Shown here piece after piece: positions 1 to 64,000 of a stretch of DNA of 64,000 nucleotides. Each line of letters opens with the position of its first letter. Positions within the stretch are counted from its first letter, which is position 1. Position numbers and translations under genes: made by a program. This DNA comes from Novosphingobium sp. EMRT-2. Lineage in GTDB: Bacteria; Pseudomonadota; Alphaproteobacteria; Sphingomonadales; Sphingomonadaceae. The stretch is from contig NZ_CP039697.1 in NCBI RefSeq assembly GCF_005145025.1, forward strand, positions 372,001-436,000. Reading direction: 5' to 3'. Below the pieces are notes generated by a model. That model saw only the letters and a list, made by a program, of their open reading frames with translations, was not told the origin of the DNA and searched no databases.

Positions 1-1235
1 AAATCCAGCAGCTGGTTGAGCTGTCCCATCCCGCCGAACAGCACCAGCCGCCAGCCGCCCGCCTGCTCCACCAGTTCGGCGCAGCGCGCGAAATCGCCGG
101 CCAGGCTGGCGTGGCGCACCGCCTCGTCCAGCAGTCCCCGCCGTTCGAATGCTTCCGAGGCGCGCAAGTGCAGCGCGGGCACCGCCGTCGGCCTGCGCTG
201 GCGCAACTGCGCCTGGAGATAATCGGCGAAGAGATGGTGATACCGATACCAGATCGCGTCAGCATCGAGTGGCGTCAGCAACGATTGCAGCGGCTCCAGC
301 TGCTCCATGATCCGCCAGCTGTCGTCACGCCCACGCAAAGCATCGGTGATCTCCACGCTGAACCGTTCGAGGATTGAGGTTTCCAGCAGAAAATCGACCG
401 CCTCCTCGGTCAGCCCGCGCAGGACCTGATCGGAAAGGAAACTCCACAAATGCCCTCCCCGCGTTGCCAGCCGGCCCAGAGCGGGCGCACCGGAGGCCTG
501 CCCCTGGCCCTGCAAGGTGATCAGGCGGGCAAGCTGCAGCGCCACCGGCCAACCCTCGGTCCGCTCCGCCAGCGCGTCGCGATCGGCTTCGGCCAGACCG
601 ACATCGAGCACCTGCCGCGATTCCGACGGCGTGAAGCGCAGCATGTCGCTAGTGATCTCCACCGCCGCGCCGCTGCCCAGCAGGCGGTGCAGCCCGATAT
701 CGGGGCGGCGGCGCGTGCTCATCAGCAGGCGCGTGCCTTCGGGCAGCAGCGCGATCCACTGCCCAAGGAACCCGTCGAGCGGCTGGGCGGACGCGCGGTG
801 ATAATCGTCAAGAATCAGCGTGACCGGCGCGCCGCTGCCGGCTAGGCGCGCGTTCAATTCGCGCACCGCGCTGTCGATGGTGATCTCGGTCAGGCCCCGG
901 TCGGCCTGCGCCACCAGATCGCCCACGTCGACATCGGCGCTTTCCAGCGCCCGGATCACCCCGATCATGAAGCGGCGCACGTCCGCATCGCCCTCGTCGA
1001 GCGTCAGCCAACCCACGCGCCCGCCGGCGTCGCGCAAGTGATCGCGCCATTGTGACAGCAGCGTGGTCTTGCCGAAGCCGGCCGGCGCGGTCAGGAGAAC
1101 CAGGCGGCTCGCCGCCACCGATCCCAGCGCGGTCATCAGCCGGGCGCGGTGGACCACGCTCGACGGCATGCGCGGCACTTCCAGCTTGAGCTGGAGCATC
1201 CGCTGGGCGTCACTGGCGGTTCCGGTGCTGGGCAT
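1..1235 (-). CDS. MalT/AcoK-type ATP-dependent transcriptional regulator (partial, 3' end outside window)
   Basis: I translated this frame directly; it is open from an ATG at 1233-1235 to the left edge (about 411 codons), so the C-terminus is missing. The ATG follows a GAGGGGGA ribosome site. A Walker A motif (APAGFGKTT, about residues 50-58) comes near the N-terminus and a Walker B (LILDDYH) about 90 residues later. A STAND-type region follows, ending in the helical WRLVLFGG segment at the edge. This layout matches MalT-like signal-transduction ATPases, which normally carry a C-terminal LuxR helix-turn-helix; that part cannot be seen here. Its targets are unknown; the avidin-like gene upstream is on the same strand. 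Confidence 0.8.
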   Translation of the reverse strand, partial: MPSTGTASDAQRMLQLKLEVPRMPSSVVHRARLMTALGSVAASRLVLLTAPAGFGKTTLLSQWRDHLRDAGGRVGWLTLDEGDADVRRFMIGVIRALESADVDVGDLVAQADRGLTEITIDSAVRELNARLAGSGAPVTLILDDYHRASAQPLDGFLGQWIALLPEGTRLLMSTRRRPDIGLHRLLGSGAAVEITSDMLRFTPSESRQVLDVGLAEADRDALAERTEGWPVALQLARLITLQGQGQASGAPALGRLATRGGHLWSFLSDQVLRGLTEEAVDFLLETSILERFSVEITDALRGRDDSWRIMEQLEPLQSLLTPLDADAIWYRYHHLFADYLQAQLRQRRPTAVPALHLRASEAFERRGLLDEAVRHASLAGDFARCAELVEQAGGWRLVLFGGMGQLNQLLD

Positions 1236-1345
1236 TCCCCCTCGACGCTGGCCGGATGGCCCCGCGCCATCCCTGCTTGCCGCCGCATAGTGTGCCGCCC
1301 CGCGCTCCGGCGCAACCTCCCCTTCCCGTGGCGGCGGCAGCGGCG

Positions 1346-2137
1346 TCACGGCCCGTCGCGCCGGACCAGCGACAGTGGCCAAAGCGAGGTCTGGAGGTAG
1401 GCGCCGTCCAACGGCGTGGCATGCCCGGTCAGTGCCTGCAGCAGGAGCGTCCCCGCCTCCCCCTCCAGCCAGCCGCCCATCGCGACCGTCCGGTTCCGCG
1501 CGTCGTCGCAAGCGGTGATCGCCAGCGCGCACCGGTCGCTTTCCTCCGCCTGCCCGTCCAGATCGGCAAAGCCGGTTATGGCGATTTCGCGCCCGTCTTG
1601 CTCCAGAAAACCGTCCACCAGCGCGACGCGCCCACCCGGTTCGGCCAGCACGCGGAGGGCGAGCCGCATGCCGTCCGCGCCGCTCCAGACGCCCGACGCC
1701 GGATGGGGAACGGCCACCCCCGCCGGCGGCAGCCCGGCATAGGGGGTATTCGAAGTCCTGCGATAGGTGAGCTTGTCACAATAGAGGCCGGGGCCGCACA
1801 GACCCGGAAACTCCCCGGATGCCACGAGCAGATGATTGACCGTCACCTGCGCTCCGCCATCCTGGCCATGATACTGACCGGCCATCGCCGACGCCCAGTG
1901 CCAGCTCGGATCGGCAGGATCGTCGCCGACCGACCGCCAGGCGATCGCAAGGGCAAGCGGCTGGCCGTTCCCGCCGGAAGCGGCCCTGCCCTGACGGCCG
2001 GTCACGAGGTAGCGGCCCGTCGATCCGGTGGTCGATTCATAGATGCCCCAGATCGCGCCGCTTCCCGCAGGCTTCTCCTCCACCGCGAGGATCATGCGCG
2101 AGCCGTACTCGTTCTCCCAGACGCCTGCGACCGCCAC
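1346..2137 (-). CDS. Tandem avidin/streptavidin-fold protein
   Basis: A protein of 263 residues with two avidin-like barrels in one chain. Barrel 1 (about 3-127) follows streptavidin closely: GVWENEYGS (streptavidin GTWYNQLGS), GIYES, RYLVTGR, LAIAWRS, AMAGQY and NHLLVASG, ending near YCDKLTY, where the Asp matches the biotin ureido-binding D128. Asn9, Ser13, Tyr33, Ser35 and Trp67 fit biotin contacts; the W108 position is not Trp. Cys114 and Cys120 could pair. Barrel 2 (about 147-260, SGVWSGADGMRL onward, ALAITACDD, MGGWLEG) keeps the strand pattern but has lost most contacts. The start is GTG at 2137; in-frame TGA codons just upstream rule out a longer protein with a signal peptide. Biotin binding is inferred from barrel 1 only. 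Confidence 0.82.
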   Translation of the reverse strand: MAVAGVWENEYGSRMILAVEEKPAGSGAIWGIYESTTGSTGRYLVTGRQGRAASGGNGQPLALAIAWRSVGDDPADPSWHWASAMAGQYHGQDGGAQVTVNHLLVASGEFPGLCGPGLYCDKLTYRRTSNTPYAGLPPAGVAVPHPASGVWSGADGMRLALRVLAEPGGRVALVDGFLEQDGREIAITGFADLDGQAEESDRCALAITACDDARNRTVAMGGWLEGEAGTLLLQALTGHATPLDGAYLQTSLWPLSLVRRDGP

Positions 2138-2246
2138 TCTGCCATCCCGTCATCACCAACCGGGCGAACTATCGCAGGCGCCAGAGGGGAAACCAGCTAC
2201 CCGGACGAGTAGGTCGCCGCTATCGAGCGGTCTGAAAGGATCTCGC

Positions 2247-2900
2247 ATGAAGAATACGATGCACGCCGGCCTTGCCGCAATCGCCGCGCTGGCGCTGCTC
2301 CTGTCGACCGGGGTCGCGCTGGCCGCAGCGCCCGGGCGCGGGAACGACGATACGCAGGCCGCCAACATCCGCGCCCTGTTGCAGAACGATCCGGTGGTAC
2401 CGACCGTCGCGCCGCGCGGCGCGGACGTCACGATCGTGCTGTTCTCCGACTACCAGTGCCCCTACTGCAAGCAGATCCACCCGGTGATCCAGCAATTGCT
2501 CCGCGAAGACCGGAAAGTGAAGGTCGTCTATCGCGACTGGCCGATATTCGGGGCGGGATCGGTCGAAGCCGCCCGCACGGCGATCGCCGCGAACTATCAG
2601 GGCAGGCACGCTGCGTTCAACGATGCCATGATGCAGACGCCGGGGCGGATCACCTCGCAAGGCGTGCGCGCGGCAGCCGATCGGGCCGGGATCGACTGGA
2701 ACAGGTTGCAGGGCGACCTTGCGATACACGCAAAGGATATCGACGCCGCCATCACGCGTACCAATCTCTATGCCACGGTGATGGGCCTCAAGGGTACGCC
2801 GGGCATCCTTGTCGGCCCCTATCTGATCCCCGGCGCGGTCGACATCGCGAACCTTCGGCGCGTGGTGGCCAGAGCGCGCACCAATCCGACGGGCGCGTGA
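2247..2900 (+). CDS. DsbA-like exported thiol:disulfide oxidoreductase (DsbA/Com1 family)
   Basis: A protein of 217 residues with a Sec signal peptide (MKNTMHAGLAAIAALALLLS, cleavage near ALA). A thioredoxin-fold DsbA domain follows with the redox motif CPYC in the DYQCPYCKQ context. The C-terminal GTPGILVG carries the cis-proline typical of DsbA/Com1/DsbG-like proteins. Start ATG 2247 was chosen over an upstream in-frame extension because it begins the signal peptide and follows GAAAGGA. It should act in the periplasm, making or isomerising disulfides. It is transcribed divergently from the avidin-like gene with 109 bp between the starts and ends convergently with an esterase gene. Confidence 0.88.
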   Translation: MKNTMHAGLAAIAALALLLSTGVALAAAPGRGNDDTQAANIRALLQNDPVVPTVAPRGADVTIVLFSDYQCPYCKQIHPVIQQLLREDRKVKVVYRDWPIFGAGSVEAARTAIAANYQGRHAAFNDAMMQTPGRITSQGVRAAADRAGIDWNRLQGDLAIHAKDIDAAITRTNLYATVMGLKGTPGILVGPYLIPGAVDIANLRRVVARARTNPTGA

Positions 2901-2915
2901 CCGGGACGGCCCGGT
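2900..2915. terminator. Small hairpin between convergent genes (possible bidirectional terminator)
   Basis: ACCGGG-ACGG-CCCGGT forms a 6-bp stem with a 4-base loop covering the two convergent stop codons (DsbA-like gene ending 2900, esterase ending 2915). No T-run follows on either strand, so intrinsic termination is only possible, not shown. Confidence 0.3.
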
Positions 2916-3892
2916 TAGCCCCTGTGCCGGCCCAGAAACGCATGGAACAAGGCCGGCCATTGCCCCGCCGGCGCGTTTGCGGGGCCGATGCCGAAGCCAT
3001 GCCCGCCTTCCTCGAACAGGTGCGCTTCCACCGGCCGTCCCACGCCCCGCATGGCATCCAGGAACAGCGTCGTGTTCTGATAGGGAACCGCGGCGTCATC
3101 GAGGGCGTGAACCAGCAATGTCGGCGGCGTATCGGCGCCGATATGCTGCGCAGGCGAGCGGCGGGCGATCAAGGCCGGCTCCGGCACGGGGCCGAGCAGT
3201 GTCTGCGCGGAAAGCGCATGCGTATAAGGCGGCGTCACGGCGATGACGGGATAGATCAGGCCGGCGCAGCTCGGCACCGGGTCTAGCTCGTCCGCGGCAT
3301 CGCGCGCGTCATAGACCGCTTGCCTGCCGCTGGTGATGAGCGAAGCCGCCAGATGTCCGCCGGCGGAAAATCCCACCACGGCAACGGATTGGTCGATGCC
3401 GAAGTGCGCCGCCCGCGACCGGATGAGGCGCATGGCCCGCTGCGCATCCTGCAGCGGCACGTCCCAGCGATCGGCCCAGCCTTCGCCCGGCAAGCGATAG
3501 ACCAGCACGAACACCGTGTAGCCCAGCCCCGTGAACACCCGCGCAACGTCCAGTCCCTCGTTGCGGCTCGACACGAAATTGTATGCACCGCCCGGGATCG
3601 CCAGCAGGGCGCGACCATTGCCTTTCTGCGGACGGAACACCCGCATTTCGGGCCGGATCACTCCGGTGATGAACGTGGGATCAAGCGTGGCGGACTTCGT
3701 CGGCGCCAGCTTCGGCGCGCCGGGTGGTGGTCCTTCCCAAAGCGGCAGTGACGGCGCCGCCAGCCATTCGGCCGATAACTGGCCCGCACCCTGCGGGATC
3801 TTCAGGGCTTCCCTGGCGGCTTGCACCGGCACGTTCGTCAGCAACATTCCACTCCCAAGCAGCACCTGCCTGCGGTTGATCGGCCAGTCCAT
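2915..3892 (-). CDS. Tat-exported alpha/beta hydrolase (acetylxylan-esterase / BD-FAE-like)
   Basis: A protein of 325 residues with a twin-arginine signal (INRRQVLLGSG) at the N-terminus. The hydrolase fold shows an oxyanion segment GGAYNFV, nucleophile elbow GFSAGGH, acid in HALDDAAVPY and His in EEGGHGFG, as in small carbohydrate-ester esterases. The start at 3892 follows GGGAG and begins the Tat signal; a longer in-frame ATG at 4060 would add 56 residues of non-conserved sequence. It is divergent from the GH68 gene across 385 bp that contains a LacI-type operator. It probably removes acyl groups from a sugar in the periplasm; the substrate is inferred from context. Confidence 0.85.
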   Translation of the reverse strand: MDWPINRRQVLLGSGMLLTNVPVQAAREALKIPQGAGQLSAEWLAAPSLPLWEGPPPGAPKLAPTKSATLDPTFITGVIRPEMRVFRPQKGNGRALLAIPGGAYNFVSSRNEGLDVARVFTGLGYTVFVLVYRLPGEGWADRWDVPLQDAQRAMRLIRSRAAHFGIDQSVAVVGFSAGGHLAASLITSGRQAVYDARDAADELDPVPSCAGLIYPVIAVTPPYTHALSAQTLLGPVPEPALIARRSPAQHIGADTPPTLLVHALDDAAVPYQNTTLFLDAMRGVGRPVEAHLFEEGGHGFGIGPANAPAGQWPALFHAFLGRHRG

Positions 3893-4063
3893 CACACTCT
3901 CCCGCAACAGGCAGTCCGGAGGCGCTTCACACACTCCTTGCCTTCCAACCATAGCCCGCGACGGACAGAACCGCCCGGCGCGCCGCCAATCGGCCATGCC
4001 TGCCACTGACGACCGCGTCCGCCAACCTCTCAAGTCCGGTATCATTCCATGAAAATGCACAAT

Positions 4064-4079
4064 TGCGTAATCGATTGCT
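4064..4079. promoter_or_regulatory. LacI-family operator, site 1
   Basis: TGCGTAATCGATTGCT in the 385-bp divergent region between the esterase (start 3892) and the GH68 gene (start 4278). The ATCGAT core with TGCGTA arm matches sites at 10531, 11739 and 11774. The rest of this region holds one hairpin (4170-4188), a second palindrome (4220-4234) and no gene I can support. Confidence 0.6.
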
Positions 4080-4169
4080 CTATCCTAGGATCGGCCATGC
4101 GGTTTGACCAGCACGAATTGCCAATAACAAGGAAAGGGGAAATTTCGGGACTTTCAGGACGGGCATAAA

Positions 4170-4188
4170 CGGAAGCCGCGTGCTTCCG
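4170..4188. other. Perfect 7-bp hairpin in the 5' region of the GH68 gene
   Basis: CGGAAGC-CGCGT-GCTTCCG, a 7-bp stem and 5-base loop about 90 bp before the GH68 start. No T-run follows. It could be a leader-RNA structure or chance in GC-rich DNA. Confidence 0.3.
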
Positions 4189-4219
4189 GCGGCGAAGCAA
4201 GCGCCATTCGTGAATTTTA

Positions 4220-4234
4220 GTGTAACGTTTACGC
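4220..4234. promoter_or_regulatory. Possible second LacI-type operator before the GH68 gene
   Basis: GTGTAACGTTTACGC contains an imperfect palindrome centred on ACGT, 44 bp before the start codon. Its form is typical of LacI-family sites, but the core differs from the ATCGAT sites elsewhere in the locus. Confidence 0.4.
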
Positions 4235-4277
4235 GGGGACCGTTCCTCGCCAGATCAAGCGAGAGGAATGCTCCAGT

Positions 4278-5447
4278 ATGGCGACCTTGGTCACCGCAAA
4301 CGGCAATCGTGGTATGCCCGAAGCCACCCTGTGGACTGCCGCCGACCTCTCCTCGCTCGCACGGACACCCGACAACACCATCCCGGCTTTCACTCTGGAC
4401 GAAACCGCGCGCGCGCCCGGCTTCGACCTGTGGGACATGTGGCCGGTCGAACGGGCTGATGGCTCGCTTCCGCGCTTCGACGGCGCCGCGCTGTGGATGG
4501 TGCTGACCGCGCCGGCGGGGGAGGATCCGGACGCGCGCCATGCCATCGCGCGCATTCATCTTGCCAGCGAGAAGGGCGGTCGCTGGACCCTGCATCAGCC
4601 GGTGTTTCCCGATGGCTTTACGCCGGGCGATCGGGAATGGTCGGGCTCGGCCGTTCTCGACGAGGCAGCCGGGTTGCTCACCGTCTATTTCACCGCCGCC
4701 GGGCGGCGCGGCGTCACCCCGCCCAGTCTGGAACAACGGCTGTTCGCGGCGCAATGCGGGTTCGAAGCGCTGGATGGCACGTTTGCGCTATCCTGCTGGT
4801 CCGGGCTGACGGAAGTCATCATCGCGGACGACCGGCACTACAGGGTCGCAAACCAGACGGAAGGCCGGGCGGGAGAAATCCTGGGCTTTCGCGACCCCGG
4901 ATTCTTTCGCGATCCGCGCGGCGGCGGAGACTTCCTGTTCTTCACCGGATCATGCGCGCGTTCGTCCTCGCGCTGGACCGGCGTCATCGGGGTCGCCACG
5001 GCGCGCGAGGGCGCAACCTCCGGCTGGACCTTGCTGCCGCCGGTGCTCAACGCGGCCGGGCTGAACAACGAGCTGGAACGTCCGCACATGCGCGCGGTGG
5101 ATGGCCTTTACTACCTGTTCTGGTCGACGCAGGGCAAGGTCTTCGCCGAGGACGGCGCGGCCGGGCCGACCGGTCTTTATGGCGCGGTGGCGCCGACCCC
5201 GCTGGGACCGTTCACGCTGCTCAACGGGACGGGGCTGGTTGCGAGCGTACCCGAGCAATGCCCCGCGCAGGAATACAGCTGGTGGGTCATGAACGATCTG
5301 CAGGTGATCGGTTTCGCCGATTATCCGGGCATCGACGACATGGCGTCGATCACAGAGGCCAGCCAGCGCCGAGCCCATTTCGCCGGCTATCCCGCGCCGT
5401 TCTTCCGGGTCGCGCTGGATGGCGCGACATCGCGGGTCATTGCCTGA
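4278..5447 (+). CDS. GH68 family enzyme (levansucrase/invertase-like)
   Basis: A protein of 389 residues with the GH68 signatures in order: LWDMWPV with the nucleophile Asp53, EWSGSA (120-125), GFRDPGFF with the transition-state-stabilising Asp206, NNELERPHM with acid/base Glu267, and EYSWWVMNDLQV, which matches the levansucrase YS-YVM segment. Family members cleave sucrose (or fructans) and transfer fructose to water or to fructan. No signal peptide is visible, unlike most levansucrases but like the Zymomonas enzymes. The start follows GAGAGGA. It lies inside an esterase/LacI/TBDR locus and ends convergently 30 bp from the LacI gene. Whether it acts as invertase or levansucrase cannot be told from sequence. 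Confidence 0.85.
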   Translation: MATLVTANGNRGMPEATLWTAADLSSLARTPDNTIPAFTLDETARAPGFDLWDMWPVERADGSLPRFDGAALWMVLTAPAGEDPDARHAIARIHLASEKGGRWTLHQPVFPDGFTPGDREWSGSAVLDEAAGLLTVYFTAAGRRGVTPPSLEQRLFAAQCGFEALDGTFALSCWSGLTEVIIADDRHYRVANQTEGRAGEILGFRDPGFFRDPRGGGDFLFFTGSCARSSSRWTGVIGVATAREGATSGWTLLPPVLNAAGLNNELERPHMRAVDGLYYLFWSTQGKVFAEDGAAGPTGLYGAVAPTPLGPFTLLNGTGLVASVPEQCPAQEYSWWVMNDLQVIGFADYPGIDDMASITEASQRRAHFAGYPAPFFRVALDGATSRVIA

Positions 5448-5477
5448 GCGACAACGGTCTGGGCGATACTGGCCCGT

Positions 5478-6479
5478 TCAGCTCGATCCGCGCACGATCA
5501 AGCGGGGCTCGATTTGCTGCGATGCGGTTTCTTCTCCGCCGATGCGCCGCAGCAGGGTTTCAGTCAGCAGCTGCGCGCCGTGGCGCAATTGCTGGTCGAT
5601 GGTGCTGAGCGGGGGCGACATATGCTCGCCGATCGGCAAGCCGTCATAGCCGATGACCCGGACGTCGTCCGGCACGCGCCGCCCCAGATCGCGCAACGCG
5701 CGGATGACGCTGATCGCGGTGACGTCGGAACCGGCGACGATTCCGTCCGGCATCTCCGACAGGGTCTCAAGTTTCTGCCTTACATCCGCGTAGGCGGCAT
5801 CGGGCTCGAAGTGCGTCGGAAGTTCCTGCAACGGGGGCAGACCCGCTTCCAGCACGGCCATGCGGGCGCCATCGATGCGTTCACCAAACTCCGAGCCTTC
5901 CACCGGCCCGGCATAGGCGATGCGGCGGCAACCGCGCTCGACGAGGTGCATGGCCGCCAGCCGCCCGCCCAGACGGTTGTCCGATCCGATCGAACAGTGA
6001 TGCTGGCCCGGCGAATGGCCGCCCCACACCACCATCGGGCGATAGCGGCGCGAAACGGTCTCGATGATATGGAACTGGTCCGACTGGCCGACGACGATGA
6101 TCCCGTCGACCCGGCCGCTCGCGATGAAGCGGTCCATCCAGCGGTCGTTGCGTGGCAGCACGCGCGACAGCAGCATGTCGTATCCGTTCTCGGCGAAGGC
6201 ATCGGCGAGAAAGCCGGTCATCGTGTTGAAGAACGGGTCCGACAGGTGCTGCAGCGCTTCGTGCCCCAGCGGCACGAGCACGCCGATCGTCATGGTGCGC
6301 TGCGTGCGCAGGTTGCGGGCGGCGATATTGGGCTGGTAGCCCAGCTTTTCGGCGAGCGCGGAGATGCGCTTGCGCGTTTCGTCGCTGACGCGGCCCGACC
6401 CCGTGAGCGCGCGCGAGGCCGTGGCCGTGGACACGCCGGCCAGTTCGGCGAATTCCTTGAGATTCTTGACGCTGACCAT
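5478..6479 (-). CDS. LacI-family transcriptional repressor
   Basis: A protein of 333 residues. The N-terminal helix-turn-helix and hinge are classic (NLKEFAELAGVSTATASRAL, then LGYQPNIAARNLR), followed by a periplasmic-binding-protein-like sugar sensor domain ending in DDVRVIGYDGLPIGEHMSPPLSTI. ATG 6479 follows AAGGATC; the longer in-frame start at 6542 is less likely because family members begin close to the HTH. It sits among esterase, GH68 and TBDR genes and is the natural candidate to bind the ATCGAT-centred palindromes at 4064, 10531, 11739 and 11774. The inducer is presumably a sugar released from the substrate (inference). Confidence 0.9.
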   Translation of the reverse strand: MVSVKNLKEFAELAGVSTATASRALTGSGRVSDETRKRISALAEKLGYQPNIAARNLRTQRTMTIGVLVPLGHEALQHLSDPFFNTMTGFLADAFAENGYDMLLSRVLPRNDRWMDRFIASGRVDGIIVVGQSDQFHIIETVSRRYRPMVVWGGHSPGQHHCSIGSDNRLGGRLAAMHLVERGCRRIAYAGPVEGSEFGERIDGARMAVLEAGLPPLQELPTHFEPDAAYADVRQKLETLSEMPDGIVAGSDVTAISVIRALRDLGRRVPDDVRVIGYDGLPIGEHMSPPLSTIDQQLRHGAQLLTETLLRRIGGEETASQQIEPRLIVRGSS

Positions 6480-6550
6480 CTGATCCTTCGTGTCCCGGCT
6501 CCAAGCCTTCAGGCAGAAGCCTTCGATGCCCCGGAGCCACACCTACACGG

Positions 6551-6562
6551 GGTTGCGCAACC
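6551..6562. promoter_or_regulatory. Perfect 12-bp palindrome upstream of the LacI gene
   Basis: GGTTGCGCAACC, 72 bp before the LacI start and in the gap after the carboxylesterase gene (stop at 6583). A CG-centred palindrome is compatible with autoregulation by a LacI-type protein. It lacks the ATCGAT core of the other sites. Confidence 0.35.
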
Positions 6563-6582
6563 GGCCAATGGCCTGCTCCGCC

Positions 6583-8286
6583 TCACCGCAGGCTGGCACG
6601 CTCGGCCGCATCGCTTTCCCCATCCATGCGTGGCGATCCGTCCAGACGCAGCGAGGGGAAGCTGCCGGCCGAAACCGCCCGCCATTGCGGCAAGGCATCC
6701 GTATCAGGCGAGCCGGTAGCCGCGAACGCCAGCAGCGCGCCCGACATGCTGGCGGCCAGTTGCCGTGCCTCGTGCCCTCCCCCGGTCATCGACGCGCACG
6801 TCCCGGCATTGCCGAACCAGAAGGGAATATCGAGGCAATGAAACGCCATCGGCCGCCCATCAAGGATCGGCGTCTGCCAGGTGAACCAGAACAGGTAGGC
6901 CGCATCGGCCCCGGACGCGATGCGCCGCCGCGCCTGATCGATCACCGCTTGCCGGATCGGCGCCGTGGCGATCCGCGACCAGAGCGCGAAAGGCGCGGCA
7001 TCGGGCGTCGCCCTTCGGAAGGCCTCCACCACCGGTCCGGCGCGGCCAGGCGCAAACGTCTCGACCCGGGCGCGCAGGCTTTCGGCATCCATGGCGTTCG
7101 CATCGGGATTGTTGATGCCGGTCACGAACTCGTTCAGCGTCGATCCGATGATCAGCGGCACATCGGGCGTGGTCCGGGGGATGGCCGGATCGACCGCGTC
7201 GGCCAGGATCGTCCTGCCATCGACGACCGGCGCGAAGTTCAGCATCTGCGGAAGGCGGCGGACGTCGAGGAAACCATCGAACGACGGGTTGATCCTGGCG
7301 GCCACACGCTCGGCGGCGGCGCGCAACGAGGTATAGGGCATGGCCTGAAGCGCCGCGAGATCGCCCTTGCGCACGCCCAGTTCCTGCAACAGGAGCGCCG
7401 ATAGACGGGCGGCGCGTTCCGGCGTGTTGAACTGCGCGAAAGAGCCGCTGAAAATGGCGGCACGGTGGAACAGGCCGCGCGCCGCCGGCATTCCCATCAG
7501 CGCGCTCACCTTGGCCCCGCCGCCGGACTGGCCGAACACGGTGACGCGCGCGGGATCGCCCCCGAACTCCGCGATGTTGTCCTTCACCCAGCGCAGCGCT
7601 GCCACGATGTCCAGCATCCCGGCGTTGGCCGAATCCCGCAGGTCTTCGCTCCAGGTGGAAAGATCGAGAAAGCCAAGGACATTGAGGCGGTGATTGAGCG
7701 TGACGACCACGGCTTCGCCGGTGCGTGCCAGATTTTCGCCATCGAAAGCGGGAATGTCATGCCCCGAACCGGCCGCAAAACCGCCACCGTGAAGCCATAC
7801 GAGCACCGGCCGGCGCGCGTCGTCGCATCCGGCGGTCCACAGGTTGAGGCGCAGGCAGTCTTCATCCTCCACCGCATCGTTCCAGCGGAAGATGAAGGCT
7901 TCCTCGTCGTTGAACCGTCCGGTTCCCTTGTCCTGCGGCGCGATCGGGCCGTAGTGCAACGTGGAGCGAACGCCCTGCCACGGTTTGACCGGCTGCGGGG
8001 GCTGGAAGCGGTTTGCCCCGCCGGTGGACGCGGCATAGGGCACGCCCTTGAACATCAGGACGCCGCCCTGGCAATAGCCACGGATTCGTCCGCCGGTGGT
8101 ATGCGCCGTAACACGCGCCGGGTCGGTCGTGATCCCGTCGTCGGGAGCCATCCCGTGCATGGCCCTTTCGCCTCTCCCGGCGGCAGAAGCAGCCGCTGGC
8201 GCGGAGCCAAGCACCAGGCCGGCCGCCGCGCCCTTGATCAATCCCCGACGATCGAGTCCCTCGCTGGTGTCATCACGCCGCGCCAT
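6583..8286 (-). CDS. Tat-exported type B carboxylesterase
   Basis: A protein of 567 residues, full length for the carboxylesterase/cholinesterase family. It has a twin-arginine signal (DRRGLIKGAAAG), an early GVPYA segment, EDCLRLNLW, oxyanion HGGGFAAGSG, nucleophile elbow GQSGGGAK, a probable acid region STLNEF and catalytic His in FHCLDIPFWFGN. It should hydrolyse carboxylic esters in the periplasm. The gene starts 67 bp downstream of the TBDR gene on the same strand, with a strong hairpin in the gap, and is followed after 103 bp by the LacI gene, so TBDR, esterase and LacI may be one transcript. Confidence 0.9.
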   Translation of the reverse strand: MARRDDTSEGLDRRGLIKGAAAGLVLGSAPAAASAAGRGERAMHGMAPDDGITTDPARVTAHTTGGRIRGYCQGGVLMFKGVPYAASTGGANRFQPPQPVKPWQGVRSTLHYGPIAPQDKGTGRFNDEEAFIFRWNDAVEDEDCLRLNLWTAGCDDARRPVLVWLHGGGFAAGSGHDIPAFDGENLARTGEAVVVTLNHRLNVLGFLDLSTWSEDLRDSANAGMLDIVAALRWVKDNIAEFGGDPARVTVFGQSGGGAKVSALMGMPAARGLFHRAAIFSGSFAQFNTPERAARLSALLLQELGVRKGDLAALQAMPYTSLRAAAERVAARINPSFDGFLDVRRLPQMLNFAPVVDGRTILADAVDPAIPRTTPDVPLIIGSTLNEFVTGINNPDANAMDAESLRARVETFAPGRAGPVVEAFRRATPDAAPFALWSRIATAPIRQAVIDQARRRIASGADAAYLFWFTWQTPILDGRPMAFHCLDIPFWFGNAGTCASMTGGGHEARQLAASMSGALLAFAATGSPDTDALPQWRAVSAGSFPSLRLDGSPRMDGESDAAERASLR

Positions 8287-8310
8287 GGCTGTGGCTCCCG
8301 CACCGGAACG

Positions 8311-8342
8311 GCGGCACCTTCTCCCGCAGGAGCCGGTGCCGC
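8311..8342 (-). other. Intergenic hairpin between TBDR and carboxylesterase genes
   Basis: Arms GCGGCACC and GGTGCCGC (8 bp) enclose a 2x2 internal loop and an inner CTCC/GGAG stem. It begins 11 bases after the TBDR stop codon on the minus strand and has no T-run, so it looks more like an RNA-stability or attenuation element than a full terminator. Confidence 0.5.
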
Positions 8343-8353
8343 GGCGTCTCCGG

Positions 8354-10507
8354 TCAGTTGGTATTGAGGCGGAACGTCACGCCGATCGTGCGCGGGCGCG
8401 GCCCCGCGAGCAGCGTGGGGCCGTTCGCCGAGGTCGGTCCGCGCAGGTCGGAGAGATTATCGCCGAACAGACGCACCTCGTAGCGGTCGAACCGCACGCC
8501 GATGCTCGCTTGATAGAGCTCATACGGGTTGATCTCGTTGACCGTGGCGTCGCCAAGGCGCGACCGGCCCACGAACGTCGCGGAGCTGGTCGCAAAGAGC
8601 ACCGCATGGCCGATGTCATGCTCGTAGGTGGCGTCCAGGCGGAAGTTGTGCGTCGGCGTGTTGAGCAGGCGCAAGCCATTGGCAATCCGCGGATCGGCTC
8701 CCGAAAAGGCGGGCAGGACGCGCGTGAACTTGGAATTGTTGACGTTGCCGATGGCGTTCAGCGTAAGCCCCCGCAGCGGGGTGCGCCAGGACAGTTCCAT
8801 GTCGATGCCCTGCGCCTTGCCGTCGCCCAGATTGGCGAAGGCGGACAGGCCGATCGAGGTGTTGAAGGCGCTCTGGATGTTCGTGTACTTGATGTCGTAG
8901 AGGCTGACGGCCACGTGCAGCGCGCCATCCAGCAGCGATCCCTTGGTCCCCACTTCCAGGTTGCGCAGCTTGTCCGGTGTCAGCGAGATGCTGCTCGGCA
9001 CGCCATCGGCGATCACCGCGTCGGCCTGCGCCTTCGATTGCAGGATGCCGCTGCGGAAACCGGTGCCCGCGTTGAAGAACAGCATCCAGTTCGGCGAAGG
9101 ATTGATCGCCAGGTTCGCCCGCCAGGTCAGCGCATCGGGCGTAGCCTTGCTGGTCACGCCCACCCCGTTCGAAACCGAATCCGACGAACGGTGATCCTTG
9201 AAGTAGCGCAGCCCGACGAGCGGGACGACCTTTCCGCCGAACAGCTCGTAGCTCACTTCCGAAAAGACCGCCGCGTTTTCGGTCTTGGTGATCGTCCGCC
9301 CGTTCAGCGCGAGCGTCGGGAACGTCAGATTGAACGTATAGAGACTGCGCGCGTTCTGGTAGTACACGCCCGCGACGCCCTTGAACGGGCCGGCCCCGTT
9401 GGTCGCGAGACGCAGTTCGTTGACGAAGCTGCGCGCATCGCCGCCGTTGTTCAACACACCGATGCCCAGCGGCGCGCCAAGGTTGAGCCCTACCTGGAAA
9501 CCGCCGGGCAGCGACTTCTGGTACGACGTCGCGTTGGTCAGCGTGAAATCGCCGATCTCGCGCTCGATCGTGTTCGAGACATACCACGCGCGCCGGCGGT
9601 CATAGCCGACCACATCGCCCTGGTACGCGGCGTAGGGCGGATCGAGCGAGTTGATCACGTTGAGGTACTTCTGGTCCGTGCTGAAGTACCAGCCCCGCGC
9701 GCGCACTGTCGTCAGTTCGTCCGGCTTCCACAGCAGCACCGCCTGGATGTCCTTGGAGATGACGTAGTTGGCGTCCTTCTCGCGCGGGGTGCCGGTCGGC
9801 GCGCCCGAATAGATGTCCGCGGTGCCCGCGCGACGGTCGTAGCCACCGCTGATGCGCAGTGCGAGCTTGCCCGGTACCAGCGGAACCGAAAAGGCGCCTG
9901 CCCCGCGATAGTTGGGATCGCCCGCCTCGCGCGTGCCCGAAAGCTCCAGCTCGCCCGCGTAGGTGATCTTCTCGAGATCGGGATTCTTGGTGTGGTAGAT
10001 GATCGTGCCGGCCGACGAACCAAGCCCGTAAAGCGTGCCCTGCGGCCCGCGCAGGACTTCCACGCGATCGATGTCGAAATACTGGACCGGCGGTGCCGCC
10101 TGGTTGTTCGGCACACCGAACGGTGTGTCATCGAGGTAGTAGCCGATCAGGCCATCGCCGATCGGGCCGCCCGCGCCCGAGCCACGGAACGAGAAGATGC
10201 GATAGCCGGCACCGATTTCCTGTGCCTGCGATGCGCCGGGGATCAACTGGATCAGGTCCGCACCGTCGCGCACGTTGCGCTGCTTCAGCGTATCGCCGCT
10301 GAACGCCTGGATGGCGAGCGGCACCTTGTCGAGCCGGACCGAGCCGGACTTCAGCGCGGTAACGACGATTTCCTCCGCGCTGGGCGCATCGCTCGCCTTG
10401 TCGGCGGCGGTTTCCTGCGCGTGCGCGGGAGCAACCCCGCAAGCCGCTATCGCCGCGGCACACAGCAGACGTGTGTGGAGAAACTGGATATGCCGGTGAG
10501 CCTTCAT
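8354..10507 (-). CDS. TonB-dependent outer-membrane receptor (LacI-locus TBDR)
   Basis: A protein of 717 residues with a signal peptide (ending VAPAHAQE), a TonB-box-like EEIVVTA, a plug domain (DTLKQRNVRDGADLIQ, VEVLRGPQGTLYG) and a beta-barrel ending in FRLNTN. ATG 10507 follows AAGGGAGG; an upstream in-frame start at 10549 would place the operator inside the coding region. The family imports large or scarce ligands across the outer membrane using TonB energy. The ligand is probably the acylated sugar handled by the neighbouring esterases and GH68 enzyme (inference). A LacI-type operator lies 24-41 bp before the start. Confidence 0.93.
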   Translation of the reverse strand: MKAHRHIQFLHTRLLCAAAIAACGVAPAHAQETAADKASDAPSAEEIVVTALKSGSVRLDKVPLAIQAFSGDTLKQRNVRDGADLIQLIPGASQAQEIGAGYRIFSFRGSGAGGPIGDGLIGYYLDDTPFGVPNNQAAPPVQYFDIDRVEVLRGPQGTLYGLGSSAGTIIYHTKNPDLEKITYAGELELSGTREAGDPNYRGAGAFSVPLVPGKLALRISGGYDRRAGTADIYSGAPTGTPREKDANYVISKDIQAVLLWKPDELTTVRARGWYFSTDQKYLNVINSLDPPYAAYQGDVVGYDRRRAWYVSNTIEREIGDFTLTNATSYQKSLPGGFQVGLNLGAPLGIGVLNNGGDARSFVNELRLATNGAGPFKGVAGVYYQNARSLYTFNLTFPTLALNGRTITKTENAAVFSEVSYELFGGKVVPLVGLRYFKDHRSSDSVSNGVGVTSKATPDALTWRANLAINPSPNWMLFFNAGTGFRSGILQSKAQADAVIADGVPSSISLTPDKLRNLEVGTKGSLLDGALHVAVSLYDIKYTNIQSAFNTSIGLSAFANLGDGKAQGIDMELSWRTPLRGLTLNAIGNVNNSKFTRVLPAFSGADPRIANGLRLLNTPTHNFRLDATYEHDIGHAVLFATSSATFVGRSRLGDATVNEINPYELYQASIGVRFDRYEVRLFGDNLSDLRGPTSANGPTLLAGPRPRTIGVTFRLNTN

Positions 10508-10530
10508 TGTACCCTCCCTTGTTTTGCAGT

Positions 10531-10548
10531 TGAGTAATCGATTACGCA
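10531..10548. promoter_or_regulatory. LacI-family operator, site 2 (TBDR promoter)
   Basis: TGAGTAATCGATTACGCA, nearly a perfect palindrome around ATCGAT, 24-41 bp upstream of the TBDR start codon. It shares core and arms with sites 1, 3 and 4. Its position fits repression of the TBDR transcript. Confidence 0.7.
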
Positions 10549-10592
10549 TTTGATGTCAAACCATGCACGGAAGCGGAACGCCCCTGCGACCG

Positions 10593-11693
10593 CTATGTCC
10601 CGGGCCGGTCCCCACTCGCCTTCAGGAAAGCGGCCCCCAGGGCGAGCTTCCACGAAGCAGTGAACGTCCGGGCCGCGCGGGATGCCGGCGCGATGAAATC
10701 GAAACCGTGGTAAGCGCCGGGAACGACCAGCATCTGCGTCGGAACGCCCTGCCGGATCAGCGCCTGCGCATAGGCGATATCCTCGTCGACGAACAAGTCG
10801 ATCGCGCCGACGCCAATGAACGCCGGCGGCAGACCGGCCAGGTTCTCCACCCGCGCCGGCACCGCGCCCGGCGGAACCGAGGCCATGCCGGCGGGCTGCC
10901 CCAGCAGGCTGGTCCAGCCGACCACGTTGCCCGCCTCGTTCCAGCCGATCGTTCCGATGAACGGCGGAACATGCCGGGTGCTGCCGGTGCGATCATCGAG
11001 CATCGGATAGATCAGAACCTGAAAACACAGCGGCACGCTCGCCCGATCGCGCGCAGCGATCGCCAGCATGGCCGCAAGCCCGCCCCCCGCGCTTTCTCCC
11101 TTGATCGCAATGCGATCCCGATCAACGCCCAGCTCCTCGGCATTGCCGTGCAACCATACCAGCGCCGCGTGACAATCCTCGAGCGGGCCGGGAAACCGCG
11201 TCTCGGGCGAAAGGCGATAGTCGACTTCCACCACCACGCAATCCAGTTCCTCGGCGAGGGCTTGCGATGCAGGAAAGGTGTCCTCCATCCGGCCCACTAT
11301 GAAGCCGCCGCCGTGGATATGCAGCACCGCCGGTCGCAGCACGCCATCGCGCCGCGCCCCGATCACCGCGACGCCGACATCCGGCTGGCCTTGCGCACCG
11401 GGCACCCGCCGAAGCTCGACCGCCGGCGCGGGCGACGGCAGCGCGGCGGGTGGGGGCGGCGCTTTCGCCCGCATTCCAAGGATCGCCTTGTGATCGAGCG
11501 GATCGGGCAACGGGCGGGAAAGGATCAGCTTCGCGCCTTCACGAAGTTCCGGATCGACCATCGCCAGTCCGTCCGAATCGGTGCTTGCGATCCCGGAACG
11601 GGCCACCGCCTGGCCAGCGCCGGCCGTCAACATTGCCGGTGCAGCCGCCGCTCCCAGCGCGGCGATGCCGAACGTTCTGCGCGTGAAATCCAC
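10593..11693 (-). CDS. Tat-exported HSL-family alpha/beta hydrolase (esterase)
   Basis: A protein of 366 residues with a twin-arginine signal (DFTRRTFGIAALGAAA). Hormone-sensitive-lipase family motifs are HIHGGGFIVG (oxyanion), GESAGGGLAA (nucleophile Ser), AIDLFVDEDIAYA (acid) and VPGAYHGFDF (His). It is a clear paralogue of the product of 12948-14009; the two share the LYPMLDDRTGS-type segment. It is transcribed divergently from the esterase gene at 11826, with two LacI-type operators between them. Predicted to hydrolyse short or medium acyl esters in the periplasm. Confidence 0.9.
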   Translation of the reverse strand: MDFTRRTFGIAALGAAAAPAMLTAGAGQAVARSGIASTDSDGLAMVDPELREGAKLILSRPLPDPLDHKAILGMRAKAPPPPAALPSPAPAVELRRVPGAQGQPDVGVAVIGARRDGVLRPAVLHIHGGGFIVGRMEDTFPASQALAEELDCVVVEVDYRLSPETRFPGPLEDCHAALVWLHGNAEELGVDRDRIAIKGESAGGGLAAMLAIAARDRASVPLCFQVLIYPMLDDRTGSTRHVPPFIGTIGWNEAGNVVGWTSLLGQPAGMASVPPGAVPARVENLAGLPPAFIGVGAIDLFVDEDIAYAQALIRQGVPTQMLVVPGAYHGFDFIAPASRAARTFTASWKLALGAAFLKASGDRPGT

Positions 11694-11738
11694 CAGCCAT
11701 CCTCTCTGTCGCTCGCTCCTTCAACCGGAAGCGCACTT

Positions 11739-11755
11739 TGCGTAATCGATTTCTT
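11739..11755. promoter_or_regulatory. LacI-family operator, site 3
   Basis: TGCGTAATCGATTTCTT, 46 bp upstream of the esterase start at 11693. It has the strong left half-site TGCGTAATCGAT and a degenerate right arm. Confidence 0.6.
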
Positions 11756-11773
11756 ACACCTTGCGATCGATAA

Positions 11774-11789
11774 TGCAATCGATTACGCA
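11774..11789. promoter_or_regulatory. LacI-family operator, site 4
   Basis: TGCAATCGATTACGCA, about 37 bp upstream of the esterase start at 11826. A further ATCGAT (11766-11771) lies just before it. Two operators about 35 bp apart in this divergent promoter could allow joint repression of both genes. Confidence 0.65.
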
Positions 11790-11825
11790 TACTTTCATCG
11801 GATAGCGCAGGAGAGGAACGAGCGC

Positions 11826-12935
11826 ATGACCAGACCGACAAGGGGTGCAAACCCTATGCTACGCGCGATCGTGGCGCTGCTGGCTTTCCTCCAGGGTCCG
11901 CCCTTGCTCCACGCGCAAGAGACCGCGCCCCCGCAAGTCCGCGTCGAGGACGACGGAACGGTCCACGTTCCCGCAATGACAGTGCCGGTATCGGCGATGC
12001 TCAGCCCGGAAGCGAAGCGCTATGTCGCCGATCATCTGAAGGCGATGCAGAATCCGGAACAGGTCCGCCAGAACAACGGCGTCCCGGTGTTCATGGAGCC
12101 TTACCTTACCGAAGCCAAATCGACGTTCGCCTATGACATGACCGAACGCACGCTCGGCGGCGTCCGCGTGTTCGACTATGCGCCCAAGGCTGGCATTGCC
12201 GCCAAGAACGCGCGCCGCGTGCTGATCAACCTGCACGGCGGCGGCTTCATGGGCTGCTTCCCGGCCTGCGCCGAACTCGAATCCATTCCGGTGGCGGCGC
12301 TAGGCCAGGTGCGCGTGGTTTCCGTCGATTACCGCCAGGGGCCGGCCTACCGGTTCCCCGCCGCCAGCGAGGACGTGGCACAGGTCTATCGCGAACTGCT
12401 GAAAAGCTATCCCGCCGCGAACATCGGCATCTACGGTTGCTCGGCCGGCGGCATGCTGACGGGCATGGCGACCGCTTGGTTCCAGAAGCATGACCTGCCA
12501 AGGCCAGGCGCGGTTGGCATCTTCTGCGCCGGCCTTACCACCTCGGCGAACGGCTTCGGGGGCGATGCGGACTATATGACGGCCGCTGTCGGCGAAGCGC
12601 GTCCGGCCCCGAAATGGCCCGCCAGCACCGATGCGCCATGGACCGCACTGCCCTACTTCGCCGGCGCCGATCCCAAGGACCCGCTCGTGTCGCCCGGATC
12701 GTCTGACGAGGTGCTGCGGCAGTTTCCGCCCACGCTGATCATCACCGCGACGCGCGGCTTCGAGTTGAGCTCCGCCGTCAAGACGCACAGCCGCATGGTG
12801 GCTCTGGGCGTGGATGCCGACCTTCATGTCTGGGAAGGCCTGTTCCACGGCTTCTTCTACAAGCCGAACATGCCGGAATCACGCGAAGCCTATGACGTGA
12901 TGCTGAAGTTCTTCGACAAGCATCTCGGGCAATAG
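11826..12935 (+). CDS. Secreted alpha/beta hydrolase (HSL-like esterase)
   Basis: A protein of 369 residues with a Sec signal peptide (MLRAIVALLAFLQGPPLLHAQ). The hydrolase shows INLHGGGFMGCFP (oxyanion), YGCSAGGMLTG (nucleophile Ser), a C-terminal acid region and GLFHGFFY (His). Either ATG 11826 (after AGGAGAGGAA) or ATG 11856 (after AAGGGG, starting directly with the signal peptide) may be used. It is divergent from the Tat esterase and probably regulated by the same LacI operators. It is less similar to the two Tat HSL paralogues than they are to each other, suggesting a different acyl group or position. Confidence 0.87.
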   Translation: MTRPTRGANPMLRAIVALLAFLQGPPLLHAQETAPPQVRVEDDGTVHVPAMTVPVSAMLSPEAKRYVADHLKAMQNPEQVRQNNGVPVFMEPYLTEAKSTFAYDMTERTLGGVRVFDYAPKAGIAAKNARRVLINLHGGGFMGCFPACAELESIPVAALGQVRVVSVDYRQGPAYRFPAASEDVAQVYRELLKSYPAANIGIYGCSAGGMLTGMATAWFQKHDLPRPGAVGIFCAGLTTSANGFGGDADYMTAAVGEARPAPKWPASTDAPWTALPYFAGADPKDPLVSPGSSDEVLRQFPPTLIITATRGFELSSAVKTHSRMVALGVDADLHVWEGLFHGFFYKPNMPESREAYDVMLKFFDKHLGQ

Positions 12936-12947
12936 GCGCCCCCGCGA

Positions 12948-14009
12948 TCAGGCCTGCGCGCCAAAGGCGGCGTGCAGGCTCGATTTCCAGGCTTGGGTGA
13001 ACTCGCGCGAAACGCGGGCCTGCGGCACCACGAAATCGAAGGCGTGAAAGGCGCCGGGCGTGACGTGGACCCGCGTGGGCACCCCGGCCGCGATCAACCG
13101 CCGCGCGAAATCGAGATCTTCCTCGACGAACAGGTCCAGCGCGCCCACGCCGATGAAGGAGGAGGCCAGCCCCTCCACGTCGGCAACGCGCGCCGGGACG
13201 CTGTTTTCAGGCACTTTGGCCGATCCTGCGGGAACGCCGAGAAAGCAGGACCACCCGAACCGGTTCGCCTGAGCCGACCAGCCGACCGTGCCAATATGTG
13301 GCGGCGCGGTTCGCGTTGATCCCGTGCGGTCATCGAGCATCGGATAAAGCATGACAAGGTGGCAGACGCGCACCTTGCCGCGATCGCGCGCCATAAGCCC
13401 GACCAGCGCGGCAAGCCCTCCGCCCGCGCTTTCCCCCATCACGGCGATCCGTGCGGGATCGATGCCGAGCGGACCGGCATTCGCCGCCATCCATTCGAGC
13501 ACGGCATAGTTGTCGAGCACAGGACCGGGGAACGGCGTTTCCGGCGCCAGGCGATAATCGACGTTGACCACCACAGCATCGAATTCCGCCGACAGCATCT
13601 GGCAAAACGCGGTCATGTTGCGCGCCCGACCGGAAATCATGCCCCCGCCATGGATGTGGAGAATAGCCGGGCGGCCCGCGCCGGAAGGCTTCGCGCCAAT
13701 GACCTCGACCGCGACATCGGGCGCCCCGGCCGGGCCGGGGATCGTCCGCAACGCCACGGAGGGTGCGGGCGCATCGAGGAGCGGCGGGGGAGCCCACGAG
13801 GCCCGCATCGCTGGCAACGTCTCGCGCGTGGGTGGTGGGAACGTCTGGCGCAACATCCCGCGCGCCGCTTTGCGCAGCTCGGGATCGAACAGGTCCACGG
13901 GGTCCGGCCCGCTCTGCGCCAGCGCGCGCGTGAAGCCCGCGCTCTGCGCGACAAGGCCCGTCCCCAGACAGGCGGCGCCCCAAAACAGATCTCTGCGAGT
14001 GAACTGCAA
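12948..14009 (-). CDS. Tat-exported HSL-family alpha/beta hydrolase (paralogue)
   Basis: A protein of 353 residues, paralogous to the product of 10593-11693. It has a twin-arginine signal (FTRRDLFWGAACLG), HIHGGGMISG, GESAGGGLAA, LDLFVEEDLDFA and PGAFHAFDF. I chose TTG 14009 because GGGAGG lies five bases before it; a GTG at 14024 in the same frame lacks such a site. It ends 12 bp from the convergent esterase gene at 11826-12935. This is the fifth esterase of the locus. An ATCGAT at 14032 upstream may be a weak LacI half-site. Confidence 0.88.
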   Translation of the reverse strand: MQFTRRDLFWGAACLGTGLVAQSAGFTRALAQSGPDPVDLFDPELRKAARGMLRQTFPPPTRETLPAMRASWAPPPLLDAPAPSVALRTIPGPAGAPDVAVEVIGAKPSGAGRPAILHIHGGGMISGRARNMTAFCQMLSAEFDAVVVNVDYRLAPETPFPGPVLDNYAVLEWMAANAGPLGIDPARIAVMGESAGGGLAALVGLMARDRGKVRVCHLVMLYPMLDDRTGSTRTAPPHIGTVGWSAQANRFGWSCFLGVPAGSAKVPENSVPARVADVEGLASSFIGVGALDLFVEEDLDFARRLIAAGVPTRVHVTPGAFHAFDFVVPQARVSREFTQAWKSSLHAAFGAQA

Positions 14010-14165
14010 GCAAACCTCCCACACCGGACTGGATCGATAGCACAGCAGGCTTCTCGCCGGAACTCGGCGCGAGCAGCCATGACATCCCTGCGGTGGATAG
14101 GGGCCTAACCACGGGCAACGCTCGCTACCGGGGCGGCAAGGCGACGAAAGCCGGATTCAATAATT

Positions 14166-14187
14166 TGACAAAAATAGTTTTTCGTCA
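14166..14187. promoter_or_regulatory. TetR operator family 1, site a
   Basis: A 22-bp inverted repeat, TGACAAAAAT at the left and TTTTTCGTCA at the right, 46 bp before the kinase-like gene. It aligns base for base with sites at 24285 and 27170. The latter lies between a TetR gene and its divergent neighbour, so this gene probably belongs to the same regulon. Confidence 0.65.
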
Positions 14188-14233
14188 CATTTCTACTTAG
14201 GGTCGCGCCAAGGCGGCACGGGGAGAGAGAGGA

Positions 14234-15355
14234 ATGGTCGACGATAGCGCGCTCGCTGCAAGCCGGGCGATTACCGGGGCAACGCAGGGCGGAAACGACG
14301 AGAAAGTCGCCGAACGGCTCAGGGCCTTTCTGAACCGGCAAGCGGCGCTCGGCGGAAACATCGGTGCGATCCGGATCGACGCGGGGCGCCGTTCGGCCGG
14401 CGCCTCCAGCGGGACGATCCTTTTCGACGCCGACATTGAGGGCGAAAACCAGCCGCCGCTGCGGCTCGTGTTCCGTTACGATCTTGGTGGCGCGTTCTTC
14501 AGCCAATATTCGTTGCCGCCCCAATTCGCGATCATGCATGGCCTGCACGCGCGCGGGCTTCCGGTTCCGAAAGCGCTCTGGCTCGACGCCGATGGCGCGG
14601 TGAACGGCAAGCCCGGATTGTTCATGGAACGGATCGAGGGGATCGCGCCAAGCACGATGCCGTTCAACGAAGGCCCCTATATGGCCGTGGACGCGGCCGG
14701 GCGGCACGCCATGCTGCTCGAAGCGGCGCGGACGCTGGCGCGGATACACGCGACCTCTCCCGATGGCCTCGCCGACGCGCATTTCGCACAGCGCGGCGGC
14801 GATGGTTCTTATCTGGATCGCGAGATCGGCTGGACACTGACCGAGCTGCGGCGAACGATCCCTCCTGCAGCGCAGGATGCAAAGGCGGATTTCTACCGCG
14901 ACATTCGCGAAACACTGGAGTCGGTCGCCGACTGGCTGACGGCGCACGCGCCGCGCCACCGCGCCCCGGAACTGGCGCACGGCGACGCGAACATATCGAA
15001 CTTCATGTACGGCGAGGACGGCAGGGTCGTGGCGCTGCTCGACTGGGAACTGGCGCATCATGGCGTCGGCGAAGCCGATCTTGCCTATCAGATCGCCGGG
15101 ATCGCGCATTTCGCGCTGCTCGCGCCGCCCGTCGATGGCATTCCGACGCCCGACGAGATGATCGCGGCCTACCGGCATGCGCGCGGAAAGCTCGACGACT
15201 GGGCGTTCGCGCACGTTCTGGGCGAGTGGCGCCTCGCGGTCTTCGCCGCGATGGGCATGAGCCGCCTGCCCCCTGAACTCGAAGACGTCGAACGCACCTA
15301 TTGGACCGCCACGCGCAAGCGGCTCGCGGCGCTGGTCCCGGGGATCGGCGCATGA
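14234..15355 (+). CDS. APH-type phosphotransferase family protein (kinase-like)
   Basis: A protein of 373 residues with the aminoglycoside-phosphotransferase/choline-kinase fold: catalytic-loop motif LAHGDANISNFMY followed by the metal-binding Asp in VVALLDWELAHHG. Members near CoA-linked degradation genes are often ACAD10/11-like kinases acting on hydroxyacyl substrates; that role is known for some family members but is inference here. The start follows GGGGAGAGAGG. Its stop overlaps the next start by ATGA, so the two are translationally coupled. A TetR-type operator precedes it. Confidence 0.83.
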   Translation: MVDDSALAASRAITGATQGGNDEKVAERLRAFLNRQAALGGNIGAIRIDAGRRSAGASSGTILFDADIEGENQPPLRLVFRYDLGGAFFSQYSLPPQFAIMHGLHARGLPVPKALWLDADGAVNGKPGLFMERIEGIAPSTMPFNEGPYMAVDAAGRHAMLLEAARTLARIHATSPDGLADAHFAQRGGDGSYLDREIGWTLTELRRTIPPAAQDAKADFYRDIRETLESVADWLTAHAPRHRAPELAHGDANISNFMYGEDGRVVALLDWELAHHGVGEADLAYQIAGIAHFALLAPPVDGIPTPDEMIAAYRHARGKLDDWAFAHVLGEWRLAVFAAMGMSRLPPELEDVERTYWTATRKRLAALVPGIGA

Positions 15356-16362
15356 TCCCCGCCGGGGACATCATCGTCCTGCCGGTCGAGGACGAATGGC
15401 CGCACGCCCCCGAACCCGACGCGCATTGGCAGGAAAGCGTGGTTCTCTGCTTTCAGGACATCGAGCAGGAATTGGGCGGCTTCATCCGGATCGGCCACCA
15501 CCCCAACCTGGGGACCGGCAATTGCACGTTCGGCGTGGTGGCGCCGGGCGTCGGCTACAACCGTTCGCGGATCGACGTGCCGATGCGCGAGGGCGACCGC
15601 TTTGCGAACGGCTTCGCGATCGACGGCTTTCTGACCGCGATCTTCGACAGCGCGACCAATCGCTGGATCGCCGAGGACGATGATTGCGCGCTCGACCTGC
15701 ATGTCGAAAATCTTCATCCGCATTATGATGCCTGGGCCTTGTCCGGCCTGACCGGTGGCTTTCGCGAGAAGTTCGCGGCGATGCACACCGAGGTTGCGGG
15801 GCGGGTCCGCGGAACCATGCGGATCGGCGACCGGACATGGACGGTCGACGGCTTCGGGCACCGCGATCACAGCTGGGGGGTGCGCAAGCACGACGATCCC
15901 GAGGCCGCGCTCGCCACCTTCTTCTGGCTCGTCGGTTCGTTCGGCCCCGACCTGATCTTCAGCATGAGCGAATCGATCACCTTTTCGGGCACGCGCAACC
16001 GCACCGGCTTCGTGATCCGCGATGGCGAACTGGCCCGCCCCCTCACGCGGGATGCGCGCTTCGGCGTGACGCTCGATGGCATGACGATGCGCGATGCGCG
16101 CGTGACCTTCGACGCCGCCGCGCTCGGCACGCACACGATCGACCTCGAAGGTTTCGGCAATGTCGTCCTCGGCATGGGCGGCCGCTATCTCGAGGTTGGC
16201 ATGCCGGCGCGGGGGTACTGGAACGGTCGCACCGGCGGGGTTCACCTCAGCATCATGTTCAATGCGCGCGGCGGAACCGGCCAGCCACCGATGCTGTTCG
16301 GCACCTCGTCCGCCAACGGGCTTTACCGCGAGCAGGCCTTTCAGGAGGTCCGGAAACGCTAG
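15352..16362 (+). CDS. CrtC/AttH-like lipocalin-fold protein (DUF7064-like), function unknown
   Basis: A protein of 336 residues with no signal peptide. The motif GHRDHSWGVRKHDDP near residue 170 resembles the conserved His/Asp/Trp signature of CrtC/AttH-type double-lipocalin proteins (carotenoid hydratase and relatives); I recall such proteins being listed as DUF7064, but that name is not certain. ATG 15352 overlaps the preceding stop. Pairing with a kinase-like gene suggests the two act on the same, probably hydrophobic, metabolite. No specific reaction can be assigned. Confidence 0.65.
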   Translation: MIPAGDIIVLPVEDEWPHAPEPDAHWQESVVLCFQDIEQELGGFIRIGHHPNLGTGNCTFGVVAPGVGYNRSRIDVPMREGDRFANGFAIDGFLTAIFDSATNRWIAEDDDCALDLHVENLHPHYDAWALSGLTGGFREKFAAMHTEVAGRVRGTMRIGDRTWTVDGFGHRDHSWGVRKHDDPEAALATFFWLVGSFGPDLIFSMSESITFSGTRNRTGFVIRDGELARPLTRDARFGVTLDGMTMRDARVTFDAAALGTHTIDLEGFGNVVLGMGGRYLEVGMPARGYWNGRTGGVHLSIMFNARGGTGQPPMLFGTSSANGLYREQAFQEVRKR

Positions 16363-16463
16363 CGCGCGGAGAGATTCCGCTTTGGGGATAACCGCTCTCC
16401 GGGGTCGGCGACAAAGGACCGAACTCCGCCATAGCCGTCGTTCAAGGATCGAGAATCGCTTTT

Positions 16464-16518
16464 CGACAACGGCATTCGTTCATTTTGTCGAGCGCAGGCA
16501 TGCTGGTCGAGCCAGCAT
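16464..16518. promoter_or_regulatory. Inverted repeat and hairpin before the amidohydrolase operon
   Basis: CGACAA (16464-16469) and TTGTCG (16485-16490) form an inverted repeat with arms like the TetR family-1 operators but wider spacing. A 7-bp hairpin, ATGCTGG-TCGAG-CCAGCAT, follows at 16500-16518. Together they may mark a separate promoter and leader for the three genes from 16559 in this 196-bp gap. Confidence 0.35.
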
Positions 16519-16558
16519 CGCCATTGACCAGAATCTCCACCACTGAAATGCTTTAGGG

Positions 16559-17935
16559 ATGAAGCTGCGACCATTGCGAGCAATCGCCCTCGCCATTTCA
16601 GGCATCTCCCTTCTCGATGCGGTAGCGAGCCGCGCCGCACCACCCCCGCACGACACCGTCTATTCCGATGCGATCGTCATCGATGGAACCGGCGCACCGG
16701 CGCGGACGCATCAGGACATCATCGTCGCGAACGAGCGCATCGTCGCGATCGTCCCGCACGGTAGCGCAACTGGGCGGGACGAACCCAGCGCGCGACGTGT
16801 TGATCTCTCCGGCCTTTTCGTCATCCCTGGCCTGATCGACAGTCACGTGCACATGGCAACACCGCCCGAGCCAGTGAGGGCGCGCGCGCGACTGCGGCGC
16901 GATCTTTTTGGCGGCGTGACCGCGGTGCGCGACATGGCCGACGACATCAGGCTGGTCGGCGAACTGGCACGCGCGGCACGCTTCGGAGAAATTCCAGCGC
17001 CTGACATCGCCTATGTCGCAGTGTTTGCCGGACGCCCCTTCTTCGCCGACCCCCGCGTCGGCTCGGTGAGCAAGGGCTATGCGCCGGGAACTGCGCCGTG
17101 GATGCAGGCGATCGACGAGCAGACCAACATCGTGCACGCCATCAGCATGGCACGCGGCACCGGCGCCGCGGCGATCAAAATCTACGCCGACCTGCCGTCC
17201 GACCTGATCGCCGCGATCACGCATGAAGCGCATCGCCAGCACATGCTCGTGTGGGCGCATAGCGCGGTCTTCCCCACCCGTCCGGCCGATGTCATCGACG
17301 CGGGCGTCGATTCCGTGAGCCACGCCTGCTACCTCGCCTATCAGGCCGAGCCGGTCATGCTGTCCTCCTATGAGGATCACACACCGGTCCACGAAAACCT
17401 TCTAAAGCAACCCGATGACCCGGTCATGGCTGGTCTGTTCGCCGATATGGTGCGCCGCGGGACGATCCTCGATGCGACCGGCAGCCTGTTCGTGCGCTAT
17501 GACAAGGAGCGGGCGGCCCATCCGGAACGCAAGGCGCTGCGCTGCACCGGCCCGACCACGACACGTCTGACGCGACAGGCATGGCACGCTGGCGTACCGA
17601 TCTCCGCCGGCACGGATTCGGTAGCGGGTGCCGGAAGCCAGTGGCCCGATGTCTTTCCCGAGATCGAGTTCCTCGTCCGCGATGTGGGCATGTCTCCGCT
17701 TGCTGCGATCCATTCGGCCACCGCCGTCGGCGCGCGGGCGATGGGACAGGGACAGGACATGGGCACGCTCGAATCAGGAAAGCTCGCGAACTTCGTCGTG
17801 CTAACTGCCGATCCCCTCGCCGACATCGGCAATATCCGCAGCGTGCAGATGACGGTAAAGCGCGGTCACGAATACCGCCGGGCAGACTATCGCCCGGTAA
17901 CGGCCGACGAGATGGGTAACGACAATGACGACTGA
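16559..17935 (+). CDS. Exported amidohydrolase (imidazolonepropionase-like, M38-type)
   Basis: A protein of 458 residues with a signal-peptide-like start. An amidohydrolase metal site is visible: DSHVHM (HxH), Lys in AAIKIYADL, His in WAHSAVF, SHACYL, and Asp in SAGTDSVAGAG, then a C-terminal beta-sandwich (LESGKLANFVVL). Relatives cleave cyclic amides or X-Pro-type dipeptides. It overlaps the next gene by 11 bases. With the M19-like protein and the ornithine-cyclodeaminase-like enzyme it forms a three-gene unit that may process a peptide or lactam-type compound (inference). Confidence 0.83.
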   Translation: MKLRPLRAIALAISGISLLDAVASRAAPPPHDTVYSDAIVIDGTGAPARTHQDIIVANERIVAIVPHGSATGRDEPSARRVDLSGLFVIPGLIDSHVHMATPPEPVRARARLRRDLFGGVTAVRDMADDIRLVGELARAARFGEIPAPDIAYVAVFAGRPFFADPRVGSVSKGYAPGTAPWMQAIDEQTNIVHAISMARGTGAAAIKIYADLPSDLIAAITHEAHRQHMLVWAHSAVFPTRPADVIDAGVDSVSHACYLAYQAEPVMLSSYEDHTPVHENLLKQPDDPVMAGLFADMVRRGTILDATGSLFVRYDKERAAHPERKALRCTGPTTTRLTRQAWHAGVPISAGTDSVAGAGSQWPDVFPEIEFLVRDVGMSPLAAIHSATAVGARAMGQGQDMGTLESGKLANFVVLTADPLADIGNIRSVQMTVKRGHEYRRADYRPVTADEMGNDNDD

Positions 17936-19049
17936 CAGGCGCACCTTTCTGGGCGCGGCATCGGGAACCGCAGCGGTCGCCGCGCTGGGCGTTGCGGGCA
18001 AGGCGAGCGCGCAAGGGCCTGCGATGCTTATCGTCAATGCGCTCGGCGGGATGGACGATCCCAACCATCCGCAAGGCAATCTCGTCCCTGACCTCTCGCC
18101 CCGCGTGCTGGCCGAAGCGCACGCATCGGGCCTGACGGCGATCAACGTTACGCTGGGTTACGTCTCGGGCGAGGAGGATCCCTTTGAACTTTCGGTGCGC
18201 GATATCGCCGCGACCGATGCGCTGGTCCGCAAGCACGCGCGCGATGTGCTCAAGGTCTATACCGCATCGGACATCCGCCGCGCCGCGCAGGAACGACGCA
18301 TCGGGCTGATTTACGGCTTCCAGAACGGCGCGATGATGGGCAAGGACCCATCGCGCGTGGATATTTTCGCCGGGCTTGGCGTGCGCGTATTCCAGTTGAC
18401 CTATAACCCCGCCAACCTGCTCGGCGACGGATCGATGGCGCCGGAGAACCGCGGCATCACCGCAGTCGGCCGCGAAGTGATCGCGCGATGCAACGCAAAC
18501 CGGGTAATGGTCGACCTGTCGCACAGCGGCGAACGGACCTGCCTCGATGCCGCGCTGGCCTCGTCCCAGCCGATCTCGATCAATCACACCGGATGCCGTG
18601 CGCTGACCGACCTGCCGCGCAACAAGACGGACGCGGAGCTTCGTCTGGTCGCAGAGCGTGGCGGCTTTGTCGGCATCTATTTCATGCCCTTCCTCAATAC
18701 CACCGGACACGCCCGCGCTGCCGATGTCGTCGCGCATCTGGACCATGCCGTGAATGTCTGCGGCGAGGATCACGTTGGCATCGGAACCGACGGATCGGTC
18801 ACGCAGATCGACGACCTCGTTGCTTATCAGGCCGCGCTCGCCAAGGAGATCGCGGAGCGTAAGGCAGCCGGGATCAGCGCGGCGGGAGAGCGGGCGGACA
18901 CCTATCCCTTCGTCGTCGACTTGCGCGGGCCGCAGCAGTTTCGCGACCTGATTGCCTTGCTGAAGGGCAAGGGCTGGACCCAGGCGCGGATCGAGAAGAT
19001 CATGGGGCTGAACTTCGTGCGCTATGCCGAAGCCGTATGGGGCGCGTGA
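17925..19049 (+). CDS. Tat-exported membrane-dipeptidase (peptidase M19) homologue with altered metal site
   Basis: A protein of 374 residues with a twin-arginine signal (DRRTFLGAASG). The M19 fold is recognised by VDLSHSGERT, SINHTGCRALTDLPRN and a GIGTDGS segment in place of the usual DFDG. The N-terminal His-x-Asp metal pair of active dipeptidases is absent (the region reads IVNALGGMDDPN), and the bridging Glu appears replaced in IYGFQNGAMM. Catalysis by the standard binuclear zinc mechanism is therefore doubtful. Start ATG 17925 overlaps the previous gene. Confidence 0.8.
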   Translation: MTTDRRTFLGAASGTAAVAALGVAGKASAQGPAMLIVNALGGMDDPNHPQGNLVPDLSPRVLAEAHASGLTAINVTLGYVSGEEDPFELSVRDIAATDALVRKHARDVLKVYTASDIRRAAQERRIGLIYGFQNGAMMGKDPSRVDIFAGLGVRVFQLTYNPANLLGDGSMAPENRGITAVGREVIARCNANRVMVDLSHSGERTCLDAALASSQPISINHTGCRALTDLPRNKTDAELRLVAERGGFVGIYFMPFLNTTGHARAADVVAHLDHAVNVCGEDHVGIGTDGSVTQIDDLVAYQAALAKEIAERKAAGISAAGERADTYPFVVDLRGPQQFRDLIALLKGKGWTQARIEKIMGLNFVRYAEAVWGA

Positions 19050-19053
19050 CCGG

Positions 19054-19983
19054 GTGAAGCTGATCGATCGCGAAGAAGTCGCGCGCCGACTCGACCATGT
19101 CACCTGCATCGCGCTGGTGCGCGAAGCGATGATTGCTCTGGCTGAAGGGCGCACGAGGCAGCTTTTGCGCGGGATCATCGATCTGGGCAAAGGCGACATG
19201 TTCGGGGTAATGCCCGGCGCGATGGACGATGCCGGCTTCGGCGTCAAAGTGGTGAGCATATTCCCCAACGCGCCGGGCGGCCGCTCGCACCAGGGCGTGA
19301 TCGTCATCTTCGACCGCACAACCGGTGCCCCGACGGCGGTGATTGAAGGCGGCGAAGTGACTGCCATCCGCACCGGATGCGCATCGGCCGTCGCGACCGA
19401 TGCCCTGGCGAATAGGGACGCGCACCAACTGGCCGTGCTGGGTACCGGCGAGCAGGCGTGGCAGCACATTGCCGCGATCCGCCATGTTCGCGCGCTCTCG
19501 CGGGTCACGATCTGGGGGCGCGACCCGGCCAGGTCGGCGGCGCTTGCCTGCCGCGTGGAACGCGAGCTGCAACTGTGCGCGCGTAGCGCGCCGGACGTTC
19601 CCGCCGCGGTCGCGCAGGCCGACATCATCTGCACGGTCACCGCGGCCGACGTGCCCATACTGTTTTCGCGCGACATCCCCGACGGCGCGCATGTCAACGT
19701 GGTAGGCTCCAGCCGGCTAGGTCCGGCCGAGATCGATAACGCACTGGTCGCCCGTGCCCGGTTCTTCCCCGACCACCGCGAAGGCGTTCTGGCACAGGGC
19801 GCAGAGTTCCTGAACGCCCGTGAGGCAGGACTTGTCACGGACGATCATGTCTTGGCGGAGATCGGGCATGTACTCAATGGCAACACGCCAGGGCGCCTGG
19901 GCCAGGCGGACGTCACGATCTACAAGTCGCTCGGCTCGATCGTACAGGACCTTGCCTGCGCAGCCTATCTCGCAGGTGTGTGA
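19054..19983 (+). CDS. Ornithine cyclodeaminase / mu-crystallin family protein
   Basis: A protein of 309 residues. It has the N-terminal dimerisation region with GGEVTAIRTGCASAVAT and a Rossmann NAD(P) site LAVLGTGEQAWQHI, then NVVGSSRLGPAEID, characteristic of OCD/mu-crystallin proteins (ornithine cyclodeaminase, alanine dehydrogenase, ketimine reductase). GTG 19054 lies five bases after the preceding stop and gives the normal family N-terminus; ATG 19024 in the same frame is the alternative. It probably reduces an imine or deaminates an amino acid made by the two upstream hydrolases (inference). Confidence 0.82.
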   Translation: MKLIDREEVARRLDHVTCIALVREAMIALAEGRTRQLLRGIIDLGKGDMFGVMPGAMDDAGFGVKVVSIFPNAPGGRSHQGVIVIFDRTTGAPTAVIEGGEVTAIRTGCASAVATDALANRDAHQLAVLGTGEQAWQHIAAIRHVRALSRVTIWGRDPARSAALACRVERELQLCARSAPDVPAAVAQADIICTVTAADVPILFSRDIPDGAHVNVVGSSRLGPAEIDNALVARARFFPDHREGVLAQGAEFLNAREAGLVTDDHVLAEIGHVLNGNTPGRLGQADVTIYKSLGSIVQDLACAAYLAGV

Positions 19984-20216
19984 GCACACCCGCTCTCATT
20001 CCGGCCGGGTGGCGATCGGACGAATTTTGCGGCCATTCGCTGCGCAGGAAAGGTTCGGCAAAGCCGTCATGAGTTCATGATCTTCCGGTACCGCGATGGG
20101 CAAAGTTCGTCGATTACATCGATGGCTCAGAAGATCGGCGGCTCCGGGCACACGCTGCTGGAACGGGTGAAGAGTCGGCATATTTTACCAAGCCGATCAT
20201 GTCGGATAGCTGCCGC

Positions 20217-20231
20217 TCCGGCCACGCCGGA
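20217..20231. terminator. Hairpin in the 263-bp convergent gap 19984-20246
   Basis: TCCGGC-CAC-GCCGGA, 6-bp stem, lies just after the EthD gene's stop on the minus strand; no T-run follows. The same gap also has TCATGA-GT-TCATGA at 20067-20080. No gene is supported in this gap. Confidence 0.35.
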
Positions 20232-20246
20232 ATGCGCGCGCGTGGT

Positions 20247-20618
20247 CTAACCTCCAACAATCATGTGCGAGCGTGCGAAGAAGATCGGCGAGCGCGGAAG
20301 GTCGATAAAGCGCTGCTCGTCCTCGAACAGTTCGCGATTGGCGATGCGCCGCGCGGGGTCGTTGCCGCTGCCGAGCAGATCGGCCTCGCTGTTCCAGCCG
20401 AGTTCGGCAACGCCATCGAAGGGCTGATCGGCCAGCCGGCCCTTGAGCAGGCCCCCGAGCACGGGATCATCGAGCCGGTGGTGCTGGCGGTAAAGCGCCA
20501 GGCCGATCGTCGGCGCATGCCGCGCGACGAGCGGCGCGTGCGTTTCCAGCCAGTAGGTCTGGAATTCTTCGAGACTGAGCGATGGCAGCCGATGAAGGCA
20601 GAACAGCATCCGGATCAT
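20247..20618 (-). CDS. EthD-domain protein
   Basis: A protein of 123 residues in the ferredoxin-like dimeric EthD family: MIRMLFCLHRLPSLSLEEFQ, YWLETHAPLV and the late FEDEQRFIDLPRS segment are characteristic. EthD proteins accompany P450 or other catabolic systems, as in the ethyl tert-butyl ether gene cluster, usually with a small enzymatic or accessory role. The gene starts 9 bp after the P450 stop on the same strand, so it is the last gene of a TBDR-P450-EthD operon. Its exact function is unknown. Confidence 0.85.
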   Translation of the reverse strand: MIRMLFCLHRLPSLSLEEFQTYWLETHAPLVARHAPTIGLALYRQHHRLDDPVLGGLLKGRLADQPFDGVAELGWNSEADLLGSGNDPARRIANRELFEDEQRFIDLPRSPIFFARSHMIVGG

Positions 20619-20627
20619 GGCACGACC

Positions 20628-21881
20628 TTATCGCGCCTTGTAGGCGATTGGCAGACGCTTCAGCCCGCTGACGAAATTGGAAGCGACCCAGGCCGGATCA
20701 CCAGCGAGTTCGATCGCATCGACGCGCGCCAGCAATTCCTCGAAGAAGATGCGGATTTCCATCTTGGCAAGATGCTGACCGAGGCAGAGGTGCGGACCAT
20801 AGCCGAACCCGAGGTGCCGGTTCGGCGGCCGCGACAGGTCGAACCGGAACGGATCGGGGAAGGCGTCGGCATCGCGGTTGGCCGAGGGATAGCACATCAT
20901 CAGATCCTCGCCCGCCCTGATCGTCTTTCCGCGCAGGTTGTAATCCTCGACCGCGGTGCGGAAGAAGTGCTTCACCGGCGTCACCCAGCGCACCATCTCG
21001 TCGACGCCGCCCGCGGCAAGGATCGCGGGATCGGCGCGCAGCCGCTCCATCTCTGGCGGGTTCTGCAACAGCGCGAGCAGCCCGCCCGCGATCGTCGAAC
21101 TGGTCGTATCGTGCCCGGCGGTTGCGATGATGATGTAGTAGGACATCAGTTCGAGCGTACCGATCGGCTGCCCGTCGACCGTCGCGGTCGCAAGCAGCGT
21201 AGCGATATCGTCGGACGGATCGCGGCGCCGCGCCTCGGTCAGCTCGGCGAAATAGTCAAAGAAGCCCTTGATCGTCGCCGCCAGGTCGGGCTTTGGGCCT
21301 TTTCGGATGTCGGGATCGTCGGAGCCGAAGATATCGCGCGTCAGGACGAGCATCCGCGCCTCGTCCTCGGCCGGTACGCCCAGGATACGCATGATGACGC
21401 GGAGCGGATACCAGACCGCCACGTCATCGACGAATTCGCAGGTTCCGCCGCGCTCCACCATCTGGCCGACGAAATGCCGTGCCAAGGCACGCAGATCCTC
21501 TTCGAGCGCCTTCAGCCGCGCCGGCATGAACCATGCCTGCGTCAGCTTGCGGTGCACCATGTGATCGCGGCCGTCCATATGGACGATGTCGCGCAGCATC
21601 AGCGCGCGGCCGCCGGTCAATTTGCGCACCTGTTCCTCGACCGAGACCGGTCGCAACATCATCCGCGGCGCGTTCAGGAATTGCGCGGCGTTCCGCTCCA
21701 CGTCCTGAATGTCCGCAGACCGGGTGACGCTCCAGAACGGTCGATAGTCCGTGGGTTCGGTCCAGTGGACCGGGTCCTCATCTCGCAGCCGCGCGAAGAG
21801 ACGGTCATAGGCATCGGGATCGGCATAGGTCGCGGGTGCGACGATCGCGTCGTCGTCGATAGGCGGCGCGATCGTCGCCAT
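20628..21881 (-). CDS. Cytochrome P450 (soluble bacterial class I)
   Basis: A protein of 417 residues. Canonical motifs are the I-helix ATAGHDTTSS (acid/alcohol pair present), K-helix EMVRW (ExxR) and heme loop FGYGPHLCLGQHLA with the cysteine ligand. No membrane anchor is present. ATG 21881 shares its A with the TBDR stop (TGATG), implying translational coupling; a longer in-frame start at 22019 would run far into the TBDR. It should hydroxylate a substrate imported by that TBDR and needs a ferredoxin and reductase not encoded nearby. Confidence 0.93.
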   Translation of the reverse strand: MATIAPPIDDDAIVAPATYADPDAYDRLFARLRDEDPVHWTEPTDYRPFWSVTRSADIQDVERNAAQFLNAPRMMLRPVSVEEQVRKLTGGRALMLRDIVHMDGRDHMVHRKLTQAWFMPARLKALEEDLRALARHFVGQMVERGGTCEFVDDVAVWYPLRVIMRILGVPAEDEARMLVLTRDIFGSDDPDIRKGPKPDLAATIKGFFDYFAELTEARRRDPSDDIATLLATATVDGQPIGTLELMSYYIIIATAGHDTTSSTIAGGLLALLQNPPEMERLRADPAILAAGGVDEMVRWVTPVKHFFRTAVEDYNLRGKTIRAGEDLMMCYPSANRDADAFPDPFRFDLSRPPNRHLGFGYGPHLCLGQHLAKMEIRIFFEELLARVDAIELAGDPAWVASNFVSGLKRLPIAYKAR

Positions 21882-24202
21882 CAGAAGTTGAACCCCACGC
21901 GCACGCCATAGGTCGCGGGTGGCGCGGCGCGCGCGTTGCGGACGATCCCGCTGATCGGCAGGCCGCTGTCGAAGTACTTCTCGTCGGTGATGTTCGCGGC
22001 GTACAGCGAAACCAGCCACCGGTCGCCGGGCGCGGTATAGGTCAGACTGGCGTCGACCAGCTGCATGCTGCGCGCCGTCGCCCCGCCCGTGCCGGTCAGA
22101 TTCTCGGCGTCGAAATAGTAGCCGGCGTTGTGCGATGCATCGACCGACAGCTTCAGTTCGCCGTCGCCGATCGGATATTTGACGTCCGCGCCCAGCGAGA
22201 CGACGAACTTCGGCGCACCCGCCAGCCGGTTGCCCTTGATGAACAGCACCCCGGCCCCGCCCGCCGACTCCACGTCGCGATCATAGCTGGTGTCGAGCAC
22301 CAGCCCGTTCGAGCGCAGCGTGAACATCGGCGAGACCCGCCACAGCAGATCATATTGCGCGCCGGTTATCTTGGCCCCGGTGCCGTTGACCAGGATGTTC
22401 GATCCGCTCGCCGAATCCGTATAGGCAATGTGGATATTGCCATAGTTGTAGTGGAACGCGCCGATGTTGAGACGCGCGTCGGGCGACAGGCGAATCTTCG
22501 TCCCGCCTTCGAACGAGGTGATCGTTTCGGGCTTCACACCGGGGCTGAGCAGATTGGTGTTCGAAAGGGTCGCACCCTTGAACCCGGTGGAGACGCCCGC
22601 ATAGAGCAGGATGCTGCCGGTGTCGTACTGGATGCGGCCGGTATAGGTGAACTTCGATCCTTTCAGCTGTTGCCGGCCCTGGTTCGGGATACCGAAGACG
22701 TTTCGGGGATCGGCAAGCGACAGGAAGTCGGTGTTGGTATATTTTTCGTCCGTGTAGCGCCCGCCCGCCGTTATGCTCAGCTTGTCGGTTATCGGCACGG
22801 TGATCTGGCCGTAACCGGCAATGGACCTGTTCTGCCAGCGATTGTCGGCAGTCAGCGCCGACAGCGGCGGCAGGTCGCCGGTGAGCAGCACGTTGCCGGC
22901 CGCATCGAGATAGAGCATTCCGGCGATCCACTGGACGGGCGAGCTCACCGAAGCGATCTGCAGCTCCTGTTGCCAGGTACGCGACGGGAAATCTCCGGTG
23001 AAGCCGACGGAGCCGCCTTGAAAGCCCGCCGGATAGCTCTTCGGGTCCGCGAACAGAATTTCGGTCGCCGATAGCGACTTCGCCGTCTGGTATGCCGTCA
23101 ACGAGCTTATTTCGACCGACCCGAGATCGAGCGTGGCTTTCGCCGAATAGGTTTCGGCATTGAGCTGAACGAAGGAGCCCGCCGGCCCCGGCCGCAATAT
23201 GCCGCGGGTCGATCCGTTGGCCTCGTTTTCGTAAGTCGCGCCATGTTCACCGCTGAAGCGCAAATTCGCCGCCGCGGCGAACGCGTCGGCGGGCGAAACG
23301 CCGAAGCTTTGCAGAAAACCGGCATAGTAAAGCTGGGACCCGTTGAGCCCCGTACCCAGAACGTTGAGGTCGAGCCCGACCGCCTGATAGCCCTGACCCG
23401 ACCGGTCGTCGGATTCAAAATGCTGCGCGCGGAGCACCAGGTTGAACTGCTCCGATGGCTTGAAGACGAGAACGGCGCCGATTGCCTTGGAATCGCGATC
23501 GTAAAAGTCGGCGTTGCTCGTCCCCGCTCCTGGCGCGTTGAGATTCCGGATGTACCCGTCGCGCTTGCGGATCGATCCGTTGACGGAGAAGGCGAACATC
23601 TCGCCAAGCCCGCCCGAAACGATGCCCGACGCCTCGCGATTGTTGTAATTGCCATACCCCGCACGGAAGCGGCCCGAAATGGGGTCGCCCGGCCGCGGCG
23701 TCTTGGTCGTCACGACGATCGCGCCACCGGTGGCATTGCGGCCATAGAGCGCCCCCTGCGGCCCTTCGAGCACCTGGACCTGCTCGACATTGTCGAGGTC
23801 GAATGCGGCGCTCGTCAGGGTGGCGATGTAAACCCCGTCGACATAGGTTGCGACGCTGGCCGCCTGCCCCGCTCCGGTGACGGTCGAGCCGACGCCGCGG
23901 ATGAAGGGGGTGACGTTGCTCGCCTGATTCTGGACGGTCAGCGACGGCGTCAGCTTGGGCAGGTCCTGCAGGGTGGAAACGTTGCGCGCCTCGAGCACTT
24001 CGGGCTCGACCGCGGTCACCACGACCGGAACCTTCTGGAGGCTTTCGGAGCGGCGTTGCGCGGTCACGACGATATCGGCCAGTTCCCCGCTCTCGGCGAT
24101 CTTGCCCTCTTCCGCAGCCGGCATCGGAACGCCTTCTGCCCAAGCCGGCGAAACGTTCATCGCGGCGATGGCGACACTGGCCATCAGAACAGCCTTACGC
24201 AT
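21881..24202 (-). CDS. TonB-dependent outer-membrane receptor (P450 operon)
   Basis: A protein of 773 residues with a signal peptide (ending SPAWAE), TonB-box region ADIVVTAQRR, plug domain (VPVVVTAVEPEVLEARN, VQVLEGPQGALYGRNATGG) and a barrel ending in GVRVGFNF. It is the first gene of the TBDR-P450-EthD unit. The 188-bp region before it, shared with the divergent molybdopterin oxidoreductase gene, holds operators of both TetR families, so uptake and oxidation are likely induced together. Confidence 0.93.
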   Translation of the reverse strand: MRKAVLMASVAIAAMNVSPAWAEGVPMPAAEEGKIAESGELADIVVTAQRRSESLQKVPVVVTAVEPEVLEARNVSTLQDLPKLTPSLTVQNQASNVTPFIRGVGSTVTGAGQAASVATYVDGVYIATLTSAAFDLDNVEQVQVLEGPQGALYGRNATGGAIVVTTKTPRPGDPISGRFRAGYGNYNNREASGIVSGGLGEMFAFSVNGSIRKRDGYIRNLNAPGAGTSNADFYDRDSKAIGAVLVFKPSEQFNLVLRAQHFESDDRSGQGYQAVGLDLNVLGTGLNGSQLYYAGFLQSFGVSPADAFAAAANLRFSGEHGATYENEANGSTRGILRPGPAGSFVQLNAETYSAKATLDLGSVEISSLTAYQTAKSLSATEILFADPKSYPAGFQGGSVGFTGDFPSRTWQQELQIASVSSPVQWIAGMLYLDAAGNVLLTGDLPPLSALTADNRWQNRSIAGYGQITVPITDKLSITAGGRYTDEKYTNTDFLSLADPRNVFGIPNQGRQQLKGSKFTYTGRIQYDTGSILLYAGVSTGFKGATLSNTNLLSPGVKPETITSFEGGTKIRLSPDARLNIGAFHYNYGNIHIAYTDSASGSNILVNGTGAKITGAQYDLLWRVSPMFTLRSNGLVLDTSYDRDVESAGGAGVLFIKGNRLAGAPKFVVSLGADVKYPIGDGELKLSVDASHNAGYYFDAENLTGTGGATARSMQLVDASLTYTAPGDRWLVSLYAANITDEKYFDSGLPISGIVRNARAAPPATYGVRVGFNF

Positions 24203-24284
24203 CTTCGTCTCCCTCCAGATCGTGAAGCTTTTCGCTTCATCTTTCCGCTTGCCAGTCCGAGCCGATGACGCTCATACCCCGACA

Positions 24285-24306
24285 CGACAAAAATAGATAT
24301 TCGTCG
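24285..24306. promoter_or_regulatory. TetR operator family 1, site b
   Basis: A 22-bp inverted repeat (CGACAAAAAT left, ATATTCGTCG right) between the divergent TBDR and molybdopterin oxidoreductase genes, aligned with sites at 14166 and 27170. Confidence 0.65.
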
Positions 24307-24330
24307 TATTTTATTCTGTCAATATGCATC

Positions 24331-24346
24331 TTAAATGCTCGTTTAA
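24331..24346. promoter_or_regulatory. TetR operator family 2, site a
   Basis: TTAAATGCTCGTTTAA has perfect TTAAA/TTTAA arms around a 6-base centre. It matches two sites before the thiolase-fusion operon (33300 and 33324), which includes a TetR gene. It lies 45 bp before the TTG start at 24391. Confidence 0.6.
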
Positions 24347-24390
24347 ACGACCGATTCCGCAGGTTTCCGGCGCATTGGAGGGAGAGGGAA

Positions 24391-26544
24391 TTGGCAAGCA
24401 ACGCCCCGATTCGGACGCAGACGACAAGCTTCTGCCGGCTGTGCGAGGCCTTCTGCGGGACGGTGGTGACGGTCGAGGACGGACGCCCGGTCAAGCTGAC
24501 ACCCGATCGCGACAATCCGCACACGCAGGGGCATATCTGCGTCAAGGGCGCGGCGATCATCGACATAGCCAACGATCCCGACCGCGTGCTGCGGCCGCTG
24601 AAACGTGTCGGCGGCCCCGGCGAATTTGCGGAGGTTTCGTGGGATCAGGCGCTCGACGATATTGCGACGCGGCTGAAGGCAATCATCGATGCGCACGGGC
24701 CGCAGGCGGTCGCGACCTATTTCGGCAATCCCGGCGCCTTTTCGACCGACACGTTCATGTCGAGCCAATGGTTCCTTGCAAGGATCGGCAGCAGCAAGTT
24801 CTACGCGGCAGGGTCGCAGGACAGCACTTCGCGCCACCTCGCGAGCTGGATTCTCTATGGCGTCGCCTTTCGCAACGCGATCCCGGACCTGCCGAACTGC
24901 GATTTCCTGATCATAACGGGCGCCAATCCGCTGGTATCGCACGGCGGCCTGCTCACCGCGCCCCGGATGCGCCACGATCTGGACGCCATTGCCGAGCGCG
25001 GCCGGGTGATCGTGATCGATCCGCGCCGGACCGAAACCGCGAAGCGGTACGAGCATATCGCGATCCAGCCGGACGCCGACGCTTGGCTTCACGCAGCGAT
25101 GCTCAAGGTCATGATCGGCGCAGGCGCGGTCGACGAAGCCTTCCTTGCCGCGCATTGCACCGGCTGGGACGATCTGCGCACGGCCGTCACCCAGGTCGAT
25201 CTCGACGAGGCCGCGACGGCCACCGGCATCCGTCGCGACACCATCGAACGCCTTGCGCTCGATTTCGCGGCCGCGCCGCGCGCCGCGATGTACGGCCGGG
25301 TCGGCCTGTGCCGCGGTCGTTTTTCGACGCTCGCCAATCTGCTGCTCGATGCGATCAACATCGCGGGCGGCAAGTTCGGCAAGCCGGGCGGGTCGACCTT
25401 CGGTGCCTTTCCGCTCGCTGAAGGCGCCGAACCACTCTCCGGTTATGGCGAACACCGCACGCGGATCGGCAACCTGCCGGTCGTTGCGGGCCTGATGCCC
25501 GCCGCCGCGCTGCCCGACGACATATTGGAGCCGGGCGCAGGCCAGGTTCGCGCGATGATGGTCATCGCCGGCAACCCGGTACTGTCCGCGCCGGGCGGTG
25601 AACGGCTCGAACAGGCACTCGAAGCGCTGGACCTGCTGTTTTCGGTCGATCTCTACGTGACCGAAACAAACCGCTTCGCGCACTACATCCTGCCCGCGGC
25701 CACCTTCCTCGAAAAGGACGACATCCCGCTGATCGGGCTGTCGCACATGGTGCGGCCCTTCCTCCAGTACGCCCGCGCGGCCGTGCCGCCGATGGGCGAG
25801 GCGCGCGAGGAGCAGGCGATTTTCAACGATCTCGTCGCGCGCATGGGGCTCGGCTCGATCGCGCCGACCCCGGGCCTGCGCTGGCTGGAACGGCAGGGTA
25901 TGGCGATCACCCCGCTGACGCTGGTCGAGCTTGCGCTCCGCCATGGCCCGCTCGGCAAGCGGCGCGGCGACGCGGCCCTCAGTTTCGCAAAGCTTGCGGC
26001 AATGCCGCACGGAACGATGCTCGACCTGCCCCTTACCTATGACAAGTGGGCTGACCATGTCGCCACCGCCGATCGCAAGATCCGCCTGTGGCATCCGATC
26101 GCCGCCGACGAATTCGCGCGCTTCGCCGCCCAGCAGGCCCCGGCAACCAGCGACGGAGCGCTCAAGCTTTTCAGCCAGCGCAAGCTCAAGTCGATGAACA
26201 GCTGGATGCACAATCCGGAAAGGCTGGCGCGTTCACAGGAGCCGGCGCTGCTGGTCCACCCTGCCGACGCCGTCCGATACGGCCTCAGCGATGGTGGCCG
26301 GGCCAGCGTGGCGAACGCACATGGCGCCGTCGAAGTCGCGGTTGAAGTGACCGAAGACGTGATCGAGGGCGCGGTCTGCTATCCGCATGGATGGGGCCAC
26401 AATGGCGGCTGGCGCCATGCCAACACGCTGCCCGGCGCGAACATCAACCTGTTGCTCGGGCACGGGCCGGAGGCGGTCGAGCGCGTTTCGGGAACGACGT
26501 TTATCGACGGCATCCCGGTGAAGGTGACCCCGATTGCAGCCTGA
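24391..26544 (+). CDS. Molybdopterin-dependent oxidoreductase with [4Fe-4S] domain
   Basis: A protein of 717 residues of the DMSO-reductase superfamily. The N-terminus has a C-x2-C-x3-C site (FCRLCEAFCG) completed by HICVKG for one [4Fe-4S] cluster. Mo-bis-MGD domains (ITGANPLVSHGG, VIDPRRTETAKR, MMVIAGNPVLS) and a C-terminal beta-barrel (VCYPHGWGHNGGW) follow. I selected TTG 24391 because GGAGAGGG precedes it; an in-frame ATG at 24265 would run through both operators and add non-conserved sequence. No signal peptide or electron-transfer partner gene is adjacent. It probably oxidises or hydroxylates a catabolic intermediate; the substrate is unknown. It ends exactly at the convergent TetR gene. 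Confidence 0.87.
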   Translation: MASNAPIRTQTTSFCRLCEAFCGTVVTVEDGRPVKLTPDRDNPHTQGHICVKGAAIIDIANDPDRVLRPLKRVGGPGEFAEVSWDQALDDIATRLKAIIDAHGPQAVATYFGNPGAFSTDTFMSSQWFLARIGSSKFYAAGSQDSTSRHLASWILYGVAFRNAIPDLPNCDFLIITGANPLVSHGGLLTAPRMRHDLDAIAERGRVIVIDPRRTETAKRYEHIAIQPDADAWLHAAMLKVMIGAGAVDEAFLAAHCTGWDDLRTAVTQVDLDEAATATGIRRDTIERLALDFAAAPRAAMYGRVGLCRGRFSTLANLLLDAINIAGGKFGKPGGSTFGAFPLAEGAEPLSGYGEHRTRIGNLPVVAGLMPAAALPDDILEPGAGQVRAMMVIAGNPVLSAPGGERLEQALEALDLLFSVDLYVTETNRFAHYILPAATFLEKDDIPLIGLSHMVRPFLQYARAAVPPMGEAREEQAIFNDLVARMGLGSIAPTPGLRWLERQGMAITPLTLVELALRHGPLGKRRGDAALSFAKLAAMPHGTMLDLPLTYDKWADHVATADRKIRLWHPIAADEFARFAAQQAPATSDGALKLFSQRKLKSMNSWMHNPERLARSQEPALLVHPADAVRYGLSDGGRASVANAHGAVEVAVEVTEDVIEGAVCYPHGWGHNGGWRHANTLPGANINLLLGHGPEAVERVSGTTFIDGIPVKVTPIAA

Positions 26545-27144
26545 TCAGCGCGCCATCACCGCCGGCGCGAGAAAGTCGCGGACCAGCGCGTCCATGCTGG
26601 CGCGATCGTCGAGATCCTCGGCGGGGCGCTGAAGCAGCGCGCGATAGACGAAGCTCAGCCACCATTCGATCCGCTGCACCGAAATATCGGTGCGCCCCCG
26701 TCCCGTCGCCGCGATCCGTTCGATCACCGGCGCCCAATAGTCGTGCATCATCCGCTCGATGACCTGCGAGTGCTCGGCAAGCTCGTTGACATAGCCCATA
26801 GAGCCTTCCTCGAAGAGGCCTTCGAAGATCGGCATGGCGCGTGCCGCATCGACGAGCGCCAGCACCGCGGCCGATAGCAGCGCCTCCCCTTCCAGGTCGG
26901 CCGGAATGTTGTTCTTGGCGCGCTCGTTCACCAGCGCGCCCTCGCGCAGCAGCACCGCTGTCGCGAGTTGCTGCTTGTTCGGGAAGTAATTGTAGATCGT
27001 CTGGCGCGTGATCCCCGAACCCTTGGCCACGGCTTCCATCCGCAACCGCTTGTACCCGACCTTCGCGATCACCTGATTCGCGGCGTCCAATATGCGGGCC
27101 TGCGTTCGGCGCGCGACATCAGTTTCCAGTTCCGTATCCATCAT
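26545..27144 (-). CDS. TetR-family repressor 1
   Basis: A protein of 199 residues with the TetR N-terminal HTH (RILDAANQVIAKVGYKRL, GITRQTIYNYFPNKQQL) and an all-helical ligand domain. The start is ATG 27144 or the adjacent ATG 27141. It is divergent from the D-aminoacylase-family gene at 27229, with a 22-bp operator (27170-27191) between the starts, so it probably represses both. The same operator occurs before 14234 and in the 24203-24390 region. Assignment of operator to repressor is by adjacency. Confidence 0.9.
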   Translation of the reverse strand: MMDTELETDVARRTQARILDAANQVIAKVGYKRLRMEAVAKGSGITRQTIYNYFPNKQQLATAVLLREGALVNERAKNNIPADLEGEALLSAAVLALVDAARAMPIFEGLFEEGSMGYVNELAEHSQVIERMMHDYWAPVIERIAATGRGRTDISVQRIEWWLSFVYRALLQRPAEDLDDRASMDALVRDFLAPAVMAR

Positions 27145-27169
27145 CCAACCCGCAGAAACTCTCAAAATT

Positions 27170-27191
27170 TGACGAAATTTATTTTTTGTCG
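27170..27191. promoter_or_regulatory. TetR operator family 1, site c
   Basis: An inverted repeat with TGACGAAAT left and TTTTTGTCG right in the 84-bp divergent promoter between TetR 1 and the deacylase gene. It aligns without gaps with sites at 14166 and 24285. Confidence 0.7.
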
Positions 27192-27228
27192 CATTTATCC
27201 CGCATAACGACATACCGGGAGAATTGTC

Positions 27229-28971
27229 ATGTACGGATTCGACCTCGTCATCAAGAACGGGACGGTCATCGACGGCACGCGCTTTCCGCGCTTCCGATCC
27301 GACATCGGGATCCGGGACGGCAAAATCGCGCGGGTCGGGTACATCGCCGATCCCGGCAGCGCGCGCGTCATCGACGCCACCGGGCTGATCGTCGCCCCCG
27401 GTCACATAGACACCCACACCCATTATGACGCGCAGATCTTCTGGGACCCGACCTGCTCGAACGCCGGCGAGAACGGCATCACCACCGTCGTTACCGGCAA
27501 TTGCGGCTTCGGCTTCGCCCCCGTCCATGTGCAGGATCGCGAGCGCGCGATGCTCATGATGGAAACCACCGAGCAGGTTCCCGCGATCCAGATGCAAACC
27601 GCGCTCCCCTGGTCGTGGGAAACCTTCCCGGAACTCGTCGAGGCGATGCGGCGGACACCCAAGGCGGTCAACCTCACCATGTTTCTCCCGCTCAACGCGG
27701 TGATGTTCTACGTGATGGGTGAGGACGCCAAGCGCCGCCGCCCGACCACGGCCGAAATCGATGCGATCAAGGGGCTGATACACGAGGCGATGGATGCCGG
27801 CGCGTGCGGCCTGTCGCTGAGCTTCATGGGGCACGAGAACAACCATGTCGACATCGACGGATCGGCGATGCCGACCGACATCATGCATCCCGACGACGCG
27901 GTCGCCATGGCAAGCGCGCTTCGGGACCGGCAGGAAGGGATCATCCAGGTCATCGCGCAGATCGGGCCGGTGGGCGACCGCAGCATCAGCGAAAGGCTGG
28001 CGCGCGAGACGGGCCGCCCGATCCTGCACAACGTGTTCTCGGTCAGCGAATATACTCCAGACCTCCACCGCCAGAGCATGGCGTGGCTGGACGCGATGAA
28101 CGAGGAGGACGGCGTCGAGATGTACGCCGCCACCGTCATCTGCCGCGCCTGGAACGAGACCGAACTCTTCAACTCACCCGGCTGTTCGCTCGACGCGCTC
28201 GACGTCTATCGCGAGCTGACCTTCTGCAAGGACCCCGCCGAAAAGCGCGCAAAACTGCTCGATCCCGAATTCCGTCGCCGTTTCAACGCAAGCTACGACC
28301 CGGTCATGTTCGAGGCGACCGCCGGCGGGCTGGCCGACTACACCGTGATCGGAATGGGCGAAGGCTCGAACGACGCGAAGGGCTATCTCGGCAAGACCTT
28401 GGGCGAGATAGCAGCCGCCGAAGGCAAGACCGAAGTCGATGCCTTTATCGACACCGCGCTCGAAAGCGATCTCCGGATCGAACTGAAGACGCCCGGCATC
28501 GCGATCGACCCCGCGAAAGTCGCCGATCTGCTGTCGAACGGCCGCGTTCTTGCGGGCGCTTCGGACGGCGGGGCGCATACCAAGAACTTCAGCGGAGGCC
28601 AGTGGACCACCGACCTGATCCTGTGGCTCGTGCGCGACAACGCTTTCCTCTCGCTCGAGGACATGCACTATCGCCTTTCCTACCAGCCCGCGCGCGCGAT
28701 GGGCATCAAGGATCGTGGCGCGCTGCTGGAAGGCATGGCCGCGGACCTTATCGTCTATGACCTCGCCGAACTCTATTTCGACCAGGACCGGTTCGACGTG
28801 GTCCATGACCAGCCCGGCGGCGACTGGCGGCGCAAAGCACGCGCCGGCGGATACCGCCAGATCTTCGTGAACGGCGTGCAGACGTTCGAGCGCGACCGTC
28901 CGCTCGGCACGACTCCCGGCGTCTATCTCGGTGACGCCGCCGCCCGGCCGCAGATCGCCCGCGCCGCCTGA
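27229..28971 (+). CDS. N-acyl-D-amino-acid deacylase family amidohydrolase
   Basis: A protein of 580 residues with D-aminoacylase-type features: N-terminal YGFDLVIKNGTVIDG, metal motif HIDTHTHYDAQIFWDP, the family-specific VVTGNCGFGFAP loop, and a late metal Asp in GASDGGAHTKNF. It ends in a composite beta-domain (ALLEGMAADLIVYD). Such enzymes hydrolyse N-acyl amino acids or related amides in the cytoplasm. It is divergent from TetR 1 with a shared operator and is followed at once by an SDR gene remnant. The natural substrate is not known. Confidence 0.88.
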   Translation: MYGFDLVIKNGTVIDGTRFPRFRSDIGIRDGKIARVGYIADPGSARVIDATGLIVAPGHIDTHTHYDAQIFWDPTCSNAGENGITTVVTGNCGFGFAPVHVQDRERAMLMMETTEQVPAIQMQTALPWSWETFPELVEAMRRTPKAVNLTMFLPLNAVMFYVMGEDAKRRRPTTAEIDAIKGLIHEAMDAGACGLSLSFMGHENNHVDIDGSAMPTDIMHPDDAVAMASALRDRQEGIIQVIAQIGPVGDRSISERLARETGRPILHNVFSVSEYTPDLHRQSMAWLDAMNEEDGVEMYAATVICRAWNETELFNSPGCSLDALDVYRELTFCKDPAEKRAKLLDPEFRRRFNASYDPVMFEATAGGLADYTVIGMGEGSNDAKGYLGKTLGEIAAAEGKTEVDAFIDTALESDLRIELKTPGIAIDPAKVADLLSNGRVLAGASDGGAHTKNFSGGQWTTDLILWLVRDNAFLSLEDMHYRLSYQPARAMGIKDRGALLEGMAADLIVYDLAELYFDQDRFDVVHDQPGGDWRRKARAGGYRQIFVNGVQTFERDRPLGTTPGVYLGDAAARPQIARAA

Positions 28972-28975
28972 TCGC

Positions 28976-29104
28976 ATGCTTCGGGACAGGGTCATTCTCG
29001 TCGTCGGCGGATCGACGGGCATCGGACGCGCGACCGCGATCGTGTGCGGTCAGTCGATCGGGGTGGACGGTGGCACTTCGGCGACGCTCGGCTTCAACCC
29101 GTAG
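28976..29104 (+). pseudogene. Short-chain dehydrogenase remnant with large internal deletion
   Basis: A 42-codon frame that starts like an SDR (MLRDRVILVVGGSTGIGRAT, the TGxxxGxG cofactor loop) and jumps directly to a typical SDR C-terminus (GQSIGVDGGTSATLGF, as in ITGQ-x-DGG endings). About 200 residues including the Ser-Tyr-Lys catalytic core are missing. It begins 5 bases after the deacylase stop codon. The frame across the junction is intact, so an in-frame deletion fused both ends. It cannot form a Rossmann enzyme. Confidence 0.75.
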
Positions 29105-29118
29105 GCCGCGCTCGCCGA

Positions 29119-29739
29119 TTAACGCGCGAGCAGCCCGCCGACGATCAGTTCGCTGACCGTTCGCGCGTAGCGTTCGACGAGGTCGTGATCGAGCGCGCCA
29201 TCGCCCAGGATCGTGCGCCGCGACTGCAGCGACGAGAACAGGTGCGCGCAGGCGCCATCGATCGCGAAGCTAACCAGGTTGGCGTCGACCGCGCGAAACG
29301 CGCCGCACGCGATGCCTTCGGCGATCATCGCCCGCCGTGCCTCGATCACCGGCTGCACAAAGGTCGCACCGACTTTCGCCGAGGCTTCGGGCGATGCTTC
29401 GCGCAGCAGTTTCTGGAGCAGGCGATTGAGATAGGGCCGTTCGAAGTAAGCCTCGATCAATCCCTTGATATGGCTCTCGATCTTGGCCGCCGGGGGCATA
29501 TCGGTGGCAAGCAGACGTTCGAGATGCCCCGAGGCGCGCCGTGCGTCGCCCTCGATGATCGCGATCATCAGCCCTTCGCGGTTGCCGAAATAGTAGCTGA
29601 CGAGCGCGACATTGGTGCCGGCGCGCTCCGAAATGTCGGCGATCGACACTTCGAGCAGCCCGCGCTCGATCATCAGGCTGCGCGCCGCCTCGACGATACG
29701 CTGCGCCGTTGCCGGCTGGTCGGTCACGTCCTCGGCCAT
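29119..29739 (-). CDS. TetR-family repressor 2
   Basis: A protein of 206 residues. The N-terminal HTH (RIVEAARSLMIERGLLEVSI, TNVALVSYYFGNREGLMIAI) is followed by a helical sensor domain with YFERPYLNRLLQKLLREASP, common in fatty-acyl or aromatic catabolic TetRs. It starts 10 bp after the CoA-transferase stop, so it is the last gene of the thiolase-fusion operon and likely autoregulated through the TTAAATGCTYRTTTAA sites at 33300, 33324 and 24331 (assignment by position). Confidence 0.9.
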   Translation of the reverse strand: MAEDVTDQPATAQRIVEAARSLMIERGLLEVSIADISERAGTNVALVSYYFGNREGLMIAIIEGDARRASGHLERLLATDMPPAAKIESHIKGLIEAYFERPYLNRLLQKLLREASPEASAKVGATFVQPVIEARRAMIAEGIACGAFRAVDANLVSFAIDGACAHLFSSLQSRRTILGDGALDHDLVERYARTVSELIVGGLLAR

Positions 29740-29749
29740 GCTGCCCCTC

Positions 29750-30925
29750 TCATCGCTTCTTCAGCCCGGTGCGGATCCGGTCGGACTGTTCCCCCAGCCG
29801 CGGGGCATGACGCTTGGCCGATCCGAGCGGCTTTGCAAAGCGGACGGGATGCTCCATCGCGAAATAGCCGCCTTCGCTCGGATGTTCCTGCCGCGAGAAA
29901 AAGCCCGTCGCCGCCAGATGCGGATCGTCCATGATATCGGCGATGTCGCGCACCGGCTGCGCCGGAATTTGCGCCGCATGGCATTTCGCGACCAGCTCGG
30001 CCGTGGTGAAAGCCGGGGTCAACCGGGCCATCTCGCAGTAAAGCAGCGCCAGATTGACTGTCCGCGCCTTGCGGGTGGCGAACCGCTCGTCCTTCAAGAA
30101 CTCCGAATGTCCGAGCACTTCGAACACGCGCGGCCACGCTTCGTCGGTATAGGGCACGATGCTGATGAAGCCGTCGCGCGTCGGGAAGGGCTGGCGGTCG
30201 GGATCGATCTGGCGGAAATAGCCCACGGGCGCATTCGGGGGATCGAAGGTCAGCCCGGCCAGATGTTCGAGCAGCATGAAATGGCTGAACGCCTCGAACA
30301 TCGCGATCTCCACCTTCTGCCCCTCGCCCGTCCGGAGCTTGTGGATCACAGCCGCGAGCACCGCATAGGCGGCGTGGAGGCCCGCGACCTTGTCGGCGAT
30401 CAGCGACGGCAGATAGCGCGCCCGCGGATCGCCATCGACGCGCGGCAACAAGGTTGACGTTCCGGTCGCGGCCTGGATCACGTCGTCATAGGCCTGCAGG
30501 TCGGCATAGGGGCCGTTCTGCCCGAACCCCACGCAATGCGCATAGATGATGCCGGGATTGATCGCCCGCACCGCGTTATAATCGAGCCCCAGCCGCTCGA
30601 CCGCCTTGCCGCGCACGTTGAGCACGAACACGTCGGCCTCTTCGAGCAACGCCTTCATGCAGGCCAGATCGTCGGGCGCCTTGAGGTCGAGCGCTATCGA
30701 CTGCTTGCCGCGATTGATCGCCATGAAGCTGGGGCTCATGCCGGGGGTTGCCGCGGCCTTGCCCGACCAGCGGAATGCGTCGCCCGTACCCGGCGCCTCG
30801 ACCTTGATCACCTCGGCGCCAAGGTCGGCGAGGATATGCGTGCAATAGGGGCCGAAGACGACGCTCGTCAGATCGACCACCTTTATCCCTTCCAGCATGG
30901 GCTTGCCGTCCATTGCCCTCATCAT
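29750..30925 (-). CDS. Family III CoA-transferase (CaiB/BaiF)
   Basis: A protein of 391 residues with an N-terminal VVDLTSVVFGPYCTHILADLGAEVIKVE segment, HCVGFGQNGPYAD, and the probable nucleophilic Asp in LIADKVAGLHAA. It should move CoA between a donor thioester and a carboxylic acid. ATG 30925 overlaps the upstream stop (ATGA) and follows GGAGTGG; ATG 30937 in the same frame is less likely. Its place after a thiolase/hydratase gene suggests it activates the acid entering beta-oxidation-like chain shortening. Confidence 0.9.
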   Translation of the reverse strand: MMRAMDGKPMLEGIKVVDLTSVVFGPYCTHILADLGAEVIKVEAPGTGDAFRWSGKAAATPGMSPSFMAINRGKQSIALDLKAPDDLACMKALLEEADVFVLNVRGKAVERLGLDYNAVRAINPGIIYAHCVGFGQNGPYADLQAYDDVIQAATGTSTLLPRVDGDPRARYLPSLIADKVAGLHAAYAVLAAVIHKLRTGEGQKVEIAMFEAFSHFMLLEHLAGLTFDPPNAPVGYFRQIDPDRQPFPTRDGFISIVPYTDEAWPRVFEVLGHSEFLKDERFATRKARTVNLALLYCEMARLTPAFTTAELVAKCHAAQIPAQPVRDIADIMDDPHLAATGFFSRQEHPSEGGYFAMEHPVRFAKPLGSAKRHAPRLGEQSDRIRTGLKKR

Positions 30926-33276
30926 GATCCACTCCATTCCGGCTTGCGCTTCGCGGCAAAGGCACTGACGCCCTCGCGGAAATCGCGCGTGCGCATCAGG
31001 CGCCCGAAGATGCGGTTGTTGGCCGCCAGTGCCTCTTCCAGCGATTCCAGATTTTCGAGCGCATTCAGCGCCTCCTTCGTGGCGCGGATTGCTGACGGCG
31101 AATTTTCGAGCAGCCGTTCGGCGAGCGCCCGCGCGGCGTCCATCGCATCGCCATCAACGACCTCATTGATCACGCCAAGTTCGCGCGCCTCGGCCGCGCC
31201 GAAATGCCGCCCCGTCAGAATGAGTTCCATCGCCGCCTTGCGCCCGATCTGGCGCGTCAGCCGCTGAACGCCGCCCGCCGCCGCATAGAGGCCGACCTTC
31301 ACTTCCGGCAGCGCGAAGCGCGCACTGGCCGTTGCAACGGCAAGGTCGCACGCCAGGACGATTTCAAGGCCTCCGCCCATCGCCACCCCGTTGACCGCGG
31401 CGATGACCGGCTTGGTCCGGTCGAAGCGCGAACACAGCCCCGCGAAGCCCGACGGCGGGATCGCCATATCCCCGCCCTTGGCCGTGACTTTCAGGTCGTT
31501 GCCGCTGCAAAAGGCCCGGTCGTCCGCCCCCGTGACGATCGCGACCCACAGGTCAGGGTCGCGCTCGAAATCATCCCAGATCTGGTGCAGCTCGAAATGC
31601 GCCGCGCTGAAAAGCGCGTTCATGGCCTCTGGCCGGTCGAGCGTGACTTCCAGGACATGCCTGCGGCGCTCGACCAGCACATGCTCGAAACGCCGCGTCG
31701 GCAGGCCCACCGCCCGGCCCGCCGCCGGTGCCGGCTCGCCAAGCCGGCTTGCGGGTTCGACGAAGTTCACGCCCCTCTCGTGCACGATGCGCACGGACCA
31801 GCCGATCGCATCCTGTTCGGCAAGGCTCGCCAGCGTGCCGCGATGCCCCGTGCGGACCCGCGCCAGCACGCGCCCCTTCTCGTTCGAGGCGATGACATAG
31901 CCGCGCGAAGGCTGACCCTTCTTCCAGGTCACCGTATAGCTGTCGATGACCGCATCGGTCGTTTCGGCAAGCAACGTCGGCGCAGGCGCGTCGTCGATGG
32001 CGCGCTGTCCGCCATCGACGCGGCGCGGTTGCCAGCCTTCGACCGGCTCGGTTGAATAGACGCCGGCCGCTTCCTTGGAGAGGAAGCCGCCATTGGCGAG
32101 AACCAGGCCGAATTGCCCTGGCGACGCGCGCAGCCGCTCGGCCATCGTCGCAATGGCGTGCATCGCATAATTGTTCCCCGCCCCGCCGAAGAACGGCAGC
32201 CCACCGGTGACGGTGCAACAGGTGTGCCGCCAGTCCACCCCCAGCGCCTCGGCCGCGAGCAGCACCGCGCAGGGGAAGCAACTGTAAAGATCGAACTGTT
32301 CGATGCCGGGCACCGTCTTCCCCGCCATAGCAAGCGCGCCTTCGAGCGCCGCCTCGATGGCACGCGACCGCGACAGATCGGGCCGCTCCATGACCGGCCG
32401 GTCCTTCACCGTGGCATAGCCGTGCAGATAGACCCACTTGGCCGGATCGATTCCGGCCTGCCGCGCAGCCCCGACCGAGGTCAGGACGACCGCCGCCCCC
32501 TGATTCACCGCGTCCTGCGCGACGTGCCATTTGAGATAGGGCTCGGCGATCGGATAATTGGCATCGCCGGGCGTTGCGAGGAAATCGCGCGAACGGCGCT
32601 GCGGGAATTGGGCATAGGGGTTCTTCGCCGCGACGGCCGAAAAGCCTTCCCACAGCGCGGACATGAGCGCGACATAGCCGGGCCGATCCAGTCCCAGCCG
32701 GGCGCGCAACGCCTGCTCGAACGCCGGATAGGTCTGCGTCGGCATGCCCAGCCCGTTCACGCGCTCGTAGTCGGTCAGGAGCGAAGGCCCCAGACCGCGG
32801 TCCTCCCACGGACCATCGACATTGTAGGACCAGTCGAGTGTCAGCCGCGCCTTCAGCGCCTGCTTCATCGTGGCTATCGCCTCTGACCCAGCGAGCAGGA
32901 TCGCTTTGGCATCGCCCGCGAAGATCGCTTCCGCCGCTTCGTTCACCAACGCCTGTGGCTGATCGCCACCCACGACCGAATAGATGCAGCGCGCGTGCCC
33001 GATCCCCAGTTCCGCCGCCAGCGTGGCGGGCGGATTGGCGCAGCGGCCGAACGGATGGCGCATGCCCTCGATCGAGTCATGATTGGCGCGCACCACGATC
33101 ACGCCATCGATCGCCTGGCGCAGCGCTTCGGCCGCACCGCTGTCGGCAAACGCCCGCTCGGCTGCCGCGAGTTGCAGCCCCAGTGGACTCGGCGCGTCGT
33201 CGATGTCCTGACCGTCCCAATGGCGAACGATCTGGCCGACGCCGACCAATATGGGGGTTTGCGGATCGATGGCCAT
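30922..33276 (-). CDS. Thiolase-like protein fused to enoyl-CoA hydratase
   Basis: A protein of 784 residues. Residues about 1-510 are a thiolase-superfamily protein with C-terminal OB-like extension: AIDPQTPILVGVGQ, IYSVVGGDQPQALV, LYSCFPCAVLLAAE and GGLPFFGGAGNNYAMHA. The nucleophilic Cys expected near residue 90-130 is not seen. Residues about 525-784 are a complete crotonase domain with both oxyanion/catalytic segments (CSGNDLK, GVAMGGGLEIVLACD with Glu, LPEVKVGLYAAAGG with Glu). One chain could hydrate an enoyl-CoA and act on the thioester later. It heads an operon with a CoA-transferase and TetR 2. There is no frame break, so the fusion is genuine. Confidence 0.87.
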   Translation of the reverse strand: MAIDPQTPILVGVGQIVRHWDGQDIDDAPSPLGLQLAAAERAFADSGAAEALRQAIDGVIVVRANHDSIEGMRHPFGRCANPPATLAAELGIGHARCIYSVVGGDQPQALVNEAAEAIFAGDAKAILLAGSEAIATMKQALKARLTLDWSYNVDGPWEDRGLGPSLLTDYERVNGLGMPTQTYPAFEQALRARLGLDRPGYVALMSALWEGFSAVAAKNPYAQFPQRRSRDFLATPGDANYPIAEPYLKWHVAQDAVNQGAAVVLTSVGAARQAGIDPAKWVYLHGYATVKDRPVMERPDLSRSRAIEAALEGALAMAGKTVPGIEQFDLYSCFPCAVLLAAEALGVDWRHTCCTVTGGLPFFGGAGNNYAMHAIATMAERLRASPGQFGLVLANGGFLSKEAAGVYSTEPVEGWQPRRVDGGQRAIDDAPAPTLLAETTDAVIDSYTVTWKKGQPSRGYVIASNEKGRVLARVRTGHRGTLASLAEQDAIGWSVRIVHERGVNFVEPASRLGEPAPAAGRAVGLPTRRFEHVLVERRRHVLEVTLDRPEAMNALFSAAHFELHQIWDDFERDPDLWVAIVTGADDRAFCSGNDLKVTAKGGDMAIPPSGFAGLCSRFDRTKPVIAAVNGVAMGGGLEIVLACDLAVATASARFALPEVKVGLYAAAGGVQRLTRQIGRKAAMELILTGRHFGAAEARELGVINEVVDGDAMDAARALAERLLENSPSAIRATKEALNALENLESLEEALAANNRIFGRLMRTRDFREGVSAFAAKRKPEWSGS

Positions 33277-33299
33277 GGAGCGTCTCTCCTCGGTGCATT

Positions 33300-33315
33300 T
33301 TAAATGCTTGTTTAA
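33300..33315. promoter_or_regulatory. TetR operator family 2, site b
   Basis: TTAAATGCTTGTTTAA, 24 bp before the thiolase-fusion start codon, with perfect TTAAA/TTTAA arms. Confidence 0.6.
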
Positions 33316-33323
33316 TCGAGCGC

Positions 33324-33339
33324 CTAAATGCTCATTTAA
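33324..33339. promoter_or_regulatory. TetR operator family 2, site c
   Basis: CTAAATGCTCATTTAA, spaced 24 bp from site b on the same face; the two form a tandem operator in the promoter. The rest of the gap 33277-33422 shows no gene. Confidence 0.6.
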
Positions 33340-33422
33340 TTCGAGTCAATTAGATCGACGGAGCAGGTCGTGATTTTCGACGCCAGCCATCTGCGAGGAT
33401 ATGCGGCGCGCGCGGCACCAGC

Positions 33423-34118
33423 CTAATGGAACACGACAGGCACCACGAATGCCAATTGCGCTGCTGCCAGGCCGGCGGGCGGTGCGGGCATCGGACTCGC
33501 CTGCCGCACCATCCGCAAGCCGATCCAGTCGAGATTGGGATCGCCGCTGGACCCGGCAATGTCGCTCGCCACCAGGGTGCCGCCGCGATCGATCCGGAAG
33601 GCGATCAGGACCGTGCCCCGCAACGCGGAACCGCGTGGCCTGCCGGCCCGGATGTGGCGCGAAAGCAGAGTGCGGTAAGCGGCCAGCATATCGGCCGGCT
33701 CGGCGATGGGCGGCGGAGGCGGTTCGGGCTGGGCCACAACCGCATTCACGGCGTGCGGCACAAGCAAAGGCGCCAAAGCAACGCCTTCGGGCGACGCCGA
33801 CGGAGCGGAAACCGGCACGACCGGCGCGCGTGCGCCAGGAATGGCAACGATCTGCCGCTCCGGCGACCGTCGGGGTGCGTCTGCCGGCTTGTGCAACGGC
33901 CGCACCGGGCGGGAGGGCGGCGGTGCGGAAAGGGTCATCAGCGTCAGCCGCACGGGTTGCGCCGTCTTGCCTGTTTCGCGGGCTCCGTACGCGACCACCA
34001 GCGCCGCCACCGCCAGCGCGTGAAGCAGCGTGGTGGCGACCAGCGCCACCACGCGTGGGGCCAGTGGGCCGAAGCCCACCGGTGACAATGGCCAAGGCCT
34101 GTCTCCCCCGCCACGCAT
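33423..34118 (-). CDS. TonB-like energy-transducing protein
   Basis: A protein of 231 residues with one N-terminal membrane helix (ALVATTLLHALAVAALVVAYG), a proline-rich periplasmic linker (PPPSRPVRPLHKPAD, QPEPPPPPIAEPAD), and a C-terminal TonB domain (YRTLLSRHIRAGRPRGSALRGTVLIAFRIDRGG). ATG 34118 lies 2 bp after the copper-TBDR stop; the longer in-frame start would overlap that gene. It links the inner-membrane ExbBD motor to outer-membrane receptors, and its position suggests it is dedicated to the adjacent copper receptor. Confidence 0.85.
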   Translation of the reverse strand: MRGGGDRPWPLSPVGFGPLAPRVVALVATTLLHALAVAALVVAYGARETGKTAQPVRLTLMTLSAPPPSRPVRPLHKPADAPRRSPERQIVAIPGARAPVVPVSAPSASPEGVALAPLLVPHAVNAVVAQPEPPPPPIAEPADMLAAYRTLLSRHIRAGRPRGSALRGTVLIAFRIDRGGTLVASDIAGSSGDPNLDWIGLRMVRQASPMPAPPAGLAAAQLAFVVPVVFH

Positions 34119-34120
34119 GG

Positions 34121-36268
34121 TCAGAAGCTTACGCCAACGCCAACATTGACCGAGCGCCCGCGCCCCGGAACCGGGCGCAACGTACCGGTGGCCTTGTAAT
34201 CCCCGAGCGAAACCCCGCCCAGCGGCAGACTGTAAGCCTTGTCGAACAGGTTCTCGCCCTCGACGCTCAGCCGCACCGGTCCGAGCGTGTAGGCCACGCG
34301 CAGGTTGACCAACGCATAGGCGGCCGTGCGGGGTTCGTTGCGCGTGGCATCGACGCGGTTCTTGGCGGCGACCCATTCAAGATCGACGCCGGCTTCCAAA
34401 GCGCCCTGCCGGTGTTCCAGCCCCACTTTGATGTCGAGCGGCATCTGGTGGTAGAGCGACCCGCCATCGCTTAGATTCTGGCCATGCACGTAGGCCAGCG
34501 AGGCGGTCAGCGTGGTGACGTCGCGGCCCGCGCCCTTGCGCAGCGTGGCATGGCCGGACACGTCCACGCCGAAGAACTCCGCCCGCTGGTTGGCGAACTG
34601 CAACTGTACCCATGGCGAAGCCATCATCATGCTGCCCGTCAGCTTTTTGACGAACACCGCGTCGATGTAGTCGTTGACGTGGGTGTAGTACGGCGCAATC
34701 CGCAGCGACCAGCCCTGCGCCGCTCCCTGGAACTCGATCGCCGCGCTTACCGTATCCGCGCGTTCCGGCCGGAGGTCGAGATTGCCGAAATAACCATTGC
34801 CGTCGCCGTACCAGCCGATCATCCGGCTGGACATCGCGCCCCGGCCCCAGGTGTAGCGCTCGTAGATGTTGGGCGAGCGCGCCTTGTGGGCATAGCCCAG
34901 TTCGATCGCCACGCCACTGGCGGGTGCGTAGCTCAGCAGCGCGGAAGCGCTCCAGTTGTCGTTCTTGCGCGCATGGGACACCGCATTGAACGCCATGGCC
35001 GCCATCGCATCGTCCATATTCATCATGCTGGTGGAATAGGGCTGAACATTGCCCGTGTTCATGGTGACGTGATCGAGACGAACGCCCACGACGCTGGAAA
35101 GACGATCGCTCCAGTGCCGCTCCCACTCGGCGAATGCCCCCAGCCGGTTGCGATGCGCGGCATTGACGTTGAGATAGGTGTTCGGCCCCATCATCATGCT
35201 GCCGGCAACCGGCGGCCAGTAATCGTTGAGCCACTGGTGATGATACTCGCCGCCAAGACGCAGCGTTTCATGGCGGGAGACAGGGAATTCCAGCCTCAGC
35301 GCGGTGCTGAAGGTATGCACTTCGGTGTTCATCGGCATGTTGGCCGGCATCTTGTCCTTGAGGAAGTTCATCTCGTGGTCGGTATCCCGGTAGTCCGCGG
35401 TGAACTTCGCCGAGCCCCAGTCGAACTCGCCCTCGTATCCGAAGTTGAGGAACCATGACGTGTTGGAGACCATGTCCATCGCCTGGTTGGCGAAGCCCTC
35501 GTAAGGCGAGAAGTGGTAGCCGCCCTTGAGACGGAACAGGCCGATGTCGCTCCGATAGGCCAGCGCGAGCGCCTGATCCGTCTTGGCGAATTCGGTAGAG
35601 CGGACAAGGCCCAGATCGCCTCCGCCCTTGTAACGGTCCGACTGGGTGTAGGAGCCGGTATAGGTGGCGCTCAGCCGCTCGCCCGCAACGGTCAGTTGCG
35701 CCGCGCCGCCGAAGCCATCGCCGTTCGAGCGGTAAAATGCCGACATCGTGCCGGTCAGCAGCGTTCCGCCGCCGGTGGCGAAGCGCGGCGCGGCGCTTTC
35801 CACGGCGATGATCCCGCCGATGTTGTCCCCACCCATGCTGACCGGCGCGACGCCGGGCACGACCCTGATCGCGTGGATCGACTGGGGATCGGTGTAGGAC
35901 AGCGGAGAATTCATGTCGTTGGGGCAGGCGAAATCGATCGGACTGCCATCCACCGTGATCCGCAGGCGCTGTTCGTTCAGCCCGCGGATGACCGGCATCG
36001 ACGAAAAGCCGCCACCGCTGTTGGCGCTGACGCCGGGAATCCAGCGCAGCAGCGCGGCCGTGTCGCTGGTGGAAAGCTGGAGACGGCGAATGTCCGCCTC
36101 GGACAAGGTCCGGCCGGTAACTGGTGCTGAGGCGACGGCGTCGGCCGGGGTGCCCGCCTCGACATCGACCTGGGGAAGCTGGCTGGCCTCCTGCGCGTGG
36201 ACGGCAAGGGGCAGGAGCGCCGACGTGGCGCCAAGAAAGGCCCGCAGCGGGCGAACGTAGAACGACAT
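34121..36268 (-). CDS. TonB-dependent copper receptor (OprC/NosA family)
   Basis: A protein of 715 residues with a signal peptide (ending AVHAQE), plug (DIRRLQLSTSDTAALLRWIPGVS, RGLNEQRLRITVDG) and barrel ending in NVGVGVSF. The plug motif FACPNDMNSPLSY carries the Cys-x3-Met pair that binds copper in OprC, and Met-rich loops (SMMMGPN, MMNMDDAM, GSMMMASP) support copper. ATG 36268 follows GAAAGGAA. The 137-bp gap before it (36269-36405) holds a GC-rich imperfect hairpin near 36316-36348. The operon order is DUF2946 protein, this receptor, then TonB-like protein. Confidence 0.9.
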   Translation of the reverse strand: MSFYVRPLRAFLGATSALLPLAVHAQEASQLPQVDVEAGTPADAVASAPVTGRTLSEADIRRLQLSTSDTAALLRWIPGVSANSGGGFSSMPVIRGLNEQRLRITVDGSPIDFACPNDMNSPLSYTDPQSIHAIRVVPGVAPVSMGGDNIGGIIAVESAAPRFATGGGTLLTGTMSAFYRSNGDGFGGAAQLTVAGERLSATYTGSYTQSDRYKGGGDLGLVRSTEFAKTDQALALAYRSDIGLFRLKGGYHFSPYEGFANQAMDMVSNTSWFLNFGYEGEFDWGSAKFTADYRDTDHEMNFLKDKMPANMPMNTEVHTFSTALRLEFPVSRHETLRLGGEYHHQWLNDYWPPVAGSMMMGPNTYLNVNAAHRNRLGAFAEWERHWSDRLSSVVGVRLDHVTMNTGNVQPYSTSMMNMDDAMAAMAFNAVSHARKNDNWSASALLSYAPASGVAIELGYAHKARSPNIYERYTWGRGAMSSRMIGWYGDGNGYFGNLDLRPERADTVSAAIEFQGAAQGWSLRIAPYYTHVNDYIDAVFVKKLTGSMMMASPWVQLQFANQRAEFFGVDVSGHATLRKGAGRDVTTLTASLAYVHGQNLSDGGSLYHQMPLDIKVGLEHRQGALEAGVDLEWVAAKNRVDATRNEPRTAAYALVNLRVAYTLGPVRLSVEGENLFDKAYSLPLGGVSLGDYKATGTLRPVPGRGRSVNVGVGVSF

Positions 36269-36405
36269 GATATTCCTTTCAGGGGGCGGCCCGATAGAGG
36301 CCGGCATCCCGCAAAGCGCGCGGTCACACGCTCCGAAGAGCGGCGCGCAAAATTTTCGCTGACGGCGGCAGACGCCGGCAGCCTATGGGACGAACGCGGA
36401 GGAAA

Positions 36406-36810
36406 TCAGGCGCGCGCGGGCGGACCGCGCAAGGGTGGCCGAATGCGATCCGCGCGCCTGCGTGCAGGCTGTCGGACCGGCGCGAAGCCCAGCGCCAGGA
36501 TGAAGGCCAGCGCCAGTGCCAGAAGCACCGGCCCCGGCGCGGCCATCGACGCCATGGATAGCGAGGAAAACGGGCATTCGCCCTTGTGCTGCTGCGAGGA
36601 CGGAACGGGCCCGCCACGCTTCAGCGGAACGACCACATCCTTCGCGGCATGGCTGCCCGTTCCGTCTTCGCACACCAGAATGGTCAGCACGGTTGCGCTT
36701 TGCCCAAGCATGTACCCCGCCGGCACCAGTGCCTTCAGGCACAGCGCTGCCGCGACCAGCGCAATGGCGAAGGCGCGGTGCCGCATCAGGAAGGAACGCA
36801 CGAAGGTCAT
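36406..36810 (-). CDS. DUF2946 family small membrane protein (copper-linked)
   Basis: A protein of 134 residues with two membrane helices (AFAIALVAAALCLKALVPAG and VLLALALAFILALGF). Between them, candidate metal-binding residues occur as VCEDGTG and HKGECPFSS, the usual pattern of DUF2946. Such proteins are often next to TonB-dependent copper receptors; the role is not established, perhaps periplasmic copper handling. The start is ATG 36810, or possibly ATG 36786. It leads the copper operon and is divergent from the phosphonate operon across 170 bp. Confidence 0.75.
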   Translation of the reverse strand: MTFVRSFLMRHRAFAIALVAAALCLKALVPAGYMLGQSATVLTILVCEDGTGSHAAKDVVVPLKRGGPVPSSQQHKGECPFSSLSMASMAAPGPVLLALALAFILALGFAPVRQPARRRADRIRPPLRGPPARA

Positions 36811-36959
36811 CGACGGCGCGCATAACCTTGCGACGCCACCCTGTCATTAATGCATATCAAAAACCCATCCCCAAGCGCTCCCCGACACCCGTGGACCTCC
36901 AATATCGGCACGAAAACGCGCGGCCATCGCTGACGGCGAGGTGTCACCTTACTGCCTCA

Positions 36960-36979
36960 CATCTGGTCCATACCAGATG
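36960..36979. promoter_or_regulatory. Perfect 20-bp GntR/HutC-type palindrome before the phosphonate operon
   Basis: CATCTGGTCCATACCAGATG has 8-bp perfect arms around CCAT; its TGGT-N4-ACCA core is the known pattern of HutC-subfamily GntR operators. It ends one base before ATG 36981, where a ribosome site would be, so bound repressor would block the transcription start. The GntR gene at 40196-40957 is the likely binder. Confidence 0.75.
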
Positions 36980-36980
36980 C

Positions 36981-38303
36981 ATGATCCCCGCGAATCCATC
37001 CCCCTCCCATGAAACGTCCGGCCAGAGTGCATCCGGCCACGGTTCCACGGACTGGCCCATGCTGCTGCTGGGCGGGCTGGCCGCGTTCAGCGCCTATTTC
37101 GCGATGTATGCCTTCCGCAAGCCGATCGCGGCGGCGACGTTCGGCGATGTCGGGTCGCATCCGCTGGGGCTGGACTACAAGTCGGCTCTGCTGATCGCGC
37201 AGGTCCTGGGCTATGCCGTGTCCAAGCTGATCGGCATCAAGGTCATCGCCGAATTCGGCCGCACCGGCCGCGCCCGCGCGATTGCCGCGCTGATCGGCGC
37301 GTCCTGGCTGGCGCTGGTGGGATTCGCGCTGCTGCCCCCGGTGTGGGGCCTGCCCTGCCTGTTCCTCAACGGACTGCCATTGGGCATGATCTGGGGGCTG
37401 GTGTTCAGCTACGTCGAAGGGCGCCGCGTGTCCGAACTGCTGGGGGCGATGCTCTGCGCCAGCTTCATCCTGTCCTCCGGCATGGTCAAGTCGGTGGCGA
37501 CGCTGCTGATGCAGCACGGCGTCACCGAGCGCTGGATGCCGGCGGCGACGGGCGTGCTGTTCGTGCCCGTACTGGTCATAGCGTTGTGGATGCTGGAACG
37601 GCTGCCGCCCCCTTCGCCCGAGGACGAGGCCGAGCGCACCGCCCGCGTGCCGATGAGCAAGGCCGACCGCGCGGCGTTCATGCGCGATCACGGCGTGACA
37701 ATGGCGCTGCTGGTCAGCGGCTATATCCTGCTTACCGCGTTCCGCGATTTCCGCGACAATTTCGCCGCGGAACTGTGGAATGCGCTCGGCTATTCGGGAT
37801 CGGCGGCGATCTTCTCGCAAAGCGAACTGCCGGTGGCGGTGATCGCGCTCGTCGGGCTGGGCGCGCTGATGCTGGTGCGCGACAACCTGCGGGCGCTGAT
37901 CGCCATGCACGGCCTGATCCTGCTGGGTGCGGCGGCGCTGGGGCTGGGCACGCTGGCGTTCCGGGTGGGGCTGATCGGACCGCTGGCCTGGATGATCGTG
38001 ACCGGGGCCGGCGTCTATCTTGCCTATACGCCGTTCAACGCCATGCTGTTCGACCGGATGATCGCGGCGCTGGGCCGTGCCGGCAATGCCGGCTTCCTGA
38101 TCTACGTGGCGGACGCCTCGGGCTACGTCGGCAGCGTGGCGCTGCTGGTGTGGCGCAACCTGGCCGCCCCGCACATGGACTGGCTGCGCTTCACCACCGA
38201 TTGCGCCTATGCCGCGTCGCTGGCGGTCGCGGTTCTGACATGCTGTTCGGCCATGACCTTCGTGCAACGGGCACGCAGGAGGCATGAGGCGAGCTATGCA
38301 TGA
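36981..38303 (+). CDS. DUF5690 MFS-like membrane protein (candidate phosphonate transporter)
   Basis: A protein of 440 residues with about 12 predicted hydrophobic helices starting with PMLLLGGLAAFSAYFAMYAFRKPIAAA, which is typical of DUF5690 in the MFS clan; no enzyme motif is visible. ATG 36981 is directly after the operator, with no ribosome site, so the transcript may be nearly leaderless. It overlaps the next gene by 20 bases and is first in an operon with an FAD oxidoreductase and PhnX, making an aminophosphonate importer the most economical role (inference). Confidence 0.78.
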   Translation: MIPANPSPSHETSGQSASGHGSTDWPMLLLGGLAAFSAYFAMYAFRKPIAAATFGDVGSHPLGLDYKSALLIAQVLGYAVSKLIGIKVIAEFGRTGRARAIAALIGASWLALVGFALLPPVWGLPCLFLNGLPLGMIWGLVFSYVEGRRVSELLGAMLCASFILSSGMVKSVATLLMQHGVTERWMPAATGVLFVPVLVIALWMLERLPPPSPEDEAERTARVPMSKADRAAFMRDHGVTMALLVSGYILLTAFRDFRDNFAAELWNALGYSGSAAIFSQSELPVAVIALVGLGALMLVRDNLRALIAMHGLILLGAAALGLGTLAFRVGLIGPLAWMIVTGAGVYLAYTPFNAMLFDRMIAALGRAGNAGFLIYVADASGYVGSVALLVWRNLAAPHMDWLRFTTDCAYAASLAVAVLTCCSAMTFVQRARRRHEASYA

Positions 38304-39414
38304 TGTGATCGTGGTGGGTGCGGGGATCGTCGGCCTCGCGCACGCGCTGGCGGCCGCGCGGCGCGGACGGCGCGTGCTGGTGGTCGACCGCGATGCGCGG
38401 GCCAATGGCGCGTCGATCCGCAATTTCGGGTTCGTCACGGTGACCGGGCAGGAACGCGGCCGGGTGTGGGACCTTGCCCGGCGCAGCGCCGCGATCTGGC
38501 GCGAGGTGGCCGGGCCGGCGGGCATCCGCGTGGAGCAGGAGGGCCTGCTCGTGGTGGCGCAGCGGGCCGAGGCGGGCCGCGTGCTCGATGCGTTCATGGA
38601 AACCGAAATGGCCGAAGGCTGCCGGCGACTGACGGCAGTGGAAGTCGGCGAACTGTGCCCGCAGGCAAGCGCCCCCGCCGGCGCCCTGCACAGCACGATC
38701 GACTTGCGCGTGGAATCGCGCGAGGCGATCCCCCGGCTCGCGGCCTGGCTGGCGGCGGCGCACGGCGTAGCGTTCCGCTATGGCGTCGCGGTCGCCCATA
38801 TCGAAAGTGGCCGGGTGACCTGCGCCGACGGGACCGTGCTGGACGCCGAAGCGGTGTTCGTGTGCCCGGGTGACGACTGGGCGACGCTCTTTCCTGCGAT
38901 CTATGCCGAGGAAGGCATTCGCCGCTGCAAGCTGCAGATGCTGCGCCTTGCCGCGCCCGAATGGCGCCTGCCCTCGCCGGTGATGAGCGATCTCAGCATG
39001 GTGCGCTATCTCGGCTATGCCGCGCTGCCCGAAGCGCAGGCCTTGCGCGCCCGGCTGGAGAGCGAGGAAGCGAAAGCGCTGGGCTGGGGCATCCACCTGA
39101 TCGCGGTGCAGAGCGCCGATGGCAGCCTCGTCGTGGGGGACAGCCATGACTACGCGCCCACGCCCGACCCCTTTTCCGTGGACGCGATCGATGCGGCGAT
39201 GCTGCGCCAGTACGCGGCGGTGCTGGGCGCGCCGCCCGCCGTTCTCGAACGCTGGACGGGGACCTATGCCTCCGCCGCCGGCCATTCGATCGTGCGCGCG
39301 CCGGCCGAGGGCGTGCGGCTGACCGTGGTCACCAGCGGCACCGGCGCCTCCACCGCCTTCGCGCTGGCCGAGGACGTGGTCGGCGATCTTTTCGACAGTC
39401 AGGGGAAAGCATGA
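38284..39414 (+). CDS. FAD-dependent oxidoreductase of phosphonate clusters (DAO fold, TIGR03364-like)
   Basis: A protein of 376 residues with an N-terminal dinucleotide site (DVIVVGAGIVGLAHA), NGASIRNFGFVTVTGQ and a C-terminal TGASTAFALAEDVV segment of the glycine/D-amino-acid oxidase fold. Members beside PhnX oxidise 2-aminoethylphosphonate or its N-methyl form to phosphonoacetaldehyde; that chemistry would replace the PhnW transaminase, which is absent here. The start is ATG 38284 after AGGAGG, or ATG 38296, which fits the family N-terminus equally well. Its stop overlaps phnX by four bases. Confidence 0.85.
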   Translation: MRRAMHDVIVVGAGIVGLAHALAAARRGRRVLVVDRDARANGASIRNFGFVTVTGQERGRVWDLARRSAAIWREVAGPAGIRVEQEGLLVVAQRAEAGRVLDAFMETEMAEGCRRLTAVEVGELCPQASAPAGALHSTIDLRVESREAIPRLAAWLAAAHGVAFRYGVAVAHIESGRVTCADGTVLDAEAVFVCPGDDWATLFPAIYAEEGIRRCKLQMLRLAAPEWRLPSPVMSDLSMVRYLGYAALPEAQALRARLESEEAKALGWGIHLIAVQSADGSLVVGDSHDYAPTPDPFSVDAIDAAMLRQYAAVLGAPPAVLERWTGTYASAAGHSIVRAPAEGVRLTVVTSGTGASTAFALAEDVVGDLFDSQGKA

Positions 39415-40199
39415 TGGTTCCGGGCCTTAAAGCGGTGGTGTTCGACTGGGCGGGCACGATGATCGATTTCGGCTGCCGCGCGCCGGTGGTGGCGCTGTGC
39501 AAGGTGTTCGAGGAAGCCGGCGTGCCGGTGAGCGAGGCGGAAGCCCGCGCCGACATGGGCAAGGCCAAGAGCGATCACATCGCCTCGATCCTCGCCGCGC
39601 CGCGCGTGCGCCAGGCCTGGATCGATCGCCACGGCCAGGCCCCCGGCGAGGCCGCGGTCGAGGAACTGTTCGCTGCCGTCGGCCCGATGATGCGCACGGC
39701 GGCGGCCGAATGCGCCGACCTCATCCCCGGCGCGGCCGATGTCGCGGGCGCCTTGCGCGCGGCGGGTGTGAAGATCGGCTCCTGCACCGGCTACACGCGC
39801 GAGATGATGGCCGACATCCTGCCCCGCGCCGCCGAACAGGGCTACGCCCCCGACATGCTGGTCTGCGCGGGCGAGACGGCAGAAGGCCGCCCTTCTCCGC
39901 TGATGCTGTGGCGCAATCTCGTCGAACTCGGGGTCTGGCCGGCCAGCGCCTGCGTCAAGGTGGACGATGCCGAAGTGGGCATTGCCGAAGGGCTGGCCGC
40001 CGGAACCTGGACCGTGGGCGTGGCCGCCAGCGGCAACGGTGTCGGCCTTTCGGCGGCGGAACTGGCCGCGCTCGATCCCGCGGACCGCGCGGAGCGGATC
40101 GCCCGGGCACGCGCCGCGCTGGAAGCGGCGGGAGCGCACGTGGTGATCGATACCGTGGCCGACCTGCCGGCGGCGCTGGCGCAACTGCGCTTCGGCTAA
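39411..40199 (+). CDS. phnX: Phosphonoacetaldehyde hydrolase
   Basis: A protein of 262 residues of the HAD superfamily. VFDWAGTMIDFG contains the nucleophile Asp12 and Ala14 as in PhnX; Lys53 in MGKAKSDHI is the Schiff-base lysine, at the same number as in the Bacillus enzyme. VKVDDAEVGIAEG supplies the magnesium-binding acids. It cleaves the C-P bond of phosphonoacetaldehyde to acetaldehyde and phosphate in the cytoplasm. It overlaps the FAD gene by ATGA and ends convergently with the GntR gene, the two stops overlapping by 4 bases. Confidence 0.95.
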   Translation: MMVPGLKAVVFDWAGTMIDFGCRAPVVALCKVFEEAGVPVSEAEARADMGKAKSDHIASILAAPRVRQAWIDRHGQAPGEAAVEELFAAVGPMMRTAAAECADLIPGAADVAGALRAAGVKIGSCTGYTREMMADILPRAAEQGYAPDMLVCAGETAEGRPSPLMLWRNLVELGVWPASACVKVDDAEVGIAEGLAAGTWTVGVAASGNGVGLSAAELAALDPADRAERIARARAALEAAGAHVVIDTVADLPAALAQLRFG

Positions 40200-40957
40200 G
40201 GACGCACGGTCAGGTCCACATGGACCCGGATCGCATCGTGCCGCCAGTATTCCTGGTCGTATTCCACCACGCGGCCCTGCGCGTCGAAGCTGGTGCGGAC
40301 GACGAGCAGGCCGGGCGTTCCCGATTTTACGCCCAGCCCGTCCGCCGCGTCGCGCACCAGCGCGCACGGGCGCATGTCCACGCGGTTGCGGGTGACGGTG
40401 ACGCCATAGACCGTAGTGAGGATATGCGTCAGCGACCCGTCCAGCGAATGCGCCAGCAGGTCCGGCGCCAACGCCGGGTCCACGGTGATGCGCTCGACCA
40501 GCACCGGGCGCCCGTCGATCGTGCGGCGGCGGTCGATCACGTGCAGCGGCGCGCCCGGCGCCACGCGGAAGATGTCGGCCAACCCGGAGGACGCGGGCAC
40601 GCTGTGCTTGTGCAGCGTCTCGGTGCCAGGTTTCCGCCCCTGTTCGCGAACATAGGTCATGAACCCCGCCCAGCGTGTCGGGTCATAGGTGACGGCGGGA
40701 GGAGAGACGTACCAGCCGCTGCGGTCGCGCCGGTAGATCAGACCCTCGGCTTCCAGCAGGAACAGCGCCTCGCGGATCGTGCCGCGCGCGGTGCCGGTGC
40801 CCGTCTGGAACTGGCGCTCGGACGGCAGACGGGTGCCCGGCTTCAGCCGCCCCATCTCGATGTTCAGCGCAATCTGGTCGCGCAGCGCGATATACTGCGG
40901 CCCATCCGAAGCATCCGGCGCGCGGGTGATGTCCATGAGGTCCGTCTTGGGGCGCAT
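40196..40957 (-). CDS. GntR-family regulator, HutC/UTRA type (phosphonate operon)
   Basis: A protein of 253 residues with an N-terminal winged HTH (LRDQIALNIEMGRLKPGTRLPSE, GTARGTIREALFLLEAEGL) and a C-terminal UTRA ligand domain (DIFRVAPGAPLHVIDRRR, RPVLVERITVD, VVRTSFDAQGRVVEYDQEYWRHD). HutC-type regulators of phosphonate genes are well known. It probably binds the TGGT-N4-ACCA palindrome at 36960 and senses a phosphonate intermediate. ATG 40957 is used; ATG 40936 is an alternative. Confidence 0.9.
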   Translation of the reverse strand: MRPKTDLMDITRAPDASDGPQYIALRDQIALNIEMGRLKPGTRLPSERQFQTGTGTARGTIREALFLLEAEGLIYRRDRSGWYVSPPAVTYDPTRWAGFMTYVREQGRKPGTETLHKHSVPASSGLADIFRVAPGAPLHVIDRRRTIDGRPVLVERITVDPALAPDLLAHSLDGSLTHILTTVYGVTVTRNRVDMRPCALVRDAADGLGVKSGTPGLLVVRTSFDAQGRVVEYDQEYWRHDAIRVHVDLTVRP

Positions 40958-41034
40958 TGGCTACAGCCATGGCAGCACCGGCATCGCCCGGTCAACGCGG
41001 AATGCGGCATGGTCAGAAATGGCGCCGTCCCGTC

Positions 41035-42060
41035 TCACCCGTCCTGCGATTGCATCAGCCTTGTGAACAGCGTGATCGCCTTGTCGGCCGACGTTGGCAT
41101 GACGCGGCGGCCGGGGTCGGTATCGATGATGCGCTGCTGCGCCTCGATCATCGTCTTGTCCTCGTTGAACGCCATGATTGCCACGTCGATCATCGCCTGC
41201 GCCATGGCTTCGTCGCCATGCTCGGCCGCCGGCCCCCAGGAAAAGTAATAGCTCGTCGTGCTTTCGCTGGTGGGAGTCACCGCCTGGCTGGTGAAATTGG
41301 CGAACAGCGAAGGCGCTTGCGCCGGGGGTGCTTCGTACCCGAACGCTTCCGCGCTGCCGGTGGGGAACAGCGCGCTGTACAGCAGGAACACGCCGGGCAG
41401 CACGAAATCGTAGGATGTCCAGATATCCACCCGTTCGTGTTCCGCCGCCTTTCCCAGGGGCGGCGTTGGCGGAGTGCCGACGATCCAGCGCGACGAACGC
41501 ACCCCTTCCGCGATCGGTTCGACCCTGGGGCGGTTGCGCGACCATGCCTCGTCCGCGCCGAAGCTGGCGGCATGGACATAGGCCAGGTGGGTGAGATCGA
41601 GCAGGTTGTCGTTGATCAGCGAATAGTGCGCCCGATAGTGCAGTTCACCGGTCTTGAGCACCCACGCGGGATCATCCAGCGCTTTGGACGGGGCGATCCG
41701 CGATGGATCGGCGCGGTCGGGATCGCCCATCCACACCCATATCCAGTTGTTCCGCTCGACCGCCGGGTAGGTCCGGACGCAGGCCGAGGCCGGAATGGCA
41801 TCCTGCCCCGGAATTTCACGACAGCGCCCGTCCGCGTCGAACAGCAAGCCGTGATACAGGCAGCGGATCGCGTTCCCTTCGACGCGGCCCAACGAAAGCG
41901 GGGCGAGGCGGTGGACGCAGCGATCCTCCATCGCCACCACCGCGCCCTCTTGCGTGCGCCAGATGACGACGGGTTCGCCCAGCAGCATGCGCTGCGTGGG
42001 CTTACCCGCCTCGAACTGGTGGCTCCATCCGGCGACATACCAGCAATTGCGGATCAGCAT
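41035..42060 (-). CDS. Rieske non-heme iron oxygenase, alpha subunit (VanA-like)
   Basis: A protein of 341 residues. The Rieske site is Cys48-x-His50 and Cys67-x2-His70 (DRCVHRLAPL, RCLYHGL). The mononuclear iron site is in NDNLLDLTHLAYVH with His158, His163 and bridging Asp155. The size and layout fit vanillate O-demethylase-type oxygenases, which remove methyl groups from or hydroxylate aromatic acids. ATG 42060 follows GGGAATGGAAG; a longer frame start at 42177 is not conserved. No reductase gene adjoins. It follows a TBDR on the same strand after a 121-bp gap with a strong hairpin. Confidence 0.9.
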   Translation of the reverse strand: MLIRNCWYVAGWSHQFEAGKPTQRMLLGEPVVIWRTQEGAVVAMEDRCVHRLAPLSLGRVEGNAIRCLYHGLLFDADGRCREIPGQDAIPASACVRTYPAVERNNWIWVWMGDPDRADPSRIAPSKALDDPAWVLKTGELHYRAHYSLINDNLLDLTHLAYVHAASFGADEAWSRNRPRVEPIAEGVRSSRWIVGTPPTPPLGKAAEHERVDIWTSYDFVLPGVFLLYSALFPTGSAEAFGYEAPPAQAPSLFANFTSQAVTPTSESTTSYYFSWGPAAEHGDEAMAQAMIDVAIMAFNEDKTMIEAQQRIIDTDPGRRVMPTSADKAITLFTRLMQSQDG

Positions 42061-42099
42061 CTTCCATTCCCATCCTATCGAGCGGCCATAACACAGTGC

Positions 42100-42132
42100 G
42101 GTCCGGGAACCTTGCAGGCCGGTTCCCGGACC
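42100..42132 (-). other. 12-bp perfect hairpin between TBDR and Rieske genes
   Basis: GGTCCGGGAACC and GGTTCCCGGACC flank a 9-base loop, about 49 bases downstream of the TBDR stop. No T-run follows in the direction of transcription. It may protect the upstream TBDR message or lower readthrough into the oxygenase gene. Confidence 0.6.
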
Positions 42133-42181
42133 CGGCCGCGCAAAGTCTCGCACCGACCCCGCGCGGCCGAACCGCAAGACC

Positions 42182-44740
42182 TCAGAACTTCACGCCCACT
42201 TTCGCGTACCATTCCGCCGGGCGGCTCCAGGTGCCGTAGATCTGCCCGCCGGAAATCTGCGCCTGCCCGGTCACGATGTAGCGCGTGTTGGTGATGTTGG
42301 TGCCGCCGACGGCGAGGTCCCACACCCCCGAGGGCGATTGATAGGTCACGCTGGCGTTGACGATATCGAGCCCCGGCCGGCGCAGCAGATAAGTGCGCTC
42401 GGTATCGTTCCACAGCGACGAGGTGCGGGTGTAGTCGGCCAGCAGCACGACGGCACCGCCGTTGCCAAGGTCCAGCTTGTAACGCGGCGTCACGTTGAAC
42501 TTCCACTTGGGCGTCTTGGGGAGATCGCCGTTCACCACGGTTCCCGCCTGGAACGGGTTCGGCGTGACGATCGCCTGCGGCAGAAGGCTGGTGTAATAGG
42601 CATCGGTGTAACCGACCGACGCGTTGATCGTCAGGCCGTGTGCCGGCGCGATCGTCGCTTCCGCTTCAAAGCCCTTGATCCGCGCGGTGCCGGCGTTCTG
42701 GACGGTCGGACTGACGCCCTGCTGGAAATTGAGCTGGATGCCATCGTACTTCGTGGTGAAGGCCGCGAGGTTCAGTTGCAGCCGGCGGTCCAGCAACGTG
42801 GACTTCACGCCGATTTCAAAGCTCTCCGCCTTTTCCTCGTTGAAATCGGGCGCATAGGGCAGCGGGTTGGAAAGGCGCGTGGTCCAGCCGCCGGTCTTGT
42901 ACCCGCGCGACCACGATCCATAGACCATCACGTCATCGGTGGGATGCAGCTGGATGCCGATCTTGGGCGCGAAGTTGTTGAACTTCTTCTTCTGGGTGCC
43001 GCCCACGTAATAGCGCAGCGGCTCGCCCTGCACCGGGAAGCCCAGCGCGCTCTGGCAGGGATCGCCATAGACAGGGCAATTGAACAGCTTGTAGTTGAAC
43101 CCGTTGGCATCCGACTGGCGCCCGATGAAGTCCTTGTCTTCGTGGGTGTAGCGCCCGCCGAGCGTGATGCCGACAAGATCGTTGAGCCGCCAGTCGACCT
43201 GGCCGAACACCGCATAATTCTTCGTCTTGAGATCGTTCGGCCCGATGATCTGGAGCAGGCCTTCTGAAAACGTGACGAAGTCCCGCATCTTGCCTTCCTC
43301 GCGGAAGTAGTAGCCGCCCAGCACGAAGTTCAGCCTCTTGTCGAGCGCGCTGCCGATCACCTGCACTTCCTGGCTGAACTGGTTCTGCGTCAGCGAGAAC
43401 GAAGGCTCCAGGATCGCCATCGGGGAATTGTCGAGATCGAGGCCCGACGCCCACTTGATGTTGCGGTAGCCGGTGATGGACTTGAGAGCGATCGTGTCGG
43501 ACAGGTCGTAGTCCATCACGCCGGTGAAGCCATAGACCTTCATGTTGGAGAAGCTGTTGCCCGTGGCGTAGCTGGTATCCTTGTCGGTCGAGACCCAGCG
43601 GTTGTCATACGGCAACCGGTTGTTGTTCGGATTGCCGTCGACGTTCACGCTGGCGAGCGCCGGCAGGTTCGCGCCCGGGTTGAGCGGCGTTCCCCGCACC
43701 CCGCACAAGGCGCCGGCGTTGCGCGCGGCAATCTCGGCGGAAGTGGCGCCGATGCAGAAATTGTAAAGGCCGGCAAACAGGAAGCCCGAGGTGCCGGTCG
43801 CCACGTCCAGCGCGGTGCCGGGGATGTTGTTCGCGGCAAGGCCGGCGAACGGGCCGGGCACGCCCGATGTCACGGCCAGCACCGAATTGGCCATCGAGGA
43901 CTGGTCGATCTTCATGTAGTCGCCGCCCAGTGTCACCTTGAAGCGGTCGCTGGCTTCCCACAGCAGCTTGGCACGGATCGTCCATTCGTGCTGGCCACCC
44001 TCTCGGTCGGACGTTCTGTATCCGCTCTGCGGAAGCGATCCCGCCCGGTCGGTGACGTATGGCGTCGCCGAAGGGTAGGGGATGCGCTTCTGGTATCCAT
44101 CGCGGTTCTTGACGGAGAACGTCACCGAACTCTTCAGCCTGTCGCTCAACGGCAGATCGGCGTAACCGCGCACGTCGATCCGGTTGTAGCGCCCGGTGGT
44201 GACATCGCCCTGAAACGCGGGCTTGTCGCCCGGCGTGCGCGTAACCACGCTGATCGCGCCGCCAATGGTGTTTCGGCCGAACAGCGTGCCTTGCGGCCCC
44301 TTGAGCACTTCGATCCGTTCGACGTCCGGAAGATCGAGGTTCGCGCCGACCGTCCGCGCGAGATAGACACCGTCTAGATAGATGCCGACACCCGGATCGA
44401 TATTCATCGCGAAATCGTTGGCGCCGATGCCCCGGATGAACGCCGACAGCACGGACGAGGAACCGGAGAACGGCGTTCCGGCATCCAGCGTGACGTTGGG
44501 CGCCGCATTGGAAAGCTGCGCCACATCGCCCACGGCCCGTTCGCGCAACGCCTCTCCGCCGAACGCGGAAATCGCGATCGGCACGTCCTGCACGCTTTCC
44601 GCGCGCTTTTGCGCGGTCACCACGATCTCCTGAATGCCGCCGGCATCGTTTCCGCCAGCGGATCGCCCGCCGGCTTCCTGGGCATGGACAAGGCCCGGCA
44701 CGGCCATGGCGACGATACTGACTGCTGACCTGAATCGCAT
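42182..44740 (-). CDS. TonB-dependent outer-membrane receptor (Rieske operon)
   Basis: A protein of 852 residues with a signal peptide (ending LVHAQE), TonB-box-like IQEIVVTAQKR, plug (VPIAISAFGGEALRER, IEVLKGPQGTLFGRNTIGG) and a barrel ending WYAKVGVKF. It is a long FyuA/CirA-like TBDR of the kind abundant in sphingomonads. Four cysteines in extracellular loops (NFCIG, ALCGV, FNCPVYGDPC) could form disulfides. It is divergent from the AraC regulator and precedes the Rieske gene, suggesting uptake of an aromatic substrate for the oxygenase (inference). Confidence 0.93.
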   Translation of the reverse strand: MRFRSAVSIVAMAVPGLVHAQEAGGRSAGGNDAGGIQEIVVTAQKRAESVQDVPIAISAFGGEALRERAVGDVAQLSNAAPNVTLDAGTPFSGSSSVLSAFIRGIGANDFAMNIDPGVGIYLDGVYLARTVGANLDLPDVERIEVLKGPQGTLFGRNTIGGAISVVTRTPGDKPAFQGDVTTGRYNRIDVRGYADLPLSDRLKSSVTFSVKNRDGYQKRIPYPSATPYVTDRAGSLPQSGYRTSDREGGQHEWTIRAKLLWEASDRFKVTLGGDYMKIDQSSMANSVLAVTSGVPGPFAGLAANNIPGTALDVATGTSGFLFAGLYNFCIGATSAEIAARNAGALCGVRGTPLNPGANLPALASVNVDGNPNNNRLPYDNRWVSTDKDTSYATGNSFSNMKVYGFTGVMDYDLSDTIALKSITGYRNIKWASGLDLDNSPMAILEPSFSLTQNQFSQEVQVIGSALDKRLNFVLGGYYFREEGKMRDFVTFSEGLLQIIGPNDLKTKNYAVFGQVDWRLNDLVGITLGGRYTHEDKDFIGRQSDANGFNYKLFNCPVYGDPCQSALGFPVQGEPLRYYVGGTQKKKFNNFAPKIGIQLHPTDDVMVYGSWSRGYKTGGWTTRLSNPLPYAPDFNEEKAESFEIGVKSTLLDRRLQLNLAAFTTKYDGIQLNFQQGVSPTVQNAGTARIKGFEAEATIAPAHGLTINASVGYTDAYYTSLLPQAIVTPNPFQAGTVVNGDLPKTPKWKFNVTPRYKLDLGNGGAVVLLADYTRTSSLWNDTERTYLLRRPGLDIVNASVTYQSPSGVWDLAVGGTNITNTRYIVTGQAQISGGQIYGTWSRPAEWYAKVGVKF

Positions 44741-44844
44741 CTGTTCCTCCCCTGCCAGACGCGCTTCGGGGGCGCCGGCTTATGAGGGGAGATTAGGTCG
44801 AGACGGTCAGCAACAAACAGGGCCTGCTGTGCACAAAATACCGG

Positions 44845-45870
44845 GTGAAACGTGCACTCGTGCCCGCTTTCGACCGATGGGACCTTCGTGTTATCCCCTT
44901 TCCCGGGAGAAATCGGGAAAAGCGAGAATACCCGGTGGAGGAATTACTGCACGTCAAAACGGCCGATGCGCCCATCGGACAGCGCTGCAACTTCTGGACA
45001 GGGCAGGTCGCCGCGCATCTTTCGAACATGCGCATCGACGTGCGGCGCAAACTTGATTTCAACGCCAGCATTTCCATCCGCTCGCTCGGCCCCGCGCGGA
45101 TCGCGCTGATCGACGCCGATTTCCAGGCCATTTCGCACCGTGCGGACGGCAGCGAAAACCGCTTCCACCTCAACCTTGTCCAGGAAGGCGGCATGGTCCT
45201 GCACCGTTTTGGTGAAAGGATAGAACTTTCGGCAGGCGATTGGTGCCTGATCGATGAGCGGGAGAGCTACGATTTCACCACCTCCGAACGGTGTTCGTGC
45301 ATCGTGATGCAAATGCCGGTGCCTTGGGCGAAGCGCATCATCCCCGATCCCGGCAAACCGCTGATCGCCAGCAGCACGTGTGAAAATCACTGGACGACCG
45401 CCCTGTCGCACGGCCTGCTCGCGGTCGGCGCGCGCGAGATCCGCTACAACGCCGTCGAGGACGGCATGGTTGCCGACCAACTGGCCAATCTCCTTTCGCT
45501 GGCACTCGGCCCACGATCGGACATGGTAACCGGCCGGCACAAGACCGCGCTCCTGCGCTCCATCCGTCAGGTCATGAGCGAGCGCTTCACGGAAAATTCG
45601 CTCACCGCCCGCGATGTGGCCGCCGCCAGCCGCATTTCCCTGCGCTATCTTCACCAGCTGTTCGCCACCCAAAACACGTCATTCGGCCAGCAGCTTCTCG
45701 CGCTCAGGCTGCACCGCGCCGAACAGATGCTCGCCGACAGACGGCTCGCCAAGGTTTCGATATCCGAGATCGCCCACGCCGTGGGGTTCGCCGATTCCTC
45801 AACGCTGACCCGCCACTTCCGCCTGCACCTTGGCCTCACCCCTCGGGATTATCGCAAATCCAGGGTTTAG
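44845..45870 (+). CDS. AraC-family regulator (FeaR-like)
   Basis: A protein of up to 341 residues. The N-terminal half is an AraC-binding-like sensor (LSNMRIDVRRKLDFN, FHLNLVQEGGMVLHRFGERIEL); the C-terminal about 100 residues carry two HTHs (SLTARDVAAASRISLRYLHQLF and ISEIAHAVGFADSSTLTRHFR, ending PRDYRKSR). GTG 44845 is the longest start; a GTG at 44935 is also possible and the true start is unclear. It is divergent from the TBDR gene and probably activates the TBDR-Rieske genes. The 104-bp promoter gap shows no clear repeat. Confidence 0.88.
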   Translation: MKRALVPAFDRWDLRVIPFPGRNREKREYPVEELLHVKTADAPIGQRCNFWTGQVAAHLSNMRIDVRRKLDFNASISIRSLGPARIALIDADFQAISHRADGSENRFHLNLVQEGGMVLHRFGERIELSAGDWCLIDERESYDFTTSERCSCIVMQMPVPWAKRIIPDPGKPLIASSTCENHWTTALSHGLLAVGAREIRYNAVEDGMVADQLANLLSLALGPRSDMVTGRHKTALLRSIRQVMSERFTENSLTARDVAAASRISLRYLHQLFATQNTSFGQQLLALRLHRAEQMLADRRLAKVSISEIAHAVGFADSSTLTRHFRLHLGLTPRDYRKSRV

Positions 45871-46000
45871 GGTTCGTCCGCTCCTGGATATCGAACGCCA
45901 CCCCCTGCGCGCGCGGCAAGCTGGAACCGTCGTTGACCGTGCCGGTGGCCCGCCACCGGGTGACCGCGACGGCATCGATGAAAGGCGCGTCCCTCCTCCA
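45836..46000 (-). pseudogene. Possible C-terminal gene remnant (unrecognised, perhaps NTF2-like)
   Basis: A frame without a start codon reads RDAPFIDAVAVTRWRATG, then TVNDGSSLPRAQGVAFDIQE, ending near the AraC 3' end. Third positions are almost all G or C, as in real genes here. It has the alternating pattern of a beta-sheet protein and vaguely resembles SnoaL/NTF2-like C-termini. No intact gene is present; this is a weak call. Confidence 0.22.
45942..45959. terminator. Hairpin between convergent AraC and CoA-transferase genes
   Basis: CCGGTGG-CCCG-CCACCGG, 7-bp perfect stem in the 172-bp convergent gap. No T-run follows; it may terminate both transcripts with Rho or simply stabilise the operon's 3' end. 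Confidence 0.4.
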
Positions 46001-46042
46001 CGATCGGGAAATCCGGTCGGGTCGCGCAAGGTATCCCTCCTC

Positions 46043-47203
46043 TTATCGCGCGGTGCTTGCCAGCCAGGCGAGTATCTCGTCGCGGTTCTCGTCAAGCCTG
46101 GGTGGCGGGGCATCGACCGAGGGTTCGCCCGGCACCATGCGGAACCCGACGCCCGGCAGGCGCACATCGCCGTCCAGCGGCAACCCCGGCACGGCGAGTG
46201 ACGCCAAGGCGCCCGGCCCGGCCAGCGCCGAAGCCTCGTCCACCCGGCGCACCACGCCGCACGGTATGCCGGCCGCGTTCATGCCGGCTTCCCATTCCAC
46301 CGCATCCCGCGTCGCGATCACGCCGGCCACTTCCGCCTTCATGGCATCGAAGTTCGCACGCCGCGCGTCGTCCGTCGCAAAACGCGCATCGCGCAGCCAT
46401 TCTTCCTTGCCCACGAAGCGGGCCAGGGCTTCGAACTGGTTCGGCTGCACCACGCCCAGGGAAATCTGACGGCCATCGCGCGCGACAAACAGCGACGCCG
46501 TGGGCAATCCGCTGTAGCCGGTGTTGCCCATGCGCGACATTGGCTGGCCGGTGACAAGATAGGGCGTCAGCGCAGACGTCATGAACGCAAGGCTGGCGTC
46601 GAACATCGACACATCGATATAGCTGCCGCCGCCGCCGCGTTCGCGCTGCATCAGGCCGGAGAGGATCGCCAGCGCGGCCGTCTGACCGGTCAGCGTATCC
46701 ACGATCGGGAACCCCACGCGAACGGGCGGATCGCCTTCCTCTCCGCTCAGCATCATCATTCCGCTGGTCGCCTGGACGATATTGTCGATCGCCGGCCAAT
46801 CGCGCTGGGGGCTATCCTGGCCATAGCCGGATACCGAGCAATAGACGATATCGGGCCGCAGTTCGCGCACCGCATCATAACCAAGCCCAAGCCGCGCAAT
46901 GACGCCCGGGCGGAAGTTCTCCAGCAGCACATCGCTGCGCGAAACGATGGCGCGGGCAATGGCCAGATCGGCTTCGTCCTTGAGATCGAGCGCGATCGAT
47001 TTCTTGCCCGCGTTGGCAGCGATGAAGGCGGGCGCCATGCCGTCGAAACGGCGATCCGAGCCGTAGGAACGGAACCCGTCGCCGCGTTTGGGCTCGATCT
47101 TTATCACCTCTGCCCCCATCTGCCGCAGCAAGTGGGATGCGTAAGGCCCGGCCATGACGTGGCTGAAATCGGCGATGCGGATGCCCGCAAGCGGCTTGGT
47201 CAT
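46043..47203 (-). CDS. Family III CoA-transferase (last gene of the TRAP/dehydratase operon)
   Basis: A protein of 386 residues with IADFSHVMAGPYASHLLRQ, a GAEVIKIEPKRGD nucleotide region, SGYGQDSPQRDW, the probable nucleophile Asp in FPIVDTLTGQTAAL, and a GGGGSYIDVSMFDA segment. It is a normal single-domain CaiB/BaiF enzyme. ATG 47203 overlaps the upstream stop (ATGA). As the third CoA-transferase unit in the operon it probably acts on a different acid, for example the product or a recycled carrier, than the fused protein at 50437 (inference). Confidence 0.9.
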   Translation of the reverse strand: MTKPLAGIRIADFSHVMAGPYASHLLRQMGAEVIKIEPKRGDGFRSYGSDRRFDGMAPAFIAANAGKKSIALDLKDEADLAIARAIVSRSDVLLENFRPGVIARLGLGYDAVRELRPDIVYCSVSGYGQDSPQRDWPAIDNIVQATSGMMMLSGEEGDPPVRVGFPIVDTLTGQTAALAILSGLMQRERGGGGSYIDVSMFDASLAFMTSALTPYLVTGQPMSRMGNTGYSGLPTASLFVARDGRQISLGVVQPNQFEALARFVGKEEWLRDARFATDDARRANFDAMKAEVAGVIATRDAVEWEAGMNAAGIPCGVVRRVDEASALAGPGALASLAVPGLPLDGDVRLPGVGFRMVPGEPSVDAPPPRLDENRDEILAWLASTAR

Positions 47204-48129
47204 GGTTTCTCCGGAAATTGCTTGCGAACGACGGTCCAGCCCGTTCCCGTGCAAAGACCGCAGGGATCGCCCGCGAACATCGCGCCGGCGCGCTTGCTGC
47301 CCTTCAACTGCCAATCAAGCCAGGCCACCCCGACGCGCGCATATTCGCCCCCGTTGACCAGCTGGTACGTGCCGCCATGCCCGGTCGGCAGGTTGCCGTA
47401 GAACACGGGGACGTGATCGATGCGGTTCACGTCGTCGCTGCCGTTGGGATAGGCGATATCGGTCGGCCCGCCCAGGATATAGGCAACGGGCGTATGCAGC
47501 TTGCGCAGATCATCCTTGGTCACGGGAACGCCGCTGATGCCGGTGTTCCCGCGGTTATAGACACCGCTGTTCATCACCATGACGGTCTTCACGCGCGGAT
47601 CCGCGCCTGCGACAATCGCCTGCAATCCGCCGCAACTATGCCCCATCACCGCGATGCGGGTCGTATCGATCCGCCCCTTGAACGGTCCCGCCCGGTCCGC
47701 GCGCACGGCCCAGTCGATCGCCGCGACCAGCTGCCCTGCGGTCGTTTCGTCCGGCGTCGGACGCGGCGGCGGGAACGCGACCGGTGGGCCATCGGGCAGC
47801 CGCTCCAGTGCGGGGCTTTCCACACCCGGCGCGCCGTTGGCGATCACGAAATAGCCATGGCTGGCGATCTCGCGCAGGAAATGGCTGGCGGAAAGCCCGT
47901 TGTTCTTGCACCCGCCGTTCCCCCACAGCACCAGCGGCAAAGGCTGGCGCGGGAGACGGGCGGGGCGGTAGATCGTGTAACCCGGCGCATCGGTGCGGCC
48001 TTCCGCGACCGCGGGCCAGGTGCCGGTACCCGCAGGCGCGCCGATAACCCCCGGCCCGTGCGGAGCGTCCGCCGCTTGCGCGGACGCCATCGTCGCGACC
48101 AGCCCCGCCAGGACGATCAACCGTTTCAT
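47200..48129 (-). CDS. Exported alpha/beta hydrolase
   Basis: A protein of 309 residues with a signal peptide (MKRLIVLAGLVATMASAQA). The hydrolase fold shows LVLWGNGGCKNNG as oxyanion segment, VMGHSCGGLQA as nucleophile elbow, acid near GGPTDIAYPNGSDD and a C-terminal His (TGHGGTYQ). It resembles small polyester-hydrolase or dienelactone-hydrolase-like secreted esterases. ATG 48129 follows GGGGC and overlaps the DctP stop. It would release an acid or alcohol in the periplasm for the TRAP transporter. Confidence 0.82.
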   Translation of the reverse strand: MKRLIVLAGLVATMASAQAADAPHGPGVIGAPAGTGTWPAVAEGRTDAPGYTIYRPARLPRQPLPLVLWGNGGCKNNGLSASHFLREIASHGYFVIANGAPGVESPALERLPDGPPVAFPPPRPTPDETTAGQLVAAIDWAVRADRAGPFKGRIDTTRIAVMGHSCGGLQAIVAGADPRVKTVMVMNSGVYNRGNTGISGVPVTKDDLRKLHTPVAYILGGPTDIAYPNGSDDVNRIDHVPVFYGNLPTGHGGTYQLVNGGEYARVGVAWLDWQLKGSKRAGAMFAGDPCGLCTGTGWTVVRKQFPEKP

Positions 48130-49157
48130 GATTTGCCCCCACATTCGATCCGGTCTCGGCCCCGCACGGCGGCGCGCGCGGTGCGAAACGCTCTCATTCC
48201 GTCAAGGCCAAAACGCGCGAGCGCCCGGGCATTGGCTTCGGAATCGCGCAGATAAAGCGCATCGAAACGCGCCTGTTCGGACGGAGAAACGCCGCTGATC
48301 ACGACATGCCGCGCGCGCGCCTCCTCCATGCCCTTGTCCAGCGCGACACGGATTTCCCGCGCCAGCGCCGCTTCCCATACGGGTTGGGCTTCGGTCAGGA
48401 TGGCGCGTTCCTCATCCGTCAGGCTGTTCCAGCGCGCAACCCCCATTGCCCTGGCCGGATAGGCACCGCGGGGGACAGCCAGCGTGTTGTAATACCGGGC
48501 CACTTCCGCAAAATGCAAAGCCTTGAAGGTATCGCCGGGCGCGATCACGCCATCGATCACGCCCTTGGCCATCGACGAATAGACATCCGCCATGGGCATG
48601 TTGACGGGATCGGCTCCAAGCGATTCCAGCACCGTCAGCAATTCCGTCGGCGCCCGCAAACGCAGGCCGCGCAGATCGGCAAGGCTGCGCACCTGCCGGT
48701 TTGTCGTAACGATGCCAGCCAGCGATCCGCCCTGAACCGCCAGAACCTTGAGGCCCTGAAGCTCGCGGCCGATTTCTGGCTCCGCAGCGGCGATGCAGCG
48801 ATAGAGCGCAACCTGCGATTCCACGCTATCCGCGCCGCTGTAGAAGCCGGTCTGGATGCGCAGCAGATGGGTGCCGCCGCGCGCGTAGATCGGCGTTATC
48901 AACCCCACGTCCGCCACGCCGTGACGGAGTTCCTCCATCGACATATCCGATGAAAGCAGCGCGCCCGACCAGCTGGGACGAATCCGGATACGGCCGTGCG
49001 AGCGCTGCTCCACGAACCCCATCCACGCCTGATCCGCCTTGCTGAACGGATGGTTCGGGCTGTACGGCGTGGCATAGGTCAGCTCGGTCACACCCGGCGA
49101 AGCCGGGCGCGCGCAGGCGCTGATCAGCATTGCCAGGGCCAGCACCAGGCGTTTCAC
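48126..49157 (-). CDS. dctP: TRAP transporter substrate-binding lipoprotein
   Basis: A protein of 343 residues. The N-terminus has a lipobox (MLISACARP), so this binding protein is probably membrane-anchored. The DctP fold follows: LTYATPYSPNHPFSKADQAW, the RIRIRPSWSGALLSS segment, and SLADLRGLRLRAPTELL, the region with the carboxylate-binding Arg. The start is GTG 49157, overlapping the upstream stop as GTGA. With DctQ and DctM in the same operon it completes a sodium- or proton-coupled importer for an organic acid. Confidence 0.9.
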   Translation of the reverse strand: MKRLVLALAMLISACARPASPGVTELTYATPYSPNHPFSKADQAWMGFVEQRSHGRIRIRPSWSGALLSSDMSMEELRHGVADVGLITPIYARGGTHLLRIQTGFYSGADSVESQVALYRCIAAAEPEIGRELQGLKVLAVQGGSLAGIVTTNRQVRSLADLRGLRLRAPTELLTVLESLGADPVNMPMADVYSSMAKGVIDGVIAPGDTFKALHFAEVARYYNTLAVPRGAYPARAMGVARWNSLTDEERAILTEAQPVWEAALAREIRVALDKGMEEARARHVVISGVSPSEQARFDALYLRDSEANARALARFGLDGMRAFRTARAAVRGRDRIECGGKS

Positions 49158-50440
49158 GCAAGCCCCCGCGCGACCAGGAAATCGGCAACCAGCGATACCA
49201 TGCGGTCGTGATTCCAGTTCTTGGCATCGACCATGTCCGCGTCGATCGAAAGGACGGGGACGCCCGCCGCCTCCAGCGATTGCGCGGTGATCTTCGTGCC
49301 CGATTGCGAGAGCCGGTTGTCCGGCGGCAACAGCACGACGCAGGCATCGATCCCGCAGCGCTCCGCCTCGCTGGTCATCCAGCCGTTCATCCACGGCGGA
49401 AGGTGCAACACCTCGTTCATCGAGCAGATACGGCTGGCCAGCGCGTCCATCGGGCGTCCATGCAACTCGCGGATATACTGCGGCCCGGCGAACGGCATGT
49501 ACATGGACCAGACGAACACGGCGCCGAGCCGCTCTTCCAGCGCCTGGTAGAAGCCCGGATCGTGCCACACCCCGGCCCCGATCCACATCAACCGGATCTT
49601 TTCGTGCGCGGCGGTGCCCGCCCCGCTGGCGATGCGCTCCATCACTTCATCGCGGAAGCGACGAGCATGGTCCACCGCCCAGTCCGATCCCCGGTGCCAT
49701 TGCGGGATCATGGTGTTAGGCATCTGTTCGGCGATGGATACCGGGCACGGACGCGCGCGGCCGATCGCCTGCGCGGCCTCCCAGATATACCCTTCCTGTT
49801 CGTTGATCCGCTCCATCAGGTGATGGAGCCTGGCTTCGTCGAACTTGCGGCCCGTGCGATTTTCCAGCAGCGCGATAAGGTCGCGCATCTCGGAAACCAT
49901 CAGCGCGATGCGGTCGGCATCGTAGATTTCCTGCCAGTCGTTGCGGGAATGCGCGAACCAGCGCGGGTCCTTGTGCTCCCACGCGGGTGCCTCCATCGGG
50001 AAGAACTCGCTGCCCAGCGCCTCGGCCCACTGGCCGAAGACGTGCTGGATGCAATCGCAGGTCATCCGCGCGACCAGCACGGTCGGCTTGGGCAACCCGC
50101 CCCACGGCGCGGACTTGGGATCGTTGGCCAGTGTGCAAGCAAGGCCCAACGAACAATACTTGCAGCTGTTCTCCGGAAAGCCGTGGCGCGCCATCACTTC
50201 GAAGTACTGGTTCGAAAGCTGCTTCGCCGAAATATAGGCCGACCACCACTGGTTGGTGATGATCGGGATGTCCATCACGTGAAAGATCTCGTGCGGCGTA
50301 TCGGCCTGGACGATTGCGAAAGGTTCGCCTTCATCCACCACCCGGCGCTTCAGATCGATGCCGAACTGCTTCTGGTAGGCGTTGGCGGCGGCGGTGCAGG
50401 CTAGGTCCTTGCGGCTGCGCTGTCCGGTGGCTTGACTCAT
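49154..50440 (-). CDS. 2-hydroxyacyl-CoA dehydratase / benzoyl-CoA reductase family subunit
   Basis: A protein of 428 residues of the HgdB/BcrC-type family. Candidate iron-sulfur ligands cluster in NSCKYCSLGLACTLA (Cys93, Cys96, Cys102) and MTCDCIQ (Cys128, Cys130). Later segments MWIGAGVWHDPGFYQALEE and VVLLPPDNRLSQSGTK fit the family's second half. Known members remove water from 2-hydroxyacyl-CoA (or reduce benzoyl-CoA) by ketyl-radical chemistry and need an ATP-driven activator protein. None is encoded nearby. ATG 50440 overlaps the preceding stop. Its partner is probably the product of 52518-53411. Confidence 0.82.
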   Translation of the reverse strand: MSQATGQRSRKDLACTAAANAYQKQFGIDLKRRVVDEGEPFAIVQADTPHEIFHVMDIPIITNQWWSAYISAKQLSNQYFEVMARHGFPENSCKYCSLGLACTLANDPKSAPWGGLPKPTVLVARMTCDCIQHVFGQWAEALGSEFFPMEAPAWEHKDPRWFAHSRNDWQEIYDADRIALMVSEMRDLIALLENRTGRKFDEARLHHLMERINEQEGYIWEAAQAIGRARPCPVSIAEQMPNTMIPQWHRGSDWAVDHARRFRDEVMERIASGAGTAAHEKIRLMWIGAGVWHDPGFYQALEERLGAVFVWSMYMPFAGPQYIRELHGRPMDALASRICSMNEVLHLPPWMNGWMTSEAERCGIDACVVLLPPDNRLSQSGTKITAQSLEAAGVPVLSIDADMVDAKNWNHDRMVSLVADFLVARGLA

Positions 50441-52521
50441 TGGAATACTCCTGCCGCTTCGAGTTCGGCGATGCGGGCTTCGGACAGGCCGCAAAGGTCA
50501 CGGGCGATGGCGTGTACGTGTTCGCCCATGCGCGGTGCGCGGAAGGGCGCGGGCCGATCCCGGGAGAACAGGATCGGCGTGGCGATATGGCCAAATGGCC
50601 CCAGCAGCGGATGGTCCAGCGTCATCAGCGCACCCCGCCCCGCCAGCTGCGGATCGGCATCGATCATGTCCTGGCAATCCTGCACCACGCCGCACGCGAT
50701 GCCGGCCGCCTGCAATTCCGCCGCGATCGCCTGATCTTCCCGCGCGGACGTCCATGCCGCAATGTCGGTGCCGGCGATCGCCGCCAGCCGCGCCCGGTCC
50801 TGTTCCCCAAAAACGGTGATCGCCACCCACCGGTCGTCGCCCAGCGCCGGGAACACATCCTGGAACGGGACCCGCGGATCGGCGTTGCCCGCCCGTTGGG
50901 GGCGTTCGCCACGCTTGGCTGCCGCGAGATAGTCCCGCATCTGCTGCACGCAGATTTCGTACATGGAGGCATCGATATGGCAGCCGAGGCCGGTTTCCCG
51001 CCGATGCTGGAGCGCCGCCGCGACCGAACCCGCCATCACGAAAGGCACGATCACGTCGCCATAGGGGACTGCCCCCGGGATCACCGGATCGCGATCGGGA
51101 TAGCCTGTCAGGAAGGTGCGCCCGGAAAGCGCACCGCCGGTGCCGTCCACGCCCCATTCCTGCGCCAGCGGGCCGGTCTGGCCGAATACGCTGCCCGATA
51201 CCATGACGATACCGGGGTTGCGCGCCGCCAGCGCATCGTAGTCGAGGCCCAGCTTCTTCATCGTACCGGGCGAGAAGTTTTCGACGACGACGTCGGCCCA
51301 ATCGATCAGCGGATCGATCAGCTCGCGCGCCTCCGGCTTCTTCATGTTCAAGGAAACACTGCGCTTGGATGAATTGAGATGCGCGAACCAGGGCTTGTCG
51401 TCCCAGTTGCCGGCCTGCGATGCCGAAACCTGCACGTCCAGCCGCGCCAGATCGGGCCGCGTGCGGCTTTCGATCTTCACCACCTCGGCGCCGAGATCGC
51501 CCAGCGTCTTGGTCGTGATCGAACCCACCAGCGCCCAGGCGAAATCCAGCACGCGCACGCCCGCAAGCGGACCGGAGCGAGCGCCGGCATGGACGGCGGG
51601 CGCCGCTGGCGTGGTCCCCGGACGGAACGTCGCAAAGCGGTCGGGCAATCCCGACGGCGTGTCGAAGAAGGAGCGCGCAGCGAGATGGGGATCGGCCAGC
51701 ACATCCGACGGCTCGTTCGCCACGCACGCGTTGATGCCGCGCCGCAGCCCCTCGATGGCGATTTCCCGCTTCGTGCGCGAACGGAAGAACGCGTCGATCG
51801 CGGCTTCCCAGATCGCCCGCGTTTCCGCTGGCAGCGTCGAGCGGTTGTACGCCAGCCAGTCCGTGCCGCGCAGCGGGTTTGGCATGCCGGCATCGTCGAT
51901 CCAGTCGGACAGCGCCTGGTTGGCGGGCGCGCCCAGCCGCCCCGTCATCAGCGAATGGAAGCACCAGCCGTCCGCCAGCCGCCAGATCGCCCGGACGGTG
52001 GCCTGGCCATAGGCCAGCGCCCCGCCGACGCGGACCAGCTTGCGCCGGTCGAATTGCCAGCACAGCACGCCGTTGAAATTGCGACTGAACGCGACCTGCT
52101 GGATCGAGACATCGACATGCTGGCCCTTGCCGTGCGTGCCGCGCGCATAATGCGCGGCCATCGCGCCCGACGCCGCAACCATGTCGGCGTGGAACGTGCA
52201 GGCGTCGCCCGCCTCTTTCACCGGCGGCAGTCCCGGCTCTCCGGTAACGCGCAAGGCGCCGCCCATTGCCGAGGCAACCAGTTCCCCACCCTTCCAGCCG
52301 GAGCGCGGGCCGCCGGACCCGAACGGCGTGACCGATACGTGAATGGCCGCGTCCGGCACGACAACGCCGGCCAGTCCTTCCAGCCCGATGTCATCGATCA
52401 CGAACGACGCGCCTTCGACCGCCCCGCCCAGCTCGGCCCCCAGCGAGGTCAGGAATCGCGCCAGAGGACGCTCCCCCATGCCGCCGAGCACGGCGACGCG
52501 ATGGCCAGCGAGCGGCTTCAT
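50437..52521 (-). CDS. Double-length family III CoA-transferase (two fused domains)
   Basis: A protein of 694 residues with two complete CaiB/BaiF domains. The N-domain (about 1-335) is more divergent (KPLAGHRVAVLGGMGERPLA) but keeps an Asp in FHADMVAASGA and THGKGQHVDVSIQQ. The C-domain (about 345-694) is canonical (LAGVRVLDFAWALVG, GAEVVKIES, FGQTGPLAQEWGV) with the probable nucleophile Asp in VPYGDVIVPF. Family III enzymes are interlocked dimers, so this chain may fold as an intramolecular dimer. ATG 52521 overlaps the dehydratase-like stop. Confidence 0.9.
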   Translation of the reverse strand: MKPLAGHRVAVLGGMGERPLARFLTSLGAELGGAVEGASFVIDDIGLEGLAGVVVPDAAIHVSVTPFGSGGPRSGWKGGELVASAMGGALRVTGEPGLPPVKEAGDACTFHADMVAASGAMAAHYARGTHGKGQHVDVSIQQVAFSRNFNGVLCWQFDRRKLVRVGGALAYGQATVRAIWRLADGWCFHSLMTGRLGAPANQALSDWIDDAGMPNPLRGTDWLAYNRSTLPAETRAIWEAAIDAFFRSRTKREIAIEGLRRGINACVANEPSDVLADPHLAARSFFDTPSGLPDRFATFRPGTTPAAPAVHAGARSGPLAGVRVLDFAWALVGSITTKTLGDLGAEVVKIESRTRPDLARLDVQVSASQAGNWDDKPWFAHLNSSKRSVSLNMKKPEARELIDPLIDWADVVVENFSPGTMKKLGLDYDALAARNPGIVMVSGSVFGQTGPLAQEWGVDGTGGALSGRTFLTGYPDRDPVIPGAVPYGDVIVPFVMAGSVAAALQHRRETGLGCHIDASMYEICVQQMRDYLAAAKRGERPQRAGNADPRVPFQDVFPALGDDRWVAITVFGEQDRARLAAIAGTDIAAWTSAREDQAIAAELQAAGIACGVVQDCQDMIDADPQLAGRGALMTLDHPLLGPFGHIATPILFSRDRPAPFRAPRMGEHVHAIARDLCGLSEARIAELEAAGVFQ

Positions 52522-53411
52522 GCTGCGCCTCCCTGCAGGAAAGCAGCGATCTCGGCATCCACGCCATCGTTCGCGCGCCAATCACGCCGCGTCAGGATCA
52601 GCGCGGGAATATCGATCCTTGCCAGCACGTCGCGCTGCGCGGGCAGATGCCAGACGCGGGCATCGTCCTCTTCGGCGAACCACAGCACCGCCGCCAATGC
52701 GCCGCATTCGTCCGCCTGCGCTTCCAGCGCCTGCGCGCGATCGAAAAACGCCCGCACATCCGCGCGCCTCGCGTGAAGCTGACGAGCAAGCGCGGCGAAC
52801 GGATCGCCAGTGCCTTCCTCGACCGGCGGCCCCGGGTCCGCCCACGCATCGCCCAGCGTTTCACCGGCCGCGATCCAGCCGGCGCGTTCGACCATGCCAT
52901 GCAGCCGGCGATCCGGGGGCGGCGTGCCCGCGATCAGGCAGACCCGCCCGGGCTGCGCACCCGCCGCAGCAGTCGCATTCGCCCGGCGAACGTTGGTTTC
53001 CGCGATGCCCCGCTCAAGCGCGATCTCACCGACGCCAAGACGATCGGCCAGCTTCCGCACGCTGGCAACCATGTGCTGTGCGCTGCTGGCACGTCCGATC
53101 TTGGCGACATCGAAGATCAACGGTTCGGGGCCGCCGACCTTGCCCAGCCGGCGCAGCTCGCTGATGTAGTAGTAAAGGCGCTGTGCCCCATCGTCGGCAC
53201 GCGAAAACACCACGGCATCCAGGTGGTCGAACCGGCCATCCAGCCAGTCTTGCAGGACGGAATAGGTCCAGCGCGGAAACTTGCTTTCCAGCCAGCGGTC
53301 TGCGGCGGGCGTTTCGCGGTCGATGTCCCAGGGAAGCAAACCGGCATGCACGCCTGTGGCGGCAAGCAGGTCTTGCGGCAAATCCGGGCCGAGTGATGCA
53401 ATCATGGTCAT
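52518..53411 (-). CDS. Second 2-hydroxyacyl-CoA dehydratase-family subunit (short, cysteine-poor)
   Basis: A protein of 297 residues with family segments VVFSRADDGAQRLYYYISEL and LPAQRDVLARIDIPALILTRRDW. The cysteines that other subunits place before the DD/RLY motif and in the C-terminal half are absent; only two cysteines (GRVCLIAG, DECGALA) are visible. It is shorter than usual (about 380-430). It may be a structural partner of the larger subunit or bind no cluster. ATG 53411 overlaps the DctM stop. Confidence 0.72.
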   Translation of the reverse strand: MTMIASLGPDLPQDLLAATGVHAGLLPWDIDRETPAADRWLESKFPRWTYSVLQDWLDGRFDHLDAVVFSRADDGAQRLYYYISELRRLGKVGGPEPLIFDVAKIGRASSAQHMVASVRKLADRLGVGEIALERGIAETNVRRANATAAAGAQPGRVCLIAGTPPPDRRLHGMVERAGWIAAGETLGDAWADPGPPVEEGTGDPFAALARQLHARRADVRAFFDRAQALEAQADECGALAAVLWFAEEDDARVWHLPAQRDVLARIDIPALILTRRDWRANDGVDAEIAAFLQGGAA

Positions 53412-54715
53412 TGTCCGAAAAGGCCCGGCAGCCACAGGGCCATCGCGGGAAACAGGATCAGAAGAAGAAGATGGACCAGGTCGCTGGCTAGAAACGGCAT
53501 CACCCCCTTGAAGATGCGGTTGATGCTGACGTCCTTGGCGACGCCCTGGATCACGTAGAGATTCATGCCCAGTGGAGGATGAACGAAGCCGATTTCCATC
53601 GCGCGGGTGATGAAGATGCCAAACCAGATCGGCGACATGCCCACGCTTTCCACCACGGGCAAAAGGATCGGCGTGGTCAACAGCATCAGCGCCAGGCCAT
53701 CGAGCACGGAGCCCAGCAGAAGCAGCAGCCCCGCCACGACGATCAGCGTCGGAATCGTTCCCAGGGCAAGGCCGGTCACCCAATGGCCGACGGCGTCGGT
53801 AAGGCCCGTCACGCTGATGAACGTCGAGAACACAAGCGCGCCGATGATGACCAGAAAGATCAGACCGCTGGTCCGCAGCGTTTCGGAAAAGGCGCGGAAC
53901 AGCACTTCCCGCGTCAGGCGACGACGCCAGGCCGTGATTGCCAGAGCACCAACCGTGCCGATCGACGAGGCTTCGGACGGGCTGAACCACCCCAGCACGA
54001 TCCCGCCCAGCACAAGGCACAACAACCCGAGCATGTCCGCGATGCGCAGCATGGCCTGCCCGCGTTCGCGCCAGGTCGCCCGCTCGCTCGCCGGCGCGAT
54101 CGAAGGCCGCCAGCGGACCAGCAACCAGACGACAAGGCAATAGAACAGCATCTGCGAGATGCCGGGAATCAGCGTTGCCGTGAACAGCTTCCCCACGGAC
54201 TGTTCCGCGATGATGCCATAGACAATCAGCGCACCGGACGGCGGAAGCATCTGGCCCAGCGTGCCCCCGGCCGCGACCGTTCCCGTGGCGAGCGCGTCCG
54301 AATAGCCGCGCTGGCGCATTTCCGGCAGGGCCACCAACCCGATCGTGGCGGCGGTGGCAAGGCTCGATCCGTTGATCGCACCAAACCCCGCGCACCCGCC
54401 GATCGAGGCATAGGCAAGCCCGCCACGTCTGTGCCCGACCAGCTTGGCCGCGGCATCGAACAGGTCGCGGCTGGCATTGGCCGAAAAGAACAGATGCGCC
54501 ATCAGCATGAACAGCGGCAGCGTGCCCAGTTCGTAGCGCGTCAACGTTTCCACCACGATCACGCCGGCCTTGATCAGCGCGGGTTCGAAGCCCAGCGCCA
54601 CGATCAACCCGCCGGCGCCGACAAGCCCCAGCGACACGCCGATCGGCACACCCGAAATCAGCAACGCGAACAGCAGGACAAGGCCGATCAGGCCGGTTTC
54701 AGGCGTGGCGAACAT
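53408..54715 (-). CDS. dctM: TRAP transporter large permease
   Basis: A protein of 435 residues with 12 or so hydrophobic segments typical of DctM: GLIGLVLLFALLISGVPIGVSL, PLFMLMAHLFF, and late IGFVHPPLGMNLYVIQGVAKDV, the conserved family signature. ATG 54715 shares its A with the DctQ stop. It forms the ion-coupled transport path together with DctQ in the inner membrane; the substrate is probably a carboxylic acid released by the operon's hydrolases. Confidence 0.93.
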   Translation of the reverse strand: MFATPETGLIGLVLLFALLISGVPIGVSLGLVGAGGLIVALGFEPALIKAGVIVVETLTRYELGTLPLFMLMAHLFFSANASRDLFDAAAKLVGHRRGGLAYASIGGCAGFGAINGSSLATAATIGLVALPEMRQRGYSDALATGTVAAGGTLGQMLPPSGALIVYGIIAEQSVGKLFTATLIPGISQMLFYCLVVWLLVRWRPSIAPASERATWRERGQAMLRIADMLGLLCLVLGGIVLGWFSPSEASSIGTVGALAITAWRRRLTREVLFRAFSETLRTSGLIFLVIIGALVFSTFISVTGLTDAVGHWVTGLALGTIPTLIVVAGLLLLLGSVLDGLALMLLTTPILLPVVESVGMSPIWFGIFITRAMEIGFVHPPLGMNLYVIQGVAKDVSINRIFKGVMPFLASDLVHLLLLILFPAMALWLPGLFGQ

Positions 54716-55164
54716 CAGCGCTTGCGCTCCACCAGTTGACGCGCAAGCAGGACAAGCACGACGACAAGACCCGCATTGAGGAACATCCTCAGCCAGCGCC
54801 ACGGCACGCCGAGCAGTTCGCTCACTTCCTGGCTGCCCCACAGATCGCTGGCGAGCCACGCGGACCCGCAAAGAAGGACGGCATAGAACGCCATCGTCAG
54901 CAATAGCGAAAGGCGTTCGACGAGATGCGCTCCGCCGGGTTTCAACCGGTCCAGCACAAGGTGAACGCGTGCGTGATTGCGCGCCAGCGTTGCGGAAACG
55001 AGCGCCAGCGTCCCGGCTACCAGCACGCCCACCTGCACAAGCTCGATCGCGCCTTTCAGCGGCAGGCCGGTGTGGCGGCCGATCACGGACAACAGATTGA
55101 GCCCGGCCGCCGCGATCAGCGCGGTGCCGCCGGTCCAGATCATGATGCGCGCAAGAACGTTCAT
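54715..55164 (-). CDS. dctQ: TRAP transporter small permease
   Basis: A protein of 149 residues with four predicted membrane helices (WTGGTALIAAAGLNLLSVI; ELVQVGVLVAGTLALVSATL; MAFYAVLLCGSAWLASDL; FLNAGLVVVLVLLARQLV). The size and topology are those of DctQ. The start overlaps the CapA-like stop by ATGA, and its stop overlaps the DctM start by one base. Confidence 0.88.
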   Translation of the reverse strand: MNVLARIMIWTGGTALIAAAGLNLLSVIGRHTGLPLKGAIELVQVGVLVAGTLALVSATLARNHARVHLVLDRLKPGGAHLVERLSLLLTMAFYAVLLCGSAWLASDLWGSQEVSELLGVPWRWLRMFLNAGLVVVLVLLARQLVERKR

Positions 55165-56294
55165 GCGGCTACCTCGCGCACGCGCCCATCGGCATCGATC
55201 CGGATGTCGGGCATCCCGGCATCGCGCGTGATGCCAGCCACATAGGCGCGTATATCCGCCGCCCGATCCGGCGGCGCCAGAACCGGCCGCCCCGGCGCTT
55301 CGACATCGACCGGGATGATCGCCGGCACGATGGTGCCATCCGCGCCCCACTCTATCCGTCCCAGGAACGCGTTCACCGCCTGCGGGTGAAACGGCGCCAG
55401 CGTATAGGCCGGATCGGGTTCGAAACCGAACAGCGCCTTGCGCCGCTGCGCCCATTCGCGGCGGGCCGGATGATCCTGCGCCGGGCTGAGCGCGCGGGTG
55501 ACGACACACCCGTTGCCAAGGCCGTGAAAGATCGGCTTCCCGCGATAGAATTCGATGCCACGCACGATATGCGCATGATGGCCGATCACGACATCCGCCC
55601 CGGCGTCGATCGCCGCATGCGACACGGCGCGTTCGTAGGGGGCCAGCCGCGCGGGCGTATGGACGATACCCTTGTGCAGCGCCACCAGCACCAGATCGGC
55701 CACGGTGCGCGCGCGGGCAATGTCCTCGCGCAGGATGGCCACCGCCGCGTCGGTCAGCGCGACGAGGTTCGCCGCGGGCGCGACCGGGCTTCCGTCCGCC
55801 GTTGCGATCGGCAACCACGCGCAGCCAGCCCGGTCCGCGCCGGCCCAGGCGCTTTCGGGACCAACGCAATTGTAGCTGAGCAACGCAATGCGCCGACCGC
55901 TACGGTCCACCACGGCCGGCTCGCGCGCTTCGGCCAGCGTCAGCCCCGCCCCGGCATGGGCGATGCCGGGCGCATCAAGCCCGGCAATGGTATCGGCTAT
56001 GCCTTCGGCACCGCAGTCGGCGATATGATTGCCGGCAAGGCTGACCATGGAGAACCCCGCCCCGGCGATCGCCGCGATATTTTCGGGCGGCGCGCCGGGC
56101 GCCGGGACATCCCCTTTCATCTCGGCTCCGCGCGCGGTGTGTGGCACTTCCAGATGGCCGATGGCGAGATCGGCGGCGCGAACCGCAGGCGCGATTCCGT
56201 CGAGCCAGTAGGGTGCGTCCGGTTCATCAAGAACGAGATCGCCCGCCAGCACGATGGAGATCGCCTCCCAGTTCACGCCGCCTTCCCCCCTCAT
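55161..56294 (-). CDS. CapA/PgsA-type metallophosphatase-fold protein
   Basis: A protein of 377 residues without a signal peptide or membrane helix. Family motifs are IVLAGDLVLDEPD at the start, IGHLEVPHT, VSLAGNHIADCG, VALHKGIVH and VIGHHAHIVRGIEFYRGKPIFHGLGN, the metal-binding GHHAH/GLGN pair of CapA (calcineurin-like) proteins. Characterised CapA proteins act in poly-gamma-glutamate export or as a peptide-linked hydrolase; here a catabolic hydrolase is more likely. ATG 56294 is used, but GTG 56273 after GGGGGGAAGG has a better ribosome site. It starts 8 bp after the TBDR stop. Confidence 0.85.
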   Translation of the reverse strand: MRGEGGVNWEAISIVLAGDLVLDEPDAPYWLDGIAPAVRAADLAIGHLEVPHTARGAEMKGDVPAPGAPPENIAAIAGAGFSMVSLAGNHIADCGAEGIADTIAGLDAPGIAHAGAGLTLAEAREPAVVDRSGRRIALLSYNCVGPESAWAGADRAGCAWLPIATADGSPVAPAANLVALTDAAVAILREDIARARTVADLVLVALHKGIVHTPARLAPYERAVSHAAIDAGADVVIGHHAHIVRGIEFYRGKPIFHGLGNGCVVTRALSPAQDHPARREWAQRRKALFGFEPDPAYTLAPFHPQAVNAFLGRIEWGADGTIVPAIIPVDVEAPGRPVLAPPDRAADIRAYVAGITRDAGMPDIRIDADGRVREVAA

Positions 56295-56302
56295 CGCGAT
56301 TG

Positions 56303-58987
56303 TCAGAACGCCTTGCGGACGCTGATCGCGAACAGCCGGCCGATCGGATCGGCGGCCGTGGCGTCATACCCGCCGCTGCCGTTGCCGCTGGGCGCCAGGT
56401 TCACATAGGGCGGCTTCTGATCGAACGCGTTGCGCATTTCAAAGCCCAGCGTCATGCCCTTGTCAAAGAACCCCGTCGCCTTCTGATCGCCGATGCGCCA
56501 GCTGATCGAAAGATCGACCGGCGTGAAGCTCCCCACCGACTGCACGGGCACCGCGAGGTTGTTCTTGTACCCCCCGACGTGCGTGATCAACACACGCGCG
56601 CTGACCGGGCCGTGATCCCACAGGATGCTCGCGCGCGCCTTGAACTTGAGCGGATTGAAAATCACGTTCAGGCGATCGACCAGCGGCGCCGTGGGCGTGA
56701 CGGCGACGCGATATTTGGTGAGATAGGTTCCCGACACGTTGAACGTCAGCGTATCCCTGTCGGAAACGTCCTTGGTCCAGGTGCCGGTAAAATCGATGCC
56801 CCGGGTAATCGAAACGCCAAGGTTCTGGCTGCGCCCGTCGACGAACAGGGTCACGTTCGCGGGGTTGCCGCCGGGAAACGATCCGCTGGCCAGCGCCACG
56901 CCCTGCGCCAGCAACTGCTGAACCCGGGCGGCGGCGGCCGCATCGCGAAGGATGATATTGGTGCCGGCGTACTGCGCCTCGTTACCGAGAATGGTCAGGT
57001 TCGACAGGTTGGCGAGCACCTGGTTGCGATAGTTCACATCCCAGTACGTGATGCCGAAGTGCAGCGTCGGGGTTGGATCGAAATCGGCGCCGATGGACCA
57101 GGTGGTTGCCGTTTCGGGCTTCAGGTTAAGGTTGGGGCCGGACAGCGCATAGCCCTGCAACGGCGCTCCGCCGGCCGGGTTCTGATAGCTCTGGCCGAAC
57201 AGGTTGTTGGAGTTGCCGTAGATTTCGGGGATCGTCGGCGCACGGAACGACGTGCCATAGCTGCCGCGCAGTTTCAGACCCCGCACCGGCTCCCAATTGA
57301 TCCCGAACTTGGGATTGGTGGTGCCGCCGACATCGCTGTACTTGTCGTAACGCACCGCGGCGTTGAGTTCGAGCCGTTCAAACCCGGGCATCGCGTTGGC
57401 CGCACCGAAGACCGGCACGAACAGTTCGCCATAGACCGAATCGACCTTGCGTCCGAAATTGCGGAACACGATCGGCGTGGTCGGAGCGCCGCGCGCCGAT
57501 CCCAGCCCCACGGTGAAGTCCTGCCGTTCGTAACCGCCCGCCAGCTTCACTTCGCCACCGGGCAGCGCGAACAGCGGCCCGTTGATGCGCCCTTCGTACG
57601 TCTTCAACCGCCCGTTGGTCGGTGCGAGGAATATCTGGTTTGCAAGGACAGCGCGGACGGCCGCGCTCGTGCGCCCCAGGCCATAAGGATCGAACGCGGT
57701 GGCCGGATCGCTGCTGGCCAGCGCGGCCGTCAGCGCGCCATTGTTCAGCCCAAAGTAGGAGCCGGAGAAATCGTGCGTCTTGCCATAGCCGAACAGTGCC
57801 TCGACCTCCCAGTTGTGCGGCAGCTTCGCCTTGATGCCGGGCGTGATCTGCCAGCTTTCGGCATAGCCGAACGAATCGTTGGTCGGCAGGTCGTTGCGGA
57901 AGTTGTAGTCCAGCGTGTAGCTGGTGCCGGTGAAGCCGGCCGGGCGCACGAAGAACGCGTTGGTCTGCGGAACCGTTATGCGGGCGTTGGTAAACCCGGA
58001 CTTCCGGTAGAAATCGCGCTTGGAATAGAACCCGTCGTAAAAGACGCTCAACCAGTCGGTAAGGTCGTACCGCCCGGTGCTGTTCACGGAATCATACTTC
58101 TGCCGCGGCGCCAAGTCCTGGTTGGTCAGTTCGTCGCACTTGTTGAGCGTCCCCGCGACAAGCGCACCCGCGGTCGCCTGCGTCACGCCCGCCGCCGGTA
58201 TCGCGTAAGTTGTGCCGTTCGCGTTGATATTGCCCGGCGCACAGCGCGCGATGCGGTAATCCGCGCCACCGAACGGAGTCTGGTTGTTCGTGAAGAACGA
58301 ACGGTTGTCACCGCTCAGGTTGGAGCGTTCGACATGTTCGTAAGCCACCATGATCTGGCCGCGCTCGAACACCTTGCCCAGCGCCGCACCCAGCGAATAT
58401 TCGTGAAAATCGCCGCGACCGCCGATGCCCGCACGCGCGAACACCTCGCCTCCATCCAGCGACCGGCGCGGAATGAGGTTCACCACGCCGGCAACCGCAT
58501 CGGAACCGTAGATCGCCGATGCGCCGTCCGCCACGACCTCGACCCGTTCCACGCCCAGCGAAGGCAGGACGGAAGGATCGATCGATCGGCTGTTGTTCGT
58601 CACCCGGTGGCCATCGATCATCACCAGCGTCGCATAGGGGCCGATGCCGCGCAGGTTGACCGAGTTGCCGTAAGTGATGTTGCCACTGCCGCCGGACTGG
58701 CCGCGCGAATTCTCCGAAACACCCAGATCGAATACCTGCGGTATCTCCTTGACCATGCGATCGACCGTCACCGCGCTGGACGCCTCGATTTCCTTCCGCC
58801 CCAGTGTGGTGACGGTGGAACCCACCGGCGCCTCGCCGCGCACGCGGCTGCCAGTGACGATGATTTCGGCGCTGCTCGGTTCGTCCTGCGCGGCGTCCTG
58901 CGCCATCGCGGGCACCGCCGCGATCGCCAGGCCACAACTGCCGATACAGAACGCTGTCCGCAAACGCGTGATGTTATTGCCCTTCAT
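56303..58987 (-). CDS. TonB-dependent outer-membrane receptor (TRAP/dehydratase operon)
   Basis: A protein of 894 residues with a signal peptide (ending VPAMAQD), IIVTGSRVRGEAPVGS TonB-box region, plug (VTVDRMVKEIPQVFDLG, LRGIGPYATLVMIDGHRV, VEVVADGASAIYGSDAVAGVVN) and a barrel ending in FAISVRKAF. The YGSDAVAGV-type plug is common in TBDRs for oligosaccharides, peptides or aromatic esters. ATG 58987 follows AAGGAG. It is second in the eleven-gene operon and probably brings the intact ester to the periplasm. Confidence 0.93.
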   Translation of the reverse strand: MKGNNITRLRTAFCIGSCGLAIAAVPAMAQDAAQDEPSSAEIIVTGSRVRGEAPVGSTVTTLGRKEIEASSAVTVDRMVKEIPQVFDLGVSENSRGQSGGSGNITYGNSVNLRGIGPYATLVMIDGHRVTNNSRSIDPSVLPSLGVERVEVVADGASAIYGSDAVAGVVNLIPRRSLDGGEVFARAGIGGRGDFHEYSLGAALGKVFERGQIMVAYEHVERSNLSGDNRSFFTNNQTPFGGADYRIARCAPGNINANGTTYAIPAAGVTQATAGALVAGTLNKCDELTNQDLAPRQKYDSVNSTGRYDLTDWLSVFYDGFYSKRDFYRKSGFTNARITVPQTNAFFVRPAGFTGTSYTLDYNFRNDLPTNDSFGYAESWQITPGIKAKLPHNWEVEALFGYGKTHDFSGSYFGLNNGALTAALASSDPATAFDPYGLGRTSAAVRAVLANQIFLAPTNGRLKTYEGRINGPLFALPGGEVKLAGGYERQDFTVGLGSARGAPTTPIVFRNFGRKVDSVYGELFVPVFGAANAMPGFERLELNAAVRYDKYSDVGGTTNPKFGINWEPVRGLKLRGSYGTSFRAPTIPEIYGNSNNLFGQSYQNPAGGAPLQGYALSGPNLNLKPETATTWSIGADFDPTPTLHFGITYWDVNYRNQVLANLSNLTILGNEAQYAGTNIILRDAAAAARVQQLLAQGVALASGSFPGGNPANVTLFVDGRSQNLGVSITRGIDFTGTWTKDVSDRDTLTFNVSGTYLTKYRVAVTPTAPLVDRLNVIFNPLKFKARASILWDHGPVSARVLITHVGGYKNNLAVPVQSVGSFTPVDLSISWRIGDQKATGFFDKGMTLGFEMRNAFDQKPPYVNLAPSGNGSGGYDATAADPIGRLFAISVRKAF

Positions 58988-59041
58988 GTTGACTTACTCC
59001 TTCCCCGCGGCCGGCTGCGCGGCCTTTCCTTCCAATGATGC

Positions 59042-60766
59042 TCAATCGGCGACTGGCAGGTCGATCCACGACGTCCCGCGCCCGCCGCGTTCGACGGCGA
59101 TGACGGGCGCTGGCGTCTGCATGATTTGCTTGAGATTGCGCTGGCGCGGATCCGCGCCGGCGATCGTCACGCGCAACCGCGCGCCGGCCGGCACGATCCG
59201 TGAAACCGGTGTAAGGTCGATCGCCAGATCGGCCTGCTGCCCCACCGGCAGCGGCGCCACGTCGCGCCGCAGGCCGGAATGCCACGGCAGGCCCAGCGTG
59301 TTGTAAGGGGCTGTGGCCAGCTTGCGATGCGACAGCGCCAGCCGGCCGAACGAAACGACCTCGACCTTGCCGTCAGCGGCCACTTCATCCACATAGACGA
59401 AAACGTTGGCATCCGGCTTGTCGGCCGAAACCTTCAGGCGCACCACCGGATAGCCGACCAGCTTCATCGCACGCGCCAAAGGTGCGCTGGTGTAGCTCAG
59501 TCCCTTGTCATCCATGGGCCTGGCCCAGAACGCGAAGTAGTCCGGGTCGGGCAGGTCATAGCGCACCGTGAAGCGATCGGTGCCGCGATCGGCCGGCGCG
59601 GAAGCCAGCACGCCATCGTTGACCGACCGGGCAGAGCCGCTTCTGCCCCCGGCCAGGAACCATGAGACGGGCTTGACGCCCTCGCCCGGCAAGGACCGGG
59701 AACGGACATACCCGCCCTTCCCCTCCAGGCCCTCCACCCAGTAGGTCGCGCGCGGCTCGCGCTCGATGCCATTGTCGACGCCCTTGAGGTAATGGTCGAA
59801 GTAGCGGCGCACTTCGCCGGTGAAATCGAACCCCGGCGGCGGCACGCAATGACTTCCCGGCCCCGCGAGGAACTTCGCGCCGGGGAGATTGGCCGCGCTC
59901 AGAATCGATTGCGCGGTTGGCTCGTCCTGCCAGTTGCTCCAGAAGTAGGTGGCGATGCCGGCCCGGTGAATTGCGCCCATGTAGTTGTAAACGCTGGCTT
60001 CGTTCCAGAAGGCATTGCCGGTCAGCGGCGAAACGCTGTCACGATAGGGCATGCCATACCACAGGGCCGCCATCGGCGTGTTGGCCGCATGCTGGGCGAC
60101 GGCGGCCTTTAATTGCACGCCGTCGGCGTCGGCATCGACCGGCACGCTCGCCAGATCCTCGCTCAGCGGCTCGTCCGGCCGCGTGTTGAACTGCGCGGTT
60201 ATGCCGCCTCGCTTGACGAACGCGTACTTGTCGAGATCCGAGGCGCCGATGAAAACCGCCTTGAGCGATGGCGGCGCCGTGGTGGCGGTATGGAACGTCG
60301 CCCCGCCCAGATACGAGCAGCCGATCATGCCGACCTTGCCCGTGGAGAACGGCTGGCGCGCCAGCCATTCCACCAGGTCATACCCATCCCGCGCTTCCGT
60401 CCGGTCCTGGAAACCGTGGCGGCTGCCGAAAGACGCGCCCTTGCCACGGATGTCGGCCACGGCGACGACATAGCCCGCCGCGATGAGCGACCGGAGCGCC
60501 ATCCGATCATTCAACGCGACCTCGTTGAGCTTGCCGTCCTGTCCCACGAAGCGGGCACGGTATGGCGTGAATACGAAAATCACCGGGAGCGGGGCACTTT
60601 CCACCCCGCCGCCGCCCGCCGGACGATAGATGTTCACGGCAAGGCGTGTGCCATCGCGAACGGGCACATAAAGCGAGCTGCGCTGTACGTCAGGATAGTC
60701 GGCAGCGTTGCCGGGCACCGCCATCGCGGCTGCTGCCGCCACCGCCACCCACCGAATCGCCTGCAT
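59042..60766 (-). CDS. Exported CocE/NonD family hydrolase (X-Pro dipeptidyl-peptidase fold)
   Basis: A protein of 574 residues with a signal peptide (MQAIRWVAVAAAAAMAVPGNAAD). The alpha/beta hydrolase domain (GTRLAVNIYRPAG, nucleophile elbow MIGCSYLGGAT, late acid, His in GPGSHC) is followed by a jelly-roll domain (YFAFWARPMDDKGLSYTS), as in cocaine esterase. ATG 60766 follows GGAGAGG; a longer frame start at 60820 would run through an operator. It leads the operon; two palindromes lie between it and the divergent GntR gene. It probably cleaves an ester or amide in the periplasm. Confidence 0.9.
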   Translation of the reverse strand: MQAIRWVAVAAAAAMAVPGNAADYPDVQRSSLYVPVRDGTRLAVNIYRPAGGGGVESAPLPVIFVFTPYRARFVGQDGKLNEVALNDRMALRSLIAAGYVVAVADIRGKGASFGSRHGFQDRTEARDGYDLVEWLARQPFSTGKVGMIGCSYLGGATFHTATTAPPSLKAVFIGASDLDKYAFVKRGGITAQFNTRPDEPLSEDLASVPVDADADGVQLKAAVAQHAANTPMAALWYGMPYRDSVSPLTGNAFWNEASVYNYMGAIHRAGIATYFWSNWQDEPTAQSILSAANLPGAKFLAGPGSHCVPPPGFDFTGEVRRYFDHYLKGVDNGIEREPRATYWVEGLEGKGGYVRSRSLPGEGVKPVSWFLAGGRSGSARSVNDGVLASAPADRGTDRFTVRYDLPDPDYFAFWARPMDDKGLSYTSAPLARAMKLVGYPVVRLKVSADKPDANVFVYVDEVAADGKVEVVSFGRLALSHRKLATAPYNTLGLPWHSGLRRDVAPLPVGQQADLAIDLTPVSRIVPAGARLRVTIAGADPRQRNLKQIMQTPAPVIAVERGGRGTSWIDLPVAD

Positions 60767-60776
60767 GGCGCCTCTC

Positions 60777-60794
60777 CAAATTGTTGACAATTTG
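60777..60794. promoter_or_regulatory. GntR/FCD operator, proximal site
   Basis: CAAATTGTTGACAATTTG, perfect 8-bp arms around TG, 11 bp before the CocE start codon. Confidence 0.7.
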
Positions 60795-60834
60795 ATCGGC
60801 GATCCCGACGCCGCAGGCAACGGAAAAATCGATC

Positions 60835-60856
60835 ACAATATTGTTGACAATATTGT
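60835..60856. promoter_or_regulatory. GntR/FCD operator, distal site
   Basis: Arms ACAATATTGT and ACAATATTGT around TG; each arm is itself palindromic. The common TTGTTGACAA core lies exactly 60 bp from the core of the proximal site. Both fall in the 112-bp divergent promoter region, and a TTGACA inside each could serve as a -35 element for the GntR gene. Confidence 0.7.
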
Positions 60857-60878
60857 CCGGACTTGGAAAACGACAGAT

Positions 60879-61544
60879 ATGGCTGAAAATCCGTCTCTCC
60901 GAGCCCCCACCGGGCCTGAAATCGCCGACTGGGTCCGCGATCGCATCCGGGCTGGCCGCTTCGTCCCCGGTCAGCGGCTGGTGGAAGTCGACATCATCCG
61001 GCAGACCGGCGCCAGCCGATCGAAAGTGCGCGAGGCGCTGCAGCGGCTGGAAGGCGAAGGCCTGGTCCAGATCGAGGAATTTCGCGGCGCGTCGGTCAAG
61101 AATGCCAGTCTGGAAGAAGTGCGGCAGATCTATCGCGCGCGCGTCGCGCTGGAAGGCATTTGCGCCGGCGATTTCGCGCGGCATGCAACGCCGGAACAGA
61201 AAGAGCGGCTGTGCGCGGTTCAGGATGCCCTCGACCGTTGCGTGGACGATCGGGCGCCCGAACGCTTCGGACGGCTGAACGTGGAATGGCACCGGCTGAT
61301 CGTCGAAGGGTCTGGCAACGCGGTGATTGCGGACCTTCTCCAGCGCTTGAACGTGCCGATCCATCGCCTGCTGTTCGAAAGTTTTTACGACGACGAACGT
61401 CTGCGCACCGCGAACGCGGACCACCAGAACATGGTGAAACTGCTGCTTGCCGGGGATGCGGATGCCAGCGAACAGGCCATGCGCAGGCATATCGAGGACG
61501 GCTTCGTCACGCTTTCCAAGATCGAAAGCGAATTTTACCGTTAG
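60879..61544 (+). CDS. GntR-family regulator, FCD type
   Basis: A protein of 221 residues with a winged HTH (EIADWVRDRIRAGRFVPGQRL, GASRSKVREALQRLEGEGLV) and a C-terminal all-helical FCD domain with metal-type residues (EWHRLIVEGSGN, DHQNMVKLL, MRRHIEDGF). FCD regulators sense organic acids, which fits control of the divergent TRAP/CoA operon. ATG 60879 begins close to the HTH; the longer in-frame start at 60708 would span the operators. Confidence 0.9.
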   Translation: MAENPSLRAPTGPEIADWVRDRIRAGRFVPGQRLVEVDIIRQTGASRSKVREALQRLEGEGLVQIEEFRGASVKNASLEEVRQIYRARVALEGICAGDFARHATPEQKERLCAVQDALDRCVDDRAPERFGRLNVEWHRLIVEGSGNAVIADLLQRLNVPIHRLLFESFYDDERLRTANADHQNMVKLLLAGDADASEQAMRRHIEDGFVTLSKIESEFYR

Positions 61545-61576
61545 GCCGGGCGCCGTGGCCCTGCCCCCCTCCGCGT

Positions 61577-62578
61577 TCAGGCGCTTTCGCGGGCGATCAG
61601 GCGAAATCCCACGTCGATCCAGCGTTCCCGCAATGGCTCGCCGTTGCCATGCTTGCGGATCGCAGCGATGGCTTCGCGCGCGATCCGCGCGCCATCGACT
61701 TCGACCGACGTGATCGTGGGCCGCATTTCCCCCGCGATCGAACTGTTGCCGAAACCCACCACGGCAATATCCTCGGGCACGCGCAACCCGGCCGCCATGG
61801 CTTCGACGATGATTCCCTGCGCCAGATAGTCCGAACCGCAAACCACCACATCGGGCATGTCCCGCAAGCGCCGGATTTCGGCGAAGATACGGCGGGCATG
61901 ACCAAACCGCGAAGGAACCTCCACGCTCGATTCCGTCAGCGCGATGCCCTCGGCGGCCGGCCATTCGGCCAAAAAGCCATCGCGCCGCATCTGCGCGCGC
62001 GTGCCGCTGGCCGTCACCAGATGCGGGCGGCGGTAACCGCGCGACATCAGGAAGCGCGCCACGTCGCGCCCCGCCGCTTCGTGCGAGAAGCCGACCGCCA
62101 GACCGATGGGTTCTTTGGGCAGATCCCACACTTCGATGAACAACGCGGGAGACCGGCGGACCATCGCTTCGACTTCGGGCGTGACCGGGCCGGTAAAGAT
62201 GATCGCATCCACCCTGCGGCTCAACGCCGCGCGAATGAGATCCTCGGTGCGCCGGGCCGAAACGCCGGTAAGCCCGAGCATGACGGTGGTGCTCGCTCCC
62301 GACAGTTCTTCCACCATCGACTGGATCGTGTCGTTGAAAATCGAGTCCGTCAGGTAAGGGATCAGTACCGCGACCATCTTCGACTTGCTGGACGCAAGCC
62401 CGCCGGCGAGCAGGTTGGGAATATAGCCGGTGGCGGCGATCGCCGTGCGGATGCGATCGGCGGTCGCGGGGGCAACCACCGACGGATTGTTGACGAAGCG
62501 GCTGACGGTTGCCGTCGAAACCCCGGCATGCGCGGCGACATCGTCTAGCGTGGGTGAGCGGCCGGGAACGTCGTTCAT
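61577..62578 (-). CDS. LacI-family transcriptional regulator (GntR/gluconate-type)
   Basis: A protein of 333 residues with HTH TLDDVAAHAGVSTATVSRFV and NLLAGGLASSKSKMVAVLIP leading into a type 1 periplasmic-binding sensor domain (DMPDVVVCGSDYLAQG, IAVVGFGNSSIAGEMRPTIT). It ends convergently with the FCD-GntR gene (32-bp gap) and is downstream of a P450 gene on the same strand after 41 bp. A CG-centred palindrome before the P450 (63833) may be its operator. Confidence 0.9.
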   Translation of the reverse strand: MNDVPGRSPTLDDVAAHAGVSTATVSRFVNNPSVVAPATADRIRTAIAATGYIPNLLAGGLASSKSKMVAVLIPYLTDSIFNDTIQSMVEELSGASTTVMLGLTGVSARRTEDLIRAALSRRVDAIIFTGPVTPEVEAMVRRSPALFIEVWDLPKEPIGLAVGFSHEAAGRDVARFLMSRGYRRPHLVTASGTRAQMRRDGFLAEWPAAEGIALTESSVEVPSRFGHARRIFAEIRRLRDMPDVVVCGSDYLAQGIIVEAMAAGLRVPEDIAVVGFGNSSIAGEMRPTITSVEVDGARIAREAIAAIRKHGNGEPLRERWIDVGFRLIARESA

Positions 62579-62619
62579 GCGCCTTGCCTAGCCCGCCCCG
62601 GCCCCCGTGCGCAATCGCG

Positions 62620-63801
62620 TTACGCGAAGCGCAGGGGAACGGAAAGCGCACCGATTTCCGGCCAGCGGCTCACGGTTACCGGGCCATCGAGCGAAAAGCC
62701 GTTCGTCGCGCCGAGGATCTCCTCCAGCGCCACGCGCAGCTGCATCCGGCCCAGGTGCACGCCGGGGCAATTGTGCGGCCCCCGCCCGAAGGCGAGATGC
62801 TGGGCAATGTTGGGTCTGTCGAGGATGAACGTATCGCCTTGGGGGAACACCTCCTCGTCCCGGTTGGCGGAAGCATAGACGAGCGCGATGGCCTCGTTTG
62901 CCGGAATCGTCCGCCCGCCCATTTCCACATCGCACACGGCCGTGCGCGCAAAGCCGCGATAGGGCGTGTAAAGGCGCAGGAATTCCTCGATCGCCGCCGG
63001 AATCAGTGAAGGGTCCGCCCGCAACTGCTGCTGCAGCGCCGCGTCCCGCGAAAGATGGACGCAGATGTTGCCGATCATCACCATCGGCGCGACCATCCCC
63101 ACCACCAGAACCTGACGCACCGTGCCGACCAGCAGCTCCTCGGGGAAAGGCTCACCCTCGTGCCGGGCGGCCAGCAGCGCGCTCGTCGGGTCGATTTCGG
63201 GATCCTGCGGCTCCTCGCGCCGGATGGCGATCAGCCCGCGCGCCATTTCATACAGGCGCAAGCTGGTTTCCTTCATCCGCTCCGGGGTGTTGGAATGAAC
63301 CGCCAGAATGAAGGCCCGGCCCGCGTCATGCAGGGTATCCAGCCAGGCATCGGGCATGCGCATCCATTCGCCGAAGATATGAACCGGCAGATAGCTGGAA
63401 AACTCGACGCAGATGTCGCCGCCACCCTTCGCGACCATAGGAGTCAGCAGCCGCCGCGCCAGCGCGCGCGCCTTGTCCGCGTAGGCTTCCGATTTTTCCA
63501 GTGAAAGCAGTGGGTTAAGAGCCTTGCGATAAGGCGTGTGCTCGGGCGGGTCGAGGTGCAGCGGAGGGCGGCGGCCCGTGTACGCCACTTTGGGCACCAC
63601 ATTCTGCACCGACGTGATGAACGTCGAGGAATCCGAGGCCGCGCGCTTGACATCGTCATAACGCGTCAACGCCCAGAAACCACCCAGGCCATCGGTGTGC
63701 GCCACCGGACATTCCCGTCGCAAACGCGCATATTCGCGATGCGCGCTGTCGAAGTCCTCGGGCTTTTCAGGATCGAAATCCTGGGGAACGGTGGTTTTCA
63801 T
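62620..63801 (-). CDS. Cytochrome P450 with atypical I-helix
   Basis: A protein of 393 residues. The heme loop FGRGPHNCPGVHLG (Cys ligand) and K-helix EEFLRLY (ExxR) are intact. The I-helix, normally A/G-G-x-D/E-T/S, reads VLVVGMVAPMVMIGN, so the acid and alcohol that relay protons for O-O cleavage are missing. The fold, length and PPEHTPYRKALNPL segment (the C-helix heme-propionate region) are otherwise normal. ATG 63801 is likely; ATG 63813, ATG 63831 and TTG 63837 are in frame. It is divergent from an MFS gene. Confidence 0.88.
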   Translation of the reverse strand: MKTTVPQDFDPEKPEDFDSAHREYARLRRECPVAHTDGLGGFWALTRYDDVKRAASDSSTFITSVQNVVPKVAYTGRRPPLHLDPPEHTPYRKALNPLLSLEKSEAYADKARALARRLLTPMVAKGGGDICVEFSSYLPVHIFGEWMRMPDAWLDTLHDAGRAFILAVHSNTPERMKETSLRLYEMARGLIAIRREEPQDPEIDPTSALLAARHEGEPFPEELLVGTVRQVLVVGMVAPMVMIGNICVHLSRDAALQQQLRADPSLIPAAIEEFLRLYTPYRGFARTAVCDVEMGGRTIPANEAIALVYASANRDEEVFPQGDTFILDRPNIAQHLAFGRGPHNCPGVHLGRMQLRVALEEILGATNGFSLDGPVTVSRWPEIGALSVPLRFA

Positions 63802-63832
63802 GGCGCGATGCATAAGTATCGACGAATGCATA

Positions 63833-63846
63833 TGCAAGCGCTATCA
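63833..63846. promoter_or_regulatory. Possible LacI-type operator (P450/MFS divergent region)
   Basis: TGCAAGCGCTATCA fits the general LacI pattern TG-NN-A-NCGN-T-NN-CA. It overlaps the P450 5' end and lies 47 bp before the MFS start; TGCATATGCA at 63827-63836 adjoins it. Confidence 0.45.
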
Positions 63847-63892
63847 TCTTCCCTTACGGACACCGATGCCGCCGATAAAATGGGGAGAATGC

Positions 63893-64000
63893 GTGAAACA
63901 GCACCACGAAGCGCAGGGCGTGCCGGCCGTTGAACGATCGGTGGGCCGCAAGGTGCTGCTGCATCTGGTCGTCCCGGCGGCGTTCTATGTGCTGATGGGC
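63893..64000 (+). CDS. Probable MFS transporter (partial, N-terminus only)
   Basis: GTG 63893 follows GGGGAGA and opens a frame to the right edge (36 codons) that reads RSVGRKVLLHLVVPAAFYVL, the cytoplasmic start and first membrane helix of an MFS anion:cation symporter-like protein. The rest is outside the window. It is divergent from the P450 gene. Confidence 0.6.
   Translation, partial: MKQHHEAQGVPAVERSVGRKVLLHLVVPAAFYVLMG

Follow-up and report, generated by a model that had tools for sequence, protein, structure and literature searches.

A predicted ester-catabolic operon of Novosphingobium sp. EMRT-2 with a dehydratase-like subunit pair that may work without radical activation

Novosphingobium sp. 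EMRT-2 carries a compact eleven-gene operon encoding hydrolases, a complete TRAP transporter, CoA-transferases and two subunits, hA and hB, which resemble 2-hydroxyacyl-CoA dehydratases. The reading we lean towards, with slightly better than even confidence, is an aerobic ester-catabolic operon, likeliest for a plant aromatic (hydroxycinnamate-type or related hydroxy-acid) ester, in which the dehydratase-like pair does without ATP-driven radical activation. The observations behind this reading are gene content, conservation, a regulator gene with its sites, protein families, the loss of cluster ligands and an activator search without a match. Members of the 2-hydroxyacyl-CoA dehydratase/benzoyl-CoA reductase family are known from anaerobes, where they carry out radical chemistry at low potential. 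All coordinates given below refer to the window, i.e. the whole analysed stretch of 64,000 nucleotides of contig NZ_CP039697.1.

Operon structure and gene content

The operon fills positions 46043-60766 with eleven genes, all on the minus strand. In transcription order, the junctions measure +54 (CocE-TBDR), +8, −4, −1, −4, −4, −4, −4, −4 and −4 nt; eight of the ten are thus overlaps of 4 or 1 nt, which bears out the tight packing described in a first-pass annotation of this DNA. Scans for promoters and terminators gave no useful result.

The first gene encodes a CocE/NonD (S15) hydrolase of 574 aa (59042..60766; TIGR00976 232 bits, cut-off 66.3; PF02129/PF08530) with cocaine esterase as top PDB matches (E 1e-14), followed by a TonB-dependent receptor (TBDR) of 894 aa (56303..58987; PF00593, PF07715) and a CapA/PGA_cap protein of 377 aa (55161..56294; PF09587 187 bits), which matches PDB entry 8gq9, named poly-gamma-glutamate synthesis protein (E 6e-24). 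The TRAP transporter is complete, comprising the small permease DctQ (54715..55164; PF04290), whose gene overlaps that of CapA by 4 nt, the large permease DctM (53408..54715; PF06808 336 bits; TIGR00786 above cut-off) and the solute-binding protein DctP with a GTG start (48126..49157; PF03480 105 bits; NF037995 above cut-off). Between DctM and DctP are encoded the short, beta-like subunit hA of 297 aa (52518..53411; PF06050 (HGD-D) 30.0 bits, cut-off 28.4), the two-domain class III (CaiB) CoA-transferase CaiB2 of 694 aa (50437..52521) and the long, alpha-like subunit hB of 428 aa (49154..50440; PF06050 170 bits), the CaiB2 gene overlapping the genes of both subunits by 4 nt. The last two genes encode Est, a PETase/lipase-like alpha/beta hydrolase (47200..48129; PF12740 29.3 bits, cut-off 28; PDB match 2fx5 lipase, E 8e-20), and the single-domain CoA-transferase CaiB1 of 386 aa (46043..47203). 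The CoA_transf_3 domain of class III CoA-transferases (PF02515) scored above its cut-off in both CaiB2 (361 bits, two stretches) and CaiB1 (358 bits), and the second half of CaiB2 matched formyl-CoA and benzylsuccinate CoA-transferases in the PDB. Judged by eye, the N-termini of the CocE hydrolase and of Est are signal-peptide-like.

From this gene set we infer a route in which the TonB receptor would import the ester, CocE and the PETase-like hydrolase would cleave it in the periplasm (locations read by eye), DctPQM would carry the free acid into the cell, CaiB1 and CaiB2 would load it onto CoA, and an hA/hB heterodimer would then transform the resulting CoA thioester. The ester/organic-acid character assigned to the operon on first pass is supported.

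Divergent regulator and operator-like palindromes

An FCD-type GntR regulator is encoded divergently on the plus strand (60879..61544, ATG at 60879; PF07729 103 bits and PF00392 28.1 bits, both scored on a shorter gene call, 60981-61544). The operator-like palindrome ATTGTTGACAAT is located at 60780..60791 (+), and an identical second copy lies within ACAATATTGTTGACAATATTGT at 60840..60851 (+). These are the sole two exact matches in the EMRT-2 genome, both in the divergent promoter. With at most one mismatch, 15 matches were obtained across the neighbourhoods, 12 of them clearly and one (locus L047) probably upstream of operon genes or the GntR gene, and two elsewhere. The regulator gene and its two palindromes had been absent from the first-pass annotation. 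The dedicated GntR protein may release the operon from repression in response to the acid or its CoA ester. With its compact layout and a regulator of its own, the operon is easy to test.

Distribution and conservation

The operon core was found again in Sphingomonadales, Caulobacterales and Steroidobacter as well as in MAGs, and some named strains carry it on megaplasmids. Among 61 genome sets, many of them cut by contig ends and including two loci of one MAG (L055, L058) as well as near-identical strains (L005, L006), hB was counted in 59, CaiB2 in 54, DctP in 53, CaiB1 in 51, DctM in 50, DctQ in 46, hA in 44, CapA in 42, TBDR in 36, CocE in 35, GntR in 33 and Est in 32. These numbers are undercounts, as genes were called by our own codon-score caller, trained on the operon genes, which missed genes in some loci; blast matches below set length and identity limits were left out. 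Searches at three taxonomic levels were positive in 36 of 149 genomes for the genus (20 window-type and 16 fused-type by open-frame length, 15 of the latter inspected), 13 of 296 for the order (ten at ≥77% identity, three at 36-41%) and 4 of 398 for the phylum. The megaplasmid matches and the patchy distribution are points in favour of horizontal transfer. Source names among the 120 listed of 2233 matches include '2-hydroxyacyl-CoA dehydratase' and 'benzoyl-CoA reductase subunit'.

Neighbouring genes

Outside the operon, the window holds two associated minus-strand genes. One encodes a LacI-type regulator (61577..62578; near the operon in 14 of 61 genome sets), the type being assigned by eye and from the annotation of its relative in Novosphingobium sp. 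ES2-1; the other encodes a cytochrome P450 (62620..63801; 16 of 61 sets; PDB P450 matches from E 5e-45). Further neighbours in the 61 sets (flanks exceeded 10 kb in 30 of them) were MmgE/PrpD (14), aldehyde dehydrogenase (8), PobA (7), Ech (5) and tannase (5). Ech, p-hydroxycinnamoyl-CoA hydratase/lyase, was identified in locus L032 with NF006588 (454 bits, cut-off 276). It is present in 28 of 33 genomes, and only five of these have it within 30 kb of hB; in EMRT-2 it is found on another contig. Of 33 genomes searched, 24 carry a diheme-like gene, which in 19 of them is no more than 30 kb away from hB. PobA and tannase were not detected in the window or the flanking 18-20 kb retrieved on each side. 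Together, the neighbours suggest plant-aromatic esters as substrates, aromatic neighbours not being universal.

The PETase-like hydrolase, with PF12740 barely above its cut-off, would also fit an operon for synthetic-polyester or other xenobiotic esters (PET/BHET-like), in which the hydrolases would be central and the pair would handle glycolate, lactate or another simple hydroxy acid. The BHET-hydrolase model NF051441 gave just 24 bits (cut-off 520), and aromatic-acid genes occur among the neighbours in a subset of genomes, both of which speak against polyesters and leave this explanation very improbable.

Three further leads from the neighbourhoods concern other compounds. Glucuronate catabolism, to which uxaC and manD adjoining the operon in Novosphingobium sp. 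ES2-1 pointed, was rejected, since none of the other neighbourhoods that we examined matched. A glycyl-radical/stilbene link (L066) was likewise rejected, as it occurred with a distant paralogue only and was absent from window-type neighbourhoods. A hint at quinate came from QuiC/AroE-like genes, clear in locus L017 only, with one further QuiC match of 31%.

Fold and cluster ligands of the dehydratase-like pair

The predicted structures of hB (pLDDT 86.9) and hA (pLDDT 90.2) are those of the BzdNO/HadBC family, so the family assignment made for both subunits on first pass held by fold, and together they represent an HGD-D-fold alpha/beta pair. Foldseek matched hB to 8s02_C (BzdNO; E 2e-17, TMq 0.78), 9g87_A (MbdO; TMq 0.80) and 3o3o_A (HadB; TMq 0.78), and hA to 6eno (E 2e-12), 8s02_B (TMq 0.79) and 3o3n_B (TMq 0.82). 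Against the NCBIfam equivalogs, hB stayed below both cut-offs, with 54 bits for HadB (cut-off 750) and 41 for BzdO (449), and hA had no match at E ≤ 0.01.

According to PMC11971306, the cluster ligands are Cys95/128/380 in BzdO and six Cys in BzdN, and Tyr97, Tyr298 and Gln274 of BzdO bind the thioester oxygen. In hB, C93 aligns with Cys95, Y95 with Tyr97, Y314 with Tyr298 and A289 with Gln274. The third canonical ligand position is N375, aligned with Cys380 of BzdO and the equivalent Cys of HadB; relative to the MbdO Cys it is aligned in one alignment and one column off in another. Across 58 orthologues this position holds Asn in 52, Ser in five and a gap in one. Q64 stands where HadB and MbdO have Glu. 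The long subunit keeps two cluster ligands, C93 and C128, the alignment of the latter being clean with MbdO only and shifted in HadB and BzdO, and lacks the three-Cys set of an alpha-subunit [4Fe-4S] cluster. Compared with the canonical ligands, C96, C102 and C130 are additional, and all five Cys (C93/C96/C102/C128/C130) are near-invariant. The comparison of hB with YjiM alone was poor (probability 4).

For hA, YjiM was the sole canonical sequence used. Its Cys residues that we take to be cluster ligands align with P46, D73 and E248 (or D249 in another alignment), and Cys is absent from these three positions in 48 orthologues; a three-Cys beta-subunit cluster site is thus missing. No Cys is invariant among 121 short-subunit sequences, and the six-Cys double-cubane set of the BzdN type was not recovered (no residue-by-residue alignment with BzdN). 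Two Cys are nearly invariant, at position 84 (114 of 121; Ser in the window) and position 158 (115 of 121), and both stand apart from the aligned ligand positions.

The loss of ligands, strongest in hA and in the fused paralogues, and the position of the CaiB2 gene between the subunit genes with its short overlaps would be in line with a non-catalytic or accessory complex that binds or channels CoA esters, e.g. as partner of CaiB2, with catalysis left to CaiB and the P450 encoded nearby. We consider this improbable in view of the conservation of hB, which is 67-90% identical across orders (near-identical L005 and L006 left out), and of its five near-invariant Cys, which suggest an active centre. 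Selection points the same way. In comparisons with six relatives, we estimated dN/dS for hB, hA, DctM and CapA, four of the eleven operon genes, with synonymous sites partly near saturation. It was about 0.06-0.19 for hB and 0.17-0.34 for hA; the hB ratio was below that of DctM for five of the six relatives and below that of orthologous CapA for all six.

Activator search and mode of action

TIGR00241, representing the HgdC/BcrD-type activator, had no match in 27 distinct genomes, 24 with the window-type long subunit and three with paralogues only, the completeness of genomes reached through loci being unstated. The same search was positive in 6 of 14 controls. Since the genome search missed the weak short subunit hA with PF06050, its sensitivity is limited. 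Three PF01869 matches in the EMRT-2 genome were rejected as activators, being by eye two identical sugar-kinase-like copies and one hydantoinase-like protein. The oxygen-sensitive radical chemistry that the first-pass annotation associated with the family, naming an activator search as a check, is therefore unsupported: no activator was found, the hA ligand positions are devoid of Cys, and the hB ligands are incomplete or rearranged.

Canonical dehydration of the FldABC/HadABC type would have CaiB move CoA to a 2-hydroxy acid, e.g. an ester-derived aryl-lactate, which the pair would dehydrate radically to an enoyl- or cinnamoyl-CoA via an unrecognised electron donor, perhaps at low oxygen. The hA-CaiB-hB gene trio, presumably like FldA/FldBC, the fold match to HadBC, the retained C93 and C128, and the Ech (5/61) and PobA (7/61) neighbours, which would suit a cinnamoyl-CoA product, all agree with it. 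We nevertheless judge it unlikely, as hA has no Cys at its ligand positions, hB has neither the third Cys nor the Glu, and similar operons hold fused paralogues, in which Cys is missing at the long-subunit ligand positions in 17 of 17. Moreover, none of the 27 genomes yielded the activator, though the family clusters require one according to the review PMC11574389.

We return to the preferred reading, an operon whose pair is independent of an activator. Because hB lacks the third ligand and the Glu and has the extra C96, C102 and C130, and because hA is without ligands, ATP-driven one-electron activation is, as far as sequence comparison can tell, probably not used. A point against this is that a functional cluster, supplied by an unrecognised donor, could sit in the five-Cys pattern of hB. 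The pair may be an oxygen-tolerant lyase or dehydratase-type enzyme acting on an acyl-CoA, its hB subunit housing a re-ligated site for a metal or cluster. As a wider proposal, held tentatively and at a little less than even confidence, aerobic proteobacteria may have turned the radical scaffold into a CoA-thioester enzyme that tolerates oxygen and needs no activator, in two grades, one split with a re-ligated five-Cys hB site and one fused with all long-subunit ligand Cys replaced, both in TRAP/TBDR/CaiB catabolic operons. If true, this activator-less, ligand-losing aerobic branch would show a radical-enzyme scaffold re-used under oxygen. It would also give sphingomonad proteins bearing the source names quoted above a different, testable role, and would caution against reading anaerobic pathways from such names.

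Comparison with known systems

That no characterised pathway with this gene set was known on first pass agrees with the literature searched (most subscription papers and all preprints lay outside), in which no description was found. HadABC ((R)-2-hydroxyisocaproyl-CoA dehydratase) and FldABC (phenyllactyl-CoA dehydratase) share with hA/hB the alpha/beta heterodimer fold and a CaiB CoA-transferase encoded with the pair. In contrast to them, the present operon comes without a found activator, has Asn/Ser as third alpha ligand and an hA that is devoid of Cys at its ligand positions and falls 76 residues short of chain 3o3m_B, belongs to hosts regarded as aerobes, and adds TRAP, TBDR and hydrolase genes. 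The ATP-dependent benzoyl-CoA reductases BzdNOPQ and MbdONPQ are the closest solved relatives of hB by sequence and fold, with the two thioester-binding tyrosines aligned; the operon differs from them in having no found activator, Asn/Ser at the Cys380 position and no invariant Cys in hA. The double-cubane cluster protein DCCP (6eno) is the best fold match of hA by E-value, whereas hA has no invariant Cys and the operon no reductase partner. CaiB2, with two CaiB stretches in one chain, presumably resembles DddD-like two-domain class III CoA-transferases but is encoded between dehydratase-like genes. As a whole, the operon corresponds to what we take to be a general type of TRAP-linked organic-acid uptake operon with FCD-GntR, comprising DctPQM, a hydrolase, a CoA-transferase and a divergent GntR gene, to which it adds the dehydratase-like pair and CapA.

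Operon structure and family assignment

All eleven genes that the first-pass annotation had grouped in one operon (CocE, TBDR, CapA, DctQ, DctM, hA, CaiB2, hB, DctP, Est and CaiB1) were found at the proposed positions on the minus strand, with transcription running from 60766 to 46043, and their family assignments were borne out by Pfam and NCBIfam. Seven of the junctions are 4-nt overlaps and one is a 1-nt overlap; the remaining two are gaps of 8 and 54 nt. The short subunit of the 2-hydroxyacyl-CoA dehydratase-like pair, hA (297 aa), passed the HGD-D (PF06050) sequence cut-off narrowly (30.0 vs. 28.4 bits), and its fold is settled by the predicted structure (mean pLDDT 90.2): all 20 structure matches at E ≤ 0.001 were chains of DCCP, BzdNO, HadBC and MbdONPQ entries. 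For the predicted structure of the long subunit hB (428 aa; pLDDT 86.9), the first matches were BzdO, MbdO and HadB chains. From these matches, hA and hB resemble the beta and the alpha partner, respectively, within a single heterodimer family.

A divergently oriented regulator gene of the FCD-GntR type (ATG at 60879) is located upstream of CocE; the domain scan used a shorter version of it (60981-61544). The gap between both genes contains two copies of ATTGTTGACAAT, one within a perfect palindrome with 10-bp arms. These copies are the only exact matches in the own genome, where two further sites occur at one mismatch. Within the window, 9 matches at ≤2 mismatches were counted vs. a shuffle mean of 1.36, with both palindromes counted on both strands. 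Across the neighbourhoods, 15 matches were obtained at ≤1 mismatch, and 12 of them clearly precede operon genes or GntR (two in the window and one each in loci L024, L026, L036, L041, L042, L075, L078, L084, L114 and L126); the match in L047 probably does so too, those in L061 and L092 do not. A single promoter region and a dedicated regulator agree with the eleven genes forming one unit.

Conservation and distribution

One scan of GTDB contigs yielded 59 loci. The recurrent gene order CapA-DctQ-DctM-hA-CaiB2-hB-DctP-(Est)-CaiB1 is present in Sphingomonadales, Asticcacaulis, Steroidobacter, a Parvularcula MAG and several other MAGs, with variable placement of TBDR, CocE and Est between loci. 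No DctP and CaiB1 matches followed hB in two Phenylobacterium loci (L059 and L060), no DctP match was present in L055 and L058, and no CaiB2 match in L040 and L046. Identity of hB across loci is 67-90% when L063, which is partial, and L005 and L006, which are near-identical, are set aside. Against six relatives, hB gives dN/dS values of about 0.06-0.19 and hA values of 0.17-0.34, in keeping with purifying selection on both subunits. Separately, the hB orthologue at G791:C23:231811-233088 carries one internal TAG and is possibly a pseudogene or a sequencing error, and genome G789 carries two hB copies of the split, window-type form, on contigs C2 and C4.

Seven plasmid records had any hB match, five of them at 79-90% identity (Novosphingobium sp. 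THN1, ES2-1 and PP1Y, and Croceicoccus marinus twice). The contig that carries the window, C3, has a 3,756-bp stretch in two identical copies (9216-12971 and 746465-750220) about 737 kb apart, suggesting that it is a circular secondary replicon of ~737 kb whose assembled ends overlap.

Activase search and cluster ligands

According to a review (PMC11574389), the family depends on an activase driven by ATP, and each subunit needs one [4Fe-4S] cluster held by three Cys. A profile search with TIGR00241, the HgdC/BcrD-type activase model, matched none of 24 genomes with window-type hB, completeness figures lacking for the locus-derived ones, and none of three further genomes carrying paralogues only, beside which G000 (the own genome) and G302 were rerun in a second round; 6 of 14 control genomes matched. 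The sensitivity of this search is bounded, as a like search with PF06050 overlooked the weakly scoring hA.

The cluster ligands of BzdO are given as Cys95, Cys128 and Cys380 in PMC11971306. In hB, C93 aligns with BzdO Cys95, and C128 with the Cys of MbdO that resembles a second ligand; against HadB and BzdO, the latter alignment is shifted. Cys380 of BzdO and the matching Cys of HadB both fall at hB position 375; relative to the MbdO Cys it was aligned in one comparison and one column off in another. Among 58 orthologues this position is Asn in 52 and Ser in five, with one gap. Q64 of hB occupies the place of a Glu in HadB and MbdO. Of the 58 orthologues, 56 keep C93, C96, C102 and C128 (two gaps) and 55 keep C130 (two gaps, one Gly); none of the five varies among 121 sequences, made up of the query and the 120 matches listed out of 2233. 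The five-Cys site of window-type hB may bind zinc, or a cluster that is either fully ligated or catalytically functional.

No Cys of hA is invariant among 121 sequences; the near-invariant ones are at positions 84 (114/121; Ser in the window) and 158 (115/121). Aligned with E. coli YjiM, the ligand-like positions of hA are P46, D73 and, depending on the alignment, E248 or D249, and none of 48 orthologues has a Cys there.

A fused hA-hB single chain of 766-811 aa is encoded in L065, L067, L131-L144 and L146, in most of them within its own conserved TRAP/CaiB operon comprising MarR, DctQMP, CaiB, the fused gene, usually two more CaiB and CapA, and often TBDR and CocE. None of the 17 chains examined keeps any of the five hB Cys (the residues there are E/D, S, A, S and P/A/T), and all have a gap at position 375; a Cys at hA position 73 occurs in a single chain.

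The reading of hA/hB as an oxygen-sensitive radical dehydratase was thus not upheld, since TIGR00241 was not found in the 27 genomes searched, the ligand Cys of hA are absent and hB position 375 is Asn or Ser. Together with the replacements in the fused form, these observations suggest that the branch has abandoned canonical cluster chemistry.

A distant hA-hB pair in L066 (genome G214, same family and a presumed aerobe) adjoins a glycyl-radical-enzyme homologue (14189-16582; PFL-like 522 bits, Gly_radical 82 bits), and an apparent second homologue, recognized by eye, starts at 19254. L066 thereby presents a second radical-enzyme family in a presumed aerobe. The same pair also adjoins an RPE65/carotenoid-cleavage-type oxygenase (6551-8074; PF03055, 437 bits), lignostilbene-dioxygenase-like by eye.

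Neighbourhood and proposed pathway

A gene for a diheme c-type-like protein with two CXXCH motifs (by eye) was present in 24 of 33 genomes searched and lay within 30 kb of hB in 19 of these, which strongly links it to the operon. In the own genome it lies right of the window together with a gene for a 261-aa partner (L071:4761-7060), and at the thresholds applied neither protein matched any Pfam or NCBIfam family. MmgE/PrpD, a membrane protein and a second CapA (L071:7120-10639) form a group recurring beside the operon. In the own genome, these three genes and the diheme-like one are found 4.8-10.6 kb beyond the right end of the window. Among 61 genome sets, with flanks >10 kb in 30, the neighbours counted were P450 (16), the membrane protein (15), LacI, MmgE/PrpD and the second CapA (14 each), aldehyde dehydrogenase (8), PobA (7), Ech (5) and tannase (5). 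One member each was tested for Ech (NF006588, 454 bits), PobA (TIGR02360, 612 bits) and tannase (PF07519, 308 bits); the own-genome Ech is on a different contig from the operon. These neighbours point to plant-aromatic esters as the probable substrates. Hydantoinase-like and DUF917-like gene groups, recognized by eye, lie to the left of the window on its replicon (L070:1516-4951 and 8243-13175).

With order and subcellular locations taken from family knowledge, esters would be imported by TBDR and cleaved in the periplasm by CocE and the PETase-like hydrolase Est; the released acid would be taken up by the TRAP transporter, loaded with CoA by CaiB1/CaiB2 and converted as CoA thioester by hA/hB to a product entering ordinary aromatic or acyl-CoA catabolism. 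By analogy with the biochemistry of FldABC, and given the Ech and PobA neighbours, one possibility would be that rosmarinate-type esters release 2-hydroxy acids such as aryl-lactates, which would then enter a cinnamoyl-CoA pathway.

No earlier description of this operon was found in the literature searched. The pair is not of a wholly new kind; it is a new form within a known fold family, and the operon around it is a new context for that family.
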